From NCBI RefSeq assembly GCF_000685865.1, contig NZ_JMKS01000003.1:372001-436000 (forward strand): a DNA stretch of 64,000 nt, written 5' to 3'. This document shows positions 1 through 64,000 of the stretch, one piece after another. Every line of letters begins with the position of its first letter. Position 1 is the stretch's first letter. The notes under the pieces are model-generated. The model was not told the origin of the DNA. It was given only the letters and a program-made list of their open reading frames with translations, and made no database searches. The position numbers and the translations under genes are program-made. The stretch comes from Exiguobacterium antarcticum DSM 14480 (GTDB taxonomy: Bacteria; Bacillota; Bacilli; Exiguobacteriales; Exiguobacteriaceae).

Positions 1-710
1 GCCATCCGTTCGAGTCCCATCCCTGTATCGATGTTTTTCCGTGGTAATTCTGTATAGTTGCCATGTCCGTCATGGTTGTACTGACTGAAGACGATGTTCC
101 AAATTTCAAGGTACCGTTCGTTTTCGCCACCCGGATACAATTCGGAATCGTTTGGATCGTCGCCAAATGCCGGTCCACGGTCAAAGAAAATCTCCGTATT
201 CGGACCGGATGGACCTTCTCCGATTTCCCAGAAGTTATCTTCTAGCGGAATGATGCGTTCAGCTGGTACACCCAGTTCGAGCCAAATCTGACGAGCAGCA
301 TCGTCTTCCGGATGAATCGTCACGGAAAGACGTTCCGGATCGAGTCCGTACCAGTCGTCACTCGTCAACAGTTCCCAGCCCCATTTGATGGCATCTTCCC
401 GGAAATAATCGCCGACAGAAAAGTTTCCGAGCATCTCGAAAAACGTATGGTGACGGGCTGTTTTTCCGACGTTTTCGATATCATTCGTCCGAATCGATTT
501 TTGAGCATTGACGATTCGTGGATTCTCTGGAATGACACGTCCATCAAAATATTTTTTTAAGGTCGCGACACCTGAGTTGATCCAAAGTAATGTTGGATCT
601 TCAATCGGGACGAGCGACGCGCTTGGCTCGATTGCATGTCCTTTTGATTGGAAAAAATCGAGATACATCTGACGGATTTGTGCACCTGTCAATGGTTTTA
701 ATGGTTTCAT
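1..710 (-). CDS. alaS: Alanyl-tRNA synthetase, N-terminal part (partial at window edge)
   Basis: Charges tRNA-Ala with alanine in the cytoplasm. The 236 codons present read from an ATG at 710 into the window edge and cover the class II catalytic core: the N-terminus [13 protein letters not shown], a motif with [18 protein letters not shown] around residues 75-95, and [12 protein letters not shown] in the ATP-binding region. The tRNA-recognition, editing and C-Ala domains lie outside the window. Upstream is a T-box leader with a GCT specifier, which independently supports alanine. The start is fixed by the conserved N-terminus; spacing to the leader terminator is about 40 bases. The gene is transcribed away from recD2 in the same direction. 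Confidence 0.97.
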
Positions 711-744
711 CGAAAATACCCCCGAATTGATTAGTTTGTCCTGA

Positions 745-1004
745 ACGCAAAAAAACGATACATTCATCCCTGAAAAGGGACGAAAGCATCGCTCTCGTGG
801 TACCACCCTCGTTCGTAAAGACAGTTCCTCTCTTCACCTCGAAAAATCCAATAACGGAGATTACCCGCAAGTGTTTGCACTCGACTCCGGAAGGAGCTTC
901 GGACGAATCGTCATGGAGATGGTTGCAGCAATCCCATCTCTCTCTGGTACATGAACAATTCGTCTTACTTAACTTCCATCAACGTTTTGCGTCCATTCAT
1001 CTAC
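745..1004 (-). promoter_or_regulatory. T-box riboswitch leader of alaS (Ala)
   Basis: On the minus strand the T-box core AGGGTGGTACCACG is at 796-809. It is followed by an imperfect hairpin (756-791) and a T-run at 749-755 that form the terminator. Stem I can be drawn: GGAAG pairs with CTTCC at the base, an AGTA motif marks the S-turn, GACGAAT pairs with ATTCGTC above, and the specifier loop contains GCT (895-897), an alanine codon. Uncharged tRNA-Ala would stabilise the antiterminator and switch alaS on. Pairing was worked out by eye. Confidence 0.93.
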
Positions 1005-1009
1005 CGTGA

Positions 1010-1037
1010 TTATTACCTATCTGACGCATCCAGTCAA
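1010..1037 (-). promoter_or_regulatory. Promoter of alaS
   Basis: Minus-strand TTGACT (1032-1037) is followed after 16 bases by TAATAA (1010-1015), just before the T-box leader. The -35 box contains the recD2 stop codon TGA (1034-1036), so the two transcription units are packed without a spacer. Confidence 0.7.
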
Positions 1038-3259
1038 GTCTTTGTCATCCCGCCCAGCCGTTCAATCAGCCGGGTCCGTCGACGTGGTTCTTCCTCCTGC
1101 GACGCTTTGTAAAAGGCGCGTGGATCACCAAACAACAATAAACTCGCTTTCGCACGGGTCACAGCCGTATAAATCAGATTCCGAGAATGTTTGAAGGCAC
1201 CTGTGAAGAAAACAGGCATCAAGACGATTGGAAATTCCGACCCTTGCGCTTTATGGATCGTAATCGCATAGGCATGTGTGAACTGATCCCAGTCACTCCG
1301 GTTGTATTCGACTTCCGTCTGATCAAAACGAGCGATGATCTTATCGACCTTATCGACGTTTTCTTTCGCAAAAAAGATATTGACGATTTCGCCGATATCT
1401 CCGTTATAGACGTTTTCTTCCGCATTATTGACGAGCTGGAGAATCTTATCACCGCTCCGGTAAATCCGTGTCCCCTGTTTGACTTCCCGTTTCTTTGGCG
1501 CTTCCGGATTATAGACTTGTTGGAGGACGATGTTCAGTTCGTCAATCCCGACTTGTCCCCGGTAGGTCGGCGCTAAAATTTGGACATCGAACTTCGAGTA
1601 GCCTTTCGCAAGCGCTTTTTCTGCGAATGCCGCGATGCCGCGTAACGACTCTTGTGGCGCCAGCGAATAAAAACGACGATCCGATAAGGGGGCAAGCAGG
1701 TCGGCTGACGTCACCCGATTTTTTAAATCATGGGCCAGACGAAGGATCGACGAATCCTCGGCTTGCCGATGGACGACATTTAACCGGACGACCGGAATCC
1801 CGTCCGTATCCATCAAATCCGCCAAGACTTGTCCAGGTCCGACCGATGGTAACTGATCGCGGTCCCCGACAAATAGAATCTTCATCCCGTTTGGCACAGC
1901 CCGTAATAAACTTGATAACAGATAAATATCGATCATCGATGATTCATCGATGATCAACACCTTTCCTGTGATCGGTTGATCTTCGTTTAATTGAAAGTTC
2001 GTTCCATCATATTTCAAGAGACGGTGGATCGTCATCGCCGGAACGTCCGTCGCCTCGGACAGACGTTTCGCCGCTCGTCCGGTCGGCGCGACGAGGACAT
2101 ACGGATAGACCTCACCTGATTTGACCTGGCTTTTTTCAAGTGGCCAGTCATGAATCTCCTGTAACGCGTGCAGGATTCCTTTGATGACTGTCGTCTTTCC
2201 GGTACCCGGACCACCTGTCAACACCATCAACGGGGCTTTAACCGCGAGTTCGATCGCCTCGCGCTGTTGGACGGCATATTCCATTCCGAAACGTTCCTCC
2301 AGTTGACCAATCGCCGACAAGATTGTTGCGACATCGACTTCTTGTTCCGAGCCATTCGCCATGACGCGGGCCAACTCCTTTGCGGCCCGGACTTCGGCGT
2401 AAAAAATCGTCGGTAAGTACAAACAACCCTCTTCGAGTTTGACCTTATCTTCCGTCAATAATAATTCGATGGCTTGTTCGAGCCGTTCGCCCGGGTCTTC
2501 CCCTAGTAGACGGGGTGCCCGCTGCAACAAGGATTCGACCGTCGCGAAGGCATGACCTTCCGCTGCCTCTTGCTCTAGAATATGCATGATGGAAGCTGCG
2601 ACCCGTTCCGGATGTAAACCGACGAGACCAAGATGCGAGGCAATCTGATCCGCTGTCTTAAACCCGATTCCACTGACTTCATACATCAAGGAATACGGAT
2701 TTTCACGAATTCGTGCCATCGCGTCTCCTTCGTAAGCGGCATAAATCTTCGCCGCTAGTTTTGGGGTGACGTCAAACGGGGCTAAAAAGAGCATCAATTG
2801 ATCGACCCCATACAACGTGGCCAGTCGGCTAAAAATCACATCGGCCTGTTTTTGTTTGAGACCCGGCACCCGGTCCAGTGCCTTGCCGTCTTTTAGGATG
2901 ACATCAATCGCGTCCTCACCTAAGGCGTCGACGATATTTTTCGCTGTTTTCGGACCAATGCCGGTAAACGAACCATTTGTCAAAAAACGGACTGCCGCGT
3001 GTTTCGTCATCGGGACCGACCGGCGAATCAGCTCTGCTTTTAATTGTTTGCCGAATCGGGGATGGTCGATCAACCGTCCAAACGCTTGATACGTTCCACC
3101 CAGTTCAATCCCGACGCCTGTTCCCGTGACGACCAGTTCTGTTTCTTTTAATTCAAAGTTTTTTTCTTTGATTGTGATCAAAACGATCGAATGGGCCTCT
3201 TCTTCGGAGGAAAACAGCACACGTTTGACTCGACCTACTACATGATGGGGGTGCTCCAT
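1034..3259 (-). CDS. recD2: RecD2-type ATP-dependent DNA helicase
   Basis: Superfamily 1B 5'-to-3' DNA helicase of the RecBC-independent RecD2 (YrrC) family, linked to replication fork progression and recombination. The protein has an N-terminal OB-like and helix-hairpin-helix region (residues about 1-300, with GIGPKTAKNIVDALG) and then the motor: Walker A GGPGTGKTT at about residue 350, Walker B/DE motif IDESSMID, VGDRDQLPSVGPGQ, and the motif VI segment TIHKAQGSEF. Length of 741 residues is normal for the family. The ATG at 3259 was chosen because AGGTGGAG precedes it at good spacing; an in-frame GTG at 3280 lies upstream with poorer spacing. A -10-like TATGAT lies at 3298-3303. The order recD2-alaS matches B. 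subtilis. Confidence 0.93.
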   Translation of the reverse strand: MEHPHHVVGRVKRVLFSSEEEAHSIVLITIKEKNFELKETELVVTGTGVGIELGGTYQAFGRLIDHPRFGKQLKAELIRRSVPMTKHAAVRFLTNGSFTGIGPKTAKNIVDALGEDAIDVILKDGKALDRVPGLKQKQADVIFSRLATLYGVDQLMLFLAPFDVTPKLAAKIYAAYEGDAMARIRENPYSLMYEVSGIGFKTADQIASHLGLVGLHPERVAASIMHILEQEAAEGHAFATVESLLQRAPRLLGEDPGERLEQAIELLLTEDKVKLEEGCLYLPTIFYAEVRAAKELARVMANGSEQEVDVATILSAIGQLEERFGMEYAVQQREAIELAVKAPLMVLTGGPGTGKTTVIKGILHALQEIHDWPLEKSQVKSGEVYPYVLVAPTGRAAKRLSEATDVPAMTIHRLLKYDGTNFQLNEDQPITGKVLIIDESSMIDIYLLSSLLRAVPNGMKILFVGDRDQLPSVGPGQVLADLMDTDGIPVVRLNVVHRQAEDSSILRLAHDLKNRVTSADLLAPLSDRRFYSLAPQESLRGIAAFAEKALAKGYSKFDVQILAPTYRGQVGIDELNIVLQQVYNPEAPKKREVKQGTRIYRSGDKILQLVNNAEENVYNGDIGEIVNIFFAKENVDKVDKIIARFDQTEVEYNRSDWDQFTHAYAITIHKAQGSEFPIVLMPVFFTGAFKHSRNLIYTAVTRAKASLLLFGDPRAFYKASQEEEPRRRTRLIERLGGMTKT

Positions 3260-3372
3260 CGCTCCACCTACTTTCTTCACTCCAGTTCTCTGCCATTATC
3301 ATAGCATTCGTTTAGTCGATTTTAAATGAGGGAAACGTACCTTGAATTAATTTTTGATAGGAGGAACGGATA

Positions 3373-3921
3373 ATGGGACGTTTGCCGATTGCCGGATTAT
3401 GTGAATTAGTATTAGAAGTTGAGGATATGGAACGTGCTGTCGCCTTTTGGAATAAAACACTTGGGATTCCAATCGTCGAACAGTGGGCGCCAGAGGATGC
3501 TGAACCCAGTCAGGAGCAAGCCAAAACTGACGGTGTCTGGGCGACTTGGCTCTACATCGGTGGGAACACCCGCCTTGGTCTTTGGCTCAAACGTGACTTC
3601 ACGATGGAAGAGCGGACAGTCAAACGACTTCCCGTCACGGAATGGGACAGTCTATATGATGAAGGGGGCATGCATGTCCACTGCGCCTTTTATGTCGAAA
3701 AAGACAAATTTGACGAGGCACTCGAATTTTTACGTACAGCTTCGATTGCCGTCAAGATTCGCGAGTGGGACGAACAAGAAACCTCAAACGACAAAGAGTA
3801 TTCTGCTTATTTCAAAGATACCGAACAGAACGTCATCGAATTGTACACCAAAAACATGGACGAAGCGTACGAAAATTTTTCTGGCCCTTCGTTACGTGTC
3901 ATCCGAGAAGTCGGGCACTAA
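3373..3921 (+). CDS. VOC-superfamily (glyoxalase/bleomycin-resistance fold) protein
   Basis: Small cytoplasmic protein of 182 residues with the vicinal-oxygen-chelate fold. The N-terminus, with LCELVLEVEDMERAVAFW, is the classic first beta-alpha-beta unit; a second half begins around residue 95 (GGMHVHCAFYVEK) and ends in a VIELYTK-type strand typical of glyoxalase-like proteins. The strong ribosome-binding site AGGAGG sits 8 bases before the ATG. It is a single gene on the plus strand flanked by minus-strand operons, with its own terminator. Metal ligands (a His in the second module and acidic residues) are plausible but the substrate cannot be told; members include lyases, dioxygenases and resistance proteins. 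Confidence 0.82.
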   Translation: MGRLPIAGLCELVLEVEDMERAVAFWNKTLGIPIVEQWAPEDAEPSQEQAKTDGVWATWLYIGGNTRLGLWLKRDFTMEERTVKRLPVTEWDSLYDEGGMHVHCAFYVEKDKFDEALEFLRTASIAVKIREWDEQETSNDKEYSAYFKDTEQNVIELYTKNMDEAYENFSGPSLRVIREVGH

Positions 3922-3968
3922 AAAAACTCGCCGTTTTTCCGATTATCATCGGGAACGGCGAGTTTTCT
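3922..3968. terminator. Bidirectional terminator between the VOC gene and the TPR gene
   Basis: A long perfect-arm hairpin (AACTCGCCGT paired with ACGGCGAGTT) has an A-run on one side and a T-run on the other, so it can stop transcription from both convergent genes. Confidence 0.88.
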
Positions 3969-4624
3969 TATTTTAATAACGCATCCATCTTCGTTTTCGC
4001 ATCTTGTGCCAACGTATGATTCGGTTGATACGCAAGGACGGTTTCAAGTTCGGTATAACACGCTTCTTGCTCTCCTAAGAAGGCGAGTGCAATCGCATAA
4101 TTGTAACGTGCATCCGTATGCGTCTCTTCCAGCAATAGCACCTGCTCGAAGATTTCTGCTGCTTCTTCGATCTGTTCGTTTTGGGCGAGCGCCAATCCGT
4201 ACTGGAAGGCGATTTCGACATCAACGCCGTTCAATTCCGTTGCCTGTTTCAGACGGGGAATTCCTCGAATCGGATCACCTAACTTTTGGTACGTCAGTCC
4301 GAGCATGAAGTGTAAATCGGCATCGTCTAGTCCATGCAATAACGCAAGTCGTAACGATTCTTCCGCTTCGACGAGTTGATCTGCCGCGAAAAACAAGGCC
4401 CCTTTTGCATAATGGGCACTGGCAAACGTCGAATCGATCGTCAATGCCTTTTCATAAAACCGAAGAGCGCGGTCTGCATCATCCATCGATTGGAGTAATG
4501 TGCCCAGATTGACATAGGCCGTCGGATCGTTTGGTTGTGCTTCGATTGCATCGTTAAAGGCCTGGGCAGCCAATTCATAGTTACCGGACTCCAGATGTCT
4601 AAAACCTACTTCATTATAGTTCAT
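3968..4624 (-). CDS. Tetratricopeptide-repeat protein (YrrB-like)
   Basis: Soluble protein of 218 residues made of about six TPR units; clear examples are YNEVGFRHLESGNYELAAQAF, PTAYVNLGTLLQSMDDADRA and FASAHYAKGALFFAADQLVE. TPR arrays bind partner proteins; no catalytic domain is present. The ATG at 4624 was chosen because AAAGGAGAG lies 6 bases upstream; a TTG further upstream would put the ribosome-binding site inside the gene. It starts 13 bases after mnmA, matching yrrB next to trmU in B. subtilis, so co-expression with the tRNA thiolation genes is likely. Its molecular partner is not evident from sequence. Confidence 0.9.
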   Translation of the reverse strand: MNYNEVGFRHLESGNYELAAQAFNDAIEAQPNDPTAYVNLGTLLQSMDDADRALRFYEKALTIDSTFASAHYAKGALFFAADQLVEAEESLRLALLHGLDDADLHFMLGLTYQKLGDPIRGIPRLKQATELNGVDVEIAFQYGLALAQNEQIEEAAEIFEQVLLLEETHTDARYNYAIALAFLGEQEACYTELETVLAYQPNHTLAQDAKTKMDALLK

Positions 4625-4637
4625 ATAGTTCTCTCCT

Positions 4638-5774
<1,137 letters not shown>

Positions 5775-6905
5775 TTAGTTGTTCTGAAACGATTTTACGA
5801 TATCTATCAGTCCTTGTGCGAGTAGTTCGACTTGTGCTAAATCATTCCCTAATCCGAAGCTGATCCGAACAGACTGTTTCGTCCGCGGATTTTCACCGTA
5901 CATCGCTGAAAGGACATGGGACGGTTCAATCGATCCTGCCGTACAGGCACTTCCGCTCGAGACGGCAATTCCCCGCATATCGAGCATGATCAAAAACGGT
6001 TCAATCTCGACATGGGGGAAATACAGGTTGATGACTTGCGCCAATCCTTCCGCTCCATTGATTTCAAAGTCGATCGTTGACGCTTCGAGCCGCGCGAGTA
6101 ACATCGTCCGTAGCTGACGATAATGGTTCGTTTGTTGCTCCCGTTCCTCGGCCGTCAACCGGACAGCTTCCGCAAAACCAACGATTCCGGCGACGTTTTC
6201 GGTCCCGGCACGGCGCTTGCGTTCCTGCTCGCCACCAAAAGACTGTGCTTCCAGCTTGAGACCAGAGCGGACATACAGTAAGCCGACACCTTTTGGTCCG
6301 TTGATTTTGTGACTCGAAGCCGATAACAGGTCAATCCCCATCGTTTCGACATCAATCTCCCGCTTCGCAAAAACCTGGACGGCGTCCGTATGAAACAAAA
6401 TCTGTTGTTCCTGTAAGAATCGACCACATGCCGCAATCGGCTGAATCGTTCCGACTTCGTTGTTGCCAAACATGATCGATACTAAAATCGTATCGGTCCG
6501 AACAGCAGCACGTAATGCGGATTCCGATACGACGCCGGACGCAGGTACATCGAGATAGGTCACTTCAAACCCACGTTTTTCGAGTTCTTCGAATGCGTGA
6601 AGGACCGCATGGTGCTCGAAACGTGTCGTAATGACATGACGCCCCTTGACCTGGTACTGCATCGCGGATCCGATGATGGCGTAGTTATCCGCTTCCGTTC
6701 CCCCGCTTGTAAAGATCACTTCCGTTGGGTTAGCGTTTAATTCTGTTGCGATCGTCCGTCGGGCAGCATCGATCGCAGCACGTCCTGATCTTCCGAACGC
6801 ATGGACGCTCGACGGATTGCCAAACTGCTCTAACATGTATGGCGTCATTTTTTCCAATACTTCCGGACGCATCGGCGTCGTCGCCGCATGATCAAAATAT
6901 ATCAT
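5775..6905 (-). CDS. yrvO: Cysteine desulfurase, YrvO type
   Basis: Pyridoxal-phosphate enzyme that removes sulfur from cysteine as a protein persulfide. The PLP lysine is K200 in ASSHKINGPKG and the active-site cysteine is C321 in SSGSACTAGS; the N-terminus MIYFDHAATTPMRPEV is typical. It lies between the Rrf2 regulator gene and mnmA, which argues for delivery of sulfur to MnmA rather than a general SUF role. The ATG at 6905 has GAGAGGTGA upstream, which overlaps the cymR stop; a GTG at 6914 is possible but sits inside the ribosome-binding site. A second, NAD-linked desulfurase occurs at 31175-32266. Confidence 0.95.
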   Translation of the reverse strand: MIYFDHAATTPMRPEVLEKMTPYMLEQFGNPSSVHAFGRSGRAAIDAARRTIATELNANPTEVIFTSGGTEADNYAIIGSAMQYQVKGRHVITTRFEHHAVLHAFEELEKRGFEVTYLDVPASGVVSESALRAAVRTDTILVSIMFGNNEVGTIQPIAACGRFLQEQQILFHTDAVQVFAKREIDVETMGIDLLSASSHKINGPKGVGLLYVRSGLKLEAQSFGGEQERKRRAGTENVAGIVGFAEAVRLTAEEREQQTNHYRQLRTMLLARLEASTIDFEINGAEGLAQVINLYFPHVEIEPFLIMLDMRGIAVSSGSACTAGSIEPSHVLSAMYGENPRTKQSVRISFGLGNDLAQVELLAQGLIDIVKSFQNN

Positions 6906-6917
6906 TGTTGTCACCTC

Positions 6918-7328
6918 TCATATATAAAACATGTATCCTGTATCGTCTTCTTCGGCTAAATCTTTTAACGTCGTCGTATCCAGTACTTGATCGACGGCAC
7001 GTTGGATTTTATCCCATAACTTCCGTTTCGTCACTTCGTCACAGTTGTCACCTTCGACGACGACGAGTGGTCCTTCGAGCAAACGAATGATGTCGCCTGC
7101 CGTAATCTCGTCTGCCGGACGCCCTAATTTGTATCCACCATATGCCCCACGAACGCTCTTGACGAGACCGCCGTTACGAAGCGGCGCAATCAACTGTTCT
7201 AAATAGTGTTCCGACAACTCATAACTTTGAGCAATTTTCTTTAAGGATAATGGCTTTAACTCGCCTCCTTTAGCGAGAGCAATCATGATTGTCAGACCGT
7301 ATCGGCCTTTTGTCGAGATTTTCATCAT
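6918..7328 (-). CDS. cymR: Rrf2-family transcriptional regulator CymR
   Basis: Dimeric winged-helix repressor, about 136 residues. In Bacillus, CymR represses cysteine and sulfur uptake genes in complex with O-acetylserine sulfhydrylase CysK. The sequence closely resembles B. subtilis CymR from MKISTKGRYGLTIMIALAK through LSEHYLEQLIAPLRN and RGAYGGYKL to the ending GYMFYI. The wing region carries only one cysteine, so the three-Cys Fe-S ligand set of IscR is absent. AAAGGATG lies 9-11 bases before the ATG at 7328; the next ATG (7325) gives the classic MKIS start. It heads the yrvO-mnmA-TPR operon. Confidence 0.93.
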   Translation of the reverse strand: MMKISTKGRYGLTIMIALAKGGELKPLSLKKIAQSYELSEHYLEQLIAPLRNGGLVKSVRGAYGGYKLGRPADEITAGDIIRLLEGPLVVVEGDNCDEVTKRKLWDKIQRAVDQVLDTTTLKDLAEEDDTGYMFYI

Positions 7329-7340
7329 GCGAAAAAACAT

Positions 7341-7388
7341 CCTTTCTAGTATAGTAGTAGCTAAAAGTCGAAAGAAGGAACGCTACCT
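7341..7388. promoter_or_regulatory. Divergent promoter region cymR / rarA
   Basis: Only 60 bases separate the two starts. TATACT on the minus strand and the nearly coincident TATAGT on the plus strand are plausible -10 boxes; neither has a strong -35. Assignment is tentative. Confidence 0.4.
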
Positions 7389-8702
7389 ATGGCTAATCTA
7401 TTTGAATCCCACTCTCCTGCTGGTCCGCTCGCCAATCGGATGCGTCCTCAATCCTTGGACGAAATCGTTGGACAACGTCACTTAATCGGAGAATCTACCT
7501 TGTTACGTCGGGCGATCCTTGCCGACCGGCTTGGGACCGTCATTTTCTACGGACCACCCGGGACCGGCAAAACGACGCTTGCCCGAGTCATCTCCAGTTA
7601 TACGAAGTCAGCGTTTGAACAATTAAATGCCGTCACGGCAAAACTGGATCAACTGCGCGAAGTCCTGAAGGCGGCCGAATCGCGACTCCAGTTTGACCAA
7701 CAAAAAACGATCCTATTTTTAGATGAAATTCATCGGTTTAATAAGATGCAACAAGATGCATTATTGCCAGCCCTTGAAGCCGGTACAATCACGCTGATTG
7801 GTGCAACGACGGAAAATCCAAGTTTTGAAGTCAATGCGGCTTTGTTGTCTCGAGCAACCGTTTTCCGGTTTGAAACACCGACGACCGACGATTTACGGAT
7901 CGTGTTACGACGTACATTACAAGATCAAGAACGCGGGCTCGGAAAATATCCGATCACGATCACCGATGACGCCGTCGACCATTACGTCAAATTATCGGAC
8001 GGGGATTACCGGGCTTTACTGAATGCACTAGAACTCGCCGTCTTGACGACACCGGAAATCGATGGGGAAATCACGATTGACCTCGCGGTTGCCGAAGAAT
8101 CGATCCAACAAAAAGCATTAAAATACGATAAGGATGGTGATCGTCATTACGATGTCATCTCTGCCTTCATCAAGTCGATTCGTGGCTCGGATCCAGACGC
8201 CGCCTTATACTGGCTCGCTGTCATGATCGAAGCTGGGGAAAGCCCTCGCTTCATCGTCCGGCGCCTGTATGTCCATGCTGCCGAAGATATCGGTTTATCA
8301 GACCCACAAGCCTTGTTGCTCGTCGATGCCTGTGCCCGGGCTTGTGAATACATCGGTTTTCCGGAAGCACGCATTCCACTTGCGGAAACGGTCCTCTATT
8401 TAGCGACTGCTCCGAAATCAAACGCCGTCATCACGGCAATCGACAAAGCACTCGAACTGGTCCGACGTTCCGATGGCGGTCCGGTCCCCCCACATTTACG
8501 CGATGCGCATCATGCTGGTGCTGCAGCGTTAGGTAACGGGGTCGAGTATCAATATCCACATCAGTTTCCACATGCTTATGTCAAACAAAACTACTGGCCC
8601 GAAAATCTGGCACGAACGAAACCTGTCTTCTATACCCCTAGTCCACGTGGTTTTGAAAAACAAGTGCAGGCCCGACTCGATTTTTGGAAAAAACAACCGT
8701 AA
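7389..8702 (+). CDS. rarA: Replication-associated recombination protein A (AAA+ ATPase)
   Basis: Clamp-loader-like AAA+ ATPase of the RarA/MgsA/WRNIP1 family that acts at stalled replication forks. The 437-residue protein has Walker A GPPGTGKT (55-62), Walker B FLDEIHRF (110-117), sensor GATTENPSF and a C-terminal helical domain with LRDAHHAGAAALGNGVEYQYPH, characteristic of the family. GAAGGA precedes the ATG at 7389. It is transcribed alone on the plus strand and ends in a terminator shared with tcdA. The B. subtilis orthologue is yrvN, next to cymR. Confidence 0.95.
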   Translation: MANLFESHSPAGPLANRMRPQSLDEIVGQRHLIGESTLLRRAILADRLGTVIFYGPPGTGKTTLARVISSYTKSAFEQLNAVTAKLDQLREVLKAAESRLQFDQQKTILFLDEIHRFNKMQQDALLPALEAGTITLIGATTENPSFEVNAALLSRATVFRFETPTTDDLRIVLRRTLQDQERGLGKYPITITDDAVDHYVKLSDGDYRALLNALELAVLTTPEIDGEITIDLAVAEESIQQKALKYDKDGDRHYDVISAFIKSIRGSDPDAALYWLAVMIEAGESPRFIVRRLYVHAAEDIGLSDPQALLLVDACARACEYIGFPEARIPLAETVLYLATAPKSNAVITAIDKALELVRRSDGGPVPPHLRDAHHAGAAALGNGVEYQYPHQFPHAYVKQNYWPENLARTKPVFYTPSPRGFEKQVQARLDFWKKQP

Positions 8703-8715
8703 ACGTACGTATCAG

Positions 8716-8744
8716 AAAAAGCGACCTCCTCAGGTCGCTTTTTT
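8716..8744. terminator. Bidirectional terminator between rarA and tcdA
   Basis: GCGACCT and AGGTCGC form a 7-bp stem with a 4-base loop, flanked by A5 and T6 runs; it overlaps the tcdA stop codon. Confidence 0.88.
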
Positions 8745-9507
8745 AACGGACACGTTCGATGATGACGCCTGCTTCCCGAACGATTTCATTGATGACATAA
8801 CTCGCCGCAATCAATCCCCCTACGGATGGGACAAAGGCATTCGAGCTTGGTGGCATCTTCGCTTTCCGGATGACAGCTTCGTCATTTCCAACGACTTGCC
8901 GCACTTCTTCGATGATTTTGACAGGTGGTTCGTCAGAGAACACGACAGGTACACCTTTATGGATTCCCTCTTTACGTAATCGTGTCCGGATGACTTTCGC
9001 GAGCGGGTCATAACTCGTATCCTTGATGTCAACGATCTTGATTCGAGTCGGATCCATCTTATTCGCCATCCCCATACTCGAGATGATCGGAATCTGACGT
9101 CGCTTACACTCTTTGATCAAATGAATCTTAAAGGAAACCGTATCCGACGCATCGATGACAAAATCCGGATTTTCAGCGAAAAAAGCTTCATATGTTTCTT
9201 CATTGTAAAACATCTTTAAACGAACGATCTCGAGGTCGGGATTGATTTGCATCAACCGATCGGCCATCGCATCGACCTTCGGCTGTCCGACCGTCGGGAG
9301 TAGAGCATGAATCTGGCGGTTGACGTTCGTGATGTCGATGTCATCTTTATCGACGAGGATCAAACGTCCAACACCACTACGGGCAAGGGCTTCCGCCGAA
9401 AACGAACCGACGCCGCCAATCCCTAAAATTGCGACAGACTTGGATGCCAATGCGTCAAGTCCAGTCTTACCGATTGCTAATTCATTACGCGAAAATTGAT
9501 GTAACAT
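8743..9507 (-). CDS. tcdA: tRNA threonylcarbamoyladenosine dehydratase (TcdA/CsdL)
   Basis: E1-like enzyme that cyclises t6A37 of tRNAs to ct6A with ATP. The 254-residue protein shows the Rossmann ATP-binding motif GIGGVGSFSAEALARSG (about residues 31-47), the acidic segment LVDKDDIDITNVNRQ and the DASD motif in VIDASDTVSFK. The Cys-rich zinc site of ThiF/MoeB is missing, as in other YgdL/CsdL proteins. GAGGTTATGAG precedes the ATG. It follows a 6S RNA gene and is convergent with rarA; the B. subtilis counterpart yrvM has the same neighbours. Confidence 0.92.
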   Translation of the reverse strand: MLHQFSRNELAIGKTGLDALASKSVAILGIGGVGSFSAEALARSGVGRLILVDKDDIDITNVNRQIHALLPTVGQPKVDAMADRLMQINPDLEIVRLKMFYNEETYEAFFAENPDFVIDASDTVSFKIHLIKECKRRQIPIISSMGMANKMDPTRIKIVDIKDTSYDPLAKVIRTRLRKEGIHKGVPVVFSDEPPVKIIEEVRQVVGNDEAVIRKAKMPPSSNAFVPSVGGLIAASYVINEIVREAGVIIERVR

Positions 9508-9597
9508 CTCATAACCTCACAATACTCATACTGTTTTACTCGGAATTATATCATAAAAAAAAACGTCATGCGACGTATAGATGAATCACTTTTTAAA

Positions 9598-9804
9598 AAA
9601 TAAACGATGGGACCCGAAGTGCCGTGTCGATACCTTATTTTTGAACCTGCTGTGCAGGTGGGTGTCTTATCCGACTCCTATTCGTACGTCCTCCTGCTGT
9701 GTTACGAGGCATGTACTACTAGTTGGAACGTCAGACTCCCTATCAAAAAAGAGTGGCTCAAAGATAAAAGGCGGCTCTCGTACATCTCAGGAACCCCATC
9801 TGTT
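9598..9804 (-). ncRNA. ssrS: 6S RNA (SsrS-like)
   Basis: A gene-free stretch between tcdA and phr holds a long self-complementary transcript of about 205 bases on the minus strand. The ends pair (GATGGG at 9795-9800 with CCCATC at 9606-9611, extended by G-T pairs). Further pairs (GCCG/CGGC, CCTT/AAGG) continue inward to an apical hairpin closed by GTAC/GTAC and CCTC/GAGG, and a short T-rich tail follows. It has its own strong promoter. Size, rod-like fold and location match the 6S RNA gene that B. subtilis carries in the aspS-yrvM interval. The family call is by fold and synteny, not by a covariance search. Confidence 0.75.
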
Positions 9805-9810
9805 GCATTT

Positions 9811-9839
9811 AATATAGCATTCCCATTATCGAAATGCAA
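9811..9839 (-). promoter_or_regulatory. Promoter of the 6S-like RNA
   Basis: TTGCAT (9834-9839) and TATATT (9811-9816) on the minus strand are separated by exactly 17 bases, placing the start of transcription near 9804, at the foot of the terminal stem. Confidence 0.82.
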
Positions 9840-9863
9840 CTGGTTCCGGCTCTTAAAATTTGA

Positions 9864-11066
9864 TCATTTTTCAGTCGTTTCACTTGACATCCAACGCCGG
9901 ATGAATGCCCCTGTCGGATCGTATTTTTGTTGTTGGAATTCCGGGTTGAATCGTGGTGTACGTGTCGCGTTTCCGACCCCTGCAATGTAGGCCCAGTTCC
10001 CATAATTGGAAGCGACATCGTGGTCAATCAACTGCTGTTCAAAATAACGCGCCCCGATCCGCCAATCTTGTTTCAGATCGTGAATCAAATAACTCGCCGT
10101 AATCTGGCGTCCACGGTTCGACATCCATCCCGTTTCTCGAATTTCACGCATGAAGGCATCCACGAATGGTTGACCGGTCCGTCCCGCCATCCAGGCATCG
10201 ACCGCCGATTGATCCGTTTTCCATGTCAGATGACCATCTCGCAAGCCATTGGACCGAAAGAGCCGATGTCCCGTCTCCCGCATCGTCAAGTGGAAAAAGT
10301 CACGCCACAACAATTCGAAGTATAACCAATAAGTCGATTCGTTCGCCCCATGCAGACGTTCAGTTCGTTGTAACTCTGCCATGACACGCCGTGGCGAAAG
10401 CGAACCGTTCGCAAGCCAAGCCGATAATTTGGAGGAATCATCGCGATCAAAGCCGTTCCGTGTCTCTTTATAAGTAAAGACAGGTCGTTCCAGGTACTCG
10501 GTCAAACGAGCACGCCCTGCCGCTTCACCGCCTGCAAACGGAAATGACGTATGCGGATGATCCATAGCTCTCACCTCTTGCGGTTCAACATACCGGACTT
10601 CTCCCGGTGCATCGATCGGTTCCGCGAATCGACCGGACTCTTCGACTCTTTTTCGAAATGCCGTAAAGACTCGTTTCAGTTCATCACTACCGATGTCTTC
10701 CCGAAGATGTAACGTTTGTGTCTCATACATACAGGCTGTAAACTGTCGCAGAACCTCCTGTTCCAGACATTCTTCGTAAAAACCAGTCATCCTGTGAAAA
10801 TAGAGGACATCCTCCGGTTCAATGAACCGCGAGAGTTGTTCCATCGACCCCCCTCGCAAAATCGTCAGTTCGATTCCAAGTTGCCCTAAATGATCCCGTA
10901 AGGATTGGAGCGTCTCCCGTTCAAATGTCACGTGTTGGTGACCTCTCGTCTCTGTCTCACGTTGAATGAAAAGTGCTCGGACCGTCTGTTGTTCGCTACA
11001 GGCACGCGACAATGCTTCATGATCATCGACCCGTAAATCATTTCGATACCATACGATTCCCGCCAT
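9864..11066 (-). CDS. Cryptochrome/DNA photolyase, DASH-like
   Basis: Flavoprotein expected to repair cyclobutane pyrimidine dimers with light or to act as a DASH cryptochrome. The N-terminal alpha/beta antenna domain begins GIVWYRNDLRVDDHEAL. The C-terminal FAD domain holds MSNRGRQITASYLIHDLKQDW and DHDVASNYGNWAYIAGVGN, patterns characteristic of the DASH branch rather than class I photolyases. At 400 residues it is clearly shorter than usual DASH proteins (close to 500). AAAGGAG precedes the ATG. It is a single gene between the 6S RNA and a 39-residue gene in the opposite direction. Activity on single- versus double-stranded DNA cannot be told. Confidence 0.87.
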   Translation of the reverse strand: MAGIVWYRNDLRVDDHEALSRACSEQQTVRALFIQRETETRGHQHVTFERETLQSLRDHLGQLGIELTILRGGSMEQLSRFIEPEDVLYFHRMTGFYEECLEQEVLRQFTACMYETQTLHLREDIGSDELKRVFTAFRKRVEESGRFAEPIDAPGEVRYVEPQEVRAMDHPHTSFPFAGGEAAGRARLTEYLERPVFTYKETRNGFDRDDSSKLSAWLANGSLSPRRVMAELQRTERLHGANESTYWLYFELLWRDFFHLTMRETGHRLFRSNGLRDGHLTWKTDQSAVDAWMAGRTGQPFVDAFMREIRETGWMSNRGRQITASYLIHDLKQDWRIGARYFEQQLIDHDVASNYGNWAYIAGVGNATRTPRFNPEFQQQKYDPTGAFIRRWMSSETTEK

Positions 11067-11148
11067 TTCATCAGCTCCTTTTTTCTTTTCTACTCGTACT
11101 ATCTCAGTCTTCCGCTCTTACGCAAAGAATCAATGTGCGGAAAAGGTT

Positions 11149-11176
11149 TTGTTTTTTTGCTTTAGTGGAATATAAT
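11149..11176 (+). promoter_or_regulatory. Promoter of the 39-residue gene
   Basis: TTGTTT (11149-11154) and TATAAT (11171-11176) are spaced 16 bases apart, 33 bases before the start codon at 11209. Confidence 0.65.
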
Positions 11177-11208
11177 TAGTACAACTTACGTAAGGAGTGA
11201 ATCATTTC

Positions 11209-11328
11209 ATGGCAGCTAAAAAAGGGAAATTAAAGACATTAATCACGCTCGCTACGACGGTCGGACCGATCGTCTACAAATTCTATAAAAAACAACAAGC
11301 TAAAAAATCAATCAATACACCAAAATAA
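11209..11328 (+). CDS. Small basic protein, 39 residues, function unknown
   Basis: An intact short gene with all expected signals: a consensus -10 TATAAT upstream, TAAGGAG 11 bases before the ATG, and a strong terminator right after the stop. The product (starting MAAKKGKLKTL and ending SINTPK) is very lysine-rich with one hydrophobic helix (LITLATTVGPIVYKFY, residues about 11-26), so it could be a small membrane-associated or amphipathic peptide. No family is recognised. It is divergent from phr, and the two share a 142-base intergenic region. Confidence 0.72.
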   Translation: MAAKKGKLKTLITLATTVGPIVYKFYKKQQAKKSINTPK

Positions 11329-11337
11329 TGCATCCCT

Positions 11338-11376
11338 TAAAACACGCTTCCCTTATAAAGAGAAGCGTGTTTTTTG
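11338..11376. terminator. Terminator of the 39-residue gene, possibly bidirectional
   Basis: AAACACGCTTC pairs with GAAGCGTGTTT across an A/T-rich loop, followed by a T-run on the plus strand and preceded by A residues; it could also end the mpg transcript from the other side. Confidence 0.85.
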
Positions 11377-11439
11377 ATGTCTAGCTTTCTTTTGCTTTAT
11401 CTCCATTCCGATGGACTTCACATATTTCCTCCGTGTTTT

Positions 11440-12027
11440 TCATTTTTTGCTCACTCCACTGCTCCCCTCTTCGTAAAAACGCCAAGGGTATGCCGTTGCC
11501 TCGCCGGCGTTCGGAATCCCGATTCGAGTCGTCTGCACGATCGTTCCTGCAGGGCCTGCCTCGATTTGAAAACGAGAATCCGTATATACATCCACAGCGG
11601 AGTCAGCCGTCGTCAACCCGAAGGCTTGGCACAACTTCGCCGGTCCATTGACGAGATTTTTTTGTTCCGTTTTTGTCAATGTCGCATACGGTTTCGCAAA
11701 CCGACGAGTTGCGATGAGGTCATGCCCGCTGATAATCTCCGCGCCGCGCAGTAAGACCGCATATCCTTGACCACTCTCCCCACAGACGATGTTCAGACAA
11801 TGGTGCATGCCATAAGTGAAATACACATAGATGTGACCGGCCGGTCCAAACATCGGTGCCGTCCGCTTCGTTGGGCGTCCGCTGTAGGAATGGGCCGCTT
11901 GATCGTATGGTCCAAGATAGGCTTCAACCTCCACAATCCGCATCGTGACTGCACCAACCGTCAGAAGACTTCCGAGTAATTCCGGCGCGACATCGACCGG
12001 TGATCGTTCAAAAAAAGACCTTTCCAT
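11440..12027 (-). CDS. mpg: 3-methyladenine DNA glycosylase (MPG/AAG family)
   Basis: Base-excision repair enzyme that removes alkylated purines. The 195-residue protein has the AAG signature ElLGxLL near residue 18, the catalytic-region segment VEVEAYLGPYDQAAHSY with its general-base glutamate, FGPAGHIYVYFTYGMHHC, and NGPAKLCQAFGL. The ATG at 12027 was chosen because AGGAGG lies 7 bases upstream, while the ATG at 12033 is only one base from it. The ribosome-binding site directly abuts the T-run of the aspS terminator, so expression probably depends on read-through from hisS-aspS. Confidence 0.93.
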   Translation of the reverse strand: MERSFFERSPVDVAPELLGSLLTVGAVTMRIVEVEAYLGPYDQAAHSYSGRPTKRTAPMFGPAGHIYVYFTYGMHHCLNIVCGESGQGYAVLLRGAEIISGHDLIATRRFAKPYATLTKTEQKNLVNGPAKLCQAFGLTTADSAVDVYTDSRFQIEAGPAGTIVQTTRIGIPNAGEATAYPWRFYEEGSSGVSKK

Positions 12028-12040
12028 CTTCATTCCTCCT

Positions 12041-12079
12041 AAAAAAAACAGATTTCCCTCTGACCAGAAGGAAATCTGT
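12041..12079 (-). terminator. Terminator after aspS
   Basis: CAGATTTCC pairs with GGAAATCTG around a 12-base loop, followed on the minus strand by T8 (12041-12048), which touches the AGGAGG of mpg. Confidence 0.85.
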
Positions 12080-12084
12080 GTTGT

Positions 12085-13851
12085 TTATGATTGTTTGACT
12101 GCCGTCCGGATCGACAATTCGTTTAATTGTGCATCCGAGACCGGACTTGGTGCTGCTGTCAACAAGTCACTCGCCGACGCCGTTTTCGGGAAAGCAATCG
12201 TATCCCGTAAATTCGTTCGTCCCGCGAGTAACATGATGAGACGGTCAAGACCTAACGCAATCCCCGCATGCGGCGGCGTTCCGTATTCGAACGCTTCCAT
12301 CAAGAATCCGAACTGTTCGTTCGCTTCTTCTTCCGTGAATCCAAGCAATTTAAACATCCGCTCTTGAATATCCCGTTCGTAAATCCGTTGTGATCCTCCA
12401 CCTAACTCATACCCGTTCAAGACGAGGTCATACGCAACGGCAAGGACGCTGCCTGGGTCCGTCTCCAGTTTATCGAGATCTTCCCGGCGTGGCATCGTGA
12501 ACGGATGGTGGTTCGCATAAAAACGACCATCTGCTTCTTCAAATGTCACGAGTGGGAAATCCGTCACCCAAAGGAAATTGAAGACAGTCTCATCAATCAA
12601 TCCAAGTTCTTTTCCAAGTTTTTGGCGAAGTGCACCGAGGCTGTCGGCAACAATCGAAGCTTTTGCCGCCACGAAGACAAGTAAGTCACCGGCTTCAGCA
12701 GCCGTTGCGTCAACAAGACGTGCCGTCGCTGCTTCATCAAAGAACTTCGCGATTGGCCCGTTCAGACCTTCTGCTGTCACTTTGACCCACGCAAGACCTT
12801 TTGCGCCGTAGATAGCCGTGAATTCTTGTAATTTATCAATATCTTTACGTGAAAACTGATCTGCTGCACCTTTGACGTTTAAGGCCTTGACTTCGCCCCC
12901 TGCTTCAAGCGCCATATCAAAGACTTTAAAACCGGCTCCTGTGACCGCTTCCGCGACATCAATCAACTCAAGACCAAAACGTGTATCCGGCTTATCTGAA
13001 CCAAAGCGGCTCATCGCTTCTACATGAGGCATCCGTGGGAACGGTGTCGTGATGTCTTTTCCGAGTGTTTCTTTCATGACACGTGTCATCATCGCTTCCA
13101 TCATCGCGTACAAGTCTTCGACATCCATGAAGCTTGTTTCGATATCGACCTGTGTGAATTCCGGTTGGCGGTCTGCTCGTAAATCTTCGTCACGGAAACA
13201 ACGGGCGATTTGGAAGTACCGCTCAAAACCAGACACCATCAACAATTGTTTAAACAATTGCGGTGATTGTGGCAAAGCATAGAATTCGCCGGGATGGACA
13301 CGACTTGGAACGAGGTAATCGCGTGCGCCTTCCGGTGTCGACTTCGTCAAGATTGGTGTTTCGACTTCAAGGAAGTCTTGTTCGTCGAGGAAGTTTCGCA
13401 TGATGTTCGAAGCTTTCGAACGCAGGCGGAATGTTTCTTGCAGCGACGGGCGACGTAAGTCCAAATAACGGTACTTCAGACGAAGATCCTCGGATGTTTG
13501 TTCCGCTTCTTCACTGATCGGGAACGGCGTCATTTTCGAAGCGTTCAAGATGATGACTTCATCCGCGACGACTTCAACTTGTCCCGTTGGAATGTTCGGA
13601 TTCGGATTTTCACGTTTGATGACGGTTCCTTTAATATCGAGCACGTATTCTGAACGAATCGTTTCCGCTAAGCGGTGTGCCTGTTCGTTTTCCGGTTGGA
13701 AGACGACTTGGACGATCCCTGTCCGGTCGCGTAAGTCGAGGAAAATCAATCCACCTAAGTCACGGCGTTTTTGAACCCATCCTTTTAACTGAACTGCTTG
13801 CCCAATTGTTTCTTCTGTTACTGTTCCGTTCATATGTGTACGTCCGATCAT
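12085..13851 (-). CDS. aspS: Aspartyl-tRNA synthetase
   Basis: Class IIb synthetase of the bacterial type, 588 residues. N-terminal OB anticodon-binding domain ([22 protein letters not shown]), class II motif 2 with [18 protein letters not shown], a GAD insertion domain in the middle (about residues 290-420), and motif 3 [13 protein letters not shown] near the C-terminus. AAAGGAGG precedes the ATG, which overlaps the hisS stop by four bases (ATGA), so translation is coupled. The hisS-aspS T-box appears to carry an aspartate codon as specifier. Whether the enzyme discriminates tRNA-Asp from tRNA-Asn cannot be judged here. Confidence 0.97.
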
Positions 13852-15128
13852 TGTACTTCCTCCTTTAATTTCGCAACAATCGTGTCGGCAACTGCTGACA
13901 GTGGGACATCAATCTGTTCACCGGTCGACATATCTTTTAGCGCCGCTGCACCACGCTCGACTTCTTCGTCTCCGAGGATGACGGTAAAGCGTGCTTTCAT
14001 GCGGTCTGCTGCTTTGAATTGTCCTTTAAACTTCCGTCCGAGGTAATCACGATCCGCGACGAGTCCTTCTAGACGCATCAATTGCAGCAAACGGGTTGCC
14101 GTTTTTTCGACTTCATCGTTCCCTTGCGCCACGATGAAGACATCAATCGACTCATCGATTTCCGGTAAGACCGCTTCGTTTTCAAGCGCCATCAACAAAC
14201 GTTCGATTCCAATACCAAAACCGATTCCCGGTGTCGCCGGTCCACCAATCTGTTCGACAAGTCCGTTGTAGCGACCGCCGCCACAAAGTGTCGTGATCGC
14301 CCCGAAACCTTCTGCTTCCGACATGATTTCAAACGACGTGTGGTTGTAATAGTCAAGACCACGAACGAGCGTCGGATCAATGACGTACTCGATGCCTAAC
14401 GCATCCAGATGAAGCAAGACTTGATCAAAATAGTCTTTTGATGCCGGGTTCAAGAAGTCAAGAATCGATGGTGCCGTCGCCATGCTCGGGTGATTGCGAT
14501 CGACCTTACAATCAAGGACACGCAGTGGATTGGCTTCGAGACGATTCTGGCAGTCCTGACACAACTCATGCGCAACGGGCTTGAAGTGATTGACAAGCGC
14601 TTCCCGGTGCGCCGCTCGACTTTCACTGTCACCGAGTGAATTGATGACAAGCTTTAATTTCTTTAAGCCGAATGACCGATAGATGCTCATCGCAAGACTG
14701 ATGACTTCTGCATCGATTGCCGGTTCTTCACTGCCTAGCGCTTCGACGCCGTATTGGTGCAGTTGACGGAAGCGACCCGCTTGGGGACGTTCATACCGGA
14801 ACATCGGTCCGATATAAAATAACTTGACCGGCTGATTCGGTGAACCGTACAGTTTATTCGTCACGAACGATCGGACAACGGCAGCCGTCCCTTCCGGACG
14901 AAGCGTAAACTGTTCTTTTCCACGTTTTTCAAGCATGAACATTTCTTTCTGGACGATGTCCGTCGTCTCCCCGACACCCCGTTTAAACAGTTCTGTTTCT
15001 TCGAAGATTGGTGTTCGGATTTCCTTGTAGTTATAACGTTTACTGATCTCCCGTAACTGGTTTTCAATATACTGCCAACGCTCGACCGTACCCGGAAGCA
15101 CATCAAACGTTCCGCGTGGTAATTTCAT
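13848..15128 (-). CDS. hisS: Histidyl-tRNA synthetase
   Basis: Class II synthetase, 426 residues. The catalytic core shows [11 protein letters not shown] at the N-terminus, [20 protein letters not shown] (motif 2), the histidine-A motif [14 protein letters not shown] and motif 3 [15 protein letters not shown], followed by the C-terminal anticodon-binding domain from about residue 325. The ATG at 15128 has AAAGGAGG at ideal spacing; an in-frame start further upstream would lie in the leader. First gene of the hisS-aspS operon, behind a T-box. Confidence 0.97.
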
Positions 15129-15150
15129 CCTAATTCCTCCTTTTGAATAC

Positions 15151-15406
15151 AAAAAAAGTCCTCGTCCGCAAAGGGACGAGAACTTGAAGATCCCGTGGTA
15201 CCACCCTGGTTGCTGAATCTAATTCAGCCACTCGGTGCAGTTAACGCCTGCTTACGATTTTCCCTACTCTACTGTTTCAGGAAAATACCTCAGAAGGGTC
15301 TTTCATCTAGTTCGCCTGATCACCCTTCCAGCCAAGGGGTGACTCTCTACGCAGCCGAGCTCTAAACTACTCTTCTTCATCATCGGTTCTAATATCGTTC
15401 TGTTAT
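15151..15406 (-). promoter_or_regulatory. T-box riboswitch leader of hisS-aspS (apparent Asp specifier)
   Basis: The T-box core AGGGTGGTACCACG is at 15194-15207 on the minus strand, followed by a strong hairpin (15158-15183) and T7 terminator. In stem I, AGAAG pairs with CTTCT at the base, an AGTA S-turn follows, and TTTAG pairs with CTAGA above. The specifier loop then reads TGAAAGACC, with GAC at 15298-15300; no CAT or CAC is visible there. That suggests sensing of tRNA-Asp for the whole operon. The codon assignment comes from hand folding. Confidence 0.85.
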
Positions 15407-15411
15407 CCCCT

Positions 15412-15440
15412 ATATTGCCTCGTTCGAAAGATCCTGTCAA
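15412..15440 (-). promoter_or_regulatory. Promoter of hisS-aspS
   Basis: Perfect TTGACA (15435-15440) and CAATAT (15412-15417) on the minus strand, spaced 17 bases, starting 8 bases after the dtd stop. Confidence 0.78.
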
Positions 15441-15448
15441 GACTTTGG

Positions 15449-15886
15449 TCACTTTTCTAAAATCAAGGTGACCGGACCATCATTGACGAGTGCCACATCC
15501 ATCATCGCTCCGAACTGTCCCGTTTCGACCGTCAGTCCCTGCTTACGCAAACGGTCATTAAATGCTTCGTACAGTTCGTTCGCGTGATCCGGTTTTGCGG
15601 CTTCCGTAAATGCTGGGCGTCGCCCTTTTTTAACATCTCCGTATAACGTAAACTGGGAAACGGATAAAATACTTCCGTCGACATCCTGAAGCGATCGGTT
15701 CATCCGTTCTTCCTCGTCCTCGAATACACGTAATCCCGCAATTTTATCCGCCAACCAATTGACTTGTTCTAGCGTATCTTCATGCGTGACCCCGACGAGT
15801 AAAAGAAATCCTTGATCGATTTGACCGGTAATCGATCCATCGACCGTCACGCTTGCTTCTTTGACCCGTTGTAATACGACTCGCAT
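15449..15886 (-). CDS. dtd: D-aminoacyl-tRNA deacylase
   Basis: Removes D-amino acids (and mischarged glycine) from tRNAs. The 145-residue protein has the two DTD signatures: [10 protein letters not shown] (about residues 75-84) and [10 protein letters not shown] near the C-terminus with the cross-subunit Gly-cisPro. AAGGAG lies 10 bases before the ATG and overlaps the end of rel, so the two are co-transcribed as in B. subtilis. Confidence 0.96.
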
Positions 15887-15899
15887 TCCTATCCGCTCC

Positions 15900-18098
15900 T
15901 TATGTCATCATGACGCGATGTACGGCATACACGTCTGATATCTGTTTAATCCGGTCGACCACTTTCTGCAAGTGGTTGACGTTGTCAATCGCAATCGTCA
16001 TTGAAATCTTCGCTTGTTTGCTGTCGTCCCCTTTACCACTTACGGCAACGATATTCGTATTCATCGCCGAGACGGATTGAAGGACGTCATTTAAGAGACC
16101 CGCTCGGTCAAATCCAGAAATCTCAATTTCGACATTATAACTCTTGACCGTCTTGCCCTCATGTTCCCATTCGACTTCCAGCAATCGTTCCGGATTTTGT
16201 TCGTGAATGACATTCAGACAATCCGCCCGGTGGATCGAGACACCACGTCCGCGTGTGATATAGCCGACGATATCGTCTCCCGGTACCGGATTACAGCACC
16301 GGCTCATCCGAACCAACATATTGTCGATTCCTTTGACACGAACCCCTTCCGGATTTTGTTTTTTCGGTCGGTCGAACGTCTTCATCCCACTGATGGCATC
16401 GTTGAGTTCAAGGTTTTTTGATTCTTTATCCTTGCGCAATTTTTCCGTCAATTTATGCGCGACTTGAGCGGCTGTCAATCCATGATAACCAACCGCGGCA
16501 TACATATCTTCCTCTTGACCGAAGTTGAACTTCCGTGTCACGTCTTCAAGTGTCTTGTCGTTGATGACATCCTTCGGTTCAAAACCAAGCTTCTTCACTT
16601 CTGCCTCAATCAGCTCGCGGCCTTTGGAGACGTTTTCTTCCCGTTGTTGGCGCTTGAACCATTGACGAATCTTATTTTTCGCTTGACTTGAGACACAAAT
16701 CTTCAGCCAATCCTTGCTTGGTCCGTAACTGTGTTTTGATGTGACGATTTCAATGATGTCACCGGTTTTCAGTTTATAGTCAATCGGTACCATCCGTCCG
16801 TTGACTTTCGCTCCGATCGTCCGGTGTCCGATTTCCGTATGAATCCGGTACGCATAATCAATCGGCACCGATCCTTTAGGTAATTCGATGACATCACCCT
16901 TTGGTGTGAAGACATACAACATGTCGCTAAAGAAATCGACTTTGACAGATTCCATGAATTCCTCTGCATCGGCTGTATCTTTTTGAAGCTCTAAAATTTC
17001 ACGGAAATGAGCGATTTTATCTTCAAAACCGGATTTTGCTTCCTGTTCCTTGCCTTCTTTGTAAGCCCAGTGTGCGGCAATTCCGTACTCGGCGATGAAA
17101 TGCATATCGCGTGTCCGAATTTGCACTTCAAGCGGTTCACCCTTTGGCCCGATGACCGTCGTATGCAGTGACTGGTACATGTTCGGTTTAGGCATGGCGA
17201 TATAGTCCTTGAAACGTCCCGGCATCGGTTTATATTGTGTATGAATGATTCCGAGCACCGCGTAACAATCTTTGATCGAGTCGACGATGATCCGGACGGC
17301 CATCAAATCATAAATTTCGCTGAATTCTTTTTTTGAATTTTGCATTTTATTATAAATCGAATAGATGTGTTTCGGGCGGCCATCCACATCCGCTGCAATC
17401 TCAACTTCTTCGAGTACTTCGTTAACTTCATCAATCACGGATGTGACCAGTGCTTCCCGTTCCGTCCGTTTTTGTTTCATCATCGAGACGATCCGGTAGT
17501 ATTGTTGCGGATTGATGTAACGAAGACTGATATCTTCGAGTTCCCATTTAATCGTCGATATCCCGAGTCGATGCGCAAGCGGCGCAAAGATTTCGAGTGT
17601 TTCTTCTGCTTTTTGGACTTGTTTTTCTTTCACCATATGTTGTAACGTCCGCATATTGTGCAAACGGTCGGCTAGCTTAATCAAGATCACACGGATATCT
17701 TCTGCCATCGCAATGAACATCTTCCGGTGGTTTTCAGCTAATTCTTCCCGTTTGGATTTGTATTTGATTTTACCGAGTTTCGTCACACCATCAACGAGCA
17801 TCGTCACGTCTGCTCCAAAACGTTCCGTTAGTTCCTCCAGCGTAATGTCAGTATCCTCGACGACATCATGAAGAAGAGCGGCAACGATCGTCGTCGCATC
17901 CAGTCCGATATCCACTAGTATCCCCGCTACTTGAACGGGGTGAATGATGTAAGGTTCACCCGATCGACGAAATTGTCCTTCATGCTCGTCTTTTGCGAAT
18001 TGATAGGCACGTTCGATATCCTTGACTTCTGCCTCGGTCATGTACTCCGCACATCGAGCGAGAAGGTCTTCTACATTTACGATTTGTTTATTTGTCAT
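15900..18098 (-). CDS. relA: Bifunctional (p)ppGpp synthetase/hydrolase Rel
   Basis: Long RelA/SpoT homologue that makes and degrades the stringent alarmone. The 732 residues carry the HD hydrolase domain (H53, H77-D78 in LLHDVVEDT), a synthetase domain ([10 protein letters not shown] and [20 protein letters not shown]), a TGS domain ([15 protein letters not shown], about 390-450), a zinc-finger segment ([20 protein letters not shown]) and a C-terminal ACT domain. Because the HD residues are intact, it should be bifunctional. GAGGATAAGGG precedes the ATG. It follows apt with its own promoter, and dtd lies downstream. Confidence 0.97.
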
Positions 18099-18159
18099 CC
18101 CTTATCCTCACCCAGTCCCCGGGATTGATTACGCTGAATCCCTAATATATATATCTTCT

Positions 18160-18188
18160 ATTATCGTGAAATTTTGATAATATGTCAA
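18160..18188 (-). promoter_or_regulatory. Promoter of rel-dtd
   Basis: TTGACA (18183-18188) and GATAAT (18160-18165) on the minus strand with a 17-base spacer. The -35 box starts right at the T-run of the apt terminator. Confidence 0.82.
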
Positions 18189-18230
18189 AATAAAAAGAAA
18201 TACCCCCCCGACTACAGCCGAGAGGATATC
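18189..18230 (-). terminator. Terminator after apt
   Basis: ATATCCTCTCGGC pairs with a G-rich arm (GTCGGGGGGGTAT, several G-T pairs) and is followed by a T-rich tract on the minus strand. Confidence 0.75.
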
Positions 18231-18239
18231 TACTACGTA

Positions 18240-18758
18240 TTAATCTGCGTAACGAATCAAGGACAAGATATCGTATCCTTCTAATTTTTCACGTCCGCCT
18301 AACCCATCGAGTTCAATCAAGAATCCGATTCCGGCAACTGTTCCGCCAAGCTGTTCAATCATTTTGATTGTCGCTTCGATCGTTCCACCTGTCGCAAGTA
18401 AATCGTCTAGAATGACGACGCGTTGTCCGGGTTGGATCGCATCGTGATGCATCGTCAAGACATCTTTTCCGTACTCGAGACCATACTCGACACGAACTGT
18501 CTCACGCGGTAGTTTCCCTTCTTTACGAACCGGTACGAAACCGATTTCCATCGCGTAAGCGGCTGGACAACCTACGACGAATCCACGTGCTTCCGGACCG
18601 GCAATGACGTCAGCATCTTGTTTACGCGCATAATCGATCAAGGCGTCGACCGATTGTTTGTAGGCAGGACCATTCTGCATCAGTGATGTGATATCTTTGA
18701 AACTAATTCCTTCTTTCGGCCAGTTTTCGACCTCTTTTATATGCTGTTTGAACTCCAT
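18240..18758 (-). CDS. apt: Adenine phosphoribosyltransferase
   Basis: Purine salvage enzyme that makes AMP from adenine and PRPP. The 172-residue protein shows the PRPP-binding motif [13 protein letters not shown] (about residues 118-130), [12 protein letters not shown] and the N-terminal FKDITSL. AGGAGG lies upstream. Its start overlaps the end of recJ by 22 bases, and the recJ-apt-rel order is that of B. subtilis. Confidence 0.96.
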
Positions 18759-21046
18759 GTCATTTCCTCCTGCTTCGCCGCTTCTACCAAAGTATCAAAA
18801 CGCTCTTTCAACTGAGCGAGTGACGAATAAATGTATTGTTGCTCAAGACGCTGACGTTCCTCATGACGCTTGTACGTCGCGGCTTCCGTCAGATCTCGTT
18901 TTTCAGCATTCGGGTTCACACCCGGCAGCCCGTCCTCCATTGTAACAAGAAAATCCAGTTCCGAAAACACTGAATGCATAAAGTTAATTGAACGTTTCGA
19001 CCATTTTCGGGATTTCGACAAACGGACGAGGCCGATTCGCAGTTCATCTCGTGGACATTTGGCAAAATAATTGAAGTACTGTTTAAACTCTTCCCGTGAA
19101 GGAATCGTCTCGAAATAGTATCCTTCGTCCTTAAACGCGCAATACACACGCTCCGCCTCTTTCAAGTAGGGCAAAAAGGCTGACTCTTCTTCCGGCAAGT
19201 CTAAAAAGACGATATTGGCTTTGATCGGACCGTTCAAGGGACGTTCGGCATACTTCGTTTGTGTGTCTTTCGAGAAGGCAACTAACGTCGTCATGTCTTC
19301 TGGTAACTCAAACACGTCCGTTAACGGTTTTTTACCGCCACGGTAATCAAACAATTGATAATCAACGACGGCTAAATCTTGAATCATCAACTGTGGTTTC
19401 CGGAACCCGTTCCACTCATTGATGTTTAAGCTCCCCATCAAGGAGACGTCTGCGAGTGACGAAATCTCATCGACCGCGTCCCCAAACCCAAACCCGATTC
19501 CATCGAGTTCCGTTTTCCCATCTGTCACGAGGACTTTCAAGTGTGTCAAATCACGACCGATCCGCTTTAAATCCCGGATGTTCGCCCCTTCGACGACGAC
19601 ACGCGGCGAAGGATTGCCCATACCAAATGGGGCCAGTCGTCCCATTTCTTCGATCAATCCAATCGAGATCTCTGAGACGTTGAGACGTAAATCGATTTCC
19701 GTCGTCGCGATGAACGCCTTGTCCGGTAAGCCGGCGGCTTGCGCATTCAACCGTTCCCGTAAGACGGAGACATCCTCTGACGATAAAGTCATGCCTGCTG
19801 CAGCAGGATGTCCGCCGAAGTGTGGCAAGATGTCTTCACATCGTGTCAATTCAGCAAACAGATCAAACGCAGCAATCGATCGACCTGAACCTTTTGCCGT
19901 TCCTTTTTCCGCATCATGGCACAAAAGAATGACCGGACGATGATACTTCTCGACGAGCCGTGAGGCAACGATTCCGACGACACCGGGATTCCACTGATTT
20001 GAGTCGACGACTAATACACGATCGGATAAATAATGACGTTCGACTAAATCAATCGCCTCTTCCGCGATGTTCTTGACGATGTCTTGCCGTTGTTTGTTTT
20101 GTTGATCCAGTTGTTCTGCGAGGATACTGGCTTCTTCGATCGTTTCCGCCAGCAACATCTCAAGCGCCGGCATCGCGGAATCGAGACGACCTGCCGCATT
20201 GATCCGTGGACCAAAGGCAAAACCAACCGATTCTTCCGTCAACTCGTCTTCCACTAAGCTGCACACTTTCCGTAACGCTAAGATTCCGGGACGTTCGCTT
20301 GCGTTCAAGGCTTCGATTCCTTTTGCTGCGAGTAACCGGTTTTCACCAACTAACGGGACTAAATCGGCGATCGTCCCAAGAACGGCTAAATCAAGCAGTT
20401 CCTCCGGTACCCGACCGAGCAGGGCATGGGCGACTTTAAAGGCGACACCGGCACCGGCTAACTTCGAATACGGATAGTTCGTATCGACCCCAGGATGAAT
20501 CATGGCAAAGGCATCCGGTAAGACGTCTTTTGCTTCGTGGTGATCGGTAATGATTAAATCGACACCTAAGTCTTGTAAGACTTTTGCTTCGTCGATTCCA
20601 GAAATACCACAGTCGACGGTGATGACTAAACCAAATCCTTCTTCTGCTGCCCAACGGAACGCTGCTTCGTTTGGTCCATACCCTTCCGTAAAACGGTTCG
20701 GGATATAACATTCCGCCATCGCTCCGATTTCGACTAACGCATGCCAAAGAATCGCAGCTGAACTGACACCATCGACGTCATAATCGCCATAAATTAAAAT
20801 CATTTCACCTTCGTCAGCAGCCTGTTGAATCCGGGCGACGACTTTATTCATGTCTTGAAACAGGAACGGATCATGAAAATCCATCTGGTCTGCTTCTAAA
20901 AACGCTTTCGCCTGTTCTGCCGTCTCAAACCCACGTTGCACGAGCAGATGTGCGACTTGTCGCGAGACTGCCACTTGTTCTGCCAACTCGTTTATTTTGA
21001 GTGAATCGACTTCTTTATCGATCCATGTTTTCTTCGAATGATACAT
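18737..21046 (-). CDS. recJ: Single-stranded-DNA-specific exonuclease RecJ
   Basis: 5'-to-3' exonuclease used in recombination and mismatch repair. The 769 residues contain the DHH-phosphoesterase motifs [14 protein letters not shown] (about 84-97), TVDCGISG and ITDHHEAKD, a DHHA1 domain with [14 protein letters not shown]-like residues and [12 protein letters not shown], an OB fold, and a C-terminal extension of about 200 residues, as found in Bacillus RecJ. GGAGGGG lies 6 bases before the ATG. First gene of recJ-apt. A -10-like TATAAT is at 21071-21076. Confidence 0.95.
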
Positions 21047-21075
21047 CTAACCCCTCCAATCAACTTCATCATTAT

Positions 21076-21109
21076 AAAACAAAACCCGCGTTAGCGATAG
21101 CTAACGCGG
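21076..21109 (-). terminator. Terminator after secF
   Basis: CCGCGTTAGC and GCTAACGCGG form a perfect 10-bp stem (21086-21109) with a 4-base loop, followed on the minus strand by GTTTTGTTTTA. Confidence 0.88.
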
Positions 21110-21116
21110 ATCTCAT

Positions 21117-22034
21117 TCATGATGCTTGTTTCGATGATTTTAATGTCCGACCTTTCATGACGAGCCACAATTGGGCCGCAATGAAAATCGAAGAATACAT
21201 TCCCATGATCAGACCAACCAGTAAGGCCAGACTGAATCCGCGGATGGCTTCACTGCCGAAGATATACAGTGCAGCGGCCGTCATGATGACGGTAATGACG
21301 GTATTGATGGAGCGAATGATCGTTTGTTGAATCGATTCGTTGACGATTTGCGCGAGCTCCGGATACGTGACTTGACGTCCACCTTTTTCGGCAAGTCCCA
21401 GATTTTCTCGCACGCGGTCGAACGTGACGATCGTATCATTGACCGAATACCCGATGATCGTCAAGACGGCAGCGATGAAGTAAAGGTTGACTTCGATCTG
21501 TAAAAGCGAGAAGAACGCAATGATCATCAAGGCATCATGGAGCAACGCAAGGACCGTCGCAATCCCGTAAAGCGGCTGAAAACGGAACGATACGTAGATG
21601 ACGATTCCGAGTGAGGCGAGCAAGACGGCGTAAATCGCATTTCGGGCGATCTCCTGACCGACTTGTGCCGATACCGTCGAGATACTCGGTTCTTTGCCAT
21701 ACTCTGCTTCAATGACTTGTTTCATTTTTGAAATCTGTTCCTGGCTGAATTCACCAACAAACGTTACGTTGGCGAGTGTTCCACCTTGTGCAAATTGAAC
21801 ACCATTGATTTCAGCCGGATCGATCCCAGCATCCTCAATGACTGCCCGTACATCAGCTTCTTTAATCGTGTCTGTTGAGGCAATCTCGACTCGTGTTCCT
21901 TCTGTGAAGTCAATCCCAAGGTTCAACCCTCGAAAAGCCAGTAATAGTACAGAAATCAGCACCAAGGTAATCGTGATTGTAAAATAGATTTTCCGGTGTT
22001 TTACATAATCAAGTTTCGTTGGATTAAAGTTCAC
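21117..22034 (-). CDS. secF: Protein translocase subunit SecF
   Basis: Membrane partner of SecD that uses the proton gradient to pull proteins through SecYEG. About 305 residues with six transmembrane segments: TM1 near residues 15-35, the large external loop with LGIDFTEGTRVEI, then five TMs with GYSVNDTIVTFDRVREN typical of SecF. The GTG at 22034 has AAAGGAGA at 9 bases; the GTG at 22043 is too close to it. It overlaps the end of secD. In B. subtilis the two are fused in one protein, whereas here they are separate genes. Confidence 0.94.
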   Translation of the reverse strand: MNFNPTKLDYVKHRKIYFTITITLVLISVLLLAFRGLNLGIDFTEGTRVEIASTDTIKEADVRAVIEDAGIDPAEINGVQFAQGGTLANVTFVGEFSQEQISKMKQVIEAEYGKEPSISTVSAQVGQEIARNAIYAVLLASLGIVIYVSFRFQPLYGIATVLALLHDALMIIAFFSLLQIEVNLYFIAAVLTIIGYSVNDTIVTFDRVRENLGLAEKGGRQVTYPELAQIVNESIQQTIIRSINTVITVIMTAAALYIFGSEAIRGFSLALLVGLIMGMYSSIFIAAQLWLVMKGRTLKSSKQAS

Positions 22035-23328
22035 GAATTTCACTCTCCTTTACGCCAAACCAGGTTTTTTTCTTATCAAACCATCGGCTACTGACGAGAA
22101 GTTGCATCAGGTAACGTGAGATGAAGACATTCGTGACGAACGTAACGGCAATCGAGACCATCAGCATGATCGCAAACCCTTTGACCGTACTCGTACCGAA
22201 GTAATACAACACACCTGCTGAAATCAACGTCGTCAAGTTGGCATCAAGAATCGTGCCGAACGAACGACGATTTCCGGCTTTAAAGGCCGACAAGACCGAT
22301 TTCCCACTACGTAATTCATCTTTAATCCGTTCGGCCGTGATGATGTTGGCATCAACCGCCATCCCGACACCTAGCACGAGGGCTGCGATCCCTGGTAACG
22401 TCAGTACGGCATTGATTCCGTTAAAGAAGATCATGACGAGATAGATATAGAACAATAACGTGATGATCGATACGAAACCAGACACCCGGTAAAACAGCAA
22501 CATGAACAAGAAGACAGCTGCCACACCGATCATCGAAGCAAACAATGTCTGATCGAGGGCATCCTGACCAAAAGCAGCCGAGACAGACGTCGAATAGATT
22601 TCATCGAGCTTAACCGGAAGAGCTCCAGCATTTAGAATCGATGATAATTGTTTGCCGTATTCTGCTGTGATATCACCACCTGAGATGATGGCTTTATCCG
22701 AGTTGATCGGTTGTTGCACCGAGGCATCAGAGACGATTTTCGAATTTTCTTTTTGAATCTCTTTTTCGTAAGTATCGCCTTTTTCATAATCCAGCCAGAT
22801 GACAAGGCGGTTGCCCGGCGGTTGCATTTTTGATACGTTTTGTGTCACTTCATAAAACTTTTCTTTTGACTTCATCGTCAATTCGACAAGCGGCGCGTTT
22901 GTTTGCGGATCATATCCGACTTTTGCTCCTTTTGCCTTCAAATCCGATCCATCCAGTAACACTTTGTCGTTGATGTCCCGGAAGGATAATTCAGCCGTCG
23001 ATGATAAAATCTGACGTGCTTCACTCTGATTCTTGACACCGGCTAACTGGACCCGAATCCGGTTGTCTCCTTCAATCCGGATGTCCGGTTCCGAGACACC
23101 AAGGACGTTGACTCGGTTTTCGATGGCCGTCAAGGTCGCGCTCATCGCGTTCGCATCGATGACGTCGCCTTCTTTGAGCGGTTGTACTTCATACAGCACT
23201 TCAAATCCACCTTTTAAATCAAGACCCAACTTCGTGTCCTTTAAAAGCCAAGTCGATGTCGTACCGATCAATATGAGCAGCGCGGCAACGATGATAAAAA
23301 ACGAGGCCAGTTTTCCCTTCTTAATCAT
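22024..23328 (-). CDS. secD: Protein translocase subunit SecD
   Basis: RND-type accessory subunit of the Sec translocon, 434 residues. TM1 (about 9-28), the D1 motif DTKLGLDLKGG, a periplasmic-type P1 domain, then five TMs containing IPGIAALVLGVGMAVDANIITAERIKDE, the conserved D-x-N segment. AAAGGA precedes the ATG. It is separated from yajC by a terminator and about 100 bases, so it may have its own weak promoter; secF overlaps its 3' end. Confidence 0.95.
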   Translation of the reverse strand: MIKKGKLASFFIIVAALLILIGTTSTWLLKDTKLGLDLKGGFEVLYEVQPLKEGDVIDANAMSATLTAIENRVNVLGVSEPDIRIEGDNRIRVQLAGVKNQSEARQILSSTAELSFRDINDKVLLDGSDLKAKGAKVGYDPQTNAPLVELTMKSKEKFYEVTQNVSKMQPPGNRLVIWLDYEKGDTYEKEIQKENSKIVSDASVQQPINSDKAIISGGDITAEYGKQLSSILNAGALPVKLDEIYSTSVSAAFGQDALDQTLFASMIGVAAVFLFMLLFYRVSGFVSIITLLFYIYLVMIFFNGINAVLTLPGIAALVLGVGMAVDANIITAERIKDELRSGKSVLSAFKAGNRRSFGTILDANLTTLISAGVLYYFGTSTVKGFAIMLMVSIAVTFVTNVFISRYLMQLLVSSRWFDKKKTWFGVKESEIREL

Positions 23329-23434
23329 GCTACATTGTCCTTTCTCTCTATCCCAGTATATTTTCAGACAACTTTCTTATCCTATCCTAGCTTACATAAG
23401 AATTGGTAATGATAGCAATCGTTTTTCTCATATA

Positions 23435-23471
23435 AAAACAGAAAAGACGCTCCCGGATTCGGAAAGCGTCT
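23435..23471 (-). terminator. Terminator between yajC and secD
   Basis: AGACGCTTTCC pairs with CGGGAGCGTCT (23445-23471, one mismatch), followed on the minus strand by a T-rich tract. Confidence 0.8.
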
Positions 23472-23481
23472 GTTTCGAGCC

Positions 23482-23772
23482 TTATTCGACGATTTCGTCG
23501 TCCATGACAGTCGTTGATTTTTTCGTAACTTCTGCGACCGCACTTCGGTTAAACGTCAATTGTGCGTTGCCTGATTTCAATGTGACCGTTGTCTCATCAA
23601 CTTTTTGTACAACCCCATGAAGGCCACCGATCGTGACGATCGAGTCACCGCGTGATAACTGGGTTTGCATCTCACGCACTTGCTTCTGGCGTTTGTTCTG
23701 TGGACGAATCAACAAGAAATAAAACACCACGAAGATCAAGATCATCGGGAGGAATGTCAATAATTGTTGCAT
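23482..23772 (-). CDS. yajC: Preprotein translocase subunit YajC
   Basis: Single-span membrane protein of 96 residues associated with SecDF. One TM near residues 8-25 (LPMILIFVVFYFLLI), then the hallmark IRPQNKRQKQ and the segment GDSIVTIGGLHGVV. The ATG at 23772 was chosen because AAAGGAG lies 8-9 bases upstream; an ATG eight codons earlier would place that site inside the gene. It lies between tgt and secD as in other Bacillales. Confidence 0.94.
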   Translation of the reverse strand: MQQLLTFLPMILIFVVFYFLLIRPQNKRQKQVREMQTQLSRGDSIVTIGGLHGVVQKVDETTVTLKSGNAQLTFNRSAVAEVTKKSTTVMDDEIVE

Positions 23773-23805
23773 CTGAGTCAGCTCCTTTTCATTCAAATCA
23801 CGTTC

Positions 23806-23835
23806 ATTATACCGTAAAAAGAATGGATTTGTCAG
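23806..23835 (-). promoter_or_regulatory. Promoter of yajC
   Basis: CTGACA (23830-23835) and TATAAT (23806-23811) on the minus strand, spacer 18 bases, between the tgt stop and yajC. Confidence 0.72.
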
Positions 23836-23843
23836 ACCGTTTA

Positions 23844-26029
<2,186 letters not shown>

Positions 26030-26031
26030 CT

Positions 26032-27027
26032 TTAATTTCCTTCTTTCAATCCTAAATGTTGCCGTGCAAACGGCGTTAAGACACGACCACGTGGTGTCCG
26101 TTGTAAAAAGCCTTGTTGAAGCAAATAAGGTTCATAGACATCTTCAATCGTCTGGGCATCTTCTCCGATCGTCGCCGCAATCGTCTCGAGCCCGACCGGT
26201 CCCCCTGCAAACCGTTCTGCAAGCGAACGTAACAACCGGTGATCGACGTCATCAAGACCTAAGGCATCGACGTGTAATCGATCGAGGGCACTCGTCGCAA
26301 GCGTTGCGTCAATCGCCGTTTGATGGGCGACTTGGGCAAAGTCCCGAACGCGTCGTAACAGTCGATTGGCGACACGCGGCGTACCACGTGAACGAAGGGC
26401 AATCGCTTCCGCTGCCATCCGGTCTGCTTCAAACCCAAACAAACGGGACGTCCGCGTGACGATGGCTGAAAGTTCCGGCATCGTATAATACTCGAGTTTC
26501 AGCGTCACACCAAACCGATCCCGGAGTGGTGCCGATAACATACCCGCCCGTGTCGTCGCTCCGACCAGTGTAAAGGGCGGCAAATCGATTCGGACACTTC
26601 GGGCCAGTTCCCCTTGACCAATGACGATATCAAGACAATAGTCTTCCATCGCCGGGTACAAGATTTCCTCGATGGAACGACTTAACCGGTGAATCTCGTC
26701 GATGAACAGGACATCCCCCGGCTCGAGCGAGGAAAGGATTGCTGCTAAGTCTCCAGGTCGTTCGATTGCCGGTCCGGCCGTCGTCTTGATTCCGACACCC
26801 ATTTCATTGGCGATGATTGTTGCAAGTGTCGTCTTCCCGAGTCCGGGTGGACCATACAGAAGCACATGATCCAGTGTTTCTTGACGGATTTTTGCCGCTT
26901 GGATAAAGACACTCAGATTGCCTTTGGCTTTTTCTTGACCGATGTATTGTTCAAGTGTCTGAGGACGTAAACTCCACTCTTCCTGATCTTCCGCGTGGGC
27001 GGATTCTGACAAAATCCGTTCTTCCAT
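26032..27027 (-). CDS. ruvB: Holliday junction branch-migration ATPase RuvB
   Basis: AAA+ motor that drives branch migration with RuvA. The 331 residues contain Walker A GPPGLGKT (59-66), Walker [10 protein letters not shown] (107-115), sensor [18 protein letters not shown] and a C-terminal winged helix with PRGRVLT. GTGAGGTGAG precedes the ATG and overlaps the ruvA stop; the gap is four bases. Confidence 0.97.
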
Positions 27028-27031
27028 GTTC

Positions 27032-27625
27032 TCACCTCACATTCAATAACAACTGCAGCGCCCGCTTCACGTATTGGTCGGTCGACAGCACTTCACCTTG
27101 AAGCGCTTTTTTCACTTTTTCGACTTCCCGTTCACTGTAACCAAGTGCCGTCAAGGCTTCACATGCTTCATTTAGTTCGGCATTTCCTTGAGCGAACAAT
27201 CCTTCACTCGGAATATAATCAGGGGCCAGTTCGGCCAGCTTCCCTTTTAAATCGAGCGTCATTTGTTTCGCCGTCTTTTTCCCGACACCCGGGAATTTAA
27301 TGAGATAACTTTCTTTTTCTTGTTCGATTGCTTCGACCAGCGCGTCGACATCACCCGATGCGACGATCGCGAGCGACCCTTTTGGACCAATCCCGGTCAC
27401 ACCAAGTAATTTCGTGAACAGTGCTCGTTCGCGTCGTGAACGGAATCCGAATAATACTTCTTGGTCTTCTCTGACATAATGATACGTATATACGATAACC
27501 TGTTCGTCTCCGGTCCGATAAAAAAACGGGTTCGGTGCTACGATTTTGTAGCCAATCCCCCCGACCTCGATCGTCACGAATTCTGCACAGACATAAGCGA
27601 CTTCGCCGCGTACGAATTCTATCAC
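27032..27625 (-). CDS. ruvA: Holliday junction-binding protein RuvA
   Basis: Tetrameric junction-binding partner of RuvB. The 197-residue protein begins with an OB fold ([21 protein letters not shown]), has two helix-hairpin-helix motifs ([13 protein letters not shown] and [12 protein letters not shown]) and a C-terminal domain ([15 protein letters not shown]) that contacts RuvB. It starts with GTG preceded by GGGAGCG. A promoter with TTGAAG and TACAAT lies upstream. Confidence 0.96.
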
Positions 27626-27662
27626 TTTAGAACGCTCCCATCCATTAACAAACTCTCGTGTT

Positions 27663-27692
27663 ATTGTAGCATATAACGCGGAAGCTCTTCAA
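27663..27692 (-). promoter_or_regulatory. Promoter of ruvAB-queA-tgt
   Basis: TTGAAG (27687-27692) and TACAAT (27663-27668) on the minus strand with an 18-base spacer. Confidence 0.6.
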
Positions 27693-27703
27693 AACGTAAT
27701 TCC

Positions 27704-27740
27704 ACAAAAAAACTCTACCATCCGTTGCCAGATAGTAGAG
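27704..27740 (-). terminator. Terminator after nadA
   Basis: CTCTACTATC pairs with GATGGTAGAG (one mismatch), followed by T7 on the minus strand. Confidence 0.85.
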
Positions 27741-27752
27741 GATCGGATGTGT

Positions 27753-28850
27753 TCATGAACGTTCGAGCATCCGTTCGAGCGCAAGGACCGCATAACGGGT
27801 CGTGTCAGCATCGACGGTGATGACATTCACCGGATGGCCGGCTTCGATTTGCTCCAATGACCAGGCGAGGTGCGGTAAATCAATCCGGTTCATCGTCAGA
27901 CACGGACACATGAACGGATTCAAGGAAACGATATCCAGTTCGGGGTGGTCGTATGCCAGTCGTTGCACAAGATTCATTTCGGTCCCGATCGCCCATTTCG
28001 TTCCCGGTTGCGCCCGTTTTATCTGATCGATGATATAGGCTGTCGATCCATTCAAGTCAGACGCATCAACGACTTCAAATGAACATTCCGGGTGGACAAG
28101 GATCGTTCGATCCGGTTCCGTCCGCCGGAACTGATCAATCTGTCCGACGGTGAATTTTTCATGGACGGAACAATGCCCTTTCCACAATACGACGCGGATA
28201 TCGGCATCCACTCCATCAAACAGCAGTTCGTCCGCTATCGGATCCCAAACAGCCATCTGCTCTAACGGAACACCCAAGGCATGCGCCGTATTCCGTCCTA
28301 AATGTTGATCGGGCAGGAAAAAGAGGATATCACGCTCAGCAAGTGCCCATTCGACCATTTGGACCGCATTGGACGAGGTGACGGTCGCTCCGCCATGACG
28401 ACCGACAAATGCCTTGATTTCCGCGGTCGAGTTGACATAGGTCAACGGAAGAATCGATTGACCGAGCCGGTCACTGAGGATTTCGTAAGCCCGTTCTGTT
28501 TGAAATCCATTCGCCATATCCGCCATCGAACAACCTGCCCGCATGTCGGGTAAAACGACCGTGTGACTTGCTTCAGTCAGCATGTCTGCTGTCTCTGCCA
28601 TGAAATGGACCCCGCAAAACACGGTGTATTCCGCTTCTGTCATCTTTTTCGCGAGTTGTGCCAGTTGAAGCGAATCTCCGGTCGCATCCGCGAACTGAAC
28701 GACCTCATCTTTTTGATAATGATGAGCCGGTAAAAATAGTCGGGTTCCCATCCGGCTTTTGACACTTTCAATCAACGACACTAATTCTTCGTCTGTTTTC
28801 TCCAAGTATGTTCGTGGAATTCCCTGGTGAGTAAATAAATCAACGTTCAT
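27753..28850 (-). CDS. nadA: Quinolinate synthase NadA
   Basis: 4Fe-4S enzyme that condenses iminoaspartate with dihydroxyacetone phosphate to quinolinate. The 365-residue protein has the three-fold repeated domains with cysteines at [36 protein letters not shown] and the C-terminal MCPCLTMN, plus the [13 protein letters not shown] motif. It overlaps nadC by 11 bases and its AGGAGG lies within nadC. The cluster is probably built with sulfur from the NifS-type protein encoded divergently upstream of nadB. Confidence 0.96.
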
Positions 28851-29682
28851 CTTTTTTTCCTCCTACGATTTTCATACTGATGTCTAATGCAGGTGCCGAG
28901 TGCGTCAATGCGCCGAGTGAGATGTAATCTGCCCCGGTATCACAATACGCCGGTAATGTATCAAGCGTGATTCCACCTGATAACTCCACTGTGATCTGTT
29001 TCGGAATCCATTTCCGGAACGTCTTGATTTCCTCCGGCGATCGATTATCGAGCATGATGATATCGACCCCTGCTGCGACAGCTTCTTTAACTTCTTCACC
29101 GGTCTCGACTTCGACTTCGATCGGTGTCGTATGACCGACCTGTTGTTTTGCCCGTTCGACGGCCGCCGTGATCGAACCGGCGACGGTGATGTGATTATCT
29201 TTGATCATGACAGCATCATCGAGCCGCCCGCGGTGGTTAAAGCCGCCTCCGATCCGGACCGCATGTTTCTCAAGCATTCGTAATCCCGGTGTCGTCTTTC
29301 GTGTATCTGTAATCCGAACTCTTCCGGCCGCCTGGCTGACTGCTTGCTGCGTCAACGTCGCAATGCCTGACGTCCGTTGAATGAGATTCAATGCCACCCG
29401 TTCACCCGTCAAAATCGAGCGTAATTGTCCCGACCAGTTCGCTAACACCTGTCCGCGAACAATCGCTTGTCCGTCTGTCACGATCGTTTCATGTTCGACG
29501 GCAAGTAGTCGCGCCAATTCGATCAAGACGTCCTCCCCACAAAATATCCCTGATTCCTTAGCAATGAACCGTCCGACGCCCTGCTCCATGCCGGTCAGAC
29601 AAACTTCACTCGTCACGTCCTGATGACCGATGTCCTCGATCAAAAAATCTTTAAGCTGTTGTTGCAGATGCCATCTGTTCAT
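28840..29682 (-). CDS. nadC: Nicotinate-nucleotide pyrophosphorylase (quinolinate phosphoribosyltransferase)
   Basis: Converts quinolinate and PRPP to nicotinate mononucleotide. The 280-residue protein contains the active-site segment [39 protein letters not shown] and [17 protein letters not shown] precedes the ATG inside the nadB 3' end (32-base overlap), so nadB, nadC and nadA are translationally linked. Confidence 0.96.
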
Positions 29683-31078
29683 CCTGTTGCTCTCCTTTTA
29701 ATCGTTCAATTGCGCCTTCCAGTAAAAGTCGGGCGGTGGTGTGTTTGAGTCGATTCAACTCTGCCTCTCGTCCCCTTCCCGGTTCAGAGCGCTGCTTTTT
29801 ATAGGTTCGAAGCGTCTGTTCGAGTCCAGTTAGTTCGAGATTGACACGTAAGACATCCGTCAATGACGGATCGGTCATCACGTCTATACCGGATATGTCG
29901 GTTGGTTCAGGTAATGGTCTCCGATAAGGCAGCTGAAGCTGTAACGCTAATTCTTTTCCCATCACAAAACATTCCAGTAGTGAATTCGACGCCAACCGGT
30001 TTTTTCCGTGCAGTCCAATCGAAGCGGTCTCCCCAACCGCGTACAGACCAGAGACCGTCGTTCGTCCGGCTTGATCCGTCTCGATTCCTCCCATTATAAA
30101 ATGCACACCGGTCGTCACTTCGACTAACTCCGGACGTATGTTCAACATTTCACATTTTTCAACAAATGTCGGGAATCGTGTTTCCAGTCGTTCGACTGCT
30201 GTCGTATTCAGATAAACAGGTTCCTTGCACCGTGTTGCCGTAATCATCGATGCGACTTCGTCCCGCGCGGCTAAATCGCCTTGCGGATGATCCGCCATTA
30301 CGCGTCGCCCGTCTGCCGTCATCAAGTAGGCTCCGGCACCCCGTAATGCTTCTGTGATCAAACCGTGACTGACACCGTCATGAAGCAGCACAGTCGGATG
30401 ATGTTGGATATAACCTAAATCTGATAACCGCGCTCCGACGTGAGCGGCGAGCGCCAAACCGTCACCCGTCAGACACGGCTCATTTGTTGACGCCGTGAAC
30501 AATCCTCCGATTCCGCCCGTTGCTAAGACGACGGCCCGGGCTGAGATGAGGAGTGGTGTCTCCCCTTGATATCCTCGCGCTCCGACAACTTGTTGCTTGA
30601 CGGTCATCAGTTCTGTGATTACGGTATCTTCGATGATTGGATGCGGGAGTTGACGGAGCAGTTGCGTCATCATCCGTTCACCTGTCCGGTCCCCCCCACT
30701 ATGGAAAATACGCGGTATCGTATGTGCTCCTTCTTGACCTAAGGCATAGGCGCCTGTTGCTTGACGGTCAAACGTAACACCAAACGCTTCCAACTCTTGA
30801 ATGACCTGTCGTCCCGCTGCCGTGATGAAGGCGATCGTTTCTTCGTCTGTCCGTCCCTTTGCGGCTTGTATCGTATCTGCTTGATGACTGGAGTGGTCAC
30901 GCTCTAAATATGCGGAAGCGATCCCTCCCTGTGCCCGCATGGAATTTGTTTCTGTCCGTTTCCCTTTTGAAACGAGCAAGACGTTCATTTCGGATGGGAG
31001 ATGGAGTGCAACGGAAACTGCCGCTAGTCCTGTACCGATGATCAAAACATCTACTTCTATCTTTTTATGTAATGACAT
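29651..31078 (-). CDS. nadB: L-aspartate oxidase
   Basis: FAD enzyme that oxidises aspartate to iminoaspartate, the first step of de novo NAD synthesis. The 475-residue protein has the FAD-binding IIGTGLAAVSVALHL (about residues 14-28), the SMRAQGGIA segment, THTIPRIFHSGGDRTG-type residues, GGIGGLF and GLYAVGETASIGLHGKNRLASNSLLE. AGGGGTG lies 9 bases before the ATG. First gene of nadBCA, divergent from nifS-niaR. Confidence 0.95.
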   Translation of the reverse strand: MSLHKKIEVDVLIIGTGLAAVSVALHLPSEMNVLLVSKGKRTETNSMRAQGGIASAYLERDHSSHQADTIQAAKGRTDEETIAFITAAGRQVIQELEAFGVTFDRQATGAYALGQEGAHTIPRIFHSGGDRTGERMMTQLLRQLPHPIIEDTVITELMTVKQQVVGARGYQGETPLLISARAVVLATGGIGGLFTASTNEPCLTGDGLALAAHVGARLSDLGYIQHHPTVLLHDGVSHGLITEALRGAGAYLMTADGRRVMADHPQGDLAARDEVASMITATRCKEPVYLNTTAVERLETRFPTFVEKCEMLNIRPELVEVTTGVHFIMGGIETDQAGRTTVSGLYAVGETASIGLHGKNRLASNSLLECFVMGKELALQLQLPYRRPLPEPTDISGIDVMTDPSLTDVLRVNLELTGLEQTLRTYKKQRSEPGRGREAELNRLKHTTARLLLEGAIERLKGEQQDEQMASATTA

Positions 31079-31093
31079 TTGATTTACACCCCT

Positions 31094-31139
31094 ATTATTT
31101 GTCTTTACTATTGACTTGACAATAAGTTTGGCATATTTT
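31094..31139. promoter_or_regulatory. Back-to-back promoters of nadBCA and nifS-niaR with a possible NiaR operator
   Basis: Minus strand: TTGTCA (31117-31122), 17 bases, AATAAT (31094-31099). Plus strand: TTGACT (31111-31116), 17 bases, TATTTT (31134-31139). The two -35 boxes touch. The inverted repeat TGTC (31100-31103) / GACA (31118-31121) covers both. As niaR is the second gene of the plus-strand operon, this is the expected site for autoregulation and repression by nicotinate; the operator itself is inferred. Confidence 0.65.
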
Positions 31140-31174
31140 TAGCTGAGTGACAAGATGAAAGGATACGATAACTT

Positions 31175-32266
31175 ATGATTTATTTGGATCATGCCGCCAC
31201 AACAGCGATGCACCCGGATGCGCTACAACAGTATCGACAAGCAGCAGAACGGGCGTATGGCAACAGTTCCTCGCTTCATGACGCGGGAGATGCCGCCCTC
31301 CAACTGCTCGACCAAGCACGTACTCAATTGATGACATGGTTACAGTTGACGGAAGGAACCATTATTTTTACAGGGAGTGGTTCGGAAGCCAATTACATTG
31401 CGTTAAGTCATTTATTGCGGCAAAGTAAAAAGACAACTGTCTTGACACTTATGTCAGAACACGATTCCGTGACCTTGCCCTTAAAACGATTGGCGACTAA
31501 AACGGTTACCATCAGCTTACAAGCGACAGGTGAGTTTGATTGGGTTCAATTCAAGGAAGCATGCACGGAAGAGGTCGGTGTCGTCTCGATCCAGCATGTC
31601 AATTCAGAGACCGGATTCATCTTTCCGATCGCAGACATCGCTGCTTTTTGCCGTCAACGTGGTCTTTTGTTTCATTGCGATGGTATTCAAGGATTTTTGA
31701 AACAACCGGTCCACTTGACAGATGTCGATGCCTATACGATCAGCAGTCATAAAGTGTACGGACCAAAAGGACTGGGTGCTGTCTATCTGCGTCGCCCCTT
31801 GTTCAGTCCCTACTATGAAGCCCATCATGAATACGGGATTCGTCCAGGAACGGTTGATGTCCCGGGGATTGCAGCTTTCCTGATGGCCTGCAGCCGCTAC
31901 CGAGAGGAAAATCAGCAGATCCAGACATCGAGCAAAAGATTTCGTGGTATGCTAAAAAAAAGACTTCCTTCTTCTCAGTATCAAATCATTGAATCGCCTC
32001 AACAACTCGACTCGATCTGTGCCATCCACACGAAACAACGGGATGGTCAATTCGTCCTTCTCGCCCTGAACCGCGCTGGGATTGCCGTCTCGGCGGGAAG
32101 TGCTTGTCGCGCAGGCGAAAACGGACCAAACGCGACCTTACGAGCGATCGGTTTTGATGATACGGCTGCGCATGGCTTAATCCGCCTGAGTTTTGGTCGA
32201 ATGACGACCGATGAAGAAGTGAAGCGATGTATCGATGTCCTTTGTTCTCTAGAGGACTCAGATTAA
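31175..32266 (+). CDS. nifS: Cysteine desulfurase, NadA-associated NifS type
   Basis: PLP-dependent desulfurase expected to supply sulfur for the NadA Fe-S cluster. The PLP lysine is K193 in ISSHKVYGPKG and the catalytic cysteine is C311 in SAGSACRAG; the fold begins IYLDHAATTAMHPDAL. At 363 residues it is shorter than YrvO at 5775-6905. AAAGGAT lies 11 bases before the ATG. Co-operonic with niaR and divergent from nadBCA, as in B. subtilis. Confidence 0.93.
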   Translation: MIYLDHAATTAMHPDALQQYRQAAERAYGNSSSLHDAGDAALQLLDQARTQLMTWLQLTEGTIIFTGSGSEANYIALSHLLRQSKKTTVLTLMSEHDSVTLPLKRLATKTVTISLQATGEFDWVQFKEACTEEVGVVSIQHVNSETGFIFPIADIAAFCRQRGLLFHCDGIQGFLKQPVHLTDVDAYTISSHKVYGPKGLGAVYLRRPLFSPYYEAHHEYGIRPGTVDVPGIAAFLMACSRYREENQQIQTSSKRFRGMLKKRLPSSQYQIIESPQQLDSICAIHTKQRDGQFVLLALNRAGIAVSAGSACRAGENGPNATLRAIGFDDTAAHGLIRLSFGRMTTDEEVKRCIDVLCSLEDSD

Positions 32267-32285
32267 TGGAAAGGTAGGAGTCGTC

Positions 32286-32828
32286 ATGGAAAGAAGACAA
32301 TCCGGGGAAGAACGCCGGCAAGAATTATTACAAATGATTCAGGAGAGCGAACGACCGGTCACTGGAACTAAACTTGCCAAGCAGGCAGGTGTCAGCCGCC
32401 AAGTCATCGTCCAGGATCTATCCTTATTAAAGGCAAAAGGATATCCTGTCGTCGCGACCGCACGCGGCTATTTGTTGAATGATCCAGAGCTCGACGCCTC
32501 ACGCCACATCAGAAAAGTCGTGTGCCGTCATGGTATTGATCAGCTGAAGGCAGAATGTGATGCGATCGTGGATGAAGGTGTCATCATCCGTGATGTCATC
32601 GTCGAACATCCGGTTTATGGATTTTTGACAGGAGAATTGATGCTGAAGAGCCGACGTGATGTTCGGGCTTTGATCGAACAATTAGAAGAGACACAAGCAA
32701 CACCTTTGTCTAGTTTGACCGATGGTGTCCATCTCCATACGCTTGAAGCCGATAGTGAAGCAGCACTCGAAGCGGCCATTGAAGCACTTGATCGTCTAGG
32801 TATTCTCGTCTCAGAACTGGATGCCTAA
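32286..32828 (+). CDS. niaR: Nicotinate-responsive repressor NiaR (YrxA)
   Basis: Repressor of NAD biosynthesis genes. The 180-residue protein has an N-terminal winged helix (ERRQELLQMI to SRQVIVQDLSLLKAKG, residues about 8-55) and a C-terminal 3H domain whose named histidines appear in VCRHGIDQL, VEHPVYGFL and DGVHLHTLEAD. The family binds nicotinic acid as corepressor. It is encoded 19 bases after nifS with TAGGAG upstream and a terminator after it, and probably controls both arms of the divergent promoter. Confidence 0.93.
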   Translation: MERRQSGEERRQELLQMIQESERPVTGTKLAKQAGVSRQVIVQDLSLLKAKGYPVVATARGYLLNDPELDASRHIRKVVCRHGIDQLKAECDAIVDEGVIIRDVIVEHPVYGFLTGELMLKSRRDVRALIEQLEETQATPLSSLTDGVHLHTLEADSEAALEAAIEALDRLGILVSELDA

Positions 32829-32866
32829 GCTGGACGCAACCACTCTCATCAGATAAGTGCCACATC

Positions 32867-32906
32867 AAAAAGGTCCATTCCGTCGAAAAAACGGAATGGA
32901 CCTTTT
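32867..32906. terminator. Bidirectional terminator between niaR and the CNNM gene
   Basis: AAAAGGTCCATTCCGT pairs with ACGGAATGGACCTTTT across a 6-7 base loop, giving A- and T-flanked arms for both convergent genes. Confidence 0.9.
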
Positions 32907-32915
32907 GGGAGTGCA

Positions 32916-34217
32916 TCATATGTGTTCATCTATCGATTCAGTGCCTGGTGCATCATTTGGAAAAGTCGCCAAAATCGTCCGGACACGCCGGTTTTCGACG
33001 TGAAGGACAGTGAAGCTGACTTGTCCATAAACCATCTGGGTTCCAGCTTCCGGAATGTGACCGACGTTCTCCATGATCCACCCACCAAGTGATTGGGCTT
33101 CCGTGTCTGGCATCTCCAGTCCGAACTGATGACAAAAATCTTCAATGTCATATTCGGCTAGACATTCATAACGGTTCGGACTCACTTGTTTGGTATATTC
33201 CAGTGACTCGTCGTGTTCATCCCAAATCTCACCGACTAGTTCTTCTAAAATGTCCTCGAGCGTGATCAACCCTGCCGTCCCACCAAATTCATCAAGCACG
33301 ACCGCCATATGGGATTGTTTGACCTTTAGCTCTGGTAACAGATCGATGATATGCGTTTGCGGGACGACAAACGAGACCGGTCGAATCAATTCTCGAATCT
33401 CAACGCGTCCATGTTTGACGAATTCTCGCAAAAAGTCACGTTCCGATAAGACACCGATGATATGATCAATCGAATCTTTATAGACCGGTAACCGCGAGAA
33501 TCCACCTTTTTGGACTTCACGTAAAATGTCATCAAAACTGTCATCGATGTCAATCGCTTGAATATCCGTTCGCGGTGTCAATGCTTCTTCGACCGTGACA
33601 TTCTTAAAGTCGACGGCTCGATGAACGATTTCCGCACTCGCTTCATCCATGATGCCTTCTTCCTGACTGATATCGACGAGGGCACGAAGTTCCTGTTCCG
33701 TGACAAGAGGTCCTTTCGGATTTGCCCCGATCAGTACCAACGCTGCTTGCCGTAACTTGAGGAATAAAAAGATGATCGGTTTAAAGAAGACTAAACATAG
33801 ATGCAACGGACTACTAATCCAAAATACATACGTTTCCGCATGTTCCCGCGCATAGGATTTAGGGATCAACTCACCAAACAACAAAATGAACAGAAACGTC
33901 AAGAAGACGATACTGATTTGTACCAACAAATCAGCTGATAACGATAACGCTAACCAGCCACCGATCATCGCTACACCAAGGTTAGACAGTGTATTCCCGA
34001 TCAAGATGGCCGTCAACGTCTCTTCGTAACGTTGCAACAGCCGGAGCGCTTGTGTCGCACGATGGCTACCCTCTTCCGACTGATGCAGGATTCGTAACCG
34101 ATTCGCACTAGATAACGCTGTTTCAGAAGACGAAAAGAATGCTGAAATGACTAGTAAGACGAAGAACCAGATGAACTGAATCGCGGGAAGTGGGTCCACG
34201 ATGCTCTCACACTCCAT
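32916..34217 (-). CDS. CNNM/HlyC-CorC family membrane protein with CBS pair
   Basis: Predicted divalent-cation (often Mg2+) efflux or transport protein of the UPF0053 group, 433 residues. The N-terminal DUF21/CNNM domain has about four membrane segments (FIWFFVLLVISAFFSSSETALSSA at about 14-37, and further ones to about 155). A CBS pair follows (TPRTDIQAIDIDDSFDDIL and HIIGVLSERDFLR, about 210-330), then the CorC/HlyC C-terminal domain with DEFGGTAGLITLEDILEELVG. The ATG at 34217 has only a weak site upstream (GAGAA); a GTG at 34199 behind GGAGTGTGAGAG is an alternative. It lies where B. subtilis has pheB-pheA. Confidence 0.88.
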   Translation of the reverse strand: MECESIVDPLPAIQFIWFFVLLVISAFFSSSETALSSANRLRILHQSEEGSHRATQALRLLQRYEETLTAILIGNTLSNLGVAMIGGWLALSLSADLLVQISIVFLTFLFILLFGELIPKSYAREHAETYVFWISSPLHLCLVFFKPIIFLFLKLRQAALVLIGANPKGPLVTEQELRALVDISQEEGIMDEASAEIVHRAVDFKNVTVEEALTPRTDIQAIDIDDSFDDILREVQKGGFSRLPVYKDSIDHIIGVLSERDFLREFVKHGRVEIRELIRPVSFVVPQTHIIDLLPELKVKQSHMAVVLDEFGGTAGLITLEDILEELVGEIWDEHDESLEYTKQVSPNRYECLAEYDIEDFCHQFGLEMPDTEAQSLGGWIMENVGHIPEAGTQMVYGQVSFTVLHVENRRVRTILATFPNDAPGTESIDEHI

Positions 34218-34249
34218 TTCTCAAATGAACTTGTTCAGATGCGTTAACC

Positions 34250-35545
34250 TTAGAATGATGACTCGATGAATTCGAATTCGAAGTCACGGATTCGAACGAC
34301 GTCTCCATCAATCGCACCCATCTTACGTAATTCTTCATCGACACCCATTTGACGTAATGTCCGCGCGAAACGTTTGATCGATTCTTCACGCATGAAGTTC
34401 GTCATCGTAAACAATTTCTCGATCCGCGGTCCTTTGATGACGAAGCAATCATCTTCATCTTTTGAAACCGTAAATCCAGCTTCAGGTGCTTCATAACCAT
34501 AGACAACACGTGGTGTCGCTGTTTTTTCTTCAAGTTCTTCCAGACCAAATTCAGGTGTCGCATCAACGAGGTCAGCAATCCGGAATAAGAGATCCCGTAA
34601 TCCTTGACGTGTCGCAGCAGAAATCGCAAAAACTTCTAAATCCGGGAAGGCTTCTTTAAAGGCTTCAAGATTTTCTTCGGCATCCGGCATATCCATCTTG
34701 TTTGCGACGACGACTTGCGGACGCTCCGTCAGACGAAGGTTGTAATCCGAAAGCTCTTTGTTGATGATGTTGTAATCATCAACCGGATCACGTCCTTCCA
34801 TTCCACTCATATCGATGACGTGGACGATGACTTTTGTCCGTTCGACGTGACGTAAGAACTGGTGACCAAGACCAACACCTTCGCTTGCGCCTTCAATCAG
34901 ACCGGGTAGATCGGCCATGATGAAACTGCGGCTATCTTCTGTTTCGACCACACCGATATTCGGTGTAATCGTCGTGAAGTGATACGCACCGATTTTCGGA
35001 CGGGCTGCTGAGACGATCGATAACATCGTCGATTTCCCGACACTTGGGAACCCGACCAGTCCGACATCTGCGAGCATTTTCAATTCGAGCTTCAAATACT
35101 TTTCTTGACCTGGTTCACCGTTTTCCGCATGTTCCGGAGCCGGGTTCGCTGGAGTCGCAAAACGTGAGTTCCCACGTCCACCGCGTCCACCTTTGGCAAC
35201 GATGGCTTGTTGTCCGTGATGGACGAGGTCGGCAATGACTGCATCCGTATCATCATCGTAGACGACCGTGCCCGGTGGTACTTTAACGACGAGATGGTCA
35301 GCCTTACGACCGTGCATCCCTTTTGACATCCCGTTTTCACCTTGAACCGCTTTGAAATGTCGTTTGTAACGGAAATCCATCAACGTCCGGAGTCCTTCAT
35401 CTACTTCGAGAACGACGTGAGCACCATGCCCACCATCTCCTCCAGCTGGACCACCATCTGGAACGTACTTTTCGCGACGGAACGCAACTTGCCCGCGTCC
35501 TCCATCTCCTGCTTTTACATAAATATTTACCTGATCGACAAACAT
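34250..35545 (-). CDS. obg: GTPase Obg
   Basis: Ribosome-associated GTPase needed for 50S maturation and linked to ppGpp. The 431-residue protein has the glycine-rich Obg fold (residues 1-158, e.g. [16 protein letters not shown] and [14 protein letters not shown]), a G domain with GFPSVGKS (165-172), DLPGLIEGA and NKMD, and the C-terminal OCT domain (about 350-425). AGGAGG precedes the ATG. Encoded after the Spo0B-like gene, as in Bacillus. Confidence 0.97.
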
Positions 35546-35560
35546 GTCAGATCCCTCCTA

Positions 35561-36046
35561 TTACTGTTCTTCCTCTACAGGAAGACTTTCGATTTCAATC
35601 ACACACTCATGTTCCGTCTGTGACTCGATCTCCATCGGCGTCACTAGATCTTTAAGGCGCGACATATCTAGTAGATCCCGATAGATCTCGATGGTCACGC
35701 CCTCATGAAAGGTCACGGATACTTCTCCATTTCCCACTTCTATCATGTCAATCGCAGCTTCTACAATCGTCGCAAGACGTGTATCATCCAACTGCTTTGG
35801 TCTTTCGATTACATCATATTCGACAGTTAGGCCTGTCCAATCTGCTCGTTGCAGTGTGAGCGCCGTTTTCGGTAATCCAATCAAGGAAAGTCGCCCTTCT
35901 CGTGACGCTTGTTCCCGGTAGACTGAACAAATCGATTCAACAGCCGCCTCGTCACCAATCGCGCTATAGGAACGAACGAGTTGCAATCGATTCAACCATT
36001 CGTGACGAAGTGACTTCAAAAGATCCAGTACCTGCTCATCCTTCAT
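35561..36046 (-). CDS. Spo0B-like sensor-kinase-type protein
   Basis: Short protein of 161 residues at the position of spo0B (between rpmA and obg). In sporulating bacilli Spo0B relays phosphate from Spo0F to Spo0A through a histidine in a helical hairpin. Here LRHEWLNRLQLVRSY carries the candidate phosphorylatable His at residue 15, and the rest resembles a degenerate GHKL ATPase domain (VEAAIDMI, around 100-107). The ATG at 36046 has AGGAGG at 8 bases. The ribosome-binding site abuts the terminator T-run after rpmA. The genus inferred here does not sporulate, so the role must differ or be vestigial. Confidence 0.78.
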   Translation of the reverse strand: MKDEQVLDLLKSLRHEWLNRLQLVRSYSAIGDEAAVESICSVYREQASREGRLSLIGLPKTALTLQRADWTGLTVEYDVIERPKQLDDTRLATIVEAAIDMIEVGNGEVSVTFHEGVTIEIYRDLLDMSRLKDLVTPMEIESQTEHECVIEIESLPVEEEQ

Positions 36047-36061
36047 CAGTCGTTCCCTCCT

Positions 36062-36102
36062 AAAAAAAACAGACCCTAACCCCTGAAAGTGGCTAGAGTC
36101 TG
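36062..36102 (-). terminator. Terminator between rpmA and the Spo0B-like gene
   Basis: CAGACTCTAGCC pairs with GGTTAGGGTCTG (36070-36102, imperfect) followed by T8 (36062-36069) that runs into the next gene's AGGAGGG. Confidence 0.82.
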
Positions 36103-36115
36103 CTTCATCGATCAC

Positions 36116-36394
36116 TTATGCTGGGTAAACGCTGACTTGTTTTTTGTCGCGTCCGAGACGTTCGAAACGAACGACACCAGTTGCAGTTGCGAAAAGTGTA
36201 TCATCGCCACCACGTCCGACGTTCATACCTGGGTGAATCTTCGTACCGCGTTGGCGGTAGAGGATTGAACCAGCAGAAACAGTTTGACCGTCTGCACGTT
36301 TCGCCCCAAGGCGTTTCGATTGCGAGTCACGACCGTTCTTTGTCGAACCTACCCCTTTTTTCGATGCGAAGAACTGAAGATTAAGTTTCAACAT
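36116..36394 (-). CDS. rpmA: 50S ribosomal protein L27 with cleavable N-terminus
   Basis: Structural protein near the peptidyl-transferase centre, 92 residues. The N-terminus [17 protein letters not shown] has the nine-residue extension found in Firmicutes, cut after LQFF by the protease Prp to expose the functional ASKKG end. The body ([28 protein letters not shown]) is canonical. AGGAGG lies upstream. The protease gene is immediately upstream in the operon. Confidence 0.98.
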
Positions 36395-36408
36395 GTGGAA
36401 TCCACCTC

Positions 36409-36747
36409 CTATATTTGTTCAAGTTGGATAAACTCACCGTAACTTTCAGCGATGGTTCCGAGTTGGACCAATGTCGCTTCGAGTAACAATTGGGTGCGTT
36501 CACTGACATCCGGTGCTAAGTCAGCATACGGTTCTACATAAAAGTAGCCACCTTCTTGTTGTTCTGCCATTTCAAGGAGCAGGACCTGCCCGAGCAGTGA
36601 TTCGATGGCATTGTATGCCCCGAAAATCACACTTGATGTGCCGGCACAGACTAAATCCAAACCAGGCTCAGCGAACTCGGCATGTCCTGTCACTTCGATG
36701 GAACGGATTAACTCCGCTTCATCTCGTCGAATCTTGACACGTATCAT
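36409..36747 (-). CDS. prp: Ribosomal-processing cysteine protease Prp
   Basis: Cuts the N-terminal extension of L27. The 112-residue protein has the catalytic pair H22 (TGHAEF) and C34 ([10 protein letters not shown]), at the same positions as in Staphylococcus aureus Prp. It starts three bases after the rplU stop and has no clear ribosome-binding site, so translation is probably coupled to rplU. Encoded between its two ribosomal-protein neighbours (B. subtilis ysxB). Confidence 0.94.
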
Positions 36748-36750
36748 GGC

Positions 36751-37059
36751 TTACGCTTCGATTTTCTCGATGCGGACCTTCGTGTAAGGTTGACGGTGAC
36801 CTTGCTTACGACGGTAGTTCTTTTTAGCTTTCATTTTGAAGACAGTGATCTTTTTCGCGCGAGCGTGTTTGATGACCGTTGCTACGACCTTCGCACCTTC
36901 TACGAGTGGAGCGCCGACTTTAACATCGTCACCACCAAGGATCAAGACTTCGCCGAATTCTACTGTGCTGTCGACGTCTGCGTTTAATTTCTCAACGTAG
37001 ATCTCTTGGCCAGCTTCGACTTTAACTTGTTTACCACCAGTTTTAATAATTGCGTACAT
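36751..37059 (-). CDS. rplU: 50S ribosomal protein L21
   Basis: Ribosomal protein of 102 residues: [15 protein letters not shown] at the start, [12 protein letters not shown] in the middle and the basic [16 protein letters not shown] tail. The ATG at 37059 has AGAGGAGG at proper spacing; a GTG three codons upstream overlaps that site. First gene of rplU-prp-rpmA behind a structured leader. Confidence 0.98.
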
Positions 37060-37063
37060 TACG

Positions 37064-37170
37064 TGCACCTCCTCTTAGGAACTCAGACTCGCCATCACGG
37101 GCAGCGGATGCTTTAAGACCCGGTCTGTGCGGTTGTAGTCATTTGGGTGCTTCCAAACGAACTAACGTTA
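37064..37170 (-). promoter_or_regulatory. Structured leader of rplU (L21-leader type)
   Basis: About 105 bases between the promoter and rplU contain several complementary blocks, such as GACCGGGTC and the compact GCCCGTGATGGCGAGTC near the start codon. Firmicutes commonly have an autoregulatory L21 leader at this position; the family assignment is from location and structure potential only. Confidence 0.58.
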
Positions 37171-37173
37171 TTC

Positions 37174-37203
37174 AGAATACCAAACGATGAGGCAGATTGT
37201 CAA
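37174..37203 (-). promoter_or_regulatory. Promoter of rplU-prp-rpmA
   Basis: TTGACA (37198-37203) and TATTCT (37174-37179) on the minus strand, spacer 18 bases. Confidence 0.8.
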
Positions 37204-37219
37204 TAACGTTCTACCCGAA

Positions 37220-38560
37220 TTATTGTTGTCTTTTAACAAAGTCGTCACAGTCGACTTTTGTTCCCGTAAATAAAATTCCCGTTTCACCTTCTACAAGAAT
37301 CAGTTCGAGTGGACTTTCTTCAAGTAACAATGGACTGAGCGAAGCAAGGGGTGCCCGGACGACAGCGGCTTCGGCATACGTGGCGATTTCTTTTAAACGA
37401 GGTTCGAGTTGCCGATGAATCGCGATCCGAGACGGTTGTCCCTGATCGAGTGACCGTTCGAGTAATGACTTCCCGTGACGTTGCCGTGTCAGTTCACACA
37501 AGCCCATCTTCGTAAAACCATAAATTTCAACCTGTTTCGATTCGTGTGCGGCCCGTTCCTTCAAGAGTTGCGTCACCCGTGTCTGCCCTTTGCTCGAGCC
37601 ACGTAAAAAATCAACGGCAATCATTCCGCTAATATTACGTAAACGGAGTTGGCGCATGATTTCGACGGCTGCTGCTTCATTGATTTGATCAAAGGTCCGT
37701 TTTTGTTCCTTGACGGAAATCATTTTGCCGCTGTTGACATCGATGACGGTCATCGTCTCGACTTCCTCAATCAACAAGTATGCCCCACCGTCTAACCAGA
37801 CGACCTTATCGAGCGCTTTTTCGATCGTCCGGTCCACTTGCTCCATTGCGGGTAGGCGCCCTTTCACGACGGGTCGTTCAACCCGTAAGCCCATCTGTTC
37901 GAGTCGTTCTTTATCAAGTCGATGTGTCACCAGGGCTTCTTCGACATGACTCAGGCGTTTCGCTTCTTGAATGACCAACGATTCATCTTGTTCTAACGTC
38001 GTCTGTCGCAACATGTGCTGATGGCGTGCACGTAACTGGTTGAGTTCCGCAATCAGTACCGTGGCTTCGGCCTGTGCCGCCTCCGTCCGGTACAATAGCC
38101 CTTCTGCTGCTTCCAGTGTAATCCTCTTCGCGAGTTGTTGCTGGACAACAAGATCAAGCTTCCGGCTGAAGCGGACACGGCGACCATACGGGAAATAGAC
38201 AAGGAAACGTCCGCCATACGTAATATTTTGTGTGACTTTATGCTGTTTCGGTGTTGCCCCTTCCTTGACGACCTGTACGAGCAACGTCTGCCCGACTTGG
38301 ACGGCTTGTCCTATGGTCGGAACGTCCGGATAACGGCGTAGCGTCTCCAGTGTTTCGTTGATCGGCAAATACAGTGGCGTGCCATCCGTCGCAATCAAAA
38401 ATGCCGCCTCAAGCGTCGGATGCAATCGGTCGACCTTTGCATGGAGCAACGTCCCGACACGAATCTCATCCCGCATCCGTTCGTGGTATTCGATGACCCG
38501 ACCGCCTTCTACTAATGCCACCCGTTCCAAGGACGGGGTCTGTTCACTAATCCATTTCAT
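37220..38560 (-). CDS. rng: Ribonuclease E/G family endoribonuclease (RNase G-like), no zinc link
   Basis: Single-strand endoribonuclease of 446 residues for rRNA and mRNA processing. An S1-like segment lies at about 30-120; the DNase I-like catalytic half has D274 in VIDVNSGK and D317 in IAVDFLRG, both metal-binding aspartates. After GLCELTRQRHGKSLLERS the family normally has a CPxCxGxG zinc link that holds the dimer; here the sequence continues LDQGQPSRIAIH with no cysteine pair. The ATG at 38560 has GGAGG at 7 bases. B. subtilis lacks this enzyme. The location between minD and rplU replaces spoIVFAB. Confidence 0.9.
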   Translation of the reverse strand: MKWISEQTPSLERVALVEGGRVIEYHERMRDEIRVGTLLHAKVDRLHPTLEAAFLIATDGTPLYLPINETLETLRRYPDVPTIGQAVQVGQTLLVQVVKEGATPKQHKVTQNITYGGRFLVYFPYGRRVRFSRKLDLVVQQQLAKRITLEAAEGLLYRTEAAQAEATVLIAELNQLRARHQHMLRQTTLEQDESLVIQEAKRLSHVEEALVTHRLDKERLEQMGLRVERPVVKGRLPAMEQVDRTIEKALDKVVWLDGGAYLLIEEVETMTVIDVNSGKMISVKEQKRTFDQINEAAAVEIMRQLRLRNISGMIAVDFLRGSSKGQTRVTQLLKERAAHESKQVEIYGFTKMGLCELTRQRHGKSLLERSLDQGQPSRIAIHRQLEPRLKEIATYAEAAVVRAPLASLSPLLLEESPLELILVEGETGILFTGTKVDCDDFVKRQQ

Positions 38561-38575
38561 CTTCATTCCTCCATG

Positions 38576-38615
38576 AAAAATAGACTAGAAGCATAAAACC
38601 CTTCTAGTCTATTTT
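38576..38615. terminator. Terminator between minD and rng
   Basis: AAAAATAGACTAGAAG pairs perfectly with CTTCTAGTCTATTTTT around a short loop; on the minus strand the T5 tract is four bases from the rng ribosome-binding site. Confidence 0.88.
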
Positions 38616-38623
38616 TCCCCATC

Positions 38624-39472
38624 TTATTTCATGCCAAGCATTTTTTTCAGCTTCACGAAAAATCCTTTTTGTGGTTGTTCCATGATATCGAGCAGAGGGA
38701 CCGACTCCCCCAGAATCCGTCGCGTGATGTTCCGGTAACCGAGACCGGCCCGGTTATCCGGATTCATCGTCACAGGGACACCTCGGTGCGACGCCGCGAT
38801 GACTTCCTCATCATCGACAATCAATCCGAGCAGATCAATCGACAAGATACGCATGATTTCATCGATATCGAGCATATCACCCGATGCCATCATATGCGAA
38901 CGGACACGGTTGACGACAAGTTTCGGCACGATCTTACGTTCCGAACGTTCGAGCATCCCGATGATCCGGTCTGCGTCTTGGACCGCCGCTTTTTCTGGCG
39001 TCGTGACGATGACCGCTTCGTCTGCACCGGCAATCGCGTTCATGAACCCTTGTTCAATCCCGGCCGGGCAGTCAATCAAAACAAATTCGTAGTCCAGTTT
39101 TAACGTATCAATGATGGCTTTTACCTGTTCCGGTGTGACGGATGATTTATCCTTAGACTGGGCAGCAGGTAACAGGTACATTTCTTCAAAACGTTTATCA
39201 CGAACGAGGGCTTGATGCAGTTTACATTGCCCGGTCACGACATCAACAATGTTGTAGATACTTCGGTTGTCGAGTCCAAGTACGATATCCAGATTCCGAA
39301 GACCGATATCCGTATCGACGAGACAAACCGAATGGCCCATCAGCGCAAGTGCTGTACCGATGTTTGCGGTTGTCGTCGTTTTCCCGACTCCACCTTTACC
39401 AGATGTGACGACGATGGCACGCCCCACATGCGTTTTCGCATCTCTATGTACCTGTTCTTTCACTTGTTCCAT
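38624..39472 (-). CDS. minD: Septum site-determining ATPase MinD
   Basis: Membrane-associated ParA-type ATPase that recruits MinC to block polar division. The 282-residue protein has the deviant Walker motif GKGGVGKTT (residues 25-33), DTDIGLRNLD, LIDCPAGIE, and a C-terminal amphipathic helix (FFVKLKKMLGM). Compared with B. subtilis MinD it carries about 16 extra residues before the first strand (GRAIVVTSG). GAGGGTGA precedes the ATG and overlaps the minC stop. Confidence 0.96.
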   Translation of the reverse strand: MEQVKEQVHRDAKTHVGRAIVVTSGKGGVGKTTTTANIGTALALMGHSVCLVDTDIGLRNLDIVLGLDNRSIYNIVDVVTGQCKLHQALVRDKRFEEMYLLPAAQSKDKSSVTPEQVKAIIDTLKLDYEFVLIDCPAGIEQGFMNAIAGADEAVIVTTPEKAAVQDADRIIGMLERSERKIVPKLVVNRVRSHMMASGDMLDIDEIMRILSIDLLGLIVDDEEVIAASHRGVPVTMNPDNRAGLGYRNITRRILGESVPLLDIMEQPQKGFFVKLKKMLGMK

Positions 39473-39477
39473 ATCTG

Positions 39478-40152
39478 TCACCCTCTTTCACTATCAATCG
39501 CAAACTGATCCATCCGCGCAAGCGGGACGGTTTGAAGACGGGAAAATTCAACCCCTGTGTCTCCTACAAAAGCACAACCCATTTCTAATGCCTTTAACGG
39601 CGCATCATCCGGATCTTCGTAGACGAAGTCGGAAATCGAAATCCATTTGGGTTGCAAGATACTTGCGGCAATCACAGCTTGCTGATTCCCACCCTTCCCT
39701 GCATGAACGGTTCCCCGCAATGCGCCGAGACAATAAATACTGCCCGTCGCATGCACGACGGCCCCGGGATTGATGTCGCCGATGACGACAATCGACCCTT
39801 CGACGTCTACGACATGCCCACTGCGGGCCGTGCCGCCAAAGTAATGAAACGTTCGTTCGCCGTAGAGCGCTTTCGCTTCATCCTTCGTCAGACACTCACT
39901 GTCGTAGCCGTTAAACGAAAATGAATCATGACGCGCGACGATGGACTCGACAGCCGTCACAACGCCTTCGTCGACATAACGTCGACCGAAGAAGAAGGTA
40001 ATCGGCACGGCGCGTCCGTTCTCGACGGATTTGTCGGCAAGCGTCAATTCTAAATCGTCAAGAAATTCATCCACACTGCACCTTTCATTTACATAGACGG
40101 CGAGGCCACCACGATGACCTTTCATCGTTACATAACGCTTACGCTCAATCAT
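39478..40152 (-). CDS. minC: Septum site-determining protein MinC
   Basis: Inhibitor of FtsZ assembly carried by MinD. The 224-residue protein has an N-terminal alpha/beta domain (about 1-100) and a C-terminal beta-helix domain with the glycine repeats ARSGHVVDVEGSIVVIGDINPGA and ATGSIYCLGALRGTVHAG. AAGAGGATG precedes the ATG, three bases after mreD. Confidence 0.94.
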   Translation of the reverse strand: MIERKRYVTMKGHRGGLAVYVNERCSVDEFLDDLELTLADKSVENGRAVPITFFFGRRYVDEGVVTAVESIVARHDSFSFNGYDSECLTKDEAKALYGERTFHYFGGTARSGHVVDVEGSIVVIGDINPGAVVHATGSIYCLGALRGTVHAGKGGNQQAVIAASILQPKWISISDFVYEDPDDAPLKALEMGCAFVGDTGVEFSRLQTVPLARMDQFAIDSERG

Positions 40153-40155
40153 GAC

Positions 40156-40659
40156 TCATCCTCTTTTCTCATCAAATGTGGATTGCACCAGTCGCGTCAT
40201 CGGATAATACAAGACGATGATCCCAACCAACTGGGCAATGAGACTCCTTGGAATGATTTGCGTCGCCAGCTCCTTAAAGGGAACGTCGACACCTACGACC
40301 GAAGCCGTGAAGAAATAAATATCCAGTTCAAACAAAATGGCGCTGAACGTAAAGGTGACGATGATCGTTAATACGTTCTCCTTTACATATTTTAGCACGA
40401 AGCTACTAAAAAGCGGAATGGCAGATAACGCAAATAAATAAATTCCGATGATATCCGAGTAGACGAAATCATACAACAGTCCAAACAACAGACCGAACCC
40501 AAGCGCCTGTTCGATTTTTCCGTAACGTCCTAAAAACATCAAGGCGATCAACGTGACGTGGATGACATACGGCGAACCATCCCCAAGCGGACCCGCAAAG
40601 AGTGTCCCTTCCAAGATAAAAAGAAGGAACACGGCGAAAAACAACTTGATGTTATTCAC
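40156..40659 (-). CDS. mreD: Rod shape-determining protein MreD
   Basis: Integral membrane component of the elongasome, 167 residues with about five transmembrane helices (first at about residues 3-22, FFAVFLLFILEG). Weakly conserved in sequence, but its place between mreC and minC is diagnostic. Begins with GTG, GGAGGGG upstream, overlapping the mreC stop by eight bases. Confidence 0.92.
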   Translation of the reverse strand: MNNIKLFFAVFLLFILEGTLFAGPLGDGSPYVIHVTLIALMFLGRYGKIEQALGFGLLFGLLYDFVYSDIIGIYLFALSAIPLFSSFVLKYVKENVLTIIVTFTFSAILFELDIYFFTASVVGVDVPFKELATQIIPRSLIAQLVGIIVLYYPMTRLVQSTFDEKRG

Positions 40660-41536
40660 TAGTGTCCCCTCCCTTGTCGGTCTCAGCGAAAGGTTCCTTC
40701 GCTTCTCGTTGGATCACGAAAACGTGACCAAACTGTTCGAAGTCTGCTGCCGGCTTGACGTATGCGATTTTCGAAGCACCGTATTGATCCGATTTCACTT
40801 GCTCGATCTTCCCGACGACGATACCGCTTGGATACTTGCCACCAAGACCGGATGTCGTGACGGTTTGCCCTTTTTTCAGTTTGGCATCGTTTGGTATCTT
40901 CGTGAACTTCAAGAGATTCGTTTCTTCATCAAATCCTTCGATCGTCCCGAAAACCCCTTTCCCCTTCGTATCGTCCGCAACGGCCGAAACATTGTTCGTC
41001 CGGCTTGTATCGGATAACAATTGAACGAGTGACGTATAGGCACTCGTCTGGATGACACGACCAATCAGACCATCTGCTGTCACGACTGCCATATTGGTTT
41101 TGACACCTTGTTCTTTTCCGATATTGACCGTCACGAAGCGTTGCCATTCAGACGACGTCCGACCAATCATTTCTGCTGGTAGTAAAGTGTAATCACGAAT
41201 CGATCCTTTTAACTTCAACATGTCTTTTAATTCATTGTTCTCACGTTCCAAGTCGCGGACTTTGACGGAGTTTCCCGCATAATCACCCAGTCGTGATTTT
41301 AAATACTCATTTTCCTTATACACATCTCGCACTTCTTTAACCGAAGTGACCGTATCATCAATCCAGCCAATCGGTGTCGCAAAAAGACGTTGTCCCACCC
41401 CAACCGTATCGCGGACAAAACTTTGATACCAGTGGGTTTGGTTACGCCCTTGCAGCGAAATCCCGATTAAGATCACCAAAAGGAGAAAACTAAGGAGTGT
41501 GATGAGCAGTTTTCGATTATTTAAAAATCGCTTCAT
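40652..41536 (-). CDS. mreC: Rod shape-determining protein MreC
   Basis: Bitopic elongasome protein of 294 residues: a TM at about 8-27, a coiled coil (about 65-105, EVRDVYKENEYLKSRL onward, ERENNELKDML) and a beta-sandwich domain with VGRVIQTSAYTSLVQLLSD-like residues. AAGGAC lies 10 bases before the ATG. Lies between mreB and mreD. Confidence 0.95.
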   Translation of the reverse strand: MKRFLNNRKLLITLLSFLLLVILIGISLQGRNQTHWYQSFVRDTVGVGQRLFATPIGWIDDTVTSVKEVRDVYKENEYLKSRLGDYAGNSVKVRDLERENNELKDMLKLKGSIRDYTLLPAEMIGRTSSEWQRFVTVNIGKEQGVKTNMAVVTADGLIGRVIQTSAYTSLVQLLSDTSRTNNVSAVADDTKGKGVFGTIEGFDEETNLLKFTKIPNDAKLKKGQTVTTSGLGGKYPSGIVVGKIEQVKSDQYGASKIAYVKPAADFEQFGHVFVIQREAKEPFAETDKGGDTSE

Positions 41537-41550
41537 CGCTCATCCCGTCC

Positions 41551-42585
41551 TTATCTTTTTTGTGAGATGCCTGATTTCGAACGCAATACATTCATCATCT
41601 CCAGTGATTTTCCTGTACCAATCGCCACACAATCGAGTGCATTTTCTGCAACGAGTGTCAAAATGCGTGTTTCATCTTCAATGACCGCATCCAAGTTTTT
41701 GAGGAGCGCGCCGCCACCTGTCAAGACGATCCCACGATCCATGACATCTGCTGAAAGTTCTGGTGGTGTCTGTTCGAGTGTATGTTTGACACCGGCTAAA
41801 ATGGCATCGACCGTATCCGATAAGGCGTCGCAAATTTCTGCACTCGTGACTTCGATCTGTTTCGGAAGTCCTGTCACGAGGTCACGTCCACGAATGTCCA
41901 TCGTTTCGTTTTCTGACTCTTCATCAATCCGCGCATAACCAATCGTCATCTTCAACGTTTCAGCTGTCCGCTCACCAATCATCAAGTTGTACTTCGATTT
42001 GATGTAACGAATGATGGACTCGTCCATCTCGTCTCCACCAACACGAATCGATTGGCTTGTCACGATCCCACCGAGTGAGATGACAGCGACTTCCGTTGTT
42101 CCGCCACCGATATCGACGACCATCGAGCCCGTTGGTTCAGAGACCGGAAGACCGGCTCCGATTGCGGCTGCAAACGGTTCTTCAATCGTATACGCTTCAC
42201 GTGCTCCAGCCAGTTTCGCTGCGTCTTCGACCGCACGTTTTTCGACTGATGTGATGCCGCTTGGTACACAAATCATGACGTTTGTTTTTGACGAAAATAA
42301 TCCTTTTTTCTTCGTTGCTTGATCCATGAAGTATTTGATCATCGTAGCCGTTGTTTCATAATCGGCGATAACCCCATCTTTCATCGGGCGTCGTGCCGTC
42401 ACGTTCCCCGGTGTCCGTCCAATCATGTTTTTTGCTGCATTACCTACCGCTTCAATCTTTCCTGTATCCGTACGGAATGCGACAACGGAAGGTTCGCGCA
42501 CGACGATACCTTGCCCCTTCACATACACAAGCGTGTTTGCCGTACCTAAGTCAATGCCGATTTCACGGCTAAATGATCCAAACAT
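41551..42585 (-). CDS. mreB: Rod shape-determining actin homologue MreB
   Basis: ATP-binding cytoskeletal protein that guides lateral wall synthesis. The 344-residue protein has phosphate-1 motif [13 protein letters not shown], phosphate-2 [15 protein letters not shown] and adenosine motif [22 protein letters not shown] lies 11 bases before the ATG. First gene of mreBCD-minCD, with a TATAAT upstream. Confidence 0.97.
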
Positions 42586-42622
42586 TATTCAAAAAACCCC
42601 TCTCTGAGAATACACTTCACTA

Positions 42623-42650
42623 ATTATAACGGAAAAGCCTTCCTTGGAAA
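42623..42650 (-). promoter_or_regulatory. Probable promoter of mreBCD-minCD
   Basis: Consensus TATAAT (42623-42628) with a weak -35 TTTCCA (42645-42650) 16 bases upstream on the minus strand. Confidence 0.5.
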
Positions 42651-42694
42651 GCGTTAAAACGTTACAGCTTGTTTACAGTTCATGAATTGATGAA

Positions 42695-42740
42695 AAAGAA
42701 AAAACGCCTAAGGTCGGGAAGTCTCCTTCCCCCTCAGACG
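42695..42740 (-). terminator. Terminator after radC
   Basis: CGTCTGAGGGGGAAG pairs imperfectly with CTTCCCGACCTTAGGCG, followed by a T-run (42695-42704) on the minus strand. Confidence 0.8.
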
Positions 42741-42746
42741 TTATTC

Positions 42747-43400
42747 TTACATAAATCCCCGCTGTTTCATACTAATAAATTGTCCATGACCAATGACGAG
42801 GTGATCGATGCAGCTGATTCCGATCAGTCTTCCGGCCTCGACCATCCGCTCTGACACCTCGATATCTTCCCGACTCGGTGTCGGATCACCCGACGGATGA
42901 TTATGGACGGCAATGAAGCTTGCTGCCGAGCAACGAATCGCTTCCCGGAATATATCACGCGGATGAACAATCGACGTATTCAACCCTCCGATGAACAGCG
43001 TTTTTTTCGAGATGACTTCGTTTTTCGTGTTCAGATACAGGCAGATGAAGTGTTCTTGCTGGTATAGCCGCATCTCTTCCATCAACAGTTCAGCGGCATC
43101 CTCCGGTGAACGGACGACCGGTCGCACCCACTTCGGTTCCGTGACGAGTCGACGACCGAGTTCCAGTCCCGCCATGATTTGTAAGGCTTTTGCTTTTCCG
43201 ACGCCCGGCGCCTTCTCAAGTCCACCGACGCCCGCTGCTTCGAGTTCAATCAACGAAGGGTAAATCTCAAGTAACTCTTCTGCGATTTCGAGTGGTCCCC
43301 GATTCCGTGTCCCGCTCCGAACGAGGCATGCCAGCAACTCCACTGTCGTCGCCTGTGCCAAACCTTTTAACTGAATCATATCCTTTGGCCATTCAATCAC
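42747..43400 (-). CDS. radC: RadC/JAB1-MPN domain protein
   Basis: Protein of 217 residues with an N-terminal helix-hairpin-helix region (KAPGVGKAKALQIMAG) and a JAMM metal site (HNHPSGDPTPSREDIE, about residues 163-178) preceded by a conserved glutamate region. Named for a repair phenotype in E. coli that was later assigned to another gene, so its role is uncertain; JAMM proteins are often metallo-isopeptidases. Begins with GTG behind AAAGG at 10 bases. Neighbours maf and mreB match B. subtilis. Confidence 0.92.
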   Translation of the reverse strand: MIEWPKDMIQLKGLAQATTVELLACLVRSGTRNRGPLEIAEELLEIYPSLIELEAAGVGGLEKAPGVGKAKALQIMAGLELGRRLVTEPKWVRPVVRSPEDAAELLMEEMRLYQQEHFICLYLNTKNEVISKKTLFIGGLNTSIVHPRDIFREAIRCSAASFIAVHNHPSGDPTPSREDIEVSERMVEAGRLIGISCIDHLVIGHGQFISMKQRGFM

Positions 43401-43426
43401 TGCATCCGACCTTTCTGTACGAGGAA

Positions 43427-44005
43427 TTACGCGAACATCGGTTTGATTCCAAACGTTTCAAGGCGACGGCTGATCGGATTGATCGGCAATCCAACGACAT
43501 TATAATAATCACCGTCAATCGCTTCGACAAATAGACCGCCTGTACCTTGAATGCCGTATCCTCCGGCCTTATCGTACGGTTCGTCAGTCGCGACATACGA
43601 TAACATCCAGCTTTCCGGGAGTGGACAGAAGCGGACCGTCGTCGTCACGGTAAACGTCTCTTCCCGCTCGTCCGTCAAGAGGGTCACACCGGTCACGACT
43701 TCATGCGTCCGCCCGGATAACAGCCGCAGCATCTCGAGCGCCGCTGCCCGGTCAACCGGTTTTTCAAGAATCCGATGATCGAGCGCAACGACCGTATCGG
43801 CGGCTAAGACGATTTCTCCAGGTCGTGCGACGGCCCTCGCCTTTTTTTGTGACAGATACATCACGTAGTCCTCAGACGACATCGGATAAGGGGCTTCTTC
43901 GAGTACGTTGGCAGGTCGTACGGTATGCGGGATGCCGATTTGTCGTAACAGTTCCGTTCGTCTAGGCGACGCCGAAGCCAGAATCAATTGGTGTTGCGTT
44001 ATCAT
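43427..44005 (-). CDS. maf: Maf-family nucleoside triphosphate pyrophosphatase
   Basis: House-cleaning dTTP/UTP (or modified nucleotide) pyrophosphatase, 192 residues. The signature LILASASPRRTELLRQIG is at the start, followed by VLAADTVVAL and a central GRTHEVVTGV. The ATG at 44005 is preferred (AAAAGAG upstream); a GTG at 44014 is the alternative. The gene marks the right border of the conserved block: beyond it begins the pilus cluster. Confidence 0.94.
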   Translation of the reverse strand: MITQHQLILASASPRRTELLRQIGIPHTVRPANVLEEAPYPMSSEDYVMYLSQKKARAVARPGEIVLAADTVVALDHRILEKPVDRAAALEMLRLLSGRTHEVVTGVTLLTDEREETFTVTTTVRFCPLPESWMLSYVATDEPYDKAGGYGIQGTGGLFVEAIDGDYYNVVGLPINPISRRLETFGIKPMFA

Positions 44006-44064
44006 CAGTATCACGCTCTTTTCATTCTTTTTCGACCAGTCTTACTGGCATTATCTTTTAGTAT

Positions 44065-44105
44065 AACGAAAAACAAGTGCTTCTCCGAGTCGGAAAAACA
44101 CTTGT
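44065..44105 (-). terminator. Terminator after pilO
   Basis: ACAAGTGTTTTTCCGA pairs with the opposite arm ending AAGCACTTGT, followed by TTTTCG on the minus strand. Confidence 0.78.
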
Positions 44106-44112
44106 CTACTGT

Positions 44113-44838
44113 TTAGTTACCTGTGACATCGACAAACGGATCCGATTTGGGCGTCGTTTCCTGTAAGGGTGTCTGCTTATCCGGAATCAATTGTTTTAGG
44201 TCCGGACGGTAATAACTTTCAATTTCGACCGTAAAGGACATCATCTCGTCTTCCAGGACAATCGTTTGGCTGCCTGGACCGGGCTCATCCGGTCCCGTCA
44301 GTTGAATCTGTCGTAAAATCGTGATCCGGTCCGTCCGTTCGATCTGCTTGAGGAAGGCCATCAGTTCCAGATACGAGGGAGCTTCGACCGTCAAGGATGC
44401 TGGTAACGCCGTCGCACTTGTCTTCGCGACCGGCTCTGCCGTCTGCGCGGCTTCCGCCTCGGACTCCGTCGCCATCGCACCATCGACGACTGGTGTCGAT
44501 TGAACTGGAGACGCTGGTGTCTCGGCTCCCGCCGTTCCAAACGTGATTGCCTGAACCTTGACACCGGCAATCTGACTCGCTGCATTGATCGCATCGATGA
44601 CATCATCGTTTGCCGGTAAGACAGGCACTTGTTTTTGCAAGAAACTTGATTCCGCAACATCGACTTTCTGCTCGTTCGCTTTAGCGGCTTCAAGTGCCAT
44701 CTGTTCCCGTTCGAGTGTGGCTTCCGTTTGGTTCAGTTCTTGATACGTCGTATAGGTCGTATATCCAAAATAAGCAAGTCCACCGACGATCAATAGAACC
44801 GTCAAGGCCAGAAGAATGAAACTACTATATCGTTTCAA
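44113..44838 (-). CDS. pilO: Type IV pilus alignment protein PilO-like
   Basis: Bitopic membrane protein of 241 residues: one TM at about 7-28 (ILLALTVLLIVGGLAYFGY), a short coiled coil (about 30-60), an Ala/Glu/Thr-rich linker (about 105-145) and a C-terminal ferredoxin-like domain (SYLELMAFLKQIERTDRITIL onward), the layout of PilO. It probably pairs with the PilN half of the upstream protein. It starts with a rare TTG behind AGGAGGTGG, overlapping the previous stop by four bases (TTGA). Last gene of the pilin-PilD-PilMN-PilO operon. Confidence 0.82.
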   Translation of the reverse strand: MKRYSSFILLALTVLLIVGGLAYFGYTTYTTYQELNQTEATLEREQMALEAAKANEQKVDVAESSFLQKQVPVLPANDDVIDAINAASQIAGVKVQAITFGTAGAETPASPVQSTPVVDGAMATESEAEAAQTAEPVAKTSATALPASLTVEAPSYLELMAFLKQIERTDRITILRQIQLTGPDEPGPGSQTIVLEDEMMSFTVEIESYYRPDLKQLIPDKQTPLQETTPKSDPFVDVTGN

Positions 44839-46577
44839 TTTTCTTCCACCTCCTCTACTTCAGTCGAAACGACTTCACCCGGTTCCGGCTCCGTTGCCGG
44901 ATCGACTTCTTCCGTCGGATTCGCTTCCGGATCCGTCGTCGAATCGGTTGTCCCATCTTCTTTTGGAGCGTCCGGATCGGCTTGATTCGTTTCCCCTTTG
45001 ATGACTTCTGCCGGGACGACCGTCAGACCAAATTGTCCGATATACCGCGGCTCTTCCGTCTCGGTTTCATCCGATGGGGTGATGGTCGTCGTCGGCACTT
45101 CTTCCCCTGTCGTCGGATCAACCGTCGTCGACGTCACGACTTCTGCTTCTTCGTTCATCGTTTTTGTCGTGACGCTCGTCAATGTAATCCCGGTAAAAGC
45201 GGTATCGGTCAACAATTGGCGATAAAACCCATTTAATTCATCCAGTGTTTCAAACTGGGCATTCATCGTCACAAGGTGATCGGCGCCATACGCAAACTGT
45301 AAGATATAACCGCGTTCCGGTAAGTAACGCGTAATCCGTTCGAGTGCCGGAACGGCAGGACGAGGCGTCGCCTCAAGCCCCTCGACCGTTTCTTTCAGCT
45401 GCGCGACTTCTTGTTTAGCCGATTGTGCGGACTCCGATTGCAACGTGCGAACGATTTGAATCTGGTTGTTCGCTGTTTCAATTCGGTCCGCGAACTGATC
45501 GGTCTGCCAGTAGAGATATCCCCCAATCATCCCACCAAAGACTAGCAGAATCAGGGAAGCGACTAACGGGAACTTTGGAGCGACATCACTGTCCGGCAAC
45601 AAATTGATCCGGTCTTTATGGATCGTCGCCAACCCAACGAGTGGTAAGTAGGATTTCGGAATCGGTTGACTGACGACATCCAGCACCTCCGGGACTTGTT
45701 CGAGACGAACATCAAAGTTCGCTTCAAATCGTCGAACCAGTTCCTCTTGAAACGGGAAGTCTCCCGTCAACATGACCCGGCTGATTTCCCGACCGTCGCG
45801 AGCTAATGAAAAACGGTAAAAATCAAGGACCCGTGAAAATTCCAGTAACATCTCTTCTAAAATGAATTCGACGTTTGCATCATCCGATTTATACCGGTAG
45901 TGCAATCGGTCATCAATGACATCGACGTCCCAGGCATTTGCGACAAAGGTATCGACGGAACGAATTAGTCGTGGGACTTTGTCCTCGATGATGATCAACT
46001 GGTGGTTTGTCGCGTTAACGTTCCAAATTAATAGATTGCTGTCGGCTTCGACTTCATACAAGGAATCGAGACCAAAAAACGTTGCGAGCGGCTGCGGTTC
46101 TGCTGCCACTAAACGAAGACGTTTTTGTTTAAACAACTCCATATATTGCTTTAATGCTTCGTTTGGTGCCGCGTATAACATGATTTCCCGTTTTCCGTTT
46201 TCTTCAAGAAGCGTGTAATCAAAGTACGGTTCTTCAAACGGCAGGACGATACTGTGTCCAAGTTCCATGAACAAGTACCCGCGGATCTGATTTGTCTCGA
46301 CCGTCTCCGGAATTTCGAGTTTCCGGGCGAGGACAAGCGAACCGTCCATTGCTAAGACGGCTTGCGAGCCACGTGGGACTTTTAGTTTCGCAAGCAGACT
46401 TTCAAAAATCAGATCGAACGAAGCTTCCGGTTGAAGCCAGCCTCCTTGGAGTGTACCGGGTGGAAGCGAGACGACAGCACGGCGTTTGATGACACCTTTT
46501 TTGACGACCGCTCCGAAAATCCCGACATCTGTAAAATTAAAGTAGATATATGTACCTCTGCGCCTAGCTTGCGCCAT
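44835..46577 (-). CDS. PilM-PilN fusion protein of the type IV pilus platform
   Basis: A 580-residue protein joining two components that are usually separate. Residues 1 to about 325 form an actin-like PilM domain (YIYFNFTDVGIFGAV, QAVLAMDGSLVLARKL, VMLTGDFPFQEELV). A short INLLPDSD motif, the cytoplasmic hook of PilN that docks onto PilM, leads into a TM at about 338-358, a coiled coil and a PilN ferredoxin-like domain. The last 70 residues are acidic, rich in Glu, Thr, Pro and Asp. AAAGGAAG precedes the ATG. Follows pilD by 18 bases. Confidence 0.83.
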   Translation of the reverse strand: MAQARRRGTYIYFNFTDVGIFGAVVKKGVIKRRAVVSLPPGTLQGGWLQPEASFDLIFESLLAKLKVPRGSQAVLAMDGSLVLARKLEIPETVETNQIRGYLFMELGHSIVLPFEEPYFDYTLLEENGKREIMLYAAPNEALKQYMELFKQKRLRLVAAEPQPLATFFGLDSLYEVEADSNLLIWNVNATNHQLIIIEDKVPRLIRSVDTFVANAWDVDVIDDRLHYRYKSDDANVEFILEEMLLEFSRVLDFYRFSLARDGREISRVMLTGDFPFQEELVRRFEANFDVRLEQVPEVLDVVSQPIPKSYLPLVGLATIHKDRINLLPDSDVAPKFPLVASLILLVFGGMIGGYLYWQTDQFADRIETANNQIQIVRTLQSESAQSAKQEVAQLKETVEGLEATPRPAVPALERITRYLPERGYILQFAYGADHLVTMNAQFETLDELNGFYRQLLTDTAFTGITLTSVTTKTMNEEAEVVTSTTVDPTTGEEVPTTTITPSDETETEEPRYIGQFGLTVVPAEVIKGETNQADPDAPKEDGTTDSTTDPEANPTEEVDPATEPEPGEVVSTEVEEVEEN

Positions 46578-46595
46578 ATGTAGATTCTTCCTTTC

Positions 46596-47351
46596 CTAGA
46601 GGAACAGATCGAGATAAAGCTTTATCCAATCGTCCGCAAAGTAATATGTCAGTAACGTGCCGATTGCAATCGACGGGACAAACGGGATCGGTTGTTTCCG
46701 TTCGACTCGTTTTAAGCCAAGCAACGTCAGTCCGATGATCGAACCGACAAAAGCGGAGACGAACAACGCGATGACGACGTAGAGTGGACCTAAAAAAATC
46801 CCGAGGATCCCAAACAGCTTGACGTCGCCTGCCCCCATTCCTTGACGTGAGGCAAGAAAGATCACGAACAATAGAAAGAATCCGACGAATCCGCCAATAA
46901 TTGGATTATACCAGTTCTCAAGGGGAGAAAGGTAGCGAACAATCAGACTAATCGGTAAAAAGAATAATAAGATTTTATTCGGAATCAGCATGTAGGCAAG
47001 ATCGGACATGACGAGGATGCTGAGCAGACTCGTCAACAGAATCGACAGGACAAATTGCATCGACCAGCCGAATTGATAAAAGGCATAGGCATACAGGATG
47101 CCGCCAAGCAATTCAAGCGCCGGATACTTGATCGAAATCGGTAACTGGCACGTCCGGCATTTCCCGCCCAGCACGACATAACCGACGACAGGTGTCAGTT
47201 CAAGCGGTCCGAGGACATGACCACAGTTCGGACAATGGGACCGCGGACGGACGATTGATTCCCCGACCGGTACCCGTAAGCCGACGACGTTCGTAAATGA
47301 GGTCACAAGCATTCCAATCAGAAAAAAGTAAACGGTGAAAACGATAGTCAT
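46596..47351 (-). CDS. pilD: Prepilin peptidase / N-methyltransferase (A24)
   Basis: Aspartic membrane protease that cleaves and methylates prepilins. The 251-residue protein has the N-terminal methylase domain with paired cysteines C40/C43 (CPNC) and C65/C68 (CRTC), several TMs and the two catalytic aspartates D117 (MSDLAYMLIPN) and D176 (GMGAGDVK). AAGGAGG precedes the ATG, after a terminator that follows the pilin gene. It occupies the locus of B. subtilis comC and probably processes all four pilin-like proteins encoded here. Confidence 0.93.
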   Translation of the reverse strand: MTIVFTVYFFLIGMLVTSFTNVVGLRVPVGESIVRPRSHCPNCGHVLGPLELTPVVGYVVLGGKCRTCQLPISIKYPALELLGGILYAYAFYQFGWSMQFVLSILLTSLLSILVMSDLAYMLIPNKILLFFLPISLIVRYLSPLENWYNPIIGGFVGFFLLFVIFLASRQGMGAGDVKLFGILGIFLGPLYVVIALFVSAFVGSIIGLTLLGLKRVERKQPIPFVPSIAIGTLLTYYFADDWIKLYLDLFL

Positions 47352-47379
47352 CGTGCGTTCCCTCCTTAAAAAAGTTCAG

Positions 47380-47401
47380 AAAAAAACCCCCGAGATGGGG
47401 G
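47380..47401 (-). terminator. Terminator between the pilin gene and pilD
   Basis: CCCCC pairs with GGGGG around a 5-base loop, followed by T7 on the minus strand. It would let the major pilin mRNA accumulate well above downstream genes. Confidence 0.82.
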
Positions 47402-47407
47402 TGGATA

Positions 47408-47935
47408 TTACTTTTCTTTGATTGCAGAACGCTTTAGTGCTCCTGGATCTACACCTTCAAAATAGTCATAATCCGTTGAATCACTTGTTAAAGTAACTTT
47501 ATATTCATAAGTTCCATTTTCTTCTGTCACAACAACAAATGAATCTTTGTAGGCTGCATCAGAATTCAATGAATCTTTCATTTCATCGATGTATTTTTCC
47601 AAAGTATCGACTCGTGGAGCTGCTGCAGTTCCTTTAGTCGTTGCTGTTGATGGAGTAATATTTTTCTTATCTTCTTTGATTCCGAGCTTCACTACTTCTC
47701 CAGGTTGAACAGGATTAGACGATGTATACAATTTTGCCGCTGCAACCAATTGTTTCGCATCGGATACAACCGCATCCTTACGTGAGTTCTCGATCAATCC
47801 GCCGATTGCGACGACAGCGATTGCTGCGATGATTCCTAAGATAACGACAACAACGAGTAACTCGATCAAAGTCAAGCCGCGCTCGTCACGCATTTGTTTA
47901 GCATCTAACCAGATCTCTTTTAGGCGTTCTAACAT
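47408..47935 (-). CDS. pilA: Major type IV pilin
   Basis: Prepilin of 175 residues. The leader is 20 residues, cleaved at ERG|LTLIELLVVVVILGIIAAIA, with Glu at +5 (E25) and Leu rather than Phe at +1. The globular domain is Lys/Thr/Asp-rich and has no cysteine pair. GGAGG lies upstream, and its own promoter carries an inverted repeat. Base composition changes inside the gene: about 34% GC over 47461-47700 (globular part) but 48% over 47761-47940 (N-terminal part), by hand count. The preceding terminator and promoter suggest high expression. Confidence 0.92.
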   Translation of the reverse strand: MLERLKEIWLDAKQMRDERGLTLIELLVVVVILGIIAAIAVVAIGGLIENSRKDAVVSDAKQLVAAAKLYTSSNPVQPGEVVKLGIKEDKKNITPSTATTKGTAAAPRVDTLEKYIDEMKDSLNSDAAYKDSFVVVTEENGTYEYKVTLTSDSTDYDYFEGVDPGALKRSAIKEK

Positions 47936-48004
47936 GTTTATTATTCCTCCCTAGTACTTTTTTACTGTTTCTGGCGTATAGGTCATACTGTCCAGATGAA
48001 TACT

Positions 48005-48051
48005 ATTATAGTAGCACCATATTTTTTGTAGAAAATGTATTTTTTCTACAA
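48005..48051 (-). promoter_or_regulatory. Promoter of pilA with overlapping inverted repeat
   Basis: Consensus TATAAT (48005-48010) with TCTACA as -35 (48027-48032) at 16 bases on the minus strand. A perfect 10-bp inverted repeat, TTGTAGAAAA / TTTTCTACAA with a 6-base centre, spans 48026-48051 and covers the -35, so it could be an operator. It has no T-run and is not a good terminator for pilC. Confidence 0.62.
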
Positions 48052-48073
48052 CAGGTAAATGTTTTGACAGTTG

Positions 48074-49291
48074 TCAACTTGCTTGGATGTCGGAGTAAAT
48101 CTTGAACATCGGCACGACGACGGCGATGACGATGACACCGACGATGACGGCCAGAACGACGATCAGTAACGGTTCGATGATCGACTTCAGGCGGTCGGTC
48201 GTCGTTTCCACTTCCGTCTCATAAAAGTCAGCGACTTCGGTCAGCATCGAGTCGAGTCGTCCTGACTCTTCCCCAATCGCAATCATCTGTGTCACGAGGG
48301 GTGGAAAGTACTTGTTTTTCGCTAACGGTTCATGCATCGGGATACCACGCGACATCGCTTCGTTCGCTGCAGCAATCCCCTTTCGGATGACCCGGTTCGT
48401 CACGATCCGTTCCGTGATGTCGAGTGACGTAAGAATCGGAACCGAGGCATTGAGTAAAACGGCCAGTCCACGCGTCATGAGCGCAATCTGTGACTTTTGA
48501 ATCAATGGACCAAATACCGGAATCATCAGTAACAAACGATCAAAGATGACGCGTTGGCGTTCGTTCTTCAAGTTGAAGTACAGCAACCCAAGCAGGCCAA
48601 AGGCAATCAGTAACAACACCCACCAGTAAGCGACAAAAAAGTCAGATACGGCGACGACGATTTTGGTAATCAGGGGAAGTTCACTGCCAAGCTGATCAAA
48701 AATCGAAGCAAACGTCGGGACGACATTCAGCATCAAGAAGACGACGACACCGATTGCGACGACCGAAACGACCGCCGGATAAATCAAGGCCGAGATGACC
48801 TTCCGTTTGATTTCGTATTGCTTCTGAAGTTGGGTGACGATATTATCGAGTGCTTCCTCCAAGTTACCGCTTGCCTCCCCTGCCATGGCCATACTGACGA
48901 AAAACGTATCAAAGACACGTGGATGTTTTTCGATTGCTTGCGAAAACTGGACACCGCTGCGTAAGTCATCCTCGACTTCGACAAGTGCCCGTTCGAGTGG
49001 TTTCGAGTCGGTCTGTTTGCGTAGAATCTCCGTCGCTTTGACGATCGAGACGCCGGACCGGACGAGTGTTGCGAACTGGCGGGCATACATGACCAGATGT
49101 TCGATTTTGGGTTTTGCCGTTAAAAATGTAATCTCTGTATTTAATCCTTTTGACTCTTGTTTCTCGAGTAACGTCACGGCAATCTGATCCGTCCGCAACC
49201 GCTCCGCCGCTTCTCGCTTCGTCAAGGCCGTAATCTTGCCTTTTTTTCGTTTGCCGGTCATCGTTCGACCTTCGTATTTGAAGACTGTCAT
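48074..49291 (-). CDS. pilC: Type IV pilus inner-membrane platform protein PilC
   Basis: Polytopic GspF-family protein of 405 residues that couples the ATPases to pilin assembly. Two T2SSF repeats are visible, each with FxRxLatLLxsGv-like starts (MYARQFATLVRSGVSIVKA and MTRGLAVLLNASVPIL) and the signatures AMAGEASGNLEEAL and IGEESGRLDSML, with TMs at about 170-195, 220-240 and 375-398. CGGGGTGA lies upstream, overlapping the pilT stop. Confidence 0.94.
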   Translation of the reverse strand: MTVFKYEGRTMTGKRKKGKITALTKREAAERLRTDQIAVTLLEKQESKGLNTEITFLTAKPKIEHLVMYARQFATLVRSGVSIVKATEILRKQTDSKPLERALVEVEDDLRSGVQFSQAIEKHPRVFDTFFVSMAMAGEASGNLEEALDNIVTQLQKQYEIKRKVISALIYPAVVSVVAIGVVVFLMLNVVPTFASIFDQLGSELPLITKIVVAVSDFFVAYWWVLLLIAFGLLGLLYFNLKNERQRVIFDRLLLMIPVFGPLIQKSQIALMTRGLAVLLNASVPILTSLDITERIVTNRVIRKGIAAANEAMSRGIPMHEPLAKNKYFPPLVTQMIAIGEESGRLDSMLTEVADFYETEVETTTDRLKSIIEPLLIVVLAVIVGVIVIAVVVPMFKIYSDIQAS

Positions 49292-49295
49292 GGAT

Positions 49296-50339
49296 TCACC
49301 CCGATATGTAAGGTGTCGCGGCAGATGCTGGGATCAAGCCACGACTTACTAAGTCTTGTAATGCCATCTGCATCGTCTGCATTCCGTACTGTTTTCCCGT
49401 TTGTAAGACGGATTGAAGCTGATACTCTTTCCCGGTCCGAATCAAGTTCGAGACAGCAGGTGTTTCGACCATGATTTCCAGTGCGGCAACACGTCCCGTG
49501 CCGTCTGTTCGCGGCATCAAACGTTGCGACACGACGCCGGCTAAGACATTTGCCAGTTGCGCCCGAATTTGATCTTGCTGCTCCGACGGGAACACATCGA
49601 TGATTCGACTGACGGTCGAGGCCGCCGTCGACGTATGGACGGTCGCAAACACCAAGTGGCCGGTCTCGGCTGCCGTGACCGCGGTCGAAATCGTCTCGAG
49701 GTCACGCATCTCACCAAGTAAAATGACATCCGGATCTTGCCGGAGGGCAGATCGTAAGCCGGTCGCAAAACGCGGCGCATCGATGCCGATTTCCCGTTGG
49801 TCAATCAGACTTTTCTGGTGGCTATGTAAATACTCAATCGGATCTTCGAGCGTGATGATGCGTTTATACATCGTCTGGTTGATTTCATTGATCATCGCGG
49901 CCAGTGTCGTCGATTTCCCGGAGCCCGTCGGACCTGTCACGAGAATCAAGCCATGTGGTTTCGTCAGAAAACGTTTTAAGACCGGTGGTAACGCTAATTG
50001 TTCAAGCGTCGGGACTTCGGTCGGAATCGTCCGAAACGCCATCGACAAGGCGCCGCGCTGATAAAAACAATTAACACGATACCGCGCCACTCCCGTCACC
50101 CCAAATGAAAAATCAATGTCCCGATCCTGTTTTAACTGCAGAAACATTTCCTCGGTAATAAGGGAGCGAACGAATCCTTCGATGATGATCGGTTTCATTT
50201 TGTCTGTTCCGAACGGTGTCAGCGTTCCGTTAATCCGAAAGACCGGCGGTGACCCCGCCGTCAGATGAACGTCAGATGCTTCTTTTTCTTTCGACGATCG
50301 TAAGATATCTTCAATTTGGGCACGTTCCATCGTACTCAT
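49296..50339 (-). CDS. pilT: Twitching-motility retraction ATPase PilT
   Basis: Hexameric ATPase that disassembles pili. The 347-residue protein has an N-terminal PAS-like domain (ASDVHLTAGSPPVFRINGTL), Walker A GPTGSGKST (136-144), Asp box ITLEDPIEYLH, Walker B DVILLGEMRDLET and the His box TGHLVFATVHT; PilT-type AIRNLIRE is represented by SNLIRTGK. It overlaps pilB by four bases (ATGA) with no clear ribosome-binding site. Its presence implies retractile pili rather than only a competence pseudopilus. Confidence 0.94.
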   Translation of the reverse strand: MSTMERAQIEDILRSSKEKEASDVHLTAGSPPVFRINGTLTPFGTDKMKPIIIEGFVRSLITEEMFLQLKQDRDIDFSFGVTGVARYRVNCFYQRGALSMAFRTIPTEVPTLEQLALPPVLKRFLTKPHGLILVTGPTGSGKSTTLAAMINEINQTMYKRIITLEDPIEYLHSHQKSLIDQREIGIDAPRFATGLRSALRQDPDVILLGEMRDLETISTAVTAAETGHLVFATVHTSTAASTVSRIIDVFPSEQQDQIRAQLANVLAGVVSQRLMPRTDGTGRVAALEIMVETPAVSNLIRTGKEYQLQSVLQTGKQYGMQTMQMALQDLVSRGLIPASAATPYISG

Positions 50340-52000
50340 TCGGAAATCACCGTCCGGAGGATTTCTTCCGTCGTCGTGATTCCTTGTGCGACTTTGGCTA
50401 ATCCATCAGCCAACAATAAACGTTGTCCTTGTGATCTTACATACATCGTGATTTCACTCTCCGTTGACTGGTTCATGATCATCCGCCGTAAGCTTTCATC
50501 CACCATGACGACTTCCTGAATCGCCAGACGTCCCCGGTAACCCGTCATATTACACGATGAACAGCCGCGTCCCCGCATGACGGTTGTCGCTGAAATCCCT
50601 TCTTGGGCAAATAATTCTTCTTCCCGTTTCGATAACGGTTGGACTTCGCCACAATCGCGGCACACCCGGCGGACAAGACGTTGGGCAATCAGTCCCGTGA
50701 CGGATGCGGCGACCAGGAACGGTTCTACCCCCATGTCGATCAATCGAGTGATCGAACTGACGGCAGAGTTCGTGTGTAGCGTCGACAGGACGAGGTGACC
50801 GGTTAGTGAGGCCCGGATCGAAATCTCCGCTGTCTCGATGTCACGAATCTCCCCGACCATGACGACGTTTGGATCCTGCCGTAAGATCGAACGGAGCCCA
50901 CTTGCAAATGTCAGACCGATTTTCGAGTTGACCTGCACCTGATTGATGCCATCGACTTGATACTCGACTGGATCTTCGACGGTGATGATGTTCCGTGTCT
51001 CGTCATTTAGTTCATTTAAGGCCGCATACAACGTCGACGACTTTCCGGACCCGGTTGGTCCCGTGATCAAAATGATACCGTTCGGTCGCTTCAGCATCTC
51101 ACGAAATTGGTGTTCGTTTCGTTCGCTGAATCCGATTTTTGCAATCGAGATGTTGGAGTTCGAACTATCAAGAATCCGAATGACGACTTTTTCGCCGTAG
51201 ACGGTTGGTAACGTCGACACCCGGAAGTCATACGCGACGCCGTTATACAGAAACTTAATCCGTCCATCCTGGGGTAACCGGGATTCCGTAATATCAAGCT
51301 CACTCATGACTTTGATCCGGGTCGTCAAAATATTTTGGATCTGTTTCGGATAGTTGTTTTCCGTCCGTAATTCACCATCAATCCGAATCCGGATCGATAG
51401 GGATGTTTCTTGTGGATCCATATGGATATCCGATGCCCGTTGTGAAATACCGTTCTCCAGCATTTGATTGACCAAACGGATGATCGGAGCATCTTCACGG
51501 GTCACCGTATCGCGTGATGTATCCGAAATCATCATCTCATCCGACTCGAGCAATTCCCGTAATGAAGAATCAATGTCATAATACTTTAAGATCGTCCGGC
51601 GAATTTCGTCGCGTGTCGCAAGCCCTACTTCGATCATTAACCCTGTCTGAAGACGTAAATCATCGATGGCAATCAAGTCCATCGGGTCTGCCATCGCGAT
51701 GAACAGGCGGTTCCCCTCACGGTAAACCGGGACAAGCGTATGCCGTTGAGCGAGTTCTTTTGAAATCAGTTTCGTCACGGCGACATCGACCGGGTAGTTA
51801 TACAGTTGGATGACGGGAATCTTAAGTTGATGGTGCAACGCTTCAATCAATTGTTGTTCCGTTAAGTGGCCGAGTCGTAATAACGTGTCTCCTAGTTTTT
51901 CCGTCGTCCGCTTGACGGATAACGCTTCCTCGATCTGCGCTTCCGTCACGACACTTTCTTCTAACAGCATTTCACCTAACCGTTTTCGTTTCATTGCCAT
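50336..52000 (-). CDS. pilB: Type IV pilus assembly ATPase PilB
   Basis: Extension ATPase of the GspE/PulE/PilB family, 554 residues. N-terminal MshEN domain (KRLGEMLLEESVVTEAQIEEAL, about 7-150), which in relatives can bind cyclic di-GMP, then Walker A GPTGSGKSS (314-322), ITVEDPVEYQ, Walker B NVVMVGEIRDIETAEI, His box TGHLVLSTLHTN and a four-cysteine zinc site (CRDC...CSSC, about 449-488). AAGGATG lies 11 bases before the ATG. Confidence 0.95.
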   Translation of the reverse strand: MAMKRKRLGEMLLEESVVTEAQIEEALSVKRTTEKLGDTLLRLGHLTEQQLIEALHHQLKIPVIQLYNYPVDVAVTKLISKELAQRHTLVPVYREGNRLFIAMADPMDLIAIDDLRLQTGLMIEVGLATRDEIRRTILKYYDIDSSLRELLESDEMMISDTSRDTVTREDAPIIRLVNQMLENGISQRASDIHMDPQETSLSIRIRIDGELRTENNYPKQIQNILTTRIKVMSELDITESRLPQDGRIKFLYNGVAYDFRVSTLPTVYGEKVVIRILDSSNSNISIAKIGFSERNEHQFREMLKRPNGIILITGPTGSGKSSTLYAALNELNDETRNIITVEDPVEYQVDGINQVQVNSKIGLTFASGLRSILRQDPNVVMVGEIRDIETAEISIRASLTGHLVLSTLHTNSAVSSITRLIDMGVEPFLVAASVTGLIAQRLVRRVCRDCGEVQPLSKREEELFAQEGISATTVMRGRGCSSCNMTGYRGRLAIQEVVMVDESLRRMIMNQSTESEITMYVRSQGQRLLLADGLAKVAQGITTTEEILRTVISE

Positions 52001-52008
52001 TTACGTCG

Positions 52009-52323
52009 TCATCCTTCCGCATGCCATGTTTCTTCTTCGTCAAGTGGCGTCAACTGCTGTTTTTTTTCATCAACGGCACTCGTAATCGCTGTGACGATTA
52101 AAATCGTCATCACATATCCTGCGATGACAAACGGATTCGTCATCCAGTCGAACTTCACTAATAAATAAAGCGCAACCACTAATAGCAACGCGGTTAATGA
52201 CAAAATTACTTTCGTCAATGTCGTCGCGACAAACGGAATTTGAATCGCAAACATCAACCCACAAATGATTGTTGCGAGACCAATGATGATACCCAGCTCA
52301 ATCGCTAGATCCGTCCAATTCAT
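52009..52323 (-). CDS. Small three-helix membrane protein in the pilus operon, unknown function
   Basis: A 104-residue protein with three hydrophobic helices (about 6-27, 35-56 and 62-86) and an acidic C-terminus. No family is recognised. The ATG at 52323 was chosen because AAGAGGG lies 7 bases upstream. It sits between the VanW-related gene (24-base gap) and pilB (8-base gap), so it is co-transcribed with the assembly machinery and may be a platform accessory. Confidence 0.8.
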   Translation of the reverse strand: MNWTDLAIELGIIIGLATIICGLMFAIQIPFVATTLTKVILSLTALLLVVALYLLVKFDWMTNPFVIAGYVMTILIVTAITSAVDEKKQQLTPLDEEETWHAEG

Positions 52324-52347
52324 AGCCATCCCTCTTTTCTTCTAGTA

Positions 52348-53730
52348 TCAACCAACAGCGCCTTCCGTCGAATCATCTTCGACTGGTGACGCCGGGTCCC
52401 CGGTCGTCGGCGCGTCTGGTGTATCCGGTGCCGTCGGTTGATCCGGCGTCGTTGGCGTGTCTGGTGTCGTTGTCCCATCATTCGTTGTTCCATCGTTTGT
52501 TGTTCCATCCGTTGAATCATCTGTCATCCCATCGGAATTTGGTGTCGTGTCCTCTTCCGTCGTACTATCCGTCGAATCGTCGACGGGATCGTCAGCCGGT
52601 GGCGGTGTCACGACAGGCGGTAATTCTTCTTGGCTACTCTTCGTGACGATGGCTGGCGTTGCCGAGTAAAAGTCGAGTGCCAGCAACTGTTTGACTTCTC
52701 CTTGATTGGATTTCGTAACGCGATACAATTCAATCGATTTCCCTTCGGCGCCTGATTGGGTATCACTGCTCGTTCCAGCAGATAACGTCGCCGAATACCG
52801 GGTAATCGTGCGGTACGGAATCATTTTTTCTGCTTCGAGCACAGCAGTGACCGTCTCTTTGAATGGTGTCCCACGTAGTTCAAGTGTGACATCACTGCCA
52901 TTTTTCGTTGCGATGACTTGGTAGTTGACGGCTTGTGTGTTCCGGACAGCAAAATCCGTTTTATCATCAATCTTGACGTCGTACCCTAGTGTCAGATCGT
53001 CCGGCAGTTGGGCATGTGGCATCCGTTCGACGATCTCAAATGGTGTTTTCGCAAACAATTCGTACAGTTTACTTCCGATGTACGACGCGGCGACAGGGTC
53101 CATCCCATACGTCTTGACATTCATCAATTGTCCAGCCTTGATATCAACTTGCGCCATCGCATCAATCATTTGTTCTTCCGCTGCTGAGCGGGTCATGAAC
53201 GTGACACTTGAGACGACTTCTCCTGCCGGATCGATGGCCGCTGCCGTCTCTGCCGGATCAAAATTACTTTCCTCAAGTTTTTCACTTGTTTTGATTAACC
53301 AGGTCTTGAATGTCTTGATTTGCTCGTCTGTATATGTAATCGGTTGTGTGGCTAAATAAGCTTCCGTCGCCGCTTCATCGACGATCACTTGCAACGCGCC
53401 GCCCTTTTTTAAGGACGCTGCTTTAATCGAGTCCTCAATCTTAAACGTCACTAGCTCGGTTGGGATCGGTAACGTCTCTTCCCCCGTCCCGACCGTCAAC
53501 GGTGTTTTTTTCGACCAAGAGGTAACCGCTTCTTGGACTTTCGGTTTTGCTTCTTTACGTGTCAAACCACTGACCGGTACAGAACCGATTCGGGCCGTCT
53601 CCGAAAAGTTTTCAGCGACTGTTGCTTTTCCGGTAAAGGAAATCAAGGCAAACGAAGGAACATAGATTAAGGCAATTAAGGCGACTAACAACAACGTATG
53701 TACAGCAAAACGTTTTAAATTTATCATCAT
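52348..53730 (-). CDS. VanW-related membrane-anchored extracellular protein
   Basis: A 460-residue protein with an N-terminal membrane anchor (about 8-32), a domain with the SVPVSGLTRKEAKPKVQEAV pattern seen at the start of VanW and peptidoglycan-binding proteins, and a segment FEIVERMPHAQLP plus TDFAVRNTQAVNYQV that matches the core of the VanW domain. The usual GGGxCQ..TTLY motif is replaced by ASYIGSKLY, so the cysteine is missing. The last 90 residues are low-complexity Pro/Thr/Asp. The ATG at 53730 has AAAGGAAACAG in front. First gene of the operon leading into pilB; no LPXTG anchor is seen. Confidence 0.72.
   Translation of the reverse strand: MMINLKRFAVHTLLLVALIALIYVPSFALISFTGKATVAENFSETARIGSVPVSGLTRKEAKPKVQEAVTSWSKKTPLTVGTGEETLPIPTELVTFKIEDSIKAASLKKGGALQVIVDEAATEAYLATQPITYTDEQIKTFKTWLIKTSEKLEESNFDPAETAAAIDPAGEVVSSVTFMTRSAAEEQMIDAMAQVDIKAGQLMNVKTYGMDPVAASYIGSKLYELFAKTPFEIVERMPHAQLPDDLTLGYDVKIDDKTDFAVRNTQAVNYQVIATKNGSDVTLELRGTPFKETVTAVLEAEKMIPYRTITRYSATLSAGTSSDTQSGAEGKSIELYRVTKSNQGEVKQLLALDFYSATPAIVTKSSQEELPPVVTPPPADDPVDDSTDSTTEEDTTPNSDGMTDDSTDGTTNDGTTNDGTTTPDTPTTPDQPTAPDTPDAPTTGDPASPVEDDSTEGAVG
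52469..52513. repeat. 15-bp tandem repeat in the VanW-related gene
   Basis: Three imperfect tandem copies of a GTTGTTCCATCNTTN-like unit (52469-52483, 52484-52498, 52499-52513) encode Asn-Asp-Gly-Thr-Thr repeats in the low-complexity tail. In-frame copy-number change would alter tail length. Confidence 0.75.
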
Positions 53731-53777
53731 CTGTTTCCTTTCCGTATGAAATAACCATTTCAGGTGTCTAGTATTTC

Positions 53778-53787
53778 CATTATAATG
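53778..53787. promoter_or_regulatory. Palindromic -10 region between the two divergent pilus operons
   Basis: CATTATAATG is self-complementary, so TATAAT reads on both strands (plus 53781-53786, minus 53779-53784). Both -35 regions are weak, which would fit activator control. A second plus-strand candidate is CTGACA at 53814-53819. Confidence 0.5.
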
Positions 53788-53902
53788 AATATTATGATGA
53801 AACATAAGTCCTACCTGACAAATACTTTCTTCATGTGTGAATACATACCGTTTTTCATTTTCTAGTTCAGACATCCTATTGATTCAGACACGAGGTGAGT
53901 CC

Positions 53903-54427
53903 ATGCAAGACAAGCAAGATGGGTTTTCGTTAATTGAAGTGTTAGTCAGCATTACGATTTTATCGATTATTTCCGTATCTTTAATCAGTATCTTTTCACA
54001 GTCCCTTGCAGCGTCACGGGATAGTACCGAATTGACGTTTGCCAATTACTTAGCGAAGAATGCCGCCTCCTACATCGAGCGAGAAGCCATCGAGACAGAA
54101 TCCGGCCCGTTTGTTTTTGATGATTTGAAGGAACAAGCACAACAAACGATTTATCAGAATGGTACTTTTGAAATACCGACGCCGAACACGCCGTCATGTG
54201 GTGTATCGGCTATTTGCGACTCAATCTTCAACGATGCTGAAATAAATAATCTACCGTTCGATGTGAAGTTCAGTGTCACGCCTCATAAGATTAATGGTGA
54301 AAACGATCCAAATCTGCTTGATCTGTATATTTATGTCTATCCGGACGGACAACCGGAGCCGATTACGTCTTTGAAAGGATCGATCACCAATGCGACGCTT
54401 AATCAAAGTTTTCCCTCAACGAAATGA
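53903..54427 (+). CDS. Minor type IV pilin (PilV/GspI-like)
   Basis: Prepilin of 174 residues. Short leader cut at QDG|FSLIEVLVSITILS with Glu at +5 (E12), followed by the hydrophobic stem, then a globular domain with a Cys pair in CGVSAIC. GAGGTGAGTCC precedes the ATG at 53903; an upstream in-frame ATG lacks a ribosome-binding site and would give a leader of 29 residues. First gene of a three-gene plus-strand operon. In homologous systems such proteins form the tip-priming complex. Names such as PilV are by position and leader only. Confidence 0.85.
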   Translation: MQDKQDGFSLIEVLVSITILSIISVSLISIFSQSLAASRDSTELTFANYLAKNAASYIEREAIETESGPFVFDDLKEQAQQTIYQNGTFEIPTPNTPSCGVSAICDSIFNDAEINNLPFDVKFSVTPHKINGENDPNLLDLYIYVYPDGQPEPITSLKGSITNATLNQSFPSTK

Positions 54428-54995
54428 TGGATTTTCGCTCGTCGAGCTGCTTGTCGCCATCGTCATTGCTGCTATTTTCAGTGCCGTCATTTTGACGGTA
54501 TTCATCTCCGGGACAAAAAGTTTTCAAGCAACCGGTATCATCAGTGAATTGCGGAGCGAAGCAGACAGCTCGGTTGGTTTGATATTAAATGAAATCACAG
54601 GGTTTGATGCCATCCGGATCGACCAAGCAAACAAACTCGCATTCTACAAAAAAACGTTGCCAAGTCTCAGTCAAACAACCGGCTTACTTGAACGGTCGGC
54701 TGGCTTCGTCCCGTATAACGCGAATCAAGAAGATGTGGTCGAGCCTGTTACATATAAATTCGACGATAAACAAACAGAACAAACGACCTTGATTTATAAC
54801 AGTCCAGTCGAAATCATCAATGAGCAGACGAGCATGCAAAAAGCGTTTACCCTGTCACGTCCGGAAACGGTCACGATTACGACAGGGGATTACCCCGGTG
54901 TCTATGTGGTCCACGGTATCTTAACGATCACGTTGACCATTCAGTCCAACGATCAAGAAGAAACACAGACACTTACGAGTACGATTGGCTTCTAA
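54390..54995 (+). CDS. Minor type IV pilin (PilW/GspJ-like)
   Basis: Prepilin of 201 residues, leader cut at NDG|FSLVELLVAIVIAAIFSAV with Glu at +5 (E19). The 14-residue leader is basic (MRRLIKVFPQR). It overlaps the previous gene by 38 bases; AAAGGATCG lies 7 bases upstream inside it. The globular domain has no clear family. The length is in the range of PilW/GspJ subunits that follow the initiating subunit at the pilus tip. Confidence 0.85.
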   Translation: MRRLIKVFPQRNDGFSLVELLVAIVIAAIFSAVILTVFISGTKSFQATGIISELRSEADSSVGLILNEITGFDAIRIDQANKLAFYKKTLPSLSQTTGLLERSAGFVPYNANQEDVVEPVTYKFDDKQTEQTTLIYNSPVEIINEQTSMQKAFTLSRPETVTITTGDYPGVYVVHGILTITLTIQSNDQEETQTLTSTIGF

Positions 54996-55012
54996 GGCAG
55001 AAAGGATGACTT

Positions 55013-56581
55013 ATGCGAAAATCCGAAGAAGGTTATACCTTATTATTTGTATTGGTCACACTGACCGTTCTATCCGTGCTGGCAGTCGCGACGATTGGAA
55101 TCAGTCTTCAATCCACACGACTGACAGAAATTCGTGGGACGAACATCGAAGTCGAATCAGCGACACAAAGTGAATTGAACCAAGCAATCGCCGCCTTGCA
55201 GCAAATCGTCGCGACGACCGACGGCATTAATCCGTCCAGTTCTTCCAAGGAACTGTTTGCCGATCCGAAAAATCGAATCATTTTACCACTGGCAACGTCA
55301 GCCCCCAATGTCACCGTTGAATTAAATGAAGCCGCCTCGAATGTCCGGGTCAAGGCATTTGATTTGACCGCCCAAGTGGAAGAAACAAAAGGTGACCAAC
55401 CGACCGTCCGAAAAACGTATTCCCAACGTGTCTACCTATCGGCGATTCCCAGTTTTCTTTATTACATTTTAGGTTCCGATAACCAGGTGATTCTAAATGG
55501 CGCGCCACGCATTCAGGGAAATGTCTTCTCACGTAATCCGTTGCAAGTCTCAGCAAGTCCAAATTTCATTTATAATGGCGCAACAGGTACCTACACTGAT
55601 AAAAATGCCCGGTCCTATATTGATGGTCAGGTTAAAGTGTTTCAACCAAAGGATCAGCCGTTACTAACTTGTCGTGACTTCATCACGTGTGACAGCTCGG
55701 TGTTTGATCCGACAGTCAAAACTGATTTGATTGCTACCAAAGAATCATTAGTTCCATTTGATTTCGAGTTTGCCTTAAACGATTTTTTAGACATTCCGAG
55801 TACGACACCACTTGCGACAGTAGCAACGTATTTACGCACTCAACCCATCGAACAAGCGATTTTGACAGGACCATTTTTAAATGAACTCAGCACGGATAAA
55901 CAACTGATTCGACCTGCTCCGACAGAAAACAATACGGTGACGATTACGGACGACATCGTCAAAGCATCGACTGAACCGCTCATCATCGATGGCAACTTGA
56001 CGATTTCTTCGCTCAATCCGATTGATCAGCCTCTCGAAATCAAACGTCCCATCATCGTCCTTGGTAATTTATTGATTCGGGGCAATGTCAGTTTTGCGAC
56101 GACGATGTTTTCAACCGGGACAAGTCGTCTTGACGATGCGAATATCCAAGGCATTACGAGTTCGACCAGTCAAAACACGTTGATTTTACTCAGTAAGGGG
56201 AGTCTGACGATTAACCGGGTCAATAAATTTTCAACACCACAGACTACAAAACCTGACATGAGTGCTTTTTTATACAGTGATGATACAAAACTGAATCGGA
56301 TTTATTCCGTCGGTTCGACGATGAATCTGCAAGGTGGCATTTTCACAAAAGGCAGTCTTGAAGTCAATGCGTACCGGGGTACACTCGATTTACCGGAAAA
56401 CAGTTTCCCGCAAGACGTTCGTGCACTCGAAACCTTAATGAAAACGAAACAGGCAGCAGATGCGGAAAAGTCACGGCTTCGTTTGACCTATGATGCCAGT
56501 GTGCTTCAAAATCCAACGGCGATGCTACCACTCAGCCGTGCCGTCCAGCTCTATGTCGAAACACCAAAACGACTTCCATGA
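55013..56581 (+). CDS. Large pilin-like protein without Glu+5 (PilX/GspK-like), 522 residues
   Basis: Class III signal EEG|YTLLFVLVTLTVLSVLA, but position +5 is Phe (F12) instead of Glu, the trait of GspK-type tip subunits that have no pilin beneath which to lock. Only the N-terminal 30 residues look pilin-like; the 490-residue ectodomain contains ILGSDNQVILNGAPRIQGNVFS, CRDFITCD and a beta-rich segment LIIDGNLTISSLNP...IIVLGNLLIRGNVSF resembling beta-solenoid repeats. AAAGGATGACTT precedes the ATG. Last gene of the minor-pilin operon, closed by a terminator. Confidence 0.83.
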   Translation: MRKSEEGYTLLFVLVTLTVLSVLAVATIGISLQSTRLTEIRGTNIEVESATQSELNQAIAALQQIVATTDGINPSSSSKELFADPKNRIILPLATSAPNVTVELNEAASNVRVKAFDLTAQVEETKGDQPTVRKTYSQRVYLSAIPSFLYYILGSDNQVILNGAPRIQGNVFSRNPLQVSASPNFIYNGATGTYTDKNARSYIDGQVKVFQPKDQPLLTCRDFITCDSSVFDPTVKTDLIATKESLVPFDFEFALNDFLDIPSTTPLATVATYLRTQPIEQAILTGPFLNELSTDKQLIRPAPTENNTVTITDDIVKASTEPLIIDGNLTISSLNPIDQPLEIKRPIIVLGNLLIRGNVSFATTMFSTGTSRLDDANIQGITSSTSQNTLILLSKGSLTINRVNKFSTPQTTKPDMSAFLYSDDTKLNRIYSVGSTMNLQGGIFTKGSLEVNAYRGTLDLPENSFPQDVRALETLMKTKQAADAEKSRLRLTYDASVLQNPTAMLPLSRAVQLYVETPKRLP

Positions 56582-56586
56582 CATAC

Positions 56587-56625
56587 AAAAACACGACATC
56601 CTTGAACATGAGGGTGTCGTGTTTT
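56587..56625. terminator. Bidirectional terminator between the 522-residue pilin-like gene and the ankyrin gene
   Basis: AAAAACACGACATCC pairs with GGGTGTCGTGTTTTT across a 10-base loop, serving both convergent operons. Confidence 0.88.
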
Positions 56626-56628
56626 TGG

Positions 56629-57318
56629 TTACTGAAATGATTGTGCTCCATAGGCTGTTGCTAATTTCTTTACTTGTTTTTGACTCACTGATGCCCCACT
56701 TATTTCTAACAATTGATACAAGTCTGTCCGGTTTTGTTTAACCGTCTCATAAATCGGTGGATCGGTTCCCTTGTCCGGTTCAGCACCCGCCGCAAGGAGC
56801 AGCTCGATTGCTTCTTGATTTTGGTCGACTGTCGCATAATAAAGCGGTGTATGACCAAATCGATCCAGTTGATTCAACTGACTTTTGGAAGCTTGTTTGA
56901 CGAGTAACGCATAGGCATCAACAGAACGATTGATGCTCGTTGCGACATGTAGGACATTTTGTTTGTTCGCATTCACTTGTTTTGTTGAAGCCCCTGCCCC
57001 TAACCATTGTTTGACGATATCGGTTGGCGCGAACTGAGCGACATAAAACCAATTTTGTTGATTTTTAGCACTTGCCCGATTTAGCAAAACAAGTGCTTTA
57101 TCGTATTCGAGTGACTCTTGAAACTGTCGAATGTATCGATTACGATCTTTCGTCGACAAACTGACGTCTTCGACGGCTTGTTCCAATACTTTTGGACTTT
57201 TGGACGTTAGGCTGTCTTCAAACGTTTGTTGATTTCGATAATCGACTAACAGATACGTCGTTGCTCCGATTCCAATCAAGAACAGGAGAACGACGATCAT
57301 GATTTTTTTTCGTGTCAC
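56629..57318 (-). CDS. Membrane-anchored ankyrin-repeat protein
   Basis: A 229-residue protein with an N-terminal anchor (TM about 6-25, KIMIVVLLFLIGIGATTYLLV) and an external or lumenal ankyrin region: NVLHVATSINRSVDAYALLVK and RFGHTPLYYATVDQNQEAIELLLAAGAEPDKG are clear units, with two weaker ones. Ankyrins bind proteins. It begins with GTG behind AAAGGAG at 8 bases, and starts 15 bases after the 1193-residue secreted protein gene, so the two may act together. Confidence 0.85.
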   Translation of the reverse strand: MTRKKIMIVVLLFLIGIGATTYLLVDYRNQQTFEDSLTSKSPKVLEQAVEDVSLSTKDRNRYIRQFQESLEYDKALVLLNRASAKNQQNWFYVAQFAPTDIVKQWLGAGASTKQVNANKQNVLHVATSINRSVDAYALLVKQASKSQLNQLDRFGHTPLYYATVDQNQEAIELLLAAGAEPDKGTDPPIYETVKQNRTDLYQLLEISGASVSQKQVKKLATAYGAQSFQ

Positions 57319-57333
57319 GTCGCTTGCTCCTTT

Positions 57334-60300
57334 TTAATACACATCGGTATCACTTTCTCCTGTCGATCCTTCAGATGAAATCGTCACTTTAAACGTCGTC
57401 GTCAACGGCTGTTTCTCCGTCGTTCCTTCTTTGATTACTTCAAAGATGTCTTTATTTTCTTTTAATGCCGTGACTTTAATTCGTGCGACGCCTGGTCGAA
57501 GTGCTTTTAAGGTCTGAGCGGTCGCATCCGTCTTGACGTATTCTTTCCCTTGTAAAACTTCCAAACGATAGAAACGTTCTGTTGTCGTGATGGGTAACCA
57601 GTTGAGGAGTGGACGTTTTTGATCATCCTGTAACGTCATCGTCAAATCGTTTGCCGTCAAGGTCACTGGGTTTTCCCGCACGTTAATTTTCGTAATGGCG
57701 CGTGTATCCGGGAAATCTTTTAACTGTAACAGCGCATCTACTGGTCCCGCCGGTGTGCCTTTGATTCCTTTGACGGTATATCCTGTATTGGTCTCTATCA
57801 ATTCAATCGCATCACTGACTTTTGAGAGGACATACGGCAAACGAATGTCTGGCGCGAACGATGCAGTCACGTTTTGTGTCGTCCCGGCCCATAGTTCAAG
57901 ATTACTTGGGCTGACAGACAGTTCCGGTACCTTGACTTCAATCGTATAGACTTGAGATTGTGCTAAATACGTCGCCGTTCCAGTTGACGCTGGAACAACG
58001 GCTTTGACCGTCATTATGCCAGGTTTGAGTCCTGTCAATGTTAACGATTCCTGATCAAGTCCTTTTGCCTGCGCCAGTGTATCATTTGTAACGATCCATT
58101 TGATCGGAGCATCGGTTCCCGATAACATGATGGCGTCACCGGTCATCGACTTCGTCTGACCGACATACAAAACGCTTGGTACATCGCGGACAATCAATCC
58201 ACCAAACACGTCATTCACTGTCAGCTTCGAGGTCGTCACCAACTCACGTCCGTTTGCGACCGGAACGATCAATTTAATATCCGTCGTGCCGATTTTTTTC
58301 GGGATGATGATCCCTTCTTGATTAATCGAAGCTATATTCGAATCTTCAATCGACCATCTTAACGTTCCGTATTGACTACCAGCTGGGCTGATTTCCGGTA
58401 ATACTTTATACGAAGGAGTATTGATATCGATCCGAACCGCTGGAATTTTTGCCTCCGTCGCATATCGTGTCGATAAAGCATACCCGAGTGTCGGGAAAGC
58501 TTGTGTGTCGTTTACAACTGATTTTGATTTATCGACCCCATTTTTCTTGTCACGATAAACGGTTTTCGTCGAACTCATCGTATTATCTTTTTTATCAAAC
58601 ACGTGAACCCCAGCCGCATCCTTCGCCCGGACTTTTACAGTAAAGGTCAACTCGGACGGTTTTGCGATCCAGAGTCCTTTTTGAACACCTGCGATGGCTT
58701 CGTCGTATTCGATATCCGGAACATCACCCGTTAATGTTTGATTCACAATCTTCACGTTACCGAGTCCAGTCGTTGAGACGACCTCGACATTTGTCGGGAA
58801 GTTTTCGCTAAACAGGATATCTTCCATCGTGACAGAGAATTGACCCATGATATACCCATTGTTTCCGATGGCATCTTTTTGAGACATCGGGCTTGTTCGA
58901 ATCGTATACGTGATATCTGCCGTTTCTCCTTGCGGGATCGTCGCGGGATCAATCGAACGGGATAATGTGAAGGGAGAGGATGCAGACGGTTGGACGACTT
59001 GGATCGTCCGCTCTTCCACCGTTTTAGCACCACGCTGGTCTTCTGCCTCGATTCGAATTTTCGCAGATGTTTTTCCTGCCAGTTTTCCATTAAACGTTTC
59101 ACTGACAAATGAATTATTCTTTAATTTATCGTTCTCATATACCTTTTCATCATCAATATAGATTCGGGTCTTCAGTTGTCGGTCACGTAAATCATAATCA
59201 TTGACTTTATACGAAATCGTCAGCGGTTCATTGTCTAAATAACTTGCTTGGCTGTCCGGCAAGATATTTTTAAGGAGCGGTTTGTGATTCGCTCCAATGA
59301 AGGCACGATACATCGTATTCGAGAACAATTCTTTTTCTTGTTGTTGGTTGAATGTCGTAGTATGCCCTGCACCAGAATACGTGACATTCCCTTTTGTATA
59401 CATATAATAATGATTTCGGGCGTCACCAATTGTTCGTCCAGCTGACTGGTTGGAATCGGCAACACTATTTTCACGAATGTTGTACCACGGGATTAAATCT
59501 GGTTGTTCAAGATCAAGTCCAAAATATTGATTATGCGTCGTTGCGATTTTGACATCGTTTCCTAATGTAAACGGATATGAAGTCATGACACCCTCATTTT
59601 GTTTAACCGCTTGCCCTGACGTTCGAGGCGCACCGTATCCCATATTCGTAAAGTTTTTTTGCCCCGCCAGTCCAGCAAACTTCTTTTCCCAAAACAGTTC
59701 AGGGCTTGCCGATTGACTCGGGCGGAAAATCGTATCATGAGACAACATCAATCCTTGCCCCGTGTTCGTAAACCCAAGGATTGCATTTGAGGCATCATCG
59801 CTCAGCGATGCCGCTCCATACGAATCTTGGAACCCGAAGATCAGCATATCGTACGCCGTATTTAAATTTTTAGACGGATACGTTTTATTGAATACATCTG
59901 CTGTGATGACTTCGACGTTAAAGTCATAAAAACCATCTTGCTTCAGTAACGTTCCCGTATTCATGAATCCATTGATCGATCCAGTCGTACCCGTTCGCGT
60001 CACTTGAAGGATCTTCGCTTCCGCGACCTGATCCTTCATCAAAAAGCTGCCGGTTTTATAATCGGTCAAACCGTCACTGCTTGATACACGAATCATCCAG
60101 TTCCGCGGACCGGTGTAACTTGGCGCGTCAAAGTTATAGCTTAGCGTGCCGGTTTTCCCTGCCGGTTTCTCATCGACTTTTTCTGACTCTTCAAATTGAT
60201 CGTTGCTGTCAAAATCAATATACAATTGTGCGAGCTGATTCGTATTGTCCACGCTCGTCGTATACGTGAAATCAATTGGTACGTTCGGAACAGCTGTTGT

Positions 60301-60915
60301 CGCTTTATCAACTCCGGTCAATGCCGTTCCCTGTTGCTGAACAGAGACACGTTCGAGACGGGGACGAATGATTTTTTGTACCTTCAATTTTGTTATGACC
60401 GCCGTCATATCGGTATACGTAGGGATACCTTTAAAGACTGCATTAAAATTACTTGACGTCTGCGCCAAAACATCCTGATGTAAAAAGACCGGTAATCCTT
60501 TTTGGATATAAGCACCATAGATTTCATTCGCCTTCAGCTTTGTAATATCATTTTCGATTTTATTCGTATTATGATTTTTTTTCGTATCCGAGATTGTCAT
60601 CGAATAGCGGTCTGTTCCTGAAAAGGCAGACGGATCAAACACAATCGCATCAAATGCACCGTCTAAAGGAAAACGCGATGCATTCAATTCTTTGACTGTC
60701 ATCATCTTGATCTCGAACTGATTTTTGTCAAGACCCGTCAACATCGAATTCACTACTGTACTCGGATCAATCCGGTTCGTCGCCGACCAGGCATCCCGCA
60801 CTTCCAGAATCCTAAACTTCTCTCCAGTTGCAGCTTTTGTATGTGGTGGTTGTATATACGTAATACTGGTAAAGATCAATAGACTGACTAAAAACAGACG
60901 TACCCAACGCTTCAT
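57334..60915 (-). CDS. Large secreted protein with flavodoxin/GATase-like modules and Ig-like domains, 1193 residues
   Basis: Signal peptide at residues 1-28 (cut near HTKA|ATG). Two alpha/beta modules follow: about 33-190 (FRILEVRDAW ... FDAIVFDPSAF) and about 300-530 (KILQVTRTG ... AYDMLIFGFQDSYG, GQGLMLSHDTIF), resembling the DUF5057 type of Bacillus surface proteins (tentative). From about 540 on there are beta-rich Ig-like domains, including Big-2-like ones near 940-1060 (SVLYVGQTKSMTG, LKPGIMTVKAVVPA). No LPXTG motif, TM or S-layer domain is evident at the C-terminus. GAGGAG precedes the ATG. It lies between folC and the pilus genes and may be an adhesin or pilus-associated cargo; function unknown. 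Confidence 0.8.
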   Translation of the reverse strand: MKRWVRLFLVSLLIFTSITYIQPPHTKAATGEKFRILEVRDAWSATNRIDPSTVVNSMLTGLDKNQFEIKMMTVKELNASRFPLDGAFDAIVFDPSAFSGTDRYSMTISDTKKNHNTNKIENDITKLKANEIYGAYIQKGLPVFLHQDVLAQTSSNFNAVFKGIPTYTDMTAVITKLKVQKIIRPRLERVSVQQQGTALTGVDKATTAVPNVPIDFTYTTSVDNTNQLAQLYIDFDSNDQFEESEKVDEKPAGKTGTLSYNFDAPSYTGPRNWMIRVSSSDGLTDYKTGSFLMKDQVAEAKILQVTRTGTTGSINGFMNTGTLLKQDGFYDFNVEVITADVFNKTYPSKNLNTAYDMLIFGFQDSYGAASLSDDASNAILGFTNTGQGLMLSHDTIFRPSQSASPELFWEKKFAGLAGQKNFTNMGYGAPRTSGQAVKQNEGVMTSYPFTLGNDVKIATTHNQYFGLDLEQPDLIPWYNIRENSVADSNQSAGRTIGDARNHYYMYTKGNVTYSGAGHTTTFNQQQEKELFSNTMYRAFIGANHKPLLKNILPDSQASYLDNEPLTISYKVNDYDLRDRQLKTRIYIDDEKVYENDKLKNNSFVSETFNGKLAGKTSAKIRIEAEDQRGAKTVEERTIQVVQPSASSPFTLSRSIDPATIPQGETADITYTIRTSPMSQKDAIGNNGYIMGQFSVTMEDILFSENFPTNVEVVSTTGLGNVKIVNQTLTGDVPDIEYDEAIAGVQKGLWIAKPSELTFTVKVRAKDAAGVHVFDKKDNTMSSTKTVYRDKKNGVDKSKSVVNDTQAFPTLGYALSTRYATEAKIPAVRIDINTPSYKVLPEISPAGSQYGTLRWSIEDSNIASINQEGIIIPKKIGTTDIKLIVPVANGRELVTTSKLTVNDVFGGLIVRDVPSVLYVGQTKSMTGDAIMLSGTDAPIKWIVTNDTLAQAKGLDQESLTLTGLKPGIMTVKAVVPASTGTATYLAQSQVYTIEVKVPELSVSPSNLELWAGTTQNVTASFAPDIRLPYVLSKVSDAIELIETNTGYTVKGIKGTPAGPVDALLQLKDFPDTRAITKINVRENPVTLTANDLTMTLQDDQKRPLLNWLPITTTERFYRLEVLQGKEYVKTDATAQTLKALRPGVARIKVTALKENKDIFEVIKEGTTEKQPLTTTFKVTISSEGSTGESDTDVY

Positions 60916-60987
60916 TTCAATCGTCTCCTCGTCATAAGATCATAAAATCTAGGACTATATTACCCCACCTTTAGTATACAAGGACTT

Positions 60988-62238
60988 TTACTGTTTCCCC
61001 TTTTTTGTAAAAGACTGCTCCTTTAGTAATGCGCGGACCGTACTGATGAAATAGAGCGATCCCGTGACGGCCAGCGTGTGATCCGCTGTATCCACCTGTT
61101 TGAAAAAATGTTCGAGTTCTATCACATTTGCCCCGTCCGCGGTTAGTTCTTCTAACGTCCGCGCCCGTGGAAAATCAAACGTCGTCTCATAGATGTCTGG
61201 TGTCACTTCCCGCAACTGGTTGAGCATTGCTTCCCGGTCTTTATCCCGCAAGATCGAACACAACACGATGACCGGCTTCGTTTCTTCCTTCAATCGCTCG
61301 ACGAGTGCCGTGACACCTTCCGGATTATGGGCACCATCCAAGACAATCCGTGGTCGACGCGAGATGATTTCAAACCGCCCTGGATGTGTCGCATTACGTA
61401 GCCCACGCCGGATCGCCGTCTTCGACCAGCCCAGTTGTTTCGCACAGATGACGGCGTTCGCCGCATTGTGGACTTGATGAACACCTTCAAGCCCGAGTCG
61501 TGTCTCGGGAATCCCTTCATAGGTCGCCCACGTCCCCGTCGCATTCAACTGGTAGTCACGAATCACTTCCTGGCTCCACGTTAAAGTCGCTTGTCGATCG
61601 CCACAATAGGCCATCAACGGCACCGTCAATTCTTCTTGCAGTTTACCCGCAATGACGTTCGTTCCTTGTTTGATGATGCCAAACTTCTGTAACGCAATCT
61701 CTTGGAGCGTATCTCCGAGAATTGCTTGATGATCATGTCCGATTGACGTGATAATGGCCGCTTTCGGTTGTTTCAGGACATTCGTCGAATCGTACAAACC
61801 ACCGAGTCCAACTTCATAAATCACGAAATCAGGACGAATCCGATCAAAATGATAAAAGGCAAGTGCCGTCAACGCTTCGAATTCTGTTACAGTCCCAATC
61901 GTCGGCTCTAAGTTTATGATCGCTGCTTGCACGGCGATGGCGGCTTTGACAAGATCCGCTTCACTGATCGGGACGCCGTTTAACATGATTCGTTCTTCGA
62001 ATTGAATAATATAGGGGGAAGTAAACGTCCCGACCTGAAGTCCTTCCGCCACTCCCATCTCGCGTAAGAAGGCGACCGTCGATCCTTTCCCGTTTGTGCC
62101 CGCGACATGAACTGTCGGAATCGTATCGGGATCAATCTGTAATTCTGTTAACAAGGCTTGCATTCTGCTCAGTCCCGGTTTAATACCAAATGCCAGTAAT
62201 GCCGATAACCATTCGAGCACATCTTCCCGTGTTCTCAC
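60988..62238 (-). CDS. folC: Bifunctional folylpolyglutamate synthase / dihydrofolate synthase
   Basis: Mur-ligase-type ATP enzyme that adds glutamate to folates, 416 residues. P-loop VAGTNGKGST (44-53), EVGLGGLYDSTNVL with the usual Mg-binding region, SIGHDHQAILG, and the C-terminal domain ILDGAHNPEG (as IVLDGAHNPEG). Begins with GTG, AAGGAG 10 bases upstream; the ribosome-binding site follows the valS terminator almost directly. The valS-folC order is conserved in Bacillales. Confidence 0.95.
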   Translation of the reverse strand: MRTREDVLEWLSALLAFGIKPGLSRMQALLTELQIDPDTIPTVHVAGTNGKGSTVAFLREMGVAEGLQVGTFTSPYIIQFEERIMLNGVPISEADLVKAAIAVQAAIINLEPTIGTVTEFEALTALAFYHFDRIRPDFVIYEVGLGGLYDSTNVLKQPKAAIITSIGHDHQAILGDTLQEIALQKFGIIKQGTNVIAGKLQEELTVPLMAYCGDRQATLTWSQEVIRDYQLNATGTWATYEGIPETRLGLEGVHQVHNAANAVICAKQLGWSKTAIRRGLRNATHPGRFEIISRRPRIVLDGAHNPEGVTALVERLKEETKPVIVLCSILRDKDREAMLNQLREVTPDIYETTFDFPRARTLEELTADGANVIELEHFFKQVDTADHTLAVTGSLYFISTVRALLKEQSFTKKGKQ

Positions 62239-62255
62239 GTTTGATTCACTCCTTC

Positions 62256-62287
62256 AAAAAAAGTGACTCAAGAAAACTTGAGCCACT
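62256..62287 (-). terminator. Terminator after valS
   Basis: AGTGGCTCAAG pairs with CTTGAGTCACT (one G-T pair) with a 4-base loop, then T7 that is two bases from the folC GAAGGAG. Confidence 0.88.
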
Positions 62288-62294
62288 GTTAAGA

Positions 62295-64000
62295 TTATTT
62301 TGCGAGTTCGCTGATCCGGACTTCGACTGCCGCCCGTTTTTCTTTATAGTCTTGTGCTTTTGCTTGTTCTTCTTCAATGACGTGTGCCGGTGCTTTCCCG
62401 ACGAAGCCAGGGTTGTTGAGTTTTTTCTCGACCCGTTCGACTTCTTTTGTATATTTGACGAGTTCTTTGTTCAGACGGGCGATTTCTTCTTCGATGTTGA
62501 TCAAGTCAGCTAGCGGAATGAACAATTCGGCTCCCGTCACGATCGCACTCATCGCTTTTTCCGGTGCTGTCATATTCCGTTCGACGAGCAACTCCGACGC
62601 ATTCGTGAACTTTTTCAAGTACGACAGATTTGTTTCTAAATCATGCTGGACTTGATCGTCACTCGTTGAGATCATCAACTGAATTTGTTTCGACATCGGT
62701 GCGTTGACCTCTGCCCGGATGTTCCGGACTGAACGGATGACGTTCTGAACGGCTTCGAATGCCGGAACAGCTTTCGGGAAGTCGAGTGCATCGTTCCGTG
62801 TCGGCCAAGCGGCACGTGTGACGGTTTCGCCTTCATGCGGTAAGTGTTGCCAAATTTCTTCTGTGATGAACGGCATGAACGGATGCATCAGACGCATGAT
62901 TTGATCGAGCGTATACGCAAGAATCGAACGTGTCGTCAGCTTCGCTGCTTCGTCCTCACCGTTTAACGGTAACTTCGCCATCTCGATGTACCAGTTACAG
63001 AAATCTTCCCAGATGAAGTGATAGAGGACACGACCGGCTTCACCGAACTCATATTTATCCGATAAGCGCGTCACATCGTCAATCGTCGTGTTCAGACGCG
63101 TCAGGATCCATTGATCGGCCAGTGATTTTTCACCGGTCAAATCGATTTGTTCGTACGTCAATCCATCCATGTTCATCAACGCAAAACGGCTGGCGTTCCA
63201 TAATTTATTCGAGAAATTCCATGTCGCCTCGATTTTTTCCCAGTAGAAACGTAAATCATTCCCCGGCGTCGAGCCTGTCGTCAAGAACCAGCGGAGCGAA
63301 TCGGCGCCATATTTTTCAATGACATCCATCGGATCAATCCCGTTCCCTAGTGATTTCGACATCTTCCGTCCTTCCGAGTCGCGAATCAACCCATGAATCA
63401 AGACATCGTTGAATGGACGTTCGCCTGTGAATTCATACGATTGGAAGATCATTCGTGAGACCCAGAAGGCGATGATGTCGTAACCTGTGACGAGTGTCGA
63501 CGTCGGGAAGTACTTCTGATAATCAGCAGACCCTTCGTTCGGCCAGCCCATCGTCGAGAACGGCCAGAGCGCAGAAGAGAACCATGTGTCGAGGACATCA
63601 TTATCCTGTTCCCAGTTTCCGATGTCAGCCGGTGCTTCCTTGCCGACGTATACTTCGCCTGTTTCTTTATGGTACCAAGCCGGAATCCGGTGACCCCACC
63701 AGAGTTGACGGCTGACACACCAGTCCCGGATGTTTTCCATCCAGCGGACATATGTGTTTTCAAAACGTTGTGGAATGAAGTTGATTTTGTCTTCGCCTTG
63801 TTGCTCTTGCAGTGCTTTTTCTGCGAGTGGTTCCATTTTGACGAACCATTGGAGCGACAAGTAAGGTTCGACGATGGCATCCGACCGCTCAGAGTGACCG
63901 ACGGAATGCAGATGCGGTTCGACCTTAATCAAAACACATGACTCTTTCAGATCTTCGACGATCTGCTTGCGACATTCGAATCGGTCCAGACCTTCGTATT
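62295..64000 (-). CDS. valS: Valyl-tRNA synthetase, C-terminal part (partial at window edge)
   Basis: Class I synthetase for tRNA-Val; about 568 codons are inside the window and the reading frame continues past 64000. Visible: the end of the catalytic domain with [19 protein letters not shown], the KMSKS loop in [11 protein letters not shown], the anticodon-binding helical domain ([14 protein letters not shown] onward) and a C-terminal coiled coil ([21 protein letters not shown]) that contacts the tRNA. The 5' half is outside. folC follows. Confidence 0.96.

Follow-up and report, generated by a model that had tools for sequence, protein, structure and literature searches.

The K-like gene and its pilus locus

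The stretch of DNA analysed (the window, 64,000 nucleotides of Exiguobacterium antarcticum DSM 14480) carried a type IVa pilus set on the strand opposite to a row of three minor pilin genes. The set comprised a pilin gene together with PilM-like and, as we take them to be, PilB-, PilT-, PilC-, PilD- and PilO-like genes (Table 1). The third gene of the row encoded the K-like pilin (K), following an I-like and a J-like pilin. The I- and J-like genes overlapped by 38 nt and a gap of 17 nt separated the J- and K-like genes; because the genes overlap or abut, the arrangement was consistent with a single operon. The initial annotation had described a 522-residue protein with the pilin-like signal EEG/YTLLFVLV and Phe at +5, preceded by two minor pilins with Glu+5, and this description was borne out. 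The open reading frame began with MRKSEEG/YTLLFVLVT (Y+1 T+2 L+3 L+4 F+5) and continued for about 490 residues beyond its hydrophobic helix, and both upstream pilins exceeded the PF07963 cut-off in the window. The I-like pilin also matched the NCBIfam models PilV (E 1.1e-7) and gspI (E 7.8e-6), and the J-like pilin matched gspJ across residues 14-139 (E 0.0045), all under the respective cut-offs. In profile searches of the PDB, the best matches of J (E 0.027) and I (E 0.12) were pilins.

Table 1. Features of the pilus locus and its surroundings, in window coordinates
Feature	Coordinates	Strand	Basis
PilO-like protein (presumed), 241 aa	44113..44838	-	position and topology; name presumed
PilM-like protein, 580 aa, C-terminal membrane segment	44835..46577	-	TIGR01175 pilM E 1.1e-7, under cut-off
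PilD-like prepilin peptidase (presumed)	46596..47351	-	translation; name presumed
Probable major pilin, Glu+5, 175 aa	47408..47935	-	PF07963 E 1.4e-8
PilC/GspF-like platform protein (presumed)	48074..49291	-	translation; name presumed
PilT-like retraction ATPase (presumed)	49296..50339	-	translation; name presumed
PilB-like extension ATPase (presumed)	50336..52000	-	translation; name presumed
VanW/G5-like membrane protein, divergent to pilin operon	52348..53874	-	VanW E 1.8e-5, G5 E 1.3e-4, both under cut-off
I-like minor pilin (PilV/GspI type), 174 aa, Glu+5, GFSLIEVLVS	53903..54427	+	PF07963 E 7.7e-8, over cut-off
J-like minor pilin (PilW/GspJ type), 201 aa, Glu+5, GFSLVELLVA	54390..54995	+	PF07963 E 2.8e-8, over cut-off
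K-like pilin, 522 aa, Phe+5, predicted beta-solenoid ectodomain	55013..56581	+	sequence, conservation, predicted fold
Predicted beta-solenoid part of K-like pilin, residues 250-470	55760..56422	+	AlphaFold2 pLDDT 74.2, pTM 0.78
18-bp inverted repeat between K gene and convergent genes, likely shared terminator	56586..56627	.	MFE -27.4 kcal/mol, z -7.64
Ankyrin-repeat protein, N-terminal hydrophobic segment, 229 aa	56629..57318	-	Ank_2 E 1.1e-11
Large protein, probably secreted, 1193 aa, DUF5057, Big_2, acidic C-terminal tail ending in Tyr; proposed tip partner	57334..60915	-	Pfam, linkage, tail

Downstream of K, the 18-bp inverted repeat is likely a terminator shared by the convergent genes, judging from its position and stability. 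It was not listed by the terminator scan, and consensus scans for promoters and terminators gave matches no commoner than in shuffled sequences; Rfam gave no match in 44000-62000. On the far side of the repeat, the ankyrin-repeat gene sat between K and the convergent gene for the 1193-aa protein. On the other side of the operon, the interval that separates pilB from the minor pilins in Exiguobacterium holds the VanW/G5-like protein and a 106-aa membrane protein (52009-52329). The PilM-like protein, with its C-terminal membrane segment and a coiled region, could represent a fusion of PilM and PilN. The pil locus was flanked by valS-folC and maf-radC-mreBCD-minCD genes (32916-63932). In Bacillus subtilis, the same genomic place presumably holds a lone prepilin peptidase gene, comC, and because comC would occupy that place it may be all that is left of a former pilus locus.

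Of the six places in the genome at which PF07963 was found, three were the major, I-like and J-like pilins and the other three belonged to a com locus elsewhere; an H-like pilin was not found among the six. The ComGG of that com locus (L099:6519-6812; L-numbers are locus labels and f-numbers family labels of this analysis) carried Gln at +5, as expected for a tip subunit, and was thus a second pilin without Glu+5 in the genome. ComG minor pilins have been modelled at the tip (as described in PMC12153270), and E. sibiricum 255-15 was listed in 2011 as having a single pil operon and a single com operon (PMC3244431).

Conservation and architecture of the K-like pilin

The K-like protein was present in all 19 Exiguobacterium genomes searched (in two of them the match was split into two pieces of a single open frame), and Phe12, at +5, was invariant across the 19-row alignment; the copy of Exiguobacterium sp. 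KRL4 was 98% identical to that in the window. Profile A1 found relatives at E<=0.001 in 86 of 398 genomes of the class, representing 29 of 145 genera, and full-length relatives were spread over other families of Bacilli. With its presence throughout the genus, its invariant Phe+5 and its relatives in other families, the K-like reading frame is a real gene rather than a chance one. Most of the distant A1 matches came from the C-terminal half of K and so did not select for the residue at +5. A phylum search with profile A4 (217/398) was not taken as a count of K, as most of its matches covered the N-terminal pilin part only. No relative of K was found in viral contigs (one scan) or plasmids (one tblastn).

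The residue at +5 was read at other loci. Thirty-eight regions were taken for diversity, and as two were other parts of the window's own genome, 36 loci remained, 35 of which were read (L091 was left out as truncated, and at L089 the reading frame picked by the profile was replaced manually with a pilin-like one nearby). Not one of the 35 full-length candidates carried Glu+5: 17 had Leu, nine Thr, three Met, three Val, two Asn and one Phe, the last (L097) being the Exiguobacterium gene L023 that was also counted among the 19. Homologues with Glu+5 had been named beforehand as an argument against a capping role, and none occurred among the K relatives examined. Directly upstream of K lay two Glu+5 pilins at 31 of the 36 loci, one at three and none at two. 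At two loci, a second pilin trio with an apparently Glu+5-less third member was located near the first (L080:1-1824, L148:6992-9474).

The position of K as third gene after I- and J-like genes, its lack of Glu+5 and its proposed capping function are shared with GspK of type II secretion systems and PilX/PilK of type IVa pili. K subunits are described as lacking Glu5 and capping the filament (PMC9934059, PMC10191384). Profile matches to these families were faint. NCBIfam T2SS_GspK was weakly matched by six of 43 K members (best 9.4e-6; family cut-off 130 bits) and PilX_N by one (1.9e-5). In the profile search proposed in the initial annotation, the window protein itself gave nothing over a cut-off: it grazed PF07963 at E 0.17 and PilX_N at E 0.088, in each case under cut-off, and had no GspK match in NCBIfam at E<=1. 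PF14341 (PilX_N) was matched in 11 of 101 genomes of the class and not in the window's own genome, and searching the PDB with the K sequence by itself returned nothing relevant. The suggestion that the trio resembles GspI-GspJ-GspK, with K as a cap, drew support from the order of the genes, from the presence of Glu+5 in the I- and J-like pilins and its absence from the K relatives examined, and from these weak GspK matches. The same resemblance would be expected if K were a pseudopilin of a secretion device instead of a pilus subunit, an explanation that we consider very unlikely, as a PilT-like retraction ATPase and PilM/PilO-like genes adjoin the operon.

The beta-solenoid-like segment noted at first reading was recovered in structure prediction. 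Residues 250-470, modelled by AlphaFold2 at the confidence given in Table 1, aligned best among beta-helix chains with 4phb (Cthe_2159; VIA-align Z 11.0, rmsd 4.3, 177 residues aligned), followed by haemolysin A (Z about 9), pectate lyases (about 8), ice-binding proteins (7.2-7.9), tapirin (7.6) and bactofilin (7.3); ComZ was absent among the matches listed. The prediction supported the folding of this segment alone as a beta-solenoid. Foldseek gave no match for it at E<=0.001. The AlphaFold2 model of full-length K, built with six close sequences, was unusable (pLDDT 43.8), and Foldseek likewise found nothing at E<=0.001 with this low-confidence model, the best match being an ice-binding protein (E 0.16). 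Among the 43 K members, Bactofilin was matched by two (best 2.8e-6) and an ice-binding-like domain by two (best 0.003). The likeness to the tapirins of Caldicellulosiruptor (6n2b), which are linked to pili, was one of fold only, and at Z 7.6 it falls in the range below 8 that may reflect a common arrangement. The literature search found no paper on a link between tapirins and pili.

The conserved core of the 43 members consisted of an LNGxPxIxGN motif near residue 163 and rungs at about 320-456, followed by a C-terminal stretch, SRLxxxYD..V..N....LP..V, that may lead back into the pilin sheet. These conserved columns agree with a beta-helical fold. Although the full-length model was unusable, this stretch after the rungs fits an insertion before the last strand of the kind found in ComZ of Thermus thermophilus. 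In the published description of ComZ, position 5 is Gly, the pilin domain is GspK-like, and its last strand is preceded by an inserted beta-solenoid; ComZ binds the neighbouring pilin PilA2 as well as DNA, and a tip position has been proposed for it (PMC6561018). Like ComZ, the K-like protein is large, lacks Glu+5 and combines a pilin-like part with a predicted beta-solenoid, and ComZ is its closest architectural precedent. By analogy, the Exiguobacterium protein most likely works as a cap in the same manner. K differs from ComZ in that its pilus locus is distinct from the com locus and its host is a monoderm.

Membership of the same architectural class as a DNA-binding protein (PMC6561018) raised the further prospect that K has the role suggested for ComZ and serves a transformation pilus as its DNA receptor. 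However, the genome has a comG locus elsewhere that encodes pilins of its own, and the K operon sits beside the PilB/PilT/PilM/PilO-like set. The sequence match to ComZ (6qvi) was also weak, at E 0.91 the third of four matches in the PDB search with profile A4, aligned at the LNG...G motif, and ComZ was not recovered from the PDB by profiles of the N-terminal or C-terminal part (A7, A8). We therefore regard a DNA receptor as unlikely.

Comparison with other pili also separated K from known modular pilins. The insert of GspK is described as alpha-helical (PMC6561018, PMC8179133), in contrast to the beta-solenoid predicted for K. The PilABC operon of Streptococcus sanguinis likewise encodes three minor pilins of a monoderm pilus that form a tip complex with bulky modules, but there the Glu5-less subunit is the small I-like PilA, whereas here it is the large third subunit; S. 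sanguinis PilC has a canonical class III signal, Glu5 and a grafted module, where the window K protein has Phe+5 (PMC9934059, as far as it describes these subunits). Large modular pilins are known in monoderms (PMC8179133, PMC9934059), and K could by the same token be a modular minor pilin along the shaft with its solenoid as a side adhesin. All K relatives examined lacked Glu+5, whereas PilC of S. sanguinis keeps it (PMC9934059), and a bulky inserted solenoid would clash within the shaft, by the argument made for ComZ; a shaft location thus appeared quite improbable, even more so than a DNA receptor.

We therefore consider it probable, with good confidence, that K is the capping minor pilin (GspK/PilX/ComZ-like) of the Exiguobacterium type IVa pilus, with a beta-solenoid inserted in its pilin module. 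For this cap, we infer the following course from processing and assembly order to tip location, insertion topology and ligand. The PilD-like peptidase would cleave K after Gly7, and its helix would pack with the I- and J-like pilins of the same operon. Because Phe in place of Glu at +5 cannot neutralise the N-terminus of the subunit above, K would be laid down first and stay at the tip. Its ectodomain would consist of a pilin-like module (about residues 30-145 plus C-terminal strands) with the beta-solenoid (about 160-470) inserted as in ComZ. From its tip position, the solenoid would serve as a rigid platform contacting surfaces, DNA or a partner protein, and could so contribute to adhesion.

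The convergently encoded secreted protein

The 1193-aa protein encoded convergently to K matched DUF5057 (E 3.9e-14) and Big_2 (E 3.6e-6) in Pfam, and its signal-peptide-like start, with no LPXTG, suggests that it is secreted. DUF5057 occurred in 50 of the 398 genomes of the class, and all 50 had a K match (46 by A1 and four more by A4). In 49 of them, the DUF5057 domain lay convergent to K on the same contig, 2.3-3.8 kb from the K match; in the fiftieth, the two were on different contigs, with K at the contig edge (base 35). By A1, K was found in 46 of 50 genomes with DUF5057 and in 40 of 348 without (Fisher p 1.6e-31, with kinship ignored, 28 of the 50 belonging to one family). In the phylum set, DUF5057 was found in seven of 398 genomes, three of them outside Bacilli, and one of these (G743) also had a K-profile match about 9 kb from the domain, the two sharing contig and strand.

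A protein of at least 900 aa occupied the same convergent place in 20 of 30 downstream regions of relatives. For thirteen of the 20, BLAST showed homology to the 1193-aa protein along extended segments, and seven formed a vWA-domain group (six by Pfam, one by BLAST), with both the DUF5057 and the vWA kind present at that place within family f37. Homology over the whole length of the two types was rejected, because their N-terminal modules are not shared. What they do share is the Big_2 region and the C-terminal parts (BLAST; profile comparison E 3.7e-15 over 434 columns). In the window's own family (f1), some members had a 506-595 aa form of the partner; residues 221-513 of one (L133) aligned to 952-1246, the very C-terminus, of a long form (L131), and by this alignment the short form has lost its N-terminal part and kept the C-terminal half. 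The ten regions without a 900-aa neighbour included this short form, a 533-aa Big_2 protein at the partner place that ends in Trp (L145), five with GGDEF proteins, and three with nothing comparable (L146, L153, L158). The GAF/GGDEF or GGDEF proteins (L143, L147, L148 and L150 by Pfam, L156 by likeness) suggest, by their place beside K, that c-di-GMP signalling is tied to the pilus. In family f4, the partners (L134:6120-10718, L136:441-5081) carried a Pfam ice-binding-like adhesive domain (E 1.4e-42 and 8.5e-50), which is the same kind of solenoid as the K ectodomain resembles.

A C-terminal Tyr or Trp was present in 34 of 44 neighbours (the window and 43 others), and in 34 of 34, from six families, outside f12 and f22; for comparison, six of 259 reading frames of at least 250 aa from the same regions ended in Tyr or Trp, this background being of mechanical reading frames, some of which are not genes. 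The last residues were mostly rich in Asp, Gly and Asn (DDRY, GDRY, GDFY, NGWLY, GGRW, DSKW; SDTDVY in the window). The ten proteins of f12 and f22 had another tail, often VKAKxNLx. Since the end is conserved while the N-terminal modules are exchanged, it suggests the part that meets something constant, for which K is the obvious candidate.

These observations bear on whether K is mainly a docking platform that would carry the convergently encoded protein to the tip, where this protein would make the contacts as PilY1 does in diderms. This reading extends the capping explanation, and neither excludes the other. It is favoured by the near-constant pairing of DUF5057 with K, by the vWA-Big_2 proteins or shortened forms that often take the same place where DUF5057 is lacking, by the shared Tyr/Trp end, and by a signal-peptide-like start without LPXTG. 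Against it stand the different tail of f12 and f22, the GGDEF-type proteins in five of 30 regions and the three regions with nothing comparable, and the close kinship of many loci, owing to which the counts are not independent. On balance, we judge its prospects as slightly below even.

The partner resembles PilY1/PilC of diderms in being large, apparently secreted, non-pilin, encoded beside minor pilins and variable in its N-terminal module, vWA included. The PilY1/PilC beta-propeller family was absent from the Pfam matches of the window protein and 17 neighbours (four of them GGDEF proteins), and according to a passage of PMC9934059, monoderms lack PilC/PilY1. We propose that the 1193-aa protein docks on the K cap and is the analogue of PilY1 in a monoderm. 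In its fullest form, which we advance tentatively and hold somewhat less likely than the platform role of K, Bacilli would own a PilY1 counterpart with a core unrelated to PilY1, in which the N-terminal modules are swapped (DUF5057, vWA, an ice-binding-like adhesive domain, or none) and the C-terminal half and Tyr/Trp tail stay constant. The flexible, acidic or Gly-rich tail would dock on the beta-solenoid of the Glu+5-less K, making K a common socket and its neighbour a swappable tool; pilus assembly would carry the partner to the tip, and retraction would pull on it.

Implications for monoderm pili

As a pilin, K is a variant of the K/ComZ kind already known, and the larger find is the secreted partner tied to it. 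The initial annotation had looked to the K ectodomain for adhesion; the convergent secreted protein is a stronger candidate than the K solenoid for surface contact. The literature search (subscription papers being mostly outside it) found no paper mentioning DUF5057, and none on the pair of K and a secreted partner by title or abstract.

The question of how type IVa pili of monoderms adhere in the absence of PilY1 has so far been answered in print, as given in PMC9934059, by the modular minor pilins of S. sanguinis. A K cap with a genetically tied secreted protein recurs across families of Bacilli, and as the short C-terminal tail of the partner can be cut off, docking of an effector at the tip becomes a simple, testable prediction. 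If true, it would also provide a function for DUF5057.
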